DNA of 33,541 bases from Sebaldella sp. (GCA_018058425.1 JAGOZX010000030.1:1-33541); one strand, 5' to 3'. Positions 1 through 33,541 are shown, counted from the stretch's first letter. The notes: generated from the letters alone by a model not told the origin. Numbers and translations are program-made.

Positions 1-80
1 TTTTTATCAGCATAAAGTGTAATGTTTAATATAAAGAGTAAGAATAATACCCCTATAATTTTAAAATAGCTTTTTTTCAT
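1..80 (-). CDS. Exported protein, N-terminal fragment (runs off left edge)
   Basis: Read on the minus strand, an ATG at 80-78 opens 26 codons that stay open to the window edge. The peptide begins MKKSYFKIIGVLFLLF, continues with a hydrophobic core and reaches LYADK, which looks like a signal peptide with a cleavage site after LYA. A GGGTGA-like ribosome binding site lies a few bases upstream, and a good promoter lies about 85 bp further upstream. Only the signal sequence is in the window, so the function cannot be told. It is probably a periplasmic or outer-membrane protein. Confidence 0.6.
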   Translation of the reverse strand, partial: MKKSYFKIIGVLFLLFILNITLYADK

Positions 81-163
81 AAATCACCCACTTTCAAAAA
101 TATAAAATAATTTGAGTTTTTAGTACTAAAAAATGGCATAAAAATTTTAAATTATTTGATATA

Positions 164-191
164 AGCATACCATAAAAAATGTAAAAGTCAA
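164..191 (-). promoter_or_regulatory. Sigma-70 promoter for the left-edge minus-strand gene
   Basis: On the minus strand the -35 box TTGACT (191-186) and the extended -10 box TGG-TATGCT (hexamer 169-164) are separated by 16 bp. It points at the signal-peptide gene at the left edge and is divergent from the beta-glucoside operon promoter. Confidence 0.55.
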
Positions 192-335
192 GTTGTTTGT
201 GGTGTAAAGCATGGTTTAGCTCTGGAAGTTATGGAGTTAATGTTTATTTTAAAAAATAAAATTTGAAAAAATATATAAAATTTATGTAGTGTTTTTTTAT
301 AAAAAAATTAAATTTTTATTTGAACATAATTTGAG

Positions 336-364
336 TTGACAAATATAGAGAAATTATATAGAAT
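336..364 (+). promoter_or_regulatory. Sigma-70 promoter of the beta-glucoside operon
   Basis: TTGACA at 336-341 and TAGAAT at 359-364 are 17 bp apart. A perfect TATAAT lies at 365-370, but at 23 bp spacing it is less likely to be the -10. Transcription would start near 371 and give a leader of about 60 nt before the antiterminator gene. I see no antiterminator site in that leader; the only one is downstream, before the PTS gene. The rest of the 352-bp gap (81-432) holds only this promoter and the divergent one. Confidence 0.6.
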
Positions 365-432
365 TATAATATAAGCTTACGAATTAAAATGTTTTTCATT
401 TAAAACAGATTCCAAAAGGATATGAATGTAAT

Positions 433-1278
433 ATGAAAATATTAAAGGTATTGAATAATAACGTCGTGATTGTAAAAAAAGAAAATGGAAATGAAGTTAT
501 TATGATGGGAAGCGGACTTGCTTTTGGAAAAAAACGAGGCGATTTCGTGGAAAAAGAAAAGATAGAAAAGATTTTTACTCAAACACAAGAAGATAAAAGT
601 CTGTATAAAAAATTAGCAGAAACTATAGAGCGAATACCTAATGAGTATATTAGAATAACAGAAAAGATAGTTAGATATGCAGAGGAAAAATTAGAAATAA
701 AGTTAAATGAGTCTATTTTTATTTCTCTTTCTGATCATTTATACTTTGCTGTGAAAAGATTTAAAGAAGAGCAGTCACTTAAAAATATTCTACTTTGGGA
801 GATAAAAAGCAGCTATAAAGATGAGTATAGGGTTGGAGAAGAAGCTCTAAAGATTATACAAGATGAAATTGATGTTTTGCTTCCAATTGATGAGGCTGGT
901 TTTATAGCATTACATATTGTTAATGCTGAACTAAATGAAGATATGATGAATGTAATGATTATTACCAAAATAATCAAAGAAATTACAAGTATAGTAAAGT
1001 ATCATTTTAAAGTAGAGTTAGAAGAAGAGAGTCAAACATATTACAGGTTTGTTGTTCATTTGAAATTCTTAGCTCAGAGGCTGCTAAATAATGCTCCGAG
1101 TTTTCATAGTAATGATGATGAACTATATAATATGGTTAGAACAGGCTTTAAAGAGTCGTTTAAGTGTACAGTTAAAATTTTCGAGCACATGGAAAAGAAC
1201 TATAAATATAATTTTTCTAAAGATGAAATGGTTTATTTAACTATACATATAGAGAAATTAAGGAAAGAATGGAATTAA
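433..1278 (+). CDS. licT: BglG/LicT family transcriptional antiterminator
   Basis: This is an RNA-binding antiterminator controlled by PTS phosphorylation. The N-terminal CAT RNA-binding domain spans about residues 1-55 and starts MKILKVLNNNVVIV, typical of the family. Two PRD domains follow. The four expected PRD histidines are visible in their usual contexts: SDHLYF and ALHIVNAE in PRD1, VVHLKF and TIHIEKL in PRD2. The length of 281 residues is normal. The ATG at 433 is supported by the CAT domain start; an AAAAGGA site lies about 12 nt upstream. It is the first gene of the operon and lies just before a RAT-terminator element, so it very likely controls the PTS and glucosidase genes. Whether it belongs to the LicT or BglG branch is not decided by the sequence. 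Confidence 0.93.
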   Translation: MKILKVLNNNVVIVKKENGNEVIMMGSGLAFGKKRGDFVEKEKIEKIFTQTQEDKSLYKKLAETIERIPNEYIRITEKIVRYAEEKLEIKLNESIFISLSDHLYFAVKRFKEEQSLKNILLWEIKSSYKDEYRVGEEALKIIQDEIDVLLPIDEAGFIALHIVNAELNEDMMNVMIITKIIKEITSIVKYHFKVELEEESQTYYRFVVHLKFLAQRLLNNAPSFHSNDDELYNMVRTGFKESFKCTVKIFEHMEKNYKYNFSKDEMVYLTIHIEKLRKEWN

Positions 1279-1296
1279 AATTTTAAAATAGACGTT

Positions 1297-1330
1297 GGAT
1301 TGTTACTTATGTACCTTCGAGGCAAGACCT
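1297..1330 (+). promoter_or_regulatory. RAT (ribonucleic antiterminator) site for LicT/BglG
   Basis: GGATTGTTACT at 1297-1307, followed after 12 nt by AGGCAAGACCT at 1320-1330, closely matches the known LicT/BglG RAT consensus (GGATTGTTACT ... AGGCAAAACC). Its 3' part is also the 5' arm of the terminator at 1324-1390, so binding of the antiterminator excludes the terminator. This is the classical arrangement. Confidence 0.9.
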
Positions 1331-1390
1331 TAGTCAAATTGTATAAATTTAAGAAAATTAGATTTATATATTTTGATTTTGGTCTTTTTT
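1324..1390 (+). terminator. Conditional terminator between licT and the PTS gene
   Basis: AAGACC (1324-1329) pairs with GGTCTT (1381-1386), and an inner TCAAA/TTTGA helix continues the stem; a run of six T ends at 1390. The 5' arm overlaps the RAT site, so this terminator should be disrupted when phospho-regulated LicT binds. Confidence 0.8.
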
Positions 1391-1408
1391 ATTTATTGAT
1401 ATTTATAA

Positions 1409-4841
<3,433 letters not shown>

Positions 4842-4878
4842 AAATTAGTTTAAGTGTGTAGAACGAATGAGAAAATAG

Positions 4879-4911
4879 AAATATCCTTAGTTTTTTTGAG
4901 GGTATTTTTTA
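4879..4911 (+). terminator. Intrinsic terminator after the beta-glucoside operon
   Basis: AAATATCCT (4879-4887) pairs with AGGGTATTT (4899-4907) with one G-U pair. The T-rich tail TTTTTTATTTT follows, so the hairpin and tail form a usual rho-independent terminator 38 bp after the glucosidase stop. Confidence 0.75.
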
Positions 4912-4955
4912 TTTTGGGATGTGTTAGGTTTTTTTGGTCTTATGGTCTTAGTGAC

Positions 4956-5410
4956 GGTTTTTCATGAGAGTATTTTTTTGATAATTGGTACGGTAATAGA
5001 TTCTCACGTCGTTTCACTCCTCAGAATGACAAGGGGGGAGTGGAGTTTATTTGTGGAGATTGTGTGGGATTATAAATTATAATGAATTGTACTAAAGTTA
5101 TCTGGAACTATCTGAATTTATCTGAACTTATAAAGTTATTTGAATTTATCAGAATCTATCAGAACTTATTTGGAAATGTTCTATGAAATTTCACACATAA
5201 AATAGAAAGTAAGTAAAGCCCACCAATCTGTCATCCTGAGAAACGAAGTGACGTGAGGATCTCGAACGTTTAGAGCTGTGAGAATATTCTGAAAATAAAA
5301 AGTTTAAATTAAATTTATAATTAGAAAAGTTTTTTTGGTTTTTCATGAGAGTATTTTTTGATAATTGGTACGGTAACAGATTCCCACGTCGTTTCACTCC
5401 TCAGAATGAC
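4956..5410. repeat. Dispersed palindromic repeat, composite block 1 (direct-inverted-direct)
   Basis: Three copies of a 32-bp element occur here: direct at 4999-5030, inverted at 5230-5261, direct at 5379-5410. The two direct copies sit in a longer shared unit of about 75 bp (4956-5030 and 5337-5410) with the same lead-in, GGTTTTTCATGAGAG through ATAATTGGTACGGTAA. The inverted copy reads GTCATCCTGAGAAACG... on the plus strand. The core can form a small hairpin with arms ATTCT/AGAAT or ATCCT/AGGAT. The gap 4842-5730 holds no credible gene; the open frame at 5191-5397 on the minus strand is made of these repeats. Confidence 0.85.
5096..5173. repeat. Degenerate ~10-bp tandem repeat
   Basis: About seven imperfect units of the type ATTTATCTGA / ACTTATCAGA follow each other here. 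The phase is kept except for one insertion of about 8 bp in the middle. It lies between the first direct and the inverted copy of composite repeat block 1. No function is evident. Confidence 0.7.
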
Positions 5411-5632
5411 AATGAGGGGAGGGAACTTTATCAACAGAGATTATGATAGAAATCTATAATAATTGTATTAAAGAATGATAAAAGAGAGAAGTAACTATAA
5501 AATCTTAAATATAGAATAATTGATGAAGTTGTAAGACTGAACATTTTTAAAAATAAAATCAAAAACAATTAAATTACTCATGGTTAATGCACTATACAAT
5601 AGAAGTAATAGATTAAAGTACATCTCATAAAT

Positions 5633-5661
5633 TTGAATTATAAGATAAAATATGTTATAAT
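5633..5661 (+). promoter_or_regulatory. Sigma-70 promoter for the autotransporter gene
   Basis: TTGAAT at 5633-5638 and an extended -10 TGT-TATAAT (hexamer 5656-5661) are separated by 17 bp. The start would be near 5668, giving a leader of about 60 nt before the AAGGAG site (5720-5725) and the ATG at 5731. Confidence 0.75.
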
Positions 5662-5730
5662 GATGGACAAATTATTTTTAAAATAGATTTAGATTCTAGA
5701 TTTATTTAGGAAATTAAATAAGGAGATAAT

Positions 5731-8700
5731 ATGATTAAAAATAAAAAGCTGTTAATGTTCTTAATGGCTATAAATGCAGCTTATGGAGCAAATACAGAAA
5801 ATAAAAATTCAGAATTAGATACAAAATACGATAAGTTATACACAAAAATGATAAAAAACATAAATGAAGGAAAATCAAATGACAGTAATTATAAGCTAAT
5901 AGAAAATGTTTTAAATAAAAGAAACAAAGAATTAAATGAGCTGTATTTACAAGGTGATTATATAATAAAGCCAGAATTTTTAGAATGGCAGGTATTTTAT
6001 AATGTTTTTTATAATAATACTAATAGAGGAAAAAGGAACAGCGAAAATCCTGTAAGTTATAGAGGGAATGAAGAGGTTAAAAGTGTTAACCTAGGAATGG
6101 TTATACCTATAAAAAGTGTTGATAAAAAAGACATAAACTTAAATGTAACTTCTGTGACTGAACCTAAAGTAGAGTTTGATATAAAACCTGTATCAAAGGT
6201 AGAGTTGGGGAGTATTGATATTGATTATAATAAGATTGAGTTGCCAGCACCTCCAAACGTTGTAATACAACTTCCGGATGCAACTTATCCGATGAGTCCT
6301 TTTTCTACTGGTAACTGGTCAGGGAATGTAAGATACTCAACTTCTGGATTTAATGTATTTGAAAATTTAAATATAGATACAATAGGGAAAGTAACTTTAA
6401 ATGTAAATAACTCAATAATGGATGTAAATGGTGTAGCGACATATAATAATATAACAGCAGGAGTGAGTGGAATAACATCATCAACACCATATCAGCATAC
6501 TGGTCTTGCAGTGAATTCTACACTTAATACAATAAGTCTAGATGGAGATTATGAAATAAAGGGAGATTGGGATTTAACTATAGCTAACTCAGGGTTGGGT
6601 TTTTTAAGTTATGCACCTTACTTTATTACAAAGGATATTGAACTTATAAATCATGCAAATTTAAATTTAACAGCTCAAGCTGGAGGCTATTTAATAGGGA
6701 CAATTTTAAAGTTAGAAAACACAACACCTAATAATACTGCAAAAGTAGTTTTTGAAAATAGAGGTAAAATAACATTAAATGGAGATAATTATGTATCAGC
6801 AGTTGTTTTAAATCCAACATATTCTAACTCTTTAGAAGCAAGTTATATAAATAATGGAACAATAGAAATAAATACTGATAGAGATAGTGGAGTAATGAAT
6901 TTATATGGAACCGCTATTTCTATGATATTACCAGATCAAACAACTGGAAAAGTTTTTATAAAACCTGGTAATATAAATATAAATGGAAGCCGTAATGGAG
7001 GAATAGTATTAATTACTAAAATATATGATACAACAGCAAAAGAAATTGATTCAAATATAATAATAGATGGTTCAAATGGATTAATTAATATAGGTGGGAA
7101 GAGTAATGTTGGAATTTTTTTAACAAGGAATAATAGCAAGATTGATTCTGATAATGGAATATCAAATTTTAAGAACTTAAATCTATTTTTAAGTGGTGAA
7201 AGTGTAGCAGGTATATCAAGACAGACAGCAACAGATAGTGAAAATGCTAAGGAAATGATAATAGATAGTTCTATAGTTCAAAGTATAGAATTTGGAGCAG
7301 ACTCTAAATTAAGTACATTTTTTAAAACTACAGGTGGAAAGTTAACGATAGATAGCAGTATGAGTGAGGTTTTTGGTCTAATAAATGCAGGGGCACAAAA
7401 CATAATAATAGAAGGAACTAAAAATGGCATTTGGGATGCAAAGGTAGTAAATAATGCTGATATTAACGTTGGATCAGGAGCAAAAGCTTTGACTGTTATG
7501 TCTACATCAAGAGGAGAACTGGAAAATACTGGGAATATAATAAATAATTCTACCAATTACACTAATGAGATTAATGGGGGTGTATTTGGAAGTGTGAGCT
7601 TTATGATGTTTTTCCCTGAAACATCATTAAAAAATACTGGTAACTTAGATATAAATGGAGATAATGCCACTGGAATATATAATGTGGGAATTGTAAAATC
7701 AATAAATGATCATATTTCACTTACTGGAAATAAAGGGACAATAATATACAGTAGATCAGCTATGGCTTATGATGTAAATACAGGACAATATGAATGGTTT
7801 CCTAATGTTAATGATATAACATCTAATAGAATTGAACTTACAGGAAATATGGGGACAGTTTTTGCAGCAAGTGGAACTGATTTTATACTTACACCAGCAA
7901 TTTCAGGTGGAACACTGGAAATAACAGCAAATGGTGAGGAAACTTATGGTATTTATGATACTGTTAGTCAAAAAGGTGCAAGTAGTTTTAAAATAAATGG
8001 TAATGTAAATATGAGTGTAAAAAATGGAGGAATTGCTTTAAGCTATCAAGGTGATGGTGTAGAGCCTACTATGATGAATGCTGCAGAGTACGTTGAAGCT
8101 CTGTTTGATACAACAAATGGAAAAATAAATATAAATGTAGATGAAGAAAGCTATAGATTTTCTTTTTTTGGAAAAAGTGCAAACTTATCAGGGTTATCTG
8201 ATCTTTCTAATTTGAGTTCAAAAGGGATTACATTTACAGGAAGTAGTAAAAATAGATTGACTCTTGGAACTTTATATATAGATATTGATTCTAATCTTGA
8301 TAAAAATAATACAATAGGTAATAAGACATATAGAGATATGAACTTAAACTTAGCAAATATAGATATTGCTCCTAATGTAACAATATCTGGAACAGAGGAT
8401 TCATTATTTGGAATAGCGCAAAATGGAGTAGTTTTAATGAATGCTTACCTTATGCCTATTGAGCTCACAAATAAAGGAACTGTATCTCTAACAGGAAATG
8501 ATAACATAGGAATCTTTGGAAAAAGAGCAACAGTAAGTAATTCAGGTAATATAGAAGTAACTGGAGATAACGGAATAGGAATATTAGGAAGAGCCTCAAA
8601 AGTTATAAATGACGGACGGATAAAAATAGGAAATGAAGGAATAGGAATCTATTCTGAAACATATTTAGCCTCAAATGATGACCCAAATTTTGAAAATAAT

Positions 8701-11700
8701 TCCTCTATTGAAAATTCTGGAAGTATAATTGCAGAAGCAGGGAAAAATGCTATAGGGATCTATTCTGTTATAAATTCTGAAAATGGCATACTAGCAAATA
8801 ATGAAGTAAAATTAAATTCTGGGACAAATATTGATTTAAGTAAAACTATAAGAGGAGTAGGAATCTATTCTGATAAAAGTAATGTAACAGGAACTGGGGA
8901 AATAACTGTAGGAAATAGCGGATATGGAATCTATGTAAAAGATGCTGATGTAAATTTAATGAATCTAGAATTAAATCTCTTTGGAGATGACTCTGTAGGG
9001 ATTTACACAGATGGAACAGCTTCATTTAACGGTTCAGGAACAATAAATATAGATGGTAAAAGAGTAGTAATATTTAATATAACTTCATCTGGAGCATTTA
9101 ATCAGGATTTTAATATAGTATCTTCTGAAGGATCAACATATGTTTTTCAAAACGTAAAGGACTCTGAAATTTTTTCAAATGGAATAATTACTTTAAGTGA
9201 GGGAGGAGTTTATACTTATGGTGTAAATTCAGCAATATCCTTAGGTACAAATTCTAATATGACTTCATATAATAGTGTAACTGACAAGTATGGGTCAAAT
9301 ATAATTGGAATAGCTTTGAGTGGAGGTAACTCTAACGGACTTCCTGTAATAATAAATGGAGAAACCTTAGAGCAAGAAGCTACTAATAAGGGAAAAATGA
9401 CATTTGGAGATAATTCAGCAGGAATATTTGTAGCAGATGGTGCAAGTGCCTTAAATAATGGGAAAATTTCACTTGGAAAGTCGTCAGTAGGAATATATGG
9501 TAAAGGAACAGGAACAAATGTAAGTAATTCTGGAGAGATAAATATAAAAGATGAATCAATAGGATTATTTTTAAACAATGGAGGAAACATAAGTAACTCA
9601 GGAAATATAGAAAGTACAGGAAATAAAACAGTAGGAATTTACTCTGATACTGTGAATAATTCAAATATTATTAATACAGGAAATATTAAATTAACTGGAG
9701 ACAGAACAATAGGGGCATATATAACAGGTACAGGAAATCAGAAGTTTGAAAATACAGGAAATATAATAACAGGTTCTTCGACTGATCACTTGGATCCAAG
9801 TATAGGGATATACAATAATACTTCATCTGGAACTATTTTAAATGAAGGATTGATAAGCGTAAAAGATAATTCTATTGGTATATATAACAAAGGTGGAATG
9901 GTTAAACAAACAAGTGGAAATATACAAGCTTCTGAAAATGGAATAGGAATATACTCAGACTCTGGAACTATACAACTAAATGGTGGAGATATAAAACTAA
10001 CAGGAACTAATGGGATAGGAATATACGGAATAAATGGAGCTAAAATAGATAATAATTCACATATTGATATTTTGACTGGAAATTATGGTATTGTTTTACA
10101 ATCAGGTTCAGAATTAATAAATAGAAAAGCTCAAACTTTAGATAATGATGGCGTATTTATCTATTCAGATAAGGGATCTAAAGTGGTAAATGAATTGGGA
10201 GCAGATATATTAATGAATGGTTCTAGAAACGTTGCCTTCTATATGAATAATGGAGGAAGTCTGATAAACAGCTCTTCAATAACAGGTAATATGGGAGAAT
10301 CAAACATTGGGATATATAATAAAGAGGGAAGCATAGAAAATAGCGGAGATATTAAACTTGGAAACTCTGTAATTATTGATCCAAATGATCCATATGCAAA
10401 TAGCTATTCTGTGGCTATTTACGGTGAGAAAAATTCAAGCTTTAAAAATAGTGGTAACATAGAAATAGGAAAAGCAGGAGTTGGAGTATACACAAGAGCA
10501 GGAGCAAGTGAGACTCTAAATACAGGAAATATAACTTCATTATCAGATTCAGCAATAGGGATATTTGCAGATAATAGTGCTGTTAGAAATGAAGGAAATA
10601 TAACATTATCGGGAGACAAATCAATAGGAATAGCAGGAGAAAGAAATTCTGTGATAACTAATGCAGGAATAATTACAATGAATGGTGAAGAAAACATGGG
10701 TATATATGCGAATTCAAATTCAAAAGTAATTAATACTAATACAGGAATAATTAATATAAATGGTAATAATAGTACAGGAATACAGTTATCAGATGGATCA
10801 GTATTAGAAAACTATGGGAAGATAACTTTAGCTGGAGGATTAACAGGCTCAAAAGATATAGTATCAGGGTCAGGGTCATATACACCACCGAGCATAATAA
10901 ATGCAGGAGTAATAAAAGTAGATGAAAAGTTTGAACTGGATGGACTGACATTGACTATAAAAGTAGATCCTTCAACGATGAGAACACCAACACTTGAAGA
11001 GTTAAAATTAGACGGATATGATCTAGAAGCATTAGATTCAGGGTTTTTATTATCAAATGGAACAAGTATAAAGGCACCAAGTTTTGATTTTGGAGGTAAT
11101 GCAGTAAGAATAGACCCAGCATTTACTCAAGGAACAAATGCAAGAGTGTATAAGTTTGAAAATGTATTTGATCCAAATACTCCAGAAGGAGGCCAAAATA
11201 CAGGAGTAATTTCATTAAAGAGTCTAAGTCTAAGTTTTGATGCAATACCAGTAGTTAATAAGGTAACTGGCGGAGTAGATGTTTGGATGGAAAAGATAAA
11301 TTATGATAATTTTACAGAAGGAACATGGTATGACGGTTTTGCTGGAAATATAGAGTCTAATTATTTAGGCGCTACAGGAAACGCCTTAAAATTATATGAT
11401 AAATTAGATATGATAAAAGATGAAGGAGACTTAGCAAATAGCTTTGAACAGCTTGCAGGAGATACATATGCAAATATAACACAAAGAGAGCAAGACATAA
11501 CAGGGGTATTTAAGAATACACTAGAAATGTTACAAAACTCAGAGAATAATACAAAAGAGAATGTAAAAGTAAGTATAATAGCAGGAAAAGGAACAACAAA
11601 AGAGGACACAACAGGAGTAGTAAATTATGATTATAACACAGTTGGAGCAATGGCTTTACGGGAAGTAGAGAGAAGTTATAAACATAAATTTGGTTATTCA

Positions 11701-12402
11701 TTAGGTTACAGTAGAACAGACTTTGAATTTGATGGAACAAAGGATAAGGATAGAGCAGATACAATTCAAATAGGATTACATAATAAGTATTTACTAGGAG
11801 ACTGGGAAATAAAGAATGATTTATTAGGAAGAGTAAGTTTTCATGATGTAGATAGAAGTGTAAATTGGTATGATGGAAGTAGTTCTAAACTAAATTCAGA
11901 TTATAATGTATATGGAATAAGTTCATTTAATGAAATAGGAAAGAGAATAGATTTAGGGAATAATTTAAAAGTAGTACCTTATGCAGGCTTAGAACTAGGT
12001 TATATGACACACTCAAGTTTTGAAGAGAGTGGAGGAGCAGAGAGTCTGAAAGTAGATAGTAATGATGCTTATAGTATAAAACCAGGAATAGGAGTAAGAT
12101 TAGAGGGAGAAAAGGCATTAGGAGTAACTGAAAATTGGAAACTAAAAGGAAATCTAGGTATAGGTTATGAATATGAGCTTGGAGATATGAATAAGCAAGA
12201 AAAAGCAAGTTTAAAAGAGATAGAGCAGGGATATCATAAGTTAGCCAAAACAGCAGAAGAAAAGGGAAGTTTTAGAACAGCAGGTTCAATAGGATTAGAG
12301 TTAAAAGAAAGATATACAGTATCATTAATAGGAGAATACAGAATAGGGGAAAGTGATCAAGAAGATTATAGAACTGGTATTAATTTAAAAGCTGTATTTT
12401 AA
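5731..12402 (+). CDS. Giant type Va autotransporter (surface protein) with repeat-rich passenger
   Basis: This is a single 2223-residue outer-membrane autotransporter. A short signal peptide (about 1-19, IKNKKLLMFLMAINAAYG) is followed by a fusobacterial autotransporter-associated N-terminal domain (about 25-105), recognised by Lys/Asn-rich helices and the motif PEFLEWQVFYNVFYNN at 81-96. The passenger (about 110-1930) is a parallel beta-helix-like array of Asn/Gly/Ser/Ile-rich repeats with recurring NSGNI, GIGIYG and SIGIY motifs. The C-terminal beta-barrel covers about 1940-2223 and ends INLKAVF with the terminal Phe used by the BAM machinery. AAGGAG lies 5 nt before the ATG. It is monocistronic. 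Adhesion or aggregation is the usual role of such Fusobacterium and Leptotrichia proteins, but no ligand can be inferred. I see no RGD motif, protease triad or frameshift. Confidence 0.92.
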   Translation: MIKNKKLLMFLMAINAAYGANTENKNSELDTKYDKLYTKMIKNINEGKSNDSNYKLIENVLNKRNKELNELYLQGDYIIKPEFLEWQVFYNVFYNNTNRGKRNSENPVSYRGNEEVKSVNLGMVIPIKSVDKKDINLNVTSVTEPKVEFDIKPVSKVELGSIDIDYNKIELPAPPNVVIQLPDATYPMSPFSTGNWSGNVRYSTSGFNVFENLNIDTIGKVTLNVNNSIMDVNGVATYNNITAGVSGITSSTPYQHTGLAVNSTLNTISLDGDYEIKGDWDLTIANSGLGFLSYAPYFITKDIELINHANLNLTAQAGGYLIGTILKLENTTPNNTAKVVFENRGKITLNGDNYVSAVVLNPTYSNSLEASYINNGTIEINTDRDSGVMNLYGTAISMILPDQTTGKVFIKPGNININGSRNGGIVLITKIYDTTAKEIDSNIIIDGSNGLINIGGKSNVGIFLTRNNSKIDSDNGISNFKNLNLFLSGESVAGISRQTATDSENAKEMIIDSSIVQSIEFGADSKLSTFFKTTGGKLTIDSSMSEVFGLINAGAQNIIIEGTKNGIWDAKVVNNADINVGSGAKALTVMSTSRGELENTGNIINNSTNYTNEINGGVFGSVSFMMFFPETSLKNTGNLDINGDNATGIYNVGIVKSINDHISLTGNKGTIIYSRSAMAYDVNTGQYEWFPNVNDITSNRIELTGNMGTVFAASGTDFILTPAISGGTLEITANGEETYGIYDTVSQKGASSFKINGNVNMSVKNGGIALSYQGDGVEPTMMNAAEYVEALFDTTNGKININVDEESYRFSFFGKSANLSGLSDLSNLSSKGITFTGSSKNRLTLGTLYIDIDSNLDKNNTIGNKTYRDMNLNLANIDIAPNVTISGTEDSLFGIAQNGVVLMNAYLMPIELTNKGTVSLTGNDNIGIFGKRATVSNSGNIEVTGDNGIGILGRASKVINDGRIKIGNEGIGIYSETYLASNDDPNFENNSSIENSGSIIAEAGKNAIGIYSVINSENGILANNEVKLNSGTNIDLSKTIRGVGIYSDKSNVTGTGEITVGNSGYGIYVKDADVNLMNLELNLFGDDSVGIYTDGTASFNGSGTINIDGKRVVIFNITSSGAFNQDFNIVSSEGSTYVFQNVKDSEIFSNGIITLSEGGVYTYGVNSAISLGTNSNMTSYNSVTDKYGSNIIGIALSGGNSNGLPVIINGETLEQEATNKGKMTFGDNSAGIFVADGASALNNGKISLGKSSVGIYGKGTGTNVSNSGEINIKDESIGLFLNNGGNISNSGNIESTGNKTVGIYSDTVNNSNIINTGNIKLTGDRTIGAYITGTGNQKFENTGNIITGSSTDHLDPSIGIYNNTSSGTILNEGLISVKDNSIGIYNKGGMVKQTSGNIQASENGIGIYSDSGTIQLNGGDIKLTGTNGIGIYGINGAKIDNNSHIDILTGNYGIVLQSGSELINRKAQTLDNDGVFIYSDKGSKVVNELGADILMNGSRNVAFYMNNGGSLINSSSITGNMGESNIGIYNKEGSIENSGDIKLGNSVIIDPNDPYANSYSVAIYGEKNSSFKNSGNIEIGKAGVGVYTRAGASETLNTGNITSLSDSAIGIFADNSAVRNEGNITLSGDKSIGIAGERNSVITNAGIITMNGEENMGIYANSNSKVINTNTGIININGNNSTGIQLSDGSVLENYGKITLAGGLTGSKDIVSGSGSYTPPSIINAGVIKVDEKFELDGLTLTIKVDPSTMRTPTLEELKLDGYDLEALDSGFLLSNGTSIKAPSFDFGGNAVRIDPAFTQGTNARVYKFENVFDPNTPEGGQNTGVISLKSLSLSFDAIPVVNKVTGGVDVWMEKINYDNFTEGTWYDGFAGNIESNYLGATGNALKLYDKLDMIKDEGDLANSFEQLAGDTYANITQREQDITGVFKNTLEMLQNSENNTKENVKVSIIAGKGTTKEDTTGVVNYDYNTVGAMALREVERSYKHKFGYSLGYSRTDFEFDGTKDKDRADTIQIGLHNKYLLGDWEIKNDLLGRVSFHDVDRSVNWYDGSSSKLNSDYNVYGISSFNEIGKRIDLGNNLKVVPYAGLELGYMTHSSFEESGGAESLKVDSNDAYSIKPGIGVRLEGEKALGVTENWKLKGNLGIGYEYELGDMNKQEKASLKEIEQGYHKLAKTAEEKGSFRTAGSIGLELKERYTVSLIGEYRIGESDQEDYRTGINLKAVF
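8461..10860 (+). repeat. Protein-level repeat array in the autotransporter passenger
   Basis: Residues about 911-1710 consist of imperfect units of roughly 20-35 residues. Each has an N-S/T-G-x-I strand followed by a (S/N/G)-x-G-I-(Y/F/G) turn, for example NIGIFGKRATVSNSGNIEV and SVGIYGKGTGTNVSNSGEI. Related but less regular units extend upstream to residue about 200. The DNA units have diverged, so this is a protein-level repeat that predicts a long beta-solenoid, not recent tandem duplication. Confidence 0.75.
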
Positions 12403-12451
12403 TAAATTTTATTTATAAAATAAATGAAAGTAATAAAAATAATAGTTCAAA

Positions 12452-12490
12452 AAGATAACTGCTTCAAAGAGTTTTATGAGACAGTTTCTT
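12452..12490 (+). terminator. Possible terminator after the autotransporter gene
   Basis: AAGATAACTG (12452-12461) can pair with CAGTTTCTT (12482-12490) with one bulged T. The T-rich part lies inside the 3' arm and no clean T run follows, so this is only a weak candidate 50 bp after the stop codon. Confidence 0.35.
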
Positions 12491-12521
12491 CTTAATAAAA
12501 AAATTTAATAATTTAGTTTTT

Positions 12522-12550
12522 TTGACTTTTAAGTATATTTCAAGTATAAT
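12522..12550 (+). promoter_or_regulatory. Strong sigma-70 promoter for the ABC exporter operon
   Basis: TTGACT at 12522-12527 and TATAAT at 12545-12550 are exactly 17 bp apart. Transcription would start near 12557, leaving a leader of about 140 nt that contains two hairpins before the first ABC gene. Confidence 0.8.
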
Positions 12551-12598
12551 ACTAAGCAGAAATAGTGCAAGAAATAGATTAGATAAAGGGAAGTTAAG

Positions 12599-12622
12599 TT
12601 GCTAATCAATTACTTTACATGA
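12599..12622 (+). CDS. Possible 7-codon leader peptide in the ABC exporter leader
   Basis: A TTG at 12599 preceded by AAAGGGAAG (12586-12594) opens a 7-codon frame that encodes MLINYFT and ends in TGA at 12620-12622. The stop lies in the loop of the first leader hairpin (12613-12628) and overlaps, as ATGA, an ATG at 12619. That ATG opens a second frame of 16 codons through the terminator hairpin to 12669. Both are too short to judge by composition. They are listed because ribosome-dependent attenuation by a leader peptide is known for some heterodimeric drug exporters, BmrCD of Bacillus being the example. Low confidence. Confidence 0.2.
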   Translation: MLINYFT

Positions 12623-12628
12623 GTAAAG
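12613..12628 (+). promoter_or_regulatory. Leader hairpin upstream of the ABC exporter terminator
   Basis: CTTTAC (12613-12618) and GTAAAG (12623-12628) form a perfect 6-bp stem around an ATGA loop. Its 3' arm shares two bases with the next hairpin, so the two stems touch. It may be one half of an attenuator. Confidence 0.4.
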
Positions 12629-12663
12629 AATACCCAAAAAAGGTATTCTATTTTTATTTTTTT
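12627..12663 (+). terminator. Terminator/attenuator hairpin in the ABC exporter leader
   Basis: AGAATACC (12627-12634) pairs perfectly with GGTATTCT (12642-12649) around a 7-nt A-rich loop. The tail ATTTTTATTTTTTT follows. It has the form of an intrinsic terminator but lies 77 bp downstream of a strong promoter and 33 bp before the ABC gene. It therefore either ends read-through from the autotransporter or attenuates the ABC operon. Confidence 0.75.
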
Positions 12664-12695
12664 AATTAAAATAAATTTAGCCATAGGAGGAAAAA

Positions 12696-14426
12696 ATGAA
12701 TTTAATGTGGTATTATGCAAAAAAATATAAGAAATATATATATTTAAATTTTATATGTGTATTTAGTTTCATACTAATTGAGCTTGGACTTCCAACTCTT
12801 TTGGCAAAAATTATAGACGAGGGACTTGTCCCAAGAGATTTTGAAGTAGTAAAAAGTGTAGCTTTATGGATGTTTGTAATTTGTTTTGTAGGCTTAGTAG
12901 GCTTAATTGTTCTTGCATATTGTGTCAGTAGAATTTCAACAAGTGTTATTCGAGATATTCGAGATGATATTTTTGAAAAAATACAGGAATTTTCACATGA
13001 AGAATATGATAAATTTGGAATTTCATATCTAGTGACATCTACTACTAATGATGCTTTTCAAGTAATGACTTTTTTACAAATGATTTTACGTATAGGTATG
13101 ATAGCACCGTTAATGTTCGTCTCAAGTTTTGTGATGATTATTTATAAAAGTCCATCATTATCATTGAGTGTTTTAATAGCAGTTCCATTTTTATTAATAG
13201 GTGTGCTTTGGATAGGGAAAAGATCTGAACCATTATCAGAAAAGCAACAAAAGGGACTTGATGATATAAATACTAATTTAAGAGAAAGTCTCACTGGATT
13301 AAGAGTAATCAGGGCCTTTGTCAATGAAAAATTTCAAGAAGAAAGATTTGAACAAGTAAATAGAAGTTATGCAGAGATATCTAAAAAATTATTTAAGTTA
13401 ATGGCATTTGCTTTACCAGGATTCTCGTTTATTTTTAATATAATACTCGCTTTTGTAATATGGTTTGGTTCTAAGCAGATAAATACCGGAACATTACAAG
13501 TGGGAGAACTTGTTGCCTTTATAGAATATATATTTCATGCGTTATTTTCATTTATGCTTTTTGCTACTGTATTTATGATGTATCCTAGAGCAGCAGTTTC
13601 AGCACATAGAATAGAAAGAATCCTACAAACAAAACCCACTATTTCTGAAAATGAAGGTGGAGTTGTAGAATCAGAAACTCATGGTTATATTACATTTGAA
13701 AATGTAACATTTGCTTATCCCGGTAATACTGATGAGCCAATAATAAGAGATATAAATTTTACTGCAAAACCTGGGGAAACAGTGGCTTTTATAGGAAGTA
13801 CAGGAAGCGGAAAATCAACTTTAATTCAATTGATTCCACGTTTTTATGATGTAACAAAGGGAAAGATTTTAATAGATGGAATAGATGTAAGAGATTATCG
13901 TTTAAGTGCTTTACGTGACAAAATAGGTTTTATTCCACAGAAAGCATTATTATTTTCAGGAACTATAGCAGAAAATATTCGTTATGGAAAACATGATGCT
14001 ACAGAAAATGAAGTAGGGGAAGCTTCTGAGGTTGCTCAAGCTATTGATTTTATAAATCTTAAGACAAACCAATTTGAGGAGTACTTATCAGAAGGTGGAA
14101 ATAATATGTCTGGTGGGCAAAAGCAACGTTTATCAATAGCACGTGCAGTTGTTAAAAAACCAGATATTTATATATTTGATGATTCTTTCTCTGCACTTGA
14201 TTATCAAACAGATGCTAAACTAAGAGCACGTCTGAAAGAAGTAACAACAGATTCTACAGTTTTAATAGTAGCACAACGTGTAGGAACAATAATGGATGCA
14301 GATAAAATTTTAGTTTTAAATGAAGGTGTTGTTGTAGCAGAAGGAACACATAAGGAACTTCTGAAAACAAGTGATATTTATTACGATATTGCATCATCAC
14401 AACTGTCTGAGGAGGAATTATCATGA
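12696..14426 (+). CDS. Heterodimeric ABC exporter subunit with degenerate ATP site
   Basis: This is a half-transporter of 576 residues with an N-terminal six-helix transmembrane domain (about 1-310) and a C-terminal nucleotide-binding domain. Walker A is GSTGSGKST at 367-375 and the signature is SGGQ at 472-475. Walker B ends IYIFDD with Asp495-Asp496, so the catalytic Glu is replaced by Asp. This marks it as the degenerate partner of a heterodimeric exporter of the LmrC/BmrC/TM287 type. Transported substrates of this family are drugs, lipids or peptides; none can be assigned here. An AGGAGG site precedes the ATG. It overlaps the next gene by 4 bp (ATGA), indicating translational coupling. 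Confidence 0.92.
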   Translation: MNLMWYYAKKYKKYIYLNFICVFSFILIELGLPTLLAKIIDEGLVPRDFEVVKSVALWMFVICFVGLVGLIVLAYCVSRISTSVIRDIRDDIFEKIQEFSHEEYDKFGISYLVTSTTNDAFQVMTFLQMILRIGMIAPLMFVSSFVMIIYKSPSLSLSVLIAVPFLLIGVLWIGKRSEPLSEKQQKGLDDINTNLRESLTGLRVIRAFVNEKFQEERFEQVNRSYAEISKKLFKLMAFALPGFSFIFNIILAFVIWFGSKQINTGTLQVGELVAFIEYIFHALFSFMLFATVFMMYPRAAVSAHRIERILQTKPTISENEGGVVESETHGYITFENVTFAYPGNTDEPIIRDINFTAKPGETVAFIGSTGSGKSTLIQLIPRFYDVTKGKILIDGIDVRDYRLSALRDKIGFIPQKALLFSGTIAENIRYGKHDATENEVGEASEVAQAIDFINLKTNQFEEYLSEGGNNMSGGQKQRLSIARAVVKKPDIYIFDDSFSALDYQTDAKLRARLKEVTTDSTVLIVAQRVGTIMDADKILVLNEGVVVAEGTHKELLKTSDIYYDIASSQLSEEELS

Positions 14427-16195
14427 AAGAATTTTTTTCCAGCCTTAAGCGTTTAGGAAAGTACCTAAAACCATATAAAAGTAATTTTATTTTCTCACTA
14501 GTTTTAGTAGTAATAGCAGTAGTTGGAAACTCACTAATTCCTTTTATTGTTGGTCTTGGAATAACAGAAATGACAAGTAATGTTGCCGATATGTTAAGAG
14601 GATTAGAAGGAGCAGGAATTAATTTTCCATATGTTGCCGAAATTATAATAATTACACTACTTATTGCATTCACAAATCAAGTGACAACATATTATGCTAG
14701 TTTTTTGATGACGAATGTAGTACAGGGAACAATGAAGGATTTAAGAGAAGATATTGATAAAAAAATTAATAGATTACCCGTGTCATATTTTGATAAAAAT
14801 CAACAGGGAAATATACTAAGCAGAATTACAAATGATGTGGATGCTATAAATAACGCAATGCAGCAAGGTTTAGTACAAATTATTACATCAATATTAGGAA
14901 TTATTTTATCTGTAGTAATGATGTTTATTTTATCAGTTCCAATGGCGTCAATAGCTATTTTAATTATACCATTATCACTTATAATCTCAAGAATTATAGT
15001 AAAAAAATCACAGAAGTATTTTACAGGTCAGCAAAATGCTTTAGGAGATTTAAATGGTTACGTACAAGAAAGTTATAGTGGATTTTCTATTATTAAACTT
15101 TATGACAAAGAGACTGATGCCCTAGAAGGTTTTAAAAATATCAATCATAAGCTGGCTGATTTTGGATTTAAAGCTTCCTTTATGTCAGGACTTATAAATC
15201 CACTTGTTGGACTAGTAGTAAACCTTTCTTATGCTAGTATGACAATATTGGGTGGTTATTATGTTATATTTGGAGCGATGACAATTGGGGGATTACAGGC
15301 ATTTATACAATATATTTGGCTTATAAATCAGCCTTTAAGTCAAATAACACAATTAACTGGGATATTGCAAAGTTCTGGAGCTGCTGTTCAGAGGGTATTT
15401 GAAATTTTAGATGAAGAAGAGGAAGAGTCAGAAATAGATAAAACTGCTATTCCTGAAAAAATTGAAGGAAATATAAGTTTTGAGCATGTTTCTTTTGGAT
15501 ATAATCCGGAAACTCCATTAATAAAAGATCTTAACTTTGAAGTGAAAAGTGGTCAAACTATAGCTATTGTTGGACCTACAGGAGCAGGAAAAACGACATT
15601 AATAAATTTACTTATGCGTTTTTACGATATAGACAGCGGAGAAATAAAAATAGATGGTGTGAGTACTAAGGACATGAAACGTTCATATGTGAGATCATTA
15701 TTTGGAATGGTACTTCAAGATGCATGGCTTTATCATGCAAGTATTTCTGATAATATTCGTTTTGCTAAATTAGATGCCACAGAATACGAGGTAGTGGATG
15801 CTGCAAAAACTGCAAATGTTCATCACTTTATCAGAACGCTGCCAGATGGATATGAAATGGTTTTAAATAAAGAAGCTTCTAATATTTCGCAGGGACAGAA
15901 ACAGCTATTAACTATTGCACGTGTTGTAATAGCAGATCCTAAAATATTGATACTAGATGAGGCTACGAGTTCTGTGGATACAAGGCTAGAGATGTTAATA
16001 CAAAAAGCCATGAAAAAAGTTATGAAAGGGCGTACAAGTTTTGTTATTGCACATCGATTATCAACAATAAGGGATGCTGATTTGATTTTAGTTATGGATC
16101 AAGGTGAAATAGTGGAACAAGGAACTCATGAGAGCTTGTTGGCTAAAAATGGACTCTATGAGATGTTATATAATAGTCAGTTTACTCAAGAATAA
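14423..16195 (+). CDS. Heterodimeric ABC exporter subunit with catalytic Walker B
   Basis: This is the second half-transporter, 590 residues, with a six-helix membrane domain (about 15-325) and an ATPase domain. Walker A is GPTGAGKTT at 384-392. Walker B ILILDEATSS has the canonical Asp512-Glu513. The signature is SQGQ at 489-492 instead of SGGQ. In the dimer this deviant signature would face the degenerate Walker B of the upstream protein, so one site is catalytic and one is regulatory, as described for TM287/288. The H-loop IAHRLSTIRDAD is intact. The start overlaps the stop of the first subunit, and GAGGAATTATC just upstream gives the ribosome binding site. Confidence 0.92.
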   Translation: MKEFFSSLKRLGKYLKPYKSNFIFSLVLVVIAVVGNSLIPFIVGLGITEMTSNVADMLRGLEGAGINFPYVAEIIIITLLIAFTNQVTTYYASFLMTNVVQGTMKDLREDIDKKINRLPVSYFDKNQQGNILSRITNDVDAINNAMQQGLVQIITSILGIILSVVMMFILSVPMASIAILIIPLSLIISRIIVKKSQKYFTGQQNALGDLNGYVQESYSGFSIIKLYDKETDALEGFKNINHKLADFGFKASFMSGLINPLVGLVVNLSYASMTILGGYYVIFGAMTIGGLQAFIQYIWLINQPLSQITQLTGILQSSGAAVQRVFEILDEEEEESEIDKTAIPEKIEGNISFEHVSFGYNPETPLIKDLNFEVKSGQTIAIVGPTGAGKTTLINLLMRFYDIDSGEIKIDGVSTKDMKRSYVRSLFGMVLQDAWLYHASISDNIRFAKLDATEYEVVDAAKTANVHHFIRTLPDGYEMVLNKEASNISQGQKQLLTIARVVIADPKILILDEATSSVDTRLEMLIQKAMKKVMKGRTSFVIAHRLSTIRDADLILVMDQGEIVEQGTHESLLAKNGLYEMLYNSQFTQE

Positions 16196-16211
16196 GTTTA
16201 GAAATAAAAAA

Positions 16212-16240
16212 TTGATAAACAAAGTTTAAAGTGATAGAAT
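16212..16240 (+). promoter_or_regulatory. Sigma-70 promoter for the small-gene operon
   Basis: TTGATA at 16212-16217 and extended -10 TGA-TAGAAT (hexamer 16235-16240) are 17 bp apart. The promoter lies just after the ABC stop codon and drives the three small genes starting at 16322. Confidence 0.6.
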
Positions 16241-16321
16241 TATAGTAATATAATTTTATCATTTTTTTTATTATAGTTCTTATATTAATAAAATTTATAT
16301 TAAAACTAAGGAGAGATATAA

Positions 16322-16654
16322 TTGGAGCATATAAAAATTTTAAATTTATTTGGAACAATAATTAGTTACTTTTCGATAATGATTATAGTGTGGGGTGTGG
16401 TAACATCACTTTACAGATTTTTATTAAATGAGGTTTCTAAGGCTGATAATAAAGAAAAAGCTTATACAAGAGGAGAGATTAGAGCATCTTTGGGATCTTT
16501 TATACTGTTTGGTCTTGAGATACTAATAGCGGCAGATATTATAGATACAATAGCACGTCCAGAAATAAATGAAATAATAATACTTGTGGCAATAGTACTT
16601 ATAAGAACTTTTATATCATATTTTTTACAAAAAGAAATAGAGGATGCAAGATAA
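16322..16654 (+). CDS. DUF1622 family membrane protein
   Basis: This 110-residue protein has a hydrophobic N-terminal segment (about 10-32), a polar loop with TRGEIRASLGSF, and two further hydrophobic segments. The motifs LGSFILFGLEILIAADIIDT and LIRTFISYFLQKEIE are characteristic of DUF1622, a family of small membrane proteins of unknown function. The start is TTG at 16322, supported by AAGGAG about 8 nt upstream and by alignment of the N-terminus with the family from memory. It is probably cotranscribed with the next two genes. Confidence 0.8.
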   Translation: MEHIKILNLFGTIISYFSIMIIVWGVVTSLYRFLLNEVSKADNKEKAYTRGEIRASLGSFILFGLEILIAADIIDTIARPEINEIIILVAIVLIRTFISYFLQKEIEDAR

Positions 16655-16689
16655 ATGAGTAAAGTTATAAAAAAAACTTAGGAGGATTA

Positions 16690-17136
16690 ATGGAAAATGA
16701 ATTGATAGGCGAAAAAAGAGTTGTTACTGCAAATAAAACAATGAAATATGTTGGGATTGGTTTAATGGTCTTAGCAATTGTTGTATTAATTTCTAATTTT
16801 TCAATGATCGGATATGGCATTAAAGGGATTATTGGTCCTATCTTAGCAGCTGGATTTTTTGGTTATTCTGGTTTTAAAACATTTACAGCAGGAAATGGTT
16901 CACTAGATATACACGATAATGGTATGATAATTAATCATGGAAAGAATTCGAATACTGTAATGTTTTCTGAAATAGAAGGAGTAGAATATAGGGAAGAGAG
17001 AGTCTTGCCTACAAGAAAAATACCTTTTTACTGGGAATACGCATATTTAACACTGAAAAATGGAGTACAAGTTAAAATACCATTTTCTACAGATAGTGAA
17101 TTAAAAAAGGAACTTTCAAAGATAGAAACTTATTAA
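16690..17136 (+). CDS. Membrane-anchored protein with a possible PH-like domain
   Basis: I do not recognise this 148-residue protein as a named family. It has two adjacent hydrophobic helices (about 18-62) and then a soluble beta-rich C-terminal half, including SLDIHDNGMIINHGK and YLTLKNGVQVKIPF. That pattern resembles the bacterial PH-like domains found in small membrane proteins. AGGAGG lies 6 nt before the ATG. It is 35 bp downstream of the DUF1622 gene in the same direction. Function unknown; a role in envelope stress or membrane sensing would be a guess. Confidence 0.7.
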   Translation: MENELIGEKRVVTANKTMKYVGIGLMVLAIVVLISNFSMIGYGIKGIIGPILAAGFFGYSGFKTFTAGNGSLDIHDNGMIINHGKNSNTVMFSEIEGVEYREERVLPTRKIPFYWEYAYLTLKNGVQVKIPFSTDSELKKELSKIETY

Positions 17137-17180
17137 AAGACTAATGCAAAACAAATTTTATAATTAGAAAGAGGAAAAAA

Positions 17181-17546
17181 ATGGAAAAACTATTTGATGA
17201 AACTAATGAATATAACTCGAATTACTACCGTACAATTTGGTATGGTTATATTGATATAAGTGGGAACTTGAATAAAGAGCTAGTAAATACACTAGTTTCA
17301 ATTATAAAAAATGACTTAGCTGAAAATGTAGATAAGTCTTTAGCGGCTAGTCATTGGGTTTTTTACACAAAGGATGTTAGTGAAGATGCAATAGAGGAAA
17401 AGGTGCGTCCTTCTATAATGATTCGTGAAAGTCAAGGAGTATTTGTTTCTAATTATAATATGAGTGATTTTGATTTTGTAACGGCATTTGATAAGATTAA
17501 TAAGTTTAGAATAGATTTAGAAAATCAGCTTCAAATTTTTAATTAA
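17181..17546 (+). CDS. Hypothetical protein, 121 residues
   Basis: This is a soluble acidic protein with no signal peptide, no membrane segment and no motif that I recognise. It begins MEKLFDETNEYNSNYY. The middle part, SHWVFYTKDVSEDAIEEKVR, looks like a mixed alpha/beta fold. GAAAGAGG precedes the ATG. It lies 44 bp after the PH-like gene and ends just before a composite repeat block and a bidirectional terminator. It is probably the last gene of the small operon. Codon use and base composition are like those of its neighbours. Confidence 0.7.
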   Translation: MEKLFDETNEYNSNYYRTIWYGYIDISGNLNKELVNTLVSIIKNDLAENVDKSLAASHWVFYTKDVSEDAIEEKVRPSIMIRESQGVFVSNYNMSDFDFVTAFDKINKFRIDLENQLQIFN

Positions 17547-17548
17547 TA

Positions 17549-17850
17549 ATGTAATTTTATTTAGGTAATTTCTAGTTGTTTTGCGGTTGAATACGAATTC
17601 ACGTTATGGATTCTCACGTCACTACGTTCCTCAGAATGACAGGATGCAGGGATATTCTTATATTTTAATAGTGTGAAGTAGAAGTAAAGCCTTTAAAGTT
17701 GTCATCCAGAGGAATGTAATGACGTAGGGATCTATAAAGTTGCTAAATTTTAGAATGTAATTTTATTTAGGTAATTTCTAGTTGTTTTGCGGTTGAATAC
17801 GAATTCATGTTATGGATTCTCACGTCACTGCGTTCCTCAGAATGACAGGA
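17549..17850. repeat. Dispersed palindromic repeat, composite block 2 (direct-inverted-direct)
   Basis: Three copies of the 32-bp core occur: direct 17609-17640, inverted 17701-17733, direct 17815-17846. The direct copies lie in a longer unit of about 96 bp repeated at an offset of 206 bp (17549-17644 and 17755-17850), starting ATGTAATTTTATTTAGGTAA. The same layout and flanking text recur at 22501-22841. It overlaps no credible gene. The rest of the gap 17547-17985 holds only the terminator at 17917-17963. Confidence 0.88.
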
Positions 17851-17916
17851 TGCTAGGTTTTTCCTGTCAGATAGCTTATTATTTTAATATGGAAAAAACT
17901 ATAGAGACTTATAAAA

Positions 17917-17963
17917 TAAAAAACATGGGTTGTTTCAATATCGAAACAACCCATGTTTTTATT
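17917..17963. terminator. Bidirectional terminator between the small operon and the helicase
   Basis: A perfect 18-bp stem, AAAAACATGGGTTGTTTC and its complement, surrounds a 6-nt loop AATATC. It is flanked by A and T runs on both sides. It lies between two convergent transcription units and can stop both strands. Confidence 0.92.
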
Positions 17964-17985
17964 AAGAGATACTTTTTATTATCTG

Positions 17986-20900
17986 TTAAATATCAAATAA
18001 ATTTTTAATATCTTCTTCTGAAAGTGTATTTATCAATTTTCCTTCATTCTGTAGAACACTTTCAATTAATTTTTGCTTTTTTTCTTGTAATTTTGTAATT
18101 TTTTCTTCAATTGTTCCTTTTGTAATAAGCTTAATTACTTGAACACTATTTTTTTGTCCAATTCTATGAGCTCTGTCTGAAGCTTGATTTTCAACACTTG
18201 GATTCCACCAAGGATCCACATGGATTACAGTGTCAGAACCAACAAGGTTTAATCCTGTTCCCCCAGCTTTTAATGAAATTAGAAATATTGGAACTTCTTT
18301 ATTATTAAAATCATTTACTAATCTCAGTCTCTCTTTTGGTTTTATTTTCCCATCTAAGTAATAATGCTCTATTCCTTTATTCTTTAATTCATCAGAAATT
18401 AGTTTTAACATCGTAGTAAATTGAGAAAAAACTAAAGTTTTATGATTACCAGAAATTAATTCGTCTAGTAATTCAAAAAGTGCCTCAAATTTACCACTTC
18501 CGCCCTTATAATTATCAATAAATAATTTTGGGTGACAGCAAATTTGTCTCAATCTAGTCAATAAAGAGAATATTTTTATTTGATTTTTAGATAATTCTTT
18601 ATTTTCTATATCAGTTTCTATTTCTTTTTTAGCCAAAGCCAATTGAGCCTGATAGAGTTTTTTCTGCTCCACATCAAGATCACATAATTGATGTGTTTCT
18701 ATTTTTGGTGGCAATTCCAATAAAACATCTTTTTTTAAACGTCTTAGTATAAATGGTTTAATGTGAAAATTCAATGATTCTAGTGCATACTTATCATCAA
18801 GTTTCATAATAGGAGATGAATAATTTCTGGTAAAATAACCCTGATTACCCAAATATCCGGGCATTATAAAATCAAAGATAGACCAAAGCTCCGTAAGATT
18901 ATTTTCTATTGGTGTTCCAGTTAGTGCAAATCTATATTTGGCATTAACAGTTTTTATAGCCTTTGTTAAGTTTATTGATGGATTTTTTATATGCTGTGCT
19001 TCATCTAAAAAACAAAAACTAAATGATAAATCACTATATGTTTTCATATCACTTCTATAAAGAGAGTATGAGGTAATTATAACATCATAATCACGGATAT
19101 TTTTTAGAAGTTTTTCTCTTTGTGGAATAGAACCGTCCACTAGCAATACCTTTAACTTAGAAGAGAATTTCTTTATTTCCTCATCCCAGTTATATAATAA
19201 AGTCTTAGGAACCACAATTAAAGCAGGTTCAGTTAATTTTGTCTTTGTAAGCAAAGCAATAACTTGTAGTGTTTTACCCAGACCCATATCATCGGCTAAT
19301 ATACCACCTAGTTTAATTTGAGTTAATGATTCTAACCATTGGATTCCAAAACGCTGATAATCACGAAGTGTAACATTTTCTAATAAAGAATCATCATATT
19401 TTTTTATGCTTATATTTTTTATTTTTTTTATGTACTTATCGAGTTCATTATTTTTAGTATAAGTGTCAGTAAAGTATTCTTCGCCCATAAGATCAACATA
19501 AAAAGATTTATATTGTGGGATTTTTATTTCAGATGAAAATTTACCTTTTTCAGGTATTAATTTTTCTATTGAACCAAGTTGATTTTTTAATGTTTCATTA
19601 TTTAGGTCAATAAAATTACCATCTTTTAATCTATAAAATTGCTTTTTTAATCGATAATTATGATAAAGTTCTTCCATTTCAAGTGGAGTCATATTTTCCA
19701 TTTGAAAATCAATACTGAGTAAACTTTCTTCTAATTGTACATTCATATTTAATTTTTTATTATTTCTTGTACTTTTTACTTTTTTATCTAAGAAAACAGA
19801 AGAAATTTCTTGTAATTCAGTCAGATCCTGAAAAAGAAAATTATAAATTTCATTTTCAATATTCATAATATAATGTGATTCTAATTTTTCTGTTTTATCT
19901 ACATATTTAAGCCTGTATTTGCTGAAAAAATTCCTTATAATAACCTCTTGTGATCTATCCACTTTTACTATTTTTTTAGTTTTACTAAAAATAGTCCCAT
20001 CTAGTGAAAATATAGAGTCTCCATATGTATAATGTACCCTTATTAATAAGTTATTTCCCTGAGTTTCAATATAAATCTTAGTTTCTAAATCTTCTTTGAT
20101 TTCTTCATAAGATACAGATTTAGGCAAATAAACATTTTGTTTTTTCATAAGATAAGGAACAACTTTATTTAGAAAAATATCTTCATTATTTTTTTGAATC
20201 TTAAAATCCTCTATTTTTAGTTGGTGTAATCTAAACAATGGTTTGAGATATTTATTTTCTTCCTCAGTTGATAAATAAGCGATATTATCCTGTATATAAA
20301 TTCCTGAGTCAAGAAGTGTTTTAGAATCATAAATTTCCTGACCTGCTGTTTTTAAAATAAAATTGTCATCTTGAGCAAGTAAATAAAAATCCAGTTTAGG
20401 AAGCTCTTTTTTTACAAAAAGTTCTCTTTTCTGAAAATTATGTCCATATTTCAAATTTAGTTTTATCTTTTGATCTTCGAAAATTTCCATAAATTTTCTT
20501 ATGTCTTCTGGTAAAAGAAGGTACTTTTTTCCATCTATTAAAAAATTTACAAAAGTAGAAGCTCCTAAAAGATACTTTAAATTTCTTTCTTTATAAAAAG
20601 AATATATAATAAAATCAAGAATTTTTTTTGAATTTGAATGAAATCGATCCTTACTAAAATCACATGTTAAATTTTTTCCAAACTCCATTTTGCTTTCATT
20701 TCTTAATGCTGTAATAAATGACTGTGTATCTCTTAAGACATACTTGTGCCTTCCTTGATAGCCAATTTTATATTCTATATATGGTTGATAATCAGATAAG
20801 TAAATATCATAATCTAATTCCAGATAATCTGTATTATAGTTTCTTTCTTTTAATATCTGATAATGATCCATCAAAATTTCAACTTCTCTAGCTTGATTTT

Positions 20901-21369
20901 TTTTAGGAATTATTCTATTTGAATCTTGATTTTTTTGGGGCTCAAAAAAGTTCTCTAACATATCAGGTATATCAAAATCACTGTATTTACTACTTGATTT
21001 CATATTATCACTATATATATCAGAAGAATATATTTCTTCTTTTGGATTAGAATCATCAGATTTAGGATTTTTTTCCAAAAGAGTTTGAAGTTCTATTAAA
21101 GTTGCTACAATGTGCTTACAGCCGCCACTATATTTGCTAAAAGCAATACAGTTACATTCACATCTATAATTTACAATGTCAGAATCCTTATTTAAACCAA
21201 CAGATATATTATATATATTATCTGTTCCTTGTACTTTAGCATTCCAATTTAAACCATATGAATCCATGCTTTGAAGATCAAGTACTTTTTTTTGATTGTA
21301 ATAATTTAATCCTCTTAAGTAAACCGCGTAGTTTGAGGCAAAGTTTTCAATATCATTTAGACTTATCAT
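17986..21369 (-). CDS. SNF2/Swi2-family DNA helicase with SWIM zinc finger
   Basis: This 1127-residue ATP-dependent DNA translocase is of the bacterial SNF2 (HepA-like) type. A SWIM zinc finger lies at about 65-86 (CECNC ... GGCKH), followed by the SNF2-associated bacterial region (about 300-680). The ATPase core has LADDMGLGKTLQ (Walker A, about 690), DEAQ in LDEAQHIKNP (about 787), the SALTGTPIENN-type motif III (FALTGTPIENN) and the C-terminal SDRAHRIGQ motif VI (about 1060). Start: an ATG exists at 21399, but it falls near the predicted transcription start. The ATG at 21369 has GGAG 6 nt upstream and is preferred. It stands alone, not beside obvious phage-defence or restriction genes, so a general role in nucleic-acid or RNA polymerase remodelling is the plain reading. 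Confidence 0.93.
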   Translation of the reverse strand: MISLNDIENFASNYAVYLRGLNYYNQKKVLDLQSMDSYGLNWNAKVQGTDNIYNISVGLNKDSDIVNYRCECNCIAFSKYSGGCKHIVATLIELQTLLEKNPKSDDSNPKEEIYSSDIYSDNMKSSSKYSDFDIPDMLENFFEPQKNQDSNRIIPKKNQAREVEILMDHYQILKERNYNTDYLELDYDIYLSDYQPYIEYKIGYQGRHKYVLRDTQSFITALRNESKMEFGKNLTCDFSKDRFHSNSKKILDFIIYSFYKERNLKYLLGASTFVNFLIDGKKYLLLPEDIRKFMEIFEDQKIKLNLKYGHNFQKRELFVKKELPKLDFYLLAQDDNFILKTAGQEIYDSKTLLDSGIYIQDNIAYLSTEEENKYLKPLFRLHQLKIEDFKIQKNNEDIFLNKVVPYLMKKQNVYLPKSVSYEEIKEDLETKIYIETQGNNLLIRVHYTYGDSIFSLDGTIFSKTKKIVKVDRSQEVIIRNFFSKYRLKYVDKTEKLESHYIMNIENEIYNFLFQDLTELQEISSVFLDKKVKSTRNNKKLNMNVQLEESLLSIDFQMENMTPLEMEELYHNYRLKKQFYRLKDGNFIDLNNETLKNQLGSIEKLIPEKGKFSSEIKIPQYKSFYVDLMGEEYFTDTYTKNNELDKYIKKIKNISIKKYDDSLLENVTLRDYQRFGIQWLESLTQIKLGGILADDMGLGKTLQVIALLTKTKLTEPALIVVPKTLLYNWDEEIKKFSSKLKVLLVDGSIPQREKLLKNIRDYDVIITSYSLYRSDMKTYSDLSFSFCFLDEAQHIKNPSINLTKAIKTVNAKYRFALTGTPIENNLTELWSIFDFIMPGYLGNQGYFTRNYSSPIMKLDDKYALESLNFHIKPFILRRLKKDVLLELPPKIETHQLCDLDVEQKKLYQAQLALAKKEIETDIENKELSKNQIKIFSLLTRLRQICCHPKLFIDNYKGGSGKFEALFELLDELISGNHKTLVFSQFTTMLKLISDELKNKGIEHYYLDGKIKPKERLRLVNDFNNKEVPIFLISLKAGGTGLNLVGSDTVIHVDPWWNPSVENQASDRAHRIGQKNSVQVIKLITKGTIEEKITKLQEKKQKLIESVLQNEGKLINTLSEEDIKNLFDI

Positions 21370-21401
21370 TTCATTCTCCAATATTTTAATTATTATCATA
21401 T

Positions 21402-21410
21402 ATTATAACA
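21402..21410 (-). promoter_or_regulatory. Extended -10 promoter of the SNF2 helicase
   Basis: On the minus strand TGT-TATAAT reads from 21410 to 21402. No good -35 is present at 16-18 bp. Transcription would begin close to 21395, which makes the upstream ATG at 21399 untranslated and supports the start at 21369. Confidence 0.55.
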
Positions 21411-21539
21411 TATTTTCGAGAAACTTAAAAAAATAAGTATGTCAAATCAAAAAAAAAGTTTAAAATAAGAGCTGACTAAGGAAAAAGTAATATACTAATT
21501 GTAGCTAATAAAGAGGAATTTTTTTAAATACAATACTTC

Positions 21540-21562
21540 CTTATTTATAAAAAATAAATAAG
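21540..21562. other. Intergenic AT-rich hairpin
   Basis: CTTATTTAT (21540-21548) and ATAAATAAG (21554-21562) form a perfect 9-bp stem with an AAAAA loop, immediately before the terminator hairpin at 21565. Together they could be the 3' end of a short plus-strand transcript. Confidence 0.4.
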
Positions 21563-21564
21563 TT

Positions 21565-21598
21565 ATCTGTCAGTTGCCCGGTTGACAGATTTTTTTAT
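21565..21598 (+). terminator. Orphan intrinsic terminator upstream of the DedA gene
   Basis: ATCTGTCA (21565-21572) pairs perfectly with TGACAGAT (21583-21590) and is followed by TTTTTTAT. The nearest upstream gene is on the other strand, so no known plus-strand gene ends here. It could close a small RNA or leader transcript from about 21450, or act on read-through. The -10 of the DedA gene lies downstream, so this is not the DedA leader. Confidence 0.75.
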
Positions 21599-21632
21599 GA
21601 AAATTTTTTCAGTGGGAAATAATTGATATTTT

Positions 21633-21641
21633 TGTTATAAT
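21633..21641 (+). promoter_or_regulatory. Extended -10 promoter of the DedA gene
   Basis: TGT-TATAAT (hexamer 21636-21641, TG at 21633-21634) stands alone; the TTGATA at 21623 is too close to serve as the -35. The gene starts 43 bp downstream with AAAGGAG in between. Confidence 0.55.
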
Positions 21642-21684
21642 AGGGAATCTAAATTTTAAAATAATAAAAAAGGAGAAATTTAAA

Positions 21685-22329
21685 ATGGAATATATAACAG
21701 GTCTTTTTCATGCAATTTTACATGTTGATGAATATCTAAAGACTTTTACTGATCAATACGGACTTTTAACATATATACTTTTATTTATAATAATATTTTG
21801 TGAGACTGGGGTAGTTATTTTTCCATTCCTTCCAGGAGATTCACTATTATTTGCAGCTGGAGCACTTGCTGCTATTGGAGGGTTAAATATATTTATATTA
21901 TTAATACTTCTTATCATTAGTGCAATATTAGGGGATACTGTAAATTATCATATTGGAAGAAACTTTGGGCATATAATAGTAAGAAAAAATATTATAAAGA
22001 AAGCGCATTTAGATAAAACCCATGAATTTTTTAGAAAACATGGTGGGAAGACTATAGTTTATGCAAGATTTGTTCCGATAATTAGAACTTTAGCACCTTT
22101 TGTGGTAGGAATTAGTGAAATGGATTATAAATATTTCTTGAAATATAATATTTTTAGTGGAATATTATGGGCTGGATTATTCTTATTCTTAGGTTACTTT
22201 TTTGGGAATATACCATTTGTAGCAAATAACTTTTCAACTGTTATTTTTGCTATTATATTTATATCTCTATTACCACCTTTTATAGCATATATTTTTGAAA
22301 AAATTAAGATGAAAAATAGTAAATTATAG
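21685..22329 (+). CDS. DedA family membrane protein
   Basis: This 214-residue integral membrane protein belongs to the DedA/SNARE-associated family. Known members work as undecaprenyl-phosphate or phospholipid flippases or support proton-dependent membrane homeostasis. Visible family features are the acidic motif FCETGVVIFPFLPGDSLLF, the segment GDTVNYHIGRNFG, and the ARFVPIIRTLAPFVVGISEM motif with the conserved Arg pair. About five hydrophobic segments occur. AAAGGAG lies upstream of the ATG at 21685. It is monocistronic, with its own promoter and terminator. Confidence 0.93.
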   Translation: MEYITGLFHAILHVDEYLKTFTDQYGLLTYILLFIIIFCETGVVIFPFLPGDSLLFAAGALAAIGGLNIFILLILLIISAILGDTVNYHIGRNFGHIIVRKNIIKKAHLDKTHEFFRKHGGKTIVYARFVPIIRTLAPFVVGISEMDYKYFLKYNIFSGILWAGLFLFLGYFFGNIPFVANNFSTVIFAIIFISLLPPFIAYIFEKIKMKNSKL

Positions 22330-22363
22330 AATTAGAATAACAAAATACTGAAATTACTTTAAG

Positions 22364-22400
22364 AAGGACAAGTTTTTACACAATTTGTTCTTTTTATTTT
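22364..22400 (+). terminator. Intrinsic terminator after the DedA gene
   Basis: AAGGACAA (22364-22371) pairs with TTGTTCTT (22385-22392) with one G-U pair and is followed by TTTATTTT. It lies 35 bp after the stop codon. Confidence 0.7.
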
Positions 22401-22500
22401 GGAAATTTATAATTGATTAAATGAAAAAATATTTTATATTATAATACAACGTTCACAATTTAATAGGGAATTAAAATGTAAATAAAAGAAAAACCTAAAT

Positions 22501-22841
22501 GTTACTGAATTTTAGAATGTAATTTTGTTTGAGTAATTTCATTGTTTTGTGGTTGGAGATTGGTTCACGTTACAGATTCCCACGTCACTGCGTTCCTCGG
22601 AATGACAGGGTGGCGGGGTATTCTTATATTTTAATAGTGATGGGACTTGTGAAGTAGAAACAAATGAAGTAAAAGCAAAGCCCTTAAAGTTGTCATCCAG
22701 AGGAATGCAATGACGTAGGGATCTGTAATGTTGCTAAATTTTAGAATGTAATTTTATTTAGGTAATTTCTAGTTGTTTTGCAGTTGAAGATCGATTTACG
22801 TTACAGATTCCCACGTCACTGCGTTCCTCAGAATGACAAAC
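22501..22841. repeat. Dispersed palindromic repeat, composite block 3 (direct-inverted-direct)
   Basis: Copies of the core lie at 22575-22606 (direct), 22692-22724 (inverted) and 22806-22837 (direct). The direct copies sit in longer units (22501-22610 and 22730-22841) beginning GTTACTGAATTTTAGAATG or GTTGCTAAATTTTAGAATG. The order and the linker text are shared with block 2 at 17549-17850. The linker here is about 25 bp longer, because a GAAGTA-rich piece is duplicated. The gap 22330-22918 holds only this block and two terminators; no gene is credible in it. Confidence 0.88.
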
Positions 22842-22873
22842 TGTGGAGAATGCTCTATTTTGAAGGAAGAATG

Positions 22874-22899
22874 CAAAAGCAGGAGAAGTACCTCCTGCT
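22874..22899 (-). terminator. Intrinsic terminator of the class D beta-lactamase gene
   Basis: Read on the minus strand, AGCAGGAG and CTCCTGCT form a perfect 8-bp stem with a 6-nt loop, followed by TTT. It lies 20 bp after the stop of the beta-lactamase gene, in the gap next to composite repeat block 3. Confidence 0.75.
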
Positions 22900-22918
22900 A
22901 GGTATTAAATTTATATAT

Positions 22919-23773
22919 TTATTTTATAATATTTAAACTTTTTAAAACTTCAAAAGTAATTGTTTTTCTTAAATTAAGAAAGTCTTTGTTTTTATTTGGT
23001 TCATCCTGCCAAAGTCTTGTTGCAAAAAAGTAAACATTATCCTTAGTTTCTACATATCCCACAAACCAGCCAATATCTAATGTATTTACATCAGAAAAAC
23101 CAGTTTTTGCTCTCAGAACATAGTCATCAGTTTTTTCATTTATCATGATTTCTTTTACAATAGTGTAAGTTCTTTTTGAAAGAGGATACTTTTCTTCATA
23201 CAAACCAGTTAAAAAATTTATTTGTTCCACTGGAGAGATAGTCAGAGTATTATCTAACCAAAAATAGTCCTCTTTTCCTGATAAATTTTGATTCCCATAA
23301 TTAAATTCTTTTAAGTATTTTTCAAATTTTTCTTTTCCAATTCTACGAGCCATCTCTTGATAAAACCAAACAGTGGAATTTTTATAGGCATCTTTTAAAT
23401 CAGTATCAGCATTGTGAGCCTCATAAGTTCTTTTTACTCCATCCCATTTTAAAACTTCGAATTCATCCTTAACAGCATTTTCCTCTATAGTGATCAACGA
23501 ACTAGGTATTTTAAAAGTAGAAGCTGGTAGGGTTCTTCTTTTAGAATCAGTTACATCACTATAAATCCATTTTTTATTTTTATAGTCATAAATAGTGATA
23601 CTTCCTTGAGTATTTGAATCATTAAAATACTTTTGCAAATTTACTTCTTTATCAATACTAGTATTATTGGTAACGTTTTTAGTGTCTTTACCAACAGAGC
23701 TTTTCGTATCAGACTGACTTTTACACATTACTACTGACAAGCTTAATGCTATAATTAATAGAATTTTTTTCAT
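22919..23773 (-). CDS. bla: Class D (OXA-type) beta-lactamase
   Basis: This serine beta-lactamase of 284 residues is exported to the periplasm or its membrane. Class D motifs are all present: Ser85-Thr-Phe-Lys88 (STFK), Ser133-Thr-Val135 (SxV), Tyr159-Gly-Asn161 (YGN), Trp172 before the LTISPVEQ segment, and Lys223-Thr-Gly225 (KTG). The signal peptide MKKILLIIALSLSVVMC ends at Cys17, so it may be a lipoprotein, though Met at -1 is atypical for a lipobox. AAGGAG lies 6 nt upstream of the ATG. The linker after residue 20 is long and Ser/Lys/Asn-rich. The gene is divergent from blaI-blaR1 and its promoter carries two BlaI-type operators. Hydrolysis spectrum cannot be read from the sequence. Confidence 0.95.
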   Translation of the reverse strand: MKKILLIIALSLSVVMCKSQSDTKSSVGKDTKNVTNNTSIDKEVNLQKYFNDSNTQGSITIYDYKNKKWIYSDVTDSKRRTLPASTFKIPSSLITIEENAVKDEFEVLKWDGVKRTYEAHNADTDLKDAYKNSTVWFYQEMARRIGKEKFEKYLKEFNYGNQNLSGKEDYFWLDNTLTISPVEQINFLTGLYEEKYPLSKRTYTIVKEIMINEKTDDYVLRAKTGFSDVNTLDIGWFVGYVETKDNVYFFATRLWQDEPNKNKDFLNLRKTITFEVLKSLNIIK

Positions 23774-23879
23774 ATATTACTCCTTATTTTCTTTTTTTAC
23801 TAGCGTATTATTTTAGCACAATTTATGTAATAAAATTCATTGTTTTATAGGTTTTAATCTATAATAAAACTTTAAATAC

Positions 23880-23889
23880 TACACATGTA
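23880..23889. promoter_or_regulatory. BlaI operator O1
   Basis: TACACATGTA fits the TACA-N2-TGTA core known for BlaI/MecI operators. It lies just downstream of the predicted start of the beta-lactamase transcript, where a bound repressor would block transcription. Confidence 0.8.
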
Positions 23890-23898
23890 ATTGTTTAT

Positions 23899-23927
23899 AT
23901 ATTACACTTGTAGGATTTAATTGTCAA
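23899..23927 (-). promoter_or_regulatory. Promoter of the class D beta-lactamase gene
   Basis: On the minus strand TTGACA (23927-23922) and TAATAT (23904-23899) are separated by 17 bp. The spacer contains operator O2. Transcription would start near 23892 with a 5' leader of about 119 nt. Confidence 0.7.
23903..23912. promoter_or_regulatory. BlaI operator O2
   Basis: TACACTTGTA is a second TACA-N2-TGTA site, 23 bp centre to centre from O1. It lies in the spacer of the beta-lactamase promoter and overlaps the edge of its -10 box. Confidence 0.8.
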
Positions 23928-23944
23928 GAATTATTTTAAAGAGA

Positions 23945-23972
23945 TTGAAATTTTTCAGATATATGATATAAT
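23945..23972 (+). promoter_or_regulatory. Promoter of the blaI-blaR1 operon
   Basis: TTGAAA at 23945-23950 and extended -10 TGA-TATAAT (hexamer 23967-23972) are 16 bp apart. The ATG at 23971 lies inside this -10, so translation must begin downstream at 24007. Confidence 0.75.
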
Positions 23973-23979
23973 GAACTAT

Positions 23980-23989
23980 TACAAACGTA
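23980..23989. promoter_or_regulatory. BlaI operator O3 (one mismatch)
   Basis: TACAAACGTA differs from TACA-N2-TGTA at one base. It covers the predicted transcription start of blaI-blaR1, which fits autorepression. Confidence 0.6.
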
Positions 23990-24006
23990 AGAAATGGAGA
24001 TTTTAT

Positions 24007-24393
24007 ATGAAGAATTTATTTACTATTTCAGAAGCAGAATATCAAGTTATGAAAATCATATGGGCAAAAGCACCTATAAGTACTAATGAAGTAGTTGAAA
24101 CACTTATAAAAACAAGTGAGTGGAGTCCAAAAACAATACAAACACTTCTTTCAAGGTTGGTGAAAAAGGGTGTTCTTGATCATAAAAAAGAGAGTAGAAA
24201 ATTTGTATATATGCCGCTTGTTAGAGAAGAAGAGTATTTAGAGCAGGAAAGTGATACATTTTTAAATAGATTTTATGAAGGAACTTTGAATTCTATGGTT
24301 GTTAATTTTCTAGAACAAGATAAATTAACAAAAGACGATATTGATGAACTAAAAAGAATTTTAGATGAAAAACTTACAAAAGGTGGAAAGTAA
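24007..24393 (+). CDS. blaI: BlaI/MecI family penicillinase repressor
   Basis: This 128-residue winged-helix repressor has the recognition-helix region WSPKTIQTLLSRLVKKG at 39-55, highly typical of BlaI/MecI. Asn100-Phe101 in VVNFLEQ matches the position at which BlaR1/MecR1-type proteases cut BlaI (Asn101-Phe102 in S. aureus), so the induction mechanism appears complete. The start is ATG 24007, with GGAG 7 nt upstream. A longer frame from 23971 is excluded because it begins within the -10 box. It precedes blaR1 by 1 bp and faces the divergent beta-lactamase gene. Confidence 0.93.
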   Translation: MKNLFTISEAEYQVMKIIWAKAPISTNEVVETLIKTSEWSPKTIQTLLSRLVKKGVLDHKKESRKFVYMPLVREEEYLEQESDTFLNRFYEGTLNSMVVNFLEQDKLTKDDIDELKRILDEKLTKGGK

Positions 24394-24394
24394 T

Positions 24395-26188
24395 ATGATT
24401 GATTTAGTATTTACACGATTTTTAATCAGCTCTTTTACAATATCTTCTGTTATAGCTGTAATTTTAATTATAAAGAAAGTATTTGATAAGCATATAACAG
24501 CAAAATGGCAGAAAAATATAGGGATATTATTCCTTATTATGTTATTTGTACCTTTTATACCAAATAAGTTTTTTAATTTTGGCAATTTATATAACTTATC
24601 ATTTAAAAATATAAATATTGATAAGTCTATAAGTATGGATTTTTTTACAAAAAATACTAAAAGTGATTTATTTTTAGATTCAGGATGGATGCAGGATTTT
24701 AGCGTATCTGTAAATCATTTTATACCAAAATATTTGATGTTTTTATTGATTACAATATGGTTAATAGGTGTATTTGTTTGTGTAATTATTACAATAAGAT
24801 GCAACTATAATCTTAAGTTTATAAAAAAATCTACTTGTCCTATAAAAAATATAGAAATTGAAGAATTATTTGAAAAGTGTAAGAATAGGCTAAATATTAC
24901 AGGAAATATTATATTAGGCGAGTCAGCTTTTACAAAAACTCCCACAGCAATGGGAATTTTTAAACCTTATGTGATATTACCAGCTAAAATTTATAAACAG
25001 ATATCTAAAAATGATATGGAATATATATTTCTTCATGAATTGAATCATTATAAAAGCAGAGATATTTTAATTAATTATATAATGTGCGTATTTCAAATAA
25101 TTTATTGGTTTAATCCTTTAATTTGGGCAGTCTTTAGACAAATGAGATTAGAGCGAGAAATTGCCTGTGATAATTCTGTATTAAAGTTACTAGATGAAAG
25201 CTGTTATATCGATTATGGAATGACAATTATTAATTTTGTGGAAAAAATATCACATTCATCTAATATGAGTTTAACTACAGGTATTAGTGGTTCAAAACAA
25301 CAAATAAAAAAGAGGATTGAAAAGATAGCAGTTTTTACAAAGGAGCCAAAAAGGCTAAAAATAAAGAGTGTTTTCATTTTTACTGTTTTGAGTTGCCTTG
25401 TTTTAAGCCAAGTTCCTTCTATTTCGATTATTGATAATGGTAGTGAAAAATATAATTTTAGAGGAAACCAAGTGATATATGAGGATTTAAGTCCTTATTT
25501 TAGAAAATTTAAAGGGAGTTTTGTACTTTATGACTTACAAGCTGATCAATATTTTATTTATAATAAAGATAAAAGTACCACAAGAATATCGCCCGACTCG
25601 ACTTATAAAATATTTGATGCATTAATAGCCTTGGAATCAGGTATAATACAAAATGAAAACTCGATTTTAAAATGGAATGGAAAAAGCTATTCTTATGAAT
25701 CTTGGAATAAAGATCAGAACTTGGAATCAGCAGTTAAAAATTCTGTAAATTGGTATTTTCAAGATATTGATAAACGGATTGGAAAGAAAAAACTTCGTTC
25801 TTTTTATAAACAAATGGATTATGGTAATTATAATATATCTGGTGGAATATCTGATTATTGGATGGAATCTTCACTGCGAATATCTCCTGTGGAGCAAGTA
25901 CAGCTCTTAAAGAGATTCTATATGAATGACATGGAGTTTAAAAAAGAAAATATAAATAAGGTAAAAGAGGTTTTAAAAGTATCTGAAAAGAATGGATCAG
26001 TTTTATCAGGGAAAACAGGAAGTGGGTCTATTAATGGAAAGAATACTAATGGCTGGTTTATTGGATATGTAGAGAATAAAGGCCGTACTTATATTTTTGC
26101 AACAAATGTACAAGACTCAGATGATGCAAAAGGGAGTGTTGCAACTAATATAACTCTTGAAATTCTAAAAGATAAAAATATTTATTAA
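24395..26188 (+). CDS. blaR1: BlaR1-type beta-lactam sensor/transducer
   Basis: This 597-residue membrane sensor combines an M56 peptidase with a class D-like penicillin-binding sensor domain. Hydrophobic segments lie at the N-terminus, near 125-145, and around 325-345. The zinc protease motif His214-Glu-Leu-Asn-His218 (HExxH) sits in the cytoplasmic part. The sensor domain (about 360-597) has Ser402-Thr-Tyr-Lys405 (SxxK, acylated by beta-lactam), Ser450-Val-Asn452, YGNYNISG, ISPVEQ and Lys540-Thr-Gly542. It is clearly a paralogue of the beta-lactamase encoded next to it. The start is ATG 24395, 1 bp after the blaI stop, with AGGTGG upstream. Upstream in-frame codons overlap blaI and are not needed. 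Confidence 0.93.
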   Translation: MIDLVFTRFLISSFTISSVIAVILIIKKVFDKHITAKWQKNIGILFLIMLFVPFIPNKFFNFGNLYNLSFKNINIDKSISMDFFTKNTKSDLFLDSGWMQDFSVSVNHFIPKYLMFLLITIWLIGVFVCVIITIRCNYNLKFIKKSTCPIKNIEIEELFEKCKNRLNITGNIILGESAFTKTPTAMGIFKPYVILPAKIYKQISKNDMEYIFLHELNHYKSRDILINYIMCVFQIIYWFNPLIWAVFRQMRLEREIACDNSVLKLLDESCYIDYGMTIINFVEKISHSSNMSLTTGISGSKQQIKKRIEKIAVFTKEPKRLKIKSVFIFTVLSCLVLSQVPSISIIDNGSEKYNFRGNQVIYEDLSPYFRKFKGSFVLYDLQADQYFIYNKDKSTTRISPDSTYKIFDALIALESGIIQNENSILKWNGKSYSYESWNKDQNLESAVKNSVNWYFQDIDKRIGKKKLRSFYKQMDYGNYNISGGISDYWMESSLRISPVEQVQLLKRFYMNDMEFKKENINKVKEVLKVSEKNGSVLSGKTGSGSINGKNTNGWFIGYVENKGRTYIFATNVQDSDDAKGSVATNITLEILKDKNIY

Positions 26189-26246
26189 TCTCTTTATTTA
26201 CAGCATTAACACCTAAGAAATTACTATATACAAATATTAAAATGAG

Positions 26247-26255
26247 TGATAAAAT
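26247..26255 (+). promoter_or_regulatory. Weak extended -10 promoter before the UPF0173 gene
   Basis: TGA-TAAAAT with its hexamer at 26250-26255 lies 38 bp before the ATG. No good -35 is seen. The 105-bp gap after blaR1 shows no terminator, so read-through from blaI-blaR1 is also possible. Confidence 0.35.
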
Positions 26256-26293
26256 AGAAGTATAAGTGATGAATTAATTTAGGAGGTAGAATA

Positions 26294-26980
26294 ATGAAAT
26301 TAAAGTTTTATGGTCATTCATGTTTTCTCATTGAAACTAAAGGTAAAAGAATAATTATAGATCCGTTTTTAACTGAAAATCCTACTAATCCCACAGTGCT
26401 AGATAGTATAGGGAAGTTAGATTTGATACTTTTAACTCATGCACATGGAGATCATGTGGGAAATGCAGTGGAGTTAGCTATTAGAGATGATGCAACTATT
26501 ATAACAGGGAGTGAGTTAGCTGGTTACTTACAGTCTAAAGGAGCAAAAACAATTCCAACAGGAATAGGCGGATCAAAAGATTTAGAGTATATAAAGGTGA
26601 AGTTTACACAAGCAATTCATAGTTCAAGTATAAATGATAATGGTACTATAATTTATGGAGGCTTAGCAACTGGGATACTTATAACTGCAGAGGGAAAAAC
26701 TATTTTTCATGCAGGAGATACAGGACTATTTTCAGATATGAAGCTAATAGGAGAGTTTAATAAAATAGATATATCAATACTTCCAATAGGAGATAATTTT
26801 ACTATGGGTATAGATGATTCTATAATTGCAGCTAAATGGCTGGGAGCAAAACAAAATGTACCAATGCACTATAATACATTCCCAATTGTAAAGCAGGATC
26901 CAAATGAGTGGTTGGATAAATTAAATAAAGCTGGAATGAACGGATTAATAATGAATTATGGTGATGAAATAGAAGTTTAA
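26294..26980 (+). CDS. UPF0173 family metallo-beta-lactamase-fold hydrolase
   Basis: This 228-residue metal-dependent hydrolase starts KLKFYGHSCFLIETKGKRI and has the metal site THAHGDHVGNA, followed by FHAGDTGLFSDMK and MHYNTFPIV. These are the hallmarks of UPF0173 (YtkL-like) proteins. Metal-binding residues look intact. AGGAGG is 7 nt before the ATG. Despite the fold it is not a beta-lactamase of resistance; UPF0173 proteins are cytosolic hydrolases of unknown substrate. Its place just after blaR1 is probably accidental. Confidence 0.92.
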   Translation: MKLKFYGHSCFLIETKGKRIIIDPFLTENPTNPTVLDSIGKLDLILLTHAHGDHVGNAVELAIRDDATIITGSELAGYLQSKGAKTIPTGIGGSKDLEYIKVKFTQAIHSSSINDNGTIIYGGLATGILITAEGKTIFHAGDTGLFSDMKLIGEFNKIDISILPIGDNFTMGIDDSIIAAKWLGAKQNVPMHYNTFPIVKQDPNEWLDKLNKAGMNGLIMNYGDEIEV

Positions 26981-26992
26981 GAAATAATACAA

Positions 26993-27032
26993 AAAAAGAG
27001 TAAACTTAAAAAAATTCAAGTTTACTCTTTTT
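26993..27032. terminator. Bidirectional terminator between UPF0173 and Rep_3-like genes
   Basis: A perfect 15-bp stem of AAAAAGAGTAAACTT and its complement encloses a 10-nt loop. A and T runs on both sides allow termination of both convergent genes. Confidence 0.9.
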
Positions 27033-27062
27033 ATATTTGATTCAAATTATTAAATTAAGTCC

Positions 27063-28142
27063 TTATTTTCTAACAGCTTCTTTTCTATAAATTTTAATGT
27101 CATACTCTTTATCGGAAAGTTCAAGAATTTCAATTCGTAAATTTTTAGTATCAAAAAATAATTTTTTTTCAATATTTATCATATAAAATTTTTTATTAAA
27201 ATGACTGTTTATAATCTTATCTTCAAATATTTCTGTTTCTTTTATTCTTTCCATTTCATTAAATAGAATTTTTTGTAAAATAATTATATTATCTGTATTC
27301 TTTTTTATATGAGAAATAAGGACAGCATTCTCTAATAAATGATTTTTTATTATATCATCTAAATTATCTTCTATTGTTTGCCCTTTAGTTAGGTTTTTAA
27401 TCCCTTTAGTAATGGTTGCTTTGGAATACTTAGTTAGAAGTTCAGTTACTTTAGAGATAGCAGTATTAAAGTTATTATACTGAGAATTTTTTTCTAACAT
27501 TTCTATTGCAAATTTTGAGTTAGCATAAAAATCTTTATTAGTAATAATAAAACGAAGACTAACAATTTTATTATTTATATTTTCACCAGACTTTATCTTA
27601 TCATAAAATACAAGGTATGGAGAGTTTTCTTCTATATCATTAGACATATTTTTTAGAATAAATCTTTCAAAGTCATAGAATCTAGGATAGGAATCTATAT
27701 CTAGTACTTCTTTTAAACTTTCTATATCAATATCAATTTTTTGGCTATCTTTTATATTTTGACAAAATTTCAGATAAAACCTAAGTGTATATTTTTCTTG
27801 TAGGGTAGTGAGAGTCATTAAGTCAATAGAATTATTGATTTGTGCATTTTTTTTTAGGATGTGACCAAAATTTAGACTAATAATATTACTAGTAGACTCA
27901 TATCCATAAAATAAATTATAGGAATGAATTTCATCATTTATATCAATTTTTATACTTTTAGTTTGGAATTTGTCTAAAAAATTGTAAAGTTCACTCTTAT
28001 TTACATCTAATAAGTTTAAAAGCTCTGGAATAGTGTATTTTTCAATTTTTTTATGTATAAAATTTTTGATTAATATTTTTTCATTATTAGTAGGGAAGTT
28101 AGAAAAGATTATTTTATAATTATTAAAAGAAAAAAAGTTCAT
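27063..28142 (-). CDS. Plasmid-type replication initiator-like protein (Rep_3 superfamily)
   Basis: This 359-residue protein resembles the Rep_3/RepB initiators of iteron plasmids. The segment LQEKYTLRFYLKFCQNIKD (about 113-131), followed by a helix LKEVLDIDSYPRFYDFERFI and the strand-rich ENSPYLVFYDKIKSGENIN, matches the winged-helix domain of that family. The C-terminal third has no motif that I know. I place the start at the ATG at 28142, with GGAG 8 nt upstream. An in-frame ATG at 28220 lies 9 bp downstream of the -10, so it is less likely. No iterons, AT-rich tandem sites or partition genes are seen next to it. It may be a domesticated chromosomal copy or a remnant of a mobile replicon. 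Function is inferred; confidence in the family is moderate. Confidence 0.65.
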   Translation of the reverse strand: MNFFSFNNYKIIFSNFPTNNEKILIKNFIHKKIEKYTIPELLNLLDVNKSELYNFLDKFQTKSIKIDINDEIHSYNLFYGYESTSNIISLNFGHILKKNAQINNSIDLMTLTTLQEKYTLRFYLKFCQNIKDSQKIDIDIESLKEVLDIDSYPRFYDFERFILKNMSNDIEENSPYLVFYDKIKSGENINNKIVSLRFIITNKDFYANSKFAIEMLEKNSQYNNFNTAISKVTELLTKYSKATITKGIKNLTKGQTIEDNLDDIIKNHLLENAVLISHIKKNTDNIIILQKILFNEMERIKETEIFEDKIINSHFNKKFYMINIEKKLFFDTKNLRIEILELSDKEYDIKIYRKEAVRK

Positions 28143-28228
28143 TAAATCAACTCCTTTTTTAATTGAGAAAACAGTTTTTTTAGATAAAATACACGAAAAT
28201 GAATGTTTTTTATTTTCCAATTTTAAAT

Positions 28229-28257
28229 ATTATACCATTATTACAAGGGAGATTCAA
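28229..28257 (-). promoter_or_regulatory. Sigma-70 promoter of the Rep_3-like gene
   Basis: On the minus strand TTGAAT (28257-28252) and TGG-TATAAT (hexamer 28234-28229) are 17 bp apart. This is close to a perfect extended promoter and shows that the gene is probably expressed. The leader to the ATG at 28142 is about 80 nt. Confidence 0.75.
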
Positions 28258-28313
28258 CAGAATAAGATAAAAAAAGTTTTTTAAACGAAAACGTAGAATG
28301 TATTAGCAGAGAT

Positions 28314-28342
28314 TTGACCAAAGGGAATAAAAAGGGTAAAAC
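28314..28342 (+). promoter_or_regulatory. Sigma-70 promoter of the PTS/MupG-like operon
   Basis: TTGACC at 28314-28319 and TAAAAC at 28337-28342 are 17 bp apart; the -10 is weak. It lies 67 bp before the EIIC start and is divergent from the Rep_3-like gene promoter. I see no RAT or clear operator palindrome here. Confidence 0.45.
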
Positions 28343-28408
28343 TTAACTAAGAAGATATAAATTATTTTAGTGTTTAAGTATGAAAATTTATTGGGAGGTA
28401 TTAATATT

Positions 28409-29722
28409 ATGAGTAAATTTATGACTCTATTAGAGGAAAAAGTAGCACCAGTTGTAAATAAAATAGGATCACAAAGGCATTTGAGAGCAGTAAGAAATGG
28501 GATTATTTCCATGCTTCCATTAACAATAGTAGGATCATTTTTTGTAATATTTTTAAATGTTCCTATTCCAGGATATGAAGAATTAATCGCACCAATAAAG
28601 GCTTCATTAGATATACCTTTTAGATATACAGTAGGTATAATGTCTATATATGTGGCGTTTGGAATAGCTTTTCAGTTAGCTAAAAGCTACAATTTAGATG
28701 AATTAACATCAGGTTTTTTAGCAGTTTCAGGATTTTTAATATCATCTGTAGTTCCTATAAATGTAGGGAAAGGTGTAGAGGGAGTAATAGCAGGAGGAAG
28801 ATGGATGCCTATAGCTAAATTAAGCGCATCTAGTTTATTTGGCGCTATATTAGCAGCAATAATATCTGTAGAAATATATAAGTTTTTTAGAGATAAAAAT
28901 ATTGTTATAAAAATGCCTGATGGAGTTCCACCAGCAGTAGCGAACTCGTTTGCCGCATTATTTCCAGCAATTGCAGTTATATTACTTTTTTGGATAATTA
29001 GACATATATTAGGGTTTGATATAAGTGAAGCATTAGCCACATTATTATCTCCTTTAAAAGGAATCTTAGCAGGTAATTCGTTACTAGGTGGATTGCTCAC
29101 AGTATTTTTAATACTATTTTTTTGGGTCATGGGAATTCACGGGCCTGCTATTTTAGGACCAATTGTTAGACCAATATGGGATACTACAATAGCAGAAAAT
29201 ATGGATGCCTTCACAGCAAGTGGAAATGCACATGCTCTGCCAAATATATTTACAGAACAATTTTTACAATGGTTTTTATGGATAGGTGGATCAGGAATGA
29301 CACTACCACTGGTATTTCTATTTATGATATCAAAGTCAAGATTCTTAAAGGATTTAGGGAAGTTATCATTATTACCAGGAATTTTTAATATAAATGAACC
29401 AGTTATCTTTGGAGCACCTATAGTAATGAACCCTATTTTAGCAATACCTTTTATAATAGTGCCAGTAATATGTACAATAATATCATATATTTTAACTAGA
29501 GCTGGAATGGTACCTATGATGATGGCTAAACTGCCATTTACAGTTCCAGCACCAATAGGAGCATTGATTAGTACTAACTGGAGTATAATGGCATGTATAT
29601 TAGTATTTATTAACTTTTTTATAGGTTTAGTAATATATTATCCATTTTTCAGAATATATGAAAAACAATTATTAGATCAAGAAAAGGAAGCGCAAATGAC
29701 TAATGAGGAAAATATAATATAA
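28409..29722 (+). CDS. PTS sugar transporter EIIC subunit, cellobiose/lactose family
   Basis: This 437-residue membrane permease has about ten hydrophobic segments. The family motifs MGIHGPAILGPIVRPIWDT and FNINEPVIFGAPIVMNP are typical of lactose/cellobiose-type EIIC (CelB-like). It needs separate EIIA and EIIB proteins, which are not in the window and must be encoded elsewhere. The start is ATG 28409, with GGGAGG 10 nt upstream; an in-frame ATG at 28370 has no ribosome binding site. It is the first gene of a cluster with a MupG-like protein and a kinase, so its substrate is probably a phosphorylated glycoside. Confidence 0.92.
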   Translation: MSKFMTLLEEKVAPVVNKIGSQRHLRAVRNGIISMLPLTIVGSFFVIFLNVPIPGYEELIAPIKASLDIPFRYTVGIMSIYVAFGIAFQLAKSYNLDELTSGFLAVSGFLISSVVPINVGKGVEGVIAGGRWMPIAKLSASSLFGAILAAIISVEIYKFFRDKNIVIKMPDGVPPAVANSFAALFPAIAVILLFWIIRHILGFDISEALATLLSPLKGILAGNSLLGGLLTVFLILFFWVMGIHGPAILGPIVRPIWDTTIAENMDAFTASGNAHALPNIFTEQFLQWFLWIGGSGMTLPLVFLFMISKSRFLKDLGKLSLLPGIFNINEPVIFGAPIVMNPILAIPFIIVPVICTIISYILTRAGMVPMMMAKLPFTVPAPIGALISTNWSIMACILVFINFFIGLVIYYPFFRIYEKQLLDQEKEAQMTNEENII

Positions 29723-29727
29723 AAAAT

Positions 29728-29789
29728 AAAGGGTTGTGTCTTAATAATATTTTCAAATAAAATTTTGAAAATTATAAAGGCACAACTTT
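29728..29789 (+). terminator. Long intercistronic hairpin between EIIC and the MupG-like gene
   Basis: An outer stem of AAAG..GTTGTGTCTT with AAGGCACAACTTT (one bulge, one G-U) encloses an inner AT stem formed by TATTTTCAAA and TTTTGAAAATTATA. A short T-rich stretch follows. It could be a leaky terminator, or it could adjust the amount of EIIC relative to the downstream enzymes by mRNA stability. Confidence 0.5.
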
Positions 29790-29828
29790 GTTTAAAAAAT
29801 ATATCTTTATAATTTATAGGAGGAAAAT

Positions 29829-30917
29829 ATGAAAAGAAAACTTGGGATTTCAATATACCCTGAAAAGTCAACTATTGAGAAAGATAAAGAGTATATAGAA
29901 AAAGCTGCTAAATACGGTTTTACAAAAATATTTACCTGCCTATTATCAGTAGATAAGCCAATAGAAGATATAAAGCGTGAATTTATAGAAATAATAAACT
30001 ATGCATCAGGTAAAAATATGGAGGTTATACTTGATATTTCTCCAGCAGTATTTGATAAGTTAGGTATAAGTTATGATGATTTGAGTTTTTTCAAAGAACT
30101 AGGCGCTGCTGGAATAAGACTTGATTTAGGATTTGATGGCTTAAAAGAAACACAGCTGACATATGATAAAAATGACTTAAAGATAGAGCTAAATATGAGT
30201 AATGATATAGATTATTTAAATAATATTTTAAGTTATACACCAAATAAAGATAATTTAATAGGAAGTCATAACTTTTATCCACAAAGATACACAGGACTTG
30301 AATATAATTATTTTATAAAATGTAGTGAGAGATTTAAAAAACAGGGACTACGAACTTCAGCATTTATTAATTCAAAAAGTGCAACATTTGGACCTTGGAG
30401 TATTAATGATGGTCTTTGTACTTTGGAGATGCACAGAGATTTGGGAATAACTGTTCAAGCTAAACACTTGTGGGCAACAGGGCTGATAGATGATGTTGTA
30501 ATAGGAAATGCTTATGCTAGTGATAATGAATTAAAGGCATTAGGTGAATTAGATACTTATCAGCTGGAACTAGAGATAGAGTTTTTTGATGGTGTATCAG
30601 AGATAGAAAAACATATACTTTTAAATGAAAAGCATATTAGAAGGGGCGATATAAGCGAGTATATGATAAGATCAACTGAGGTTAGAAAAAAACATGTTAA
30701 TTCAGATATTTCTAAAAGAGATTATGATACTCAAAATGTGGGAGATGTAGTAATTGGGAATAATAATTTTGGTAAATATAAAGGGGAAACACAGATAGTC
30801 ATAAAAGAAATGCCTTTAGATGAAAGAAAAAATAGGGTTGCTAAAGTAGTAAGTGAAGAAATATTTCTATTAGGTTTTATAGGTTCATGGATAAATTTTA
30901 AATTTAAACAAAAATAA
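29829..30917 (+). CDS. MupG/DUF871 family 6-phospho-glycosidase-like protein
   Basis: This 362-residue TIM-barrel protein belongs to the DUF871/MupG family. MupG of S. aureus is a 6-phospho-N-acetylmuramidase that cleaves MurNAc-6P-GlcNAc. Visible features are the N-terminal LGISIYPEKSTIEKDKEYI, IRLDLGFDG, the SHNFYPQRYTGLEYNYF segment and FINSKSATFGPWSINDGLCT, with a beta-barrel C-terminus (about 240-362). AGGAGG lies 8 nt before the ATG. Neither murQ nor a MurNAc-type EIIBC is nearby and the partners are acid-sugar enzymes, so the substrate may differ from MurNAc-6P-GlcNAc. The family assignment is firm; the substrate is open. Confidence 0.88.
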   Translation: MKRKLGISIYPEKSTIEKDKEYIEKAAKYGFTKIFTCLLSVDKPIEDIKREFIEIINYASGKNMEVILDISPAVFDKLGISYDDLSFFKELGAAGIRLDLGFDGLKETQLTYDKNDLKIELNMSNDIDYLNNILSYTPNKDNLIGSHNFYPQRYTGLEYNYFIKCSERFKKQGLRTSAFINSKSATFGPWSINDGLCTLEMHRDLGITVQAKHLWATGLIDDVVIGNAYASDNELKALGELDTYQLELEIEFFDGVSEIEKHILLNEKHIRRGDISEYMIRSTEVRKKHVNSDISKRDYDTQNVGDVVIGNNNFGKYKGETQIVIKEMPLDERKNRVAKVVSEEIFLLGFIGSWINFKFKQK

Positions 30918-30936
30918 AAGTAAAATAAAAAGGCAG

Positions 30937-31959
30937 ATGATGAGAGTGAGAGTTTTAGCTTTTGGAGAAGTAATGATGAGGTGTAGTGTTCCAAATAAAA
31001 AAAAGTTATTTCAATCAAATACATTAGAGTATATGTTTTCAGGAACAGGTTTAAATGTAATGGGACAGCTTAAAAAATTTGGGATAGAAACAGAACTTCT
31101 GACTAAGTTACCTGAGAATCCTTTGGGAGAAGCAGCAATTTCACATATTGAAAGTTTAGGGATAAAAACAAATAAAATTTCTAAAGGTGGGGAATTTATA
31201 GGAATATACTTTTTGGAAGAGGGTTTTGGAAAAAGAGCTTCGGTAGTCACTTATACAGATAGAAGAGGAAGTTCTTTTTGTAAGTCTAAACTTAAAGATT
31301 ATGATTTTGATGAAATATTAAAAGATGTAAAAATGCTTCATTTATGTGGGATTAGCTTAGCTATGAATGAAGCTGTAAGGGAAATAATGATAGCTTTAGC
31401 TAAAAAAGCAAAAGAAATAGGAGTTTTAGTAGTTTTTGACTGTAATTATAGAGAAAAACTTTGGAAAAAGAGATATGAAGAGGCTATTCCAAATTATAAA
31501 AAAATAATAGAATATTCGGATATTGTTTTTGCAAGTGAAAAAGATATTAGTAATATTTTTGGCATAAAAAGTGAAAAGGAAAATGTAAGTATTGAAGAAA
31601 TTTTAAAGGACTTAATTCCAGAATTTGCAAGTAAGTATAATTTAAAACTTGTAGCTGGAACTATTAGAAAAAATAAAACTTTAAATAATCAAACAATAAA
31701 AGGATTTGCATATAGGAATAACGAAATATTTTTTTCAGACTACAGTGAATTAGAAATTTATGATAGAATTGGTGGAGGGGACGCCTATACTTCAGGAATA
31801 CTTTATAAGTATCTAAAGAATTCTAGTTTGAAAAACATGGTTAATTTTGCAGTTGCAAGTTCTGTTTTAGGGCATACAACTTATGGGGATACGCCGATAT
31901 CTACATTAAGTGAGGTAGAGGAATTGTTAAGCGGGAATTTTAGTGAGTTGAAAAGGTAG
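30937..31959 (+). CDS. PfkB family sugar kinase (2-keto-3-deoxygluconate kinase-like)
   Basis: This 340-residue ribokinase/PfkB kinase opens with VLAFGEVMMRCSVPN and SGTGLNVMGQLKKFGIETEL. It ends with the ATP/anion-hole motif RIGGGDAYTSGILY, whose Asp is the catalytic base. The FGEVMMR and NVMGQLKKFG start and the length resemble KDG kinases. ATG 30937 and ATG 30940 are adjacent; the AAGG site at 30930-30933 fits the second slightly better. It is 19 bp downstream of the MupG-like gene in the same direction. The substrate is inferred, not proven: KDG, or a hexose or aldonate, would all fit. Confidence 0.88.
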   Translation: MMRVRVLAFGEVMMRCSVPNKKKLFQSNTLEYMFSGTGLNVMGQLKKFGIETELLTKLPENPLGEAAISHIESLGIKTNKISKGGEFIGIYFLEEGFGKRASVVTYTDRRGSSFCKSKLKDYDFDEILKDVKMLHLCGISLAMNEAVREIMIALAKKAKEIGVLVVFDCNYREKLWKKRYEEAIPNYKKIIEYSDIVFASEKDISNIFGIKSEKENVSIEEILKDLIPEFASKYNLKLVAGTIRKNKTLNNQTIKGFAYRNNEIFFSDYSELEIYDRIGGGDAYTSGILYKYLKNSSLKNMVNFAVASSVLGHTTYGDTPISTLSEVEELLSGNFSELKR

Positions 31960-32163
31960 GGTTTGTTGTAACTTTTAAGAGTGATGTTATGAGGGTTGGT
32001 TGTTTTGAGTAGGAATACTTTAGAGATTCTCACGTCACTGCGTTCCTCAGAATGACAGAGAGTTAGAGTTCATTATAACTTTTAGAAGGGTATTATGAAG
32101 TCTGGTGGGTTTTGAGTTGGTGTTCGTTAGAGATTCTCACGTCACTATGTTCCTCAGAATGAC
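31960..32163. repeat. Dispersed palindromic repeat, tandem pair
   Basis: Two direct copies of the 32-bp core lie at 32025-32056 and 32132-32163, 107 bp apart, each within a similar lead-in (TAACTTTTA-AG through GGT-GTTTTGAGT). There is no inverted copy here, unlike the three other blocks. The pair fills the gap between the kinase and the amidohydrolase; the last copy ends 20 bp before the ribosome binding site of the amidohydrolase. Confidence 0.85.
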
Positions 32164-32196
32164 AAATATAAATGGAAATTGGCGGAGGTAGTTGAA

Positions 32197-33315
32197 ATGC
32201 TAATAAAGAATGGTAAGTTAATAGATATAAATAATGGGTATGATTTTATCCAAAAAGATATAAGAGTAGAAAATGGAATAATTAAAGAAATTGGAGAAAA
32301 TCTGAAAAAAGATGAGAATGAAGAAGTTTTAGATATAAAAGGAAATATTATTACTGCTGGGTTTATAGATATACATACACATGTATATCATGGAGAAACG
32401 GCTATAGGAATAGATCCAGATAAGGTAGGAGTGGAATTAGGGGTAACATCTGTAATTGATGCTGGAACCTCAGGAGCGGACACATTTGAAGATTTTTATA
32501 ATAGAATAATAAAAAATTCTAAAACAAAAGTCTTTGCATTTTTGAATATAGCATCTCTAGGGCTGAAAACACTCAATGAGCTTAATGATATGTCAAATAT
32601 TGATTTTGAAAAAATAAAAAAAATAGTGGAAAAGTACAAAGGAACTATTGTGGGAATAAAAGCCAGAGCATCTGCATCAGTTGTGGGTGAAAATGGCATA
32701 GCACCAATAAAAAAAGCAAAAGAAATAGCTAAGGAATTGGGAATCCCAATAATGGTTCATATAGGTAATGCTCCACCAAAAGTAGAGGAAGTTTTAAATC
32801 TTCTAGAAAAAGGAGATATTGTAACTCATTGTTATCATAATAAGGAAAATAATTTAGTTAAAGATATAGGAATGCTCGAAGAAGCACTGGAAGCTAAAAA
32901 AAGAGGTGTTTTATTTGATATAGGGCATGGAAATTCAAGTTTTTCTTTCGATATTGGAAAAAAGGCAATTAAAGATGGGTTTAGCCCAGACTTTTTAAGT
33001 ACTGATATATATGATAAGAATATTGAAGAACCAGTAAAAAGTCAAATAAACACTTTAAATAAGATGCTTTATTTAGGTTTAAATTTAGAAGAGTGCATTT
33101 CTAAGTTAACTAAAGAACCTGCGGAAAAACTTTCTTTGGGGAATATAGGAGAGATAAAAATAGGATTCAAAGCTGATTTTACAGTATTTGAATTAATAGA
33201 TGAGCAAATAGAATTAATAGATTCTGTAAATAAAACTGTAAAGCAAAAGCCATATGTAAATGGTAAATATGCTATTGTTAATGGAATAGTATACAAATCA
33301 AAAGGCGGGAATTAG
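32197..33315 (+). CDS. Amidohydrolase/deacetylase family metallohydrolase
   Basis: This 372-residue protein of the amidohydrolase superfamily is related to the EF_0837 group. The metal motif DIHTHVYHG (HxH) is near 65, and the likely carboxylated Lys is in IVGIKARASASVVGENG (about 160). IMVHIGNAPP and VTHCYHN give two more metal His, and LSTDIYD gives the catalytic Asp. Start: ATG 32197 has GGAGG 8 nt upstream. A TTG at 32179 in frame would put this ribosome binding site inside the gene. It is followed after 24 bp by a DgaE-like gene, a pairing known for this family. It probably removes an acyl group from an N-acyl amino-sugar acid; this is inference. Confidence 0.88.
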   Translation: MLIKNGKLIDINNGYDFIQKDIRVENGIIKEIGENLKKDENEEVLDIKGNIITAGFIDIHTHVYHGETAIGIDPDKVGVELGVTSVIDAGTSGADTFEDFYNRIIKNSKTKVFAFLNIASLGLKTLNELNDMSNIDFEKIKKIVEKYKGTIVGIKARASASVVGENGIAPIKKAKEIAKELGIPIMVHIGNAPPKVEEVLNLLEKGDIVTHCYHNKENNLVKDIGMLEEALEAKKRGVLFDIGHGNSSFSFDIGKKAIKDGFSPDFLSTDIYDKNIEEPVKSQINTLNKMLYLGLNLEECISKLTKEPAEKLSLGNIGEIKIGFKADFTVFELIDEQIELIDSVNKTVKQKPYVNGKYAIVNGIVYKSKGGN

Positions 33316-33339
33316 TTTTTATACATTAAGGAGGCAAGT

Positions 33340-33541
33340 GTGAACATATATGAAAAATTAGGACTACAAAAAGTAATAAATGCAAGTGGCCGAATGACCA
33401 TATTAGGAGTATCGGTATTATCAGAAGAGTGTGCAGAAAGCTTTAAGGAGGGAAGTCAGAACTTTGTGGTGATAGAAGATCTGATGGAGAAAGCAGGAGA
33501 AATAATATCTAGATATACAGGGGGAGAAGACAGCTGTGTAG
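33340..33541 (+). CDS. DgaE-like PLP-dependent ammonia-lyase, N-terminal part (runs off right edge)
   Basis: A GTG at 33340 with AAGGAGG 5 nt upstream begins MNIYEKLGLQKVINASGRMT, then TILGVSVLSEECAESFKEG, and runs open to the edge for 67 codons. This N-terminus matches the SelA-like, PLP-dependent D-glucosaminate-6-phosphate ammonia-lyase (DgaE) family. The PLP lysine is outside the window. It follows the amidohydrolase by 24 bp. It would turn an amino-sugar acid phosphate into a 2-keto-3-deoxy acid. A glycolytic-type KDPG aldolase (DgaF) gene is expected next. Confidence 0.75.
   Translation, partial: MNIYEKLGLQKVINASGRMTILGVSVLSEECAESFKEGSQNFVVIEDLMEKAGEIISRYTGGEDSCV

Follow-up and report, generated by a model that had tools for sequence, protein, structure and literature searches.

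The window analysed here, a stretch of 33,541 nucleotides, is the entire contig C122 of a 3.24-Mb Sebaldella sp. genome (173 contigs). To judge by its genes and its closest matches, this genome probably belongs to a Sebaldella-like member of the Leptotrichiaceae. Five collinear genes run on one strand from position 28409 to the contig end (Table 1). Gene calls and family profiles confirmed the names given in an earlier note, namely a PTS EIIC, a DUF871/MupG-like hydrolase, a PfkB kinase, an EF_0837-like deacetylase and a DgaE-like ammonia-lyase. The dgaE gene is incomplete because the window is a complete contig, and the assembly probably broke inside it because contig C73 of the same genome ends in the start of a second dgaE, which shares 97.7% identity with it across 216 bp.

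Table 1. Features of the locus, in window coordinates
Feature	Position	Strand	Basis or remark
Rep3-like protein (RepE-type double winged helix and ~150-aa C-terminal extension), putative local regulator	27063..28142	-	PF21205 3.7e-8; profile match to RepE
Operator-like repeat 1, ACGAAAA (TTTTCGT toward the Rep-like gene)	28193..28199	.	Conserved across four genomes; spacing to repeat 2 exactly 92 bp
Operator-like repeat 2, ACGAAAA	28285..28291	.	Conserved across four genomes; spacing to repeat 1 exactly 92 bp
PTS EIIC, lactose/cellobiose/diacetylchitobiose family	28409..29722	+	TIGR00410 over cut-off; PDB 3QNQ; groups with EIICs from matching operons in other genomes (SH-aLRT 99)
GH170 (DUF871/MupG-like) predicted 6-phosphoglycosidase, dga-associated subfamily	29829..30917	+	MupG_N/MupG_C; clade 100/100; PDB 1X7F groups here
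Predicted PfkB sugar-acid kinase, KDG-kinase type	30937..31959	+	PfkB profile, solved relatives
Spacer with two dispersed-repeat copies	31960..32178	.	Splits the gene row in the window genome only, among the genomes compared
Predicted EF_0837-like amidohydrolase-superfamily deacetylase	32197..33315	+	NF006689 over cut-off; alignment to 2ICS
dgaE start, truncated at contig end	33340..33541	+	TIGR01437/NF047797; full-length orthologue at L030, 458 bits, over cut-off

The EIIC starts with an ATG, matches PTS_EIIC at 3.6e-58 and reaches 408 bits with TIGR00410 (cut-off 236), and as a lactose/cellobiose-family protein it fits a PTS of the cellobiose/chitobiose class. The hydrolase is a member of family GH170, with MupG_N at 1.8e-98 and MupG_C at 1.2e-34, both above the curated cut-offs. 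For the kinase (PfkB, 5.2e-30), the best solved relatives are an unnamed PfkB kinase (3ktn) and a KDG kinase (2afb). The deacetylase most likely begins at the ATG behind GGCGGAGG, as opposed to the mechanically chosen TTG at 32179, and its relatives start at the equivalent place. It scores 432 bits with NF006689, above the cut-off, and 389 bits with the EF_0837 model, under that model's cut-off of 432, and in the alignment with EF_0837 (2ICS) the metal-site residues H-x-H, Lys, His, His and Asp are all retained. The gap between the kinase and deacetylase genes is 220 bp in the window genome, and it is ~120 bp without the repeat in the sister genomes.

Conservation of the gene set and the GH170 and EIIC subfamilies

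The earlier note had proposed a search for a DgaF aldolase gene to the right of the window, and in the relatives dgaF does adjoin dgaE. Two genomes of the same genus (G003 and G001; loci L030 and L031) have the order EIIC-GH170-kinase-deacetylase-DgaE-DgaF. Both enzymes of the D-glucosaminate (dga) pathway, the ammonia-lyase DgaE and the aldolase DgaF, are encoded at L030, with 458 bits (TIGR01437) and 372 bits (NF047796), above the respective cut-offs, and with DgaE under the stricter NF047797 cut-off; the window holds the DgaE N-terminus only (1.8e-21). EIIA and EIIB genes, for which the note had proposed the same search, are absent from the operon in the window genus; four PTS_IIA genes are found elsewhere in the genome.

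In Clostridium sartagoforme, Companilactobacillus halodurans and Longibaculum muris, the order is EIIC-small protein-GH170-deacetylase-DgaE-DgaF-kinase, with a GntR gene adjoining. A C. difficile plasmid carries EIIB-EIIA-GntR-EIIC-GH170-deacetylase-DgaE-DgaF-kinase and so has both PTS partners within the operon. The same core is present in E. faecalis, preceded by SFCGS/DUF4312/4311/4310, and a Niallia megaplasmid likewise holds it. The full set is thus kept in Fusobacteriota, Bacilli, Clostridia and Erysipelotrichia, and its co-conservation, including the KDGP aldolase gene dgaF, is not chance.

GH130-like genes adjoin several of the cassettes. Genes for ChbG-like proteins (chitin disaccharide deacetylase) border two of them, one above and one under the model cut-off.

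In published work, the GH170 enzyme MupG acts on MurNAc-6P-GlcNAc (PMC6262408), and genetics in L. paracasei showed that a GH170 enzyme is required, with a cellobiose-type PTS, for the use of N,N'-diacetylchitobiose (PMC12791066). The genome holds three DUF871 genes. Besides the window gene, a second adjoins a cellobiose-family EIIC on C12, and the third, on C130, neighbours murQ and a MurP-like EIIBC. The locus itself has no murQ, as the earlier note had said. MurNAc-GlcNAc recycling by MupG proper, to which the Pfam placement of the enzyme as MupG-like could point, was rejected as a highly improbable role, since the genome has its own mupG-murQ-murP row on C130 (L034) and the window protein, ~31% identical to that MupG, falls in a different clade.

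In a tree of 47 proteins, the 13 dga-associated GH170s, whose loci were picked by gene context, form one clade (100/100) beside the chitobiose-type proteins and far from the MurNAc-type MupG. The chitobiose-type GH170s sit with EIIA, EIIB and EIIC, often with GH4, and with a protein of ~300 aa (a BadF-type ATPase in one record). The solved B. cereus protein 1X7F, placed by its sequence, also falls in the dga type, with identity up to 72%. The EIICs divide as the GH170s do; the dga-type EIICs form one clade (SH-aLRT 99), and their nearest relatives belong to chitobiose-type operons.

Twelve positions, mostly in the C-terminal domain, are fixed or nearly so in the dga type and differ in the chb type. 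K106, R271, K287 (12/13), K316 and K334 are fixed and E/D310 is lost, giving a net positive shift, and some of these positions adjoin H269, R272, D274, R281 and Y317, which are invariant across all sampled GH170s. Judged from the alignment, this added positive charge is as expected for an enzyme that would bind an extra (aldonate) carboxylate.

The DgaE partners are polyphyletic, with at least four label changes forced by supported branches. Since the dga-type GH170s are a single clade, and so are the dga-type EIICs, the two modules have probably been joined repeatedly. This bears on the idea that one transcript merely combines two unrelated functions, a chitobiose-/cellobiose-6P system and a separate N-acetylglucosaminate route: each module is also found alone, but the dedicated clades of dga-type GH170 and EIIC (at loci recognised by context) and the probable joining on more than one occasion make it improbable.

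Substrate, kinase distribution and the proposed pathway

The gene set supports the suggestion of the earlier note that one half of the disaccharide is an N-acyl amino-sugar acid, which would be deacylated and then deaminated. Hyaluronan and chondroitin fragments, which it had listed among possible growth substrates, are unlikely because their acid is a uronate and not an N-acetyl aldonate.

LPMOs produce oxidised chitin ends. Among 399 Bacilli, DgaE and LPMO_10 occur together in 31 genomes, DgaE only in 28, LPMO_10 only in 17 and neither in 323; the resulting odds ratio of 21 for cassette and LPMO_10 (p 4e-18) has phylogeny and genome size as confounders. In genomes below 5 Mb, the association persists, with the cassette present in 9/23 genomes with LPMO versus 14 of ~230-320 others, an estimated denominator (p 3e-5 to 3e-6 for all totals tried), and above 5 Mb the p-value runs from 1.0 to 1e-7, depending on the assumed total of large genomes. 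By locus type, LPMO genomes account for 16/23 of the DUF431x loci, 13/29 of the no-PTS loci and 2/5 of the EIIC-GH170 loci (Bacilli). LPMO_10 was found in none of 25 Fusobacteriota genomes and in none of four operon-carrying genomes. An outside source of chitobionate would therefore be needed in Fusobacteriota; insect or fungal LPMOs in the termite gut could supply it, which is speculation for this genome.

Among possible substrate classes, glycosides of N-acetylglucosaminate (GlcNAc1A) have the best support, with chitobionate first. We give a probability of roughly one in two to the reading that a beta-glycoside of GlcNAc1A is taken up and broken down through the operon, the most likely such compound being the chitin disaccharide oxidised at C1, diacetylchitobionate (GlcNAc-GlcNAc1A). 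The same logic could serve another beta-glycoside of an N-acetyl-hexosaminate, for instance one whose non-reducing sugar is Gal, Man, Glc or MurNAc, or one whose acid is an epimer, as the aglycone genes fix the acid half only, GH170 spans glycosides of MurNAc-6P (PMC6262408) and probably of GlcNAc-6P (PMC12791066), and the Fusobacteriota and several carriers are without LPMO. Such a substrate seems unlikely in view of the chitobiose-type operons that hold the closest GH170 and EIIC relatives and of the statistical link between cassette and LPMOs.

The kinase was surveyed at 67 loci with a readable DgaE, taken from the 399 Bacilli (DgaE in 59 genomes, at 60 places) and from other sources. Four loci whose DgaE was missed by longest-frame ORF picking (L082, L100, L102 and L044) and one that ends before DgaE (L029) stand outside the counts; the annotated DgaE of L044 is included in the DgaE tree. 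All 24 loci with SFCGS/DUF4310-4312 carry the deacetylase and none the kinase, and the one mannose-PTS locus has neither. Deacetylase and kinase are both present at 29/29 loci without a linked PTS, several of which have a gluconate:H+ symporter homologue and one of which (L136) is a divergent outlier. The kinase is also present at all 12 EIIC-GH170 loci, two of them with DUF431x as well, and at L105, where a MurNAc-type mupG adjoins the cassette. It is thus found whenever the acid should enter the cytosol without a phosphate (42 loci with it, 25 without), a rule read from phylogenetically non-independent loci and with phosphorylation by SFCGS/DUF431x systems assumed. Kinase and lyase therefore most likely belong to the same branch of the pathway. 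The observation of the earlier note is confirmed and its core idea mostly supported, but its use of the kinase for the non-acid half is probably wrong.

Three arginines of Salmonella DGL, R301, R332 and R346, were modelled around the substrate phosphate by manual docking (PMC9529869), and they are retained in every DgaE type except the outlier L136. In G003, the DgaE of the operon is identical (365/365; 98.8% in DNA) to that of a second operon, in which dgaE-dgaF are followed by mannose-PTS genes and the substrate should be glucosaminate-6P. For these two reasons, the kinase rather probably acts before DgaE. The other order on the same substrate, with a true KDG kinase after DgaE, has been proven in vitro for LPMO products in the ong pathway of Pseudoalteromonas, where GlcNAc1A is converted to GlcN1A, KDG and finally KDPG (PMC9537276), and the closest functionally named solved relative of the window kinase is a KDG kinase. 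With the identical DgaE in a mannose-PTS operon, the retained phosphate-site arginines and the gene order in the window genus against it, we regard this order as a serious second candidate but not the expected one; if correct, it would leave the remaining scheme standing.

For the operon with the kinase ahead of DgaE, we infer the following route. The EIIC, with EIIA and EIIB encoded elsewhere, would import the disaccharide and phosphorylate O6 of its non-reducing sugar, and GH170 would cleave the product to GlcNAc-6P and free GlcNAc1A. That a MupG-like enzyme would cleave a PTS-imported phosphorylated disaccharide, as proposed earlier, is supported; by analogy with MupG and ChbE, the non-reducing sugar would carry the phosphate and the acid would be freed unphosphorylated. 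GlcNAc-6P would pass to NagA and NagB (nagA is located on C120 of the same genome). The free acid would be phosphorylated by the PfkB kinase, the deacetylase would remove acetate, DgaE would remove ammonia to give 2-keto-3-deoxygluconate-6P, and DgaF would yield pyruvate and glyceraldehyde-3P. The pathway order would then equal the gene order EIIC-GH170-kinase-deacetylase-DgaE-DgaF.

Rep-like genes beside sugar operons

The gene divergent from the operon has orthologues, 63-65% identical, at the same place in three relatives. A 12-member profile of such Rep-like proteins matches RepE (1REP/2Z9O) at ~1e-10 across both winged helices, which places them in the RepE type; an AlphaFold model built from two sequences has a mean pLDDT of 52, too poor to add evidence. 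All nine Rep-like genes of the window genome are divergent to sugar operons (eight PTS operons and the one with the second dgaE), as are 20/20 examined in relatives, giving 29/29 in Fusobacteriota. Nine of those 20 are all the matches of G003 except the one beside the dga-GH170 operon, and the other eleven, several of them mutually orthologous, were taken from larger contigs so that true plasmid copies were avoided. The PTS families of representative neighbours were confirmed. At L253 the Rep-like gene faces dgaE-dgaF and then mannose-PTS genes, at L252, L267 and L268 SFCGS/DUF431x operons, and at L258/L259 PTS genes flank it on both sides.

Rather than marking plasmids with an iteron-bearing origin, the sampled copies adjoin PTS operons, with few copies of the motif and in many cases on contigs of chromosome size. 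Upstream of the Rep-like genes, TTTTCGT occurs 38 times toward the Rep-like gene versus 4 times in the opposite direction, and dinucleotide shuffles gave a mean of 4.5 (both directions together) and a maximum of 10. The motif is often paired, 60-99 bp apart, and the spacing is exactly 92 bp in the window and three relatives. These patterns suggest that the Rep-like neighbours are a putative, so far unrecognised class of sugar-operon regulators; a literature search found no report of Rep-like regulators in Fusobacteria.

Taken jointly, the findings allow a tentative reading: a PTS route for the C1-oxidised chitin disaccharide, by which LPMO-less anaerobic gut bacteria would scavenge the products of LPMOs. 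The route would have a GH170 subfamily of its own and an (N-acetyl)glucosaminate 6-kinase, and in Fusobacteriota it would be under the control of domesticated plasmid-replication-initiator proteins acting as local PTS-operon regulators.

Comparison with known systems

The steps are most likely ones known separately and joined here into a route of which no description was found. The literature search found no PTS route for chitobionate or GlcNAc1A and no useful paper on EF_0837, and it found a full catabolic route for oxidised chitin ends described only for marine Gammaproteobacteria. For the role of the MupG-like enzyme, which the earlier note did not know as described, a partial precedent exists: the diacetylchitobiose system of L. 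paracasei (PMC12791066) already pairs a GH170 enzyme with a PTS of the cellobiose type. If the reading is true, the operon predicts use of the disaccharide by Bacillota (including Enterococcus and the C. difficile plasmid) and Fusobacteriota, and provides a testable function for a GH170 subfamily in which one structure, 1X7F, has already been solved. Related operons could then be read by a simple rule, namely a kinase only if the acid arrives unphosphorylated.

The EF_0837/EF_0839 neighbourhood of Enterococcus faecalis shares the gene set of the window operon, with GH170 and kinase among its members, and differs in its extra SFCGS/DUF4312/4311/4310 genes; no established function for it was found in the literature. 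The mupG-murQ-murP system of Staphylococcus aureus (PMC6262408) shares the GH170 family and a PTS-imported 6-phospho-disaccharide, but it has a MurNAc substrate, the etherase MurQ and a GH170 of a distant clade. The chb system of Lacticaseibacillus paracasei (PMC12791066) likewise uses a cellobiose-type PTS and GH170 for a chitin disaccharide, but without the acid cassette and with GlcNAc as aglycone. DgaE and DgaF are shared with the dga operon of Salmonella (PMC9529869), in which a mannose-family PTS imports D-glucosaminate and phosphorylates this monosaccharide acid, without glycosidase, deacetylase or kinase; the window operon has a cellobiose-type EIIC instead.

The ong pathway of Pseudoalteromonas prydzensis (PMC9537276, PMC12017989) resembles the proposed route in that GlcNAc1A is deacetylated, deaminated and phosphorylated to KDG-6P. 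It relies on a periplasmic GH20 (OngA), an SSS transporter, the subtype-V D-aminoacylase-type OngB with Cys/His/His and the D-amino-acid deaminase-type OngC, whereas the window operon, with no GH20 among the cluster genes, combines a PTS and a cytosolic GH170 with an EF_0837-type deacetylase, a SelA-related DgaE-type lyase and an aldolase inside the operon.

Rep3/RepE-like genes facing sugar operons

In Fusobacteriota, the genes for Rep3/RepE-like proteins that carry a C-terminal extension consistently diverge from a PTS operon or a related sugar operon, which was the case for 9/9 genes in this genome and 20/20 of those sampled in relatives. The TTTTCGT repeats in their upstream regions are directional, 38 pointing toward the Rep-like gene vs 4 in the opposite direction. 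Possibly, these proteins constitute an undescribed family of putative regulators derived from plasmid initiators. In Fusobacterium- and Sebaldella-type genomes, the divergent partner can be an SFCGS/DUF4312/4311 transporter operon (L252, L267 and L268), two of which adjoin an EF_0837-type deacetylase gene.

Features located in the window, the same genome and its relatives
Feature	Location	Strand	Remark
Rep3/RepE-like gene	window 27063-28142	-	C-terminal extension
Further Rep3/RepE-like genes, same genome	C21, C40, C73 (two), C95, C148, C120, C123		
Rep3/RepE-like genes, relatives	L249-L268		sampled
Second dgaE start	L032:1-216 (C73)	-	97.7% identity to window dgaE across 216 bp
Dispersed repeat CTCACGTCACT..GTTCCTCAGAATGACA	window 17613, 17819, 32029, 32136		intergenic

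The dga operon and its variants

The second dgaE start has a promoter context different from that of the window dgaE, and in a same-genus genome (G003) a second operon (L253) comprises dgaE, dgaF and a mannose PTS, with an identical DgaE protein. Two dispersed-repeat copies, 107 bp apart, occupy the kinase-deacetylase gap of the window. In a termite-gut Fusobacteriales MAG, the GH170 gene is nearly all absent from the EIIC-kinase interval (L029, 9936-10140), through either deletion or assembly error.

Other genes in the window

An autotransporter-like protein of 2223 aa with a long, repetitive passenger region is encoded at 5731-12402, and at 22919-26188 BlaI-like regulator and BlaR1-like sensor genes (+) lie opposite a class D (OXA-type) beta-lactamase gene (-).
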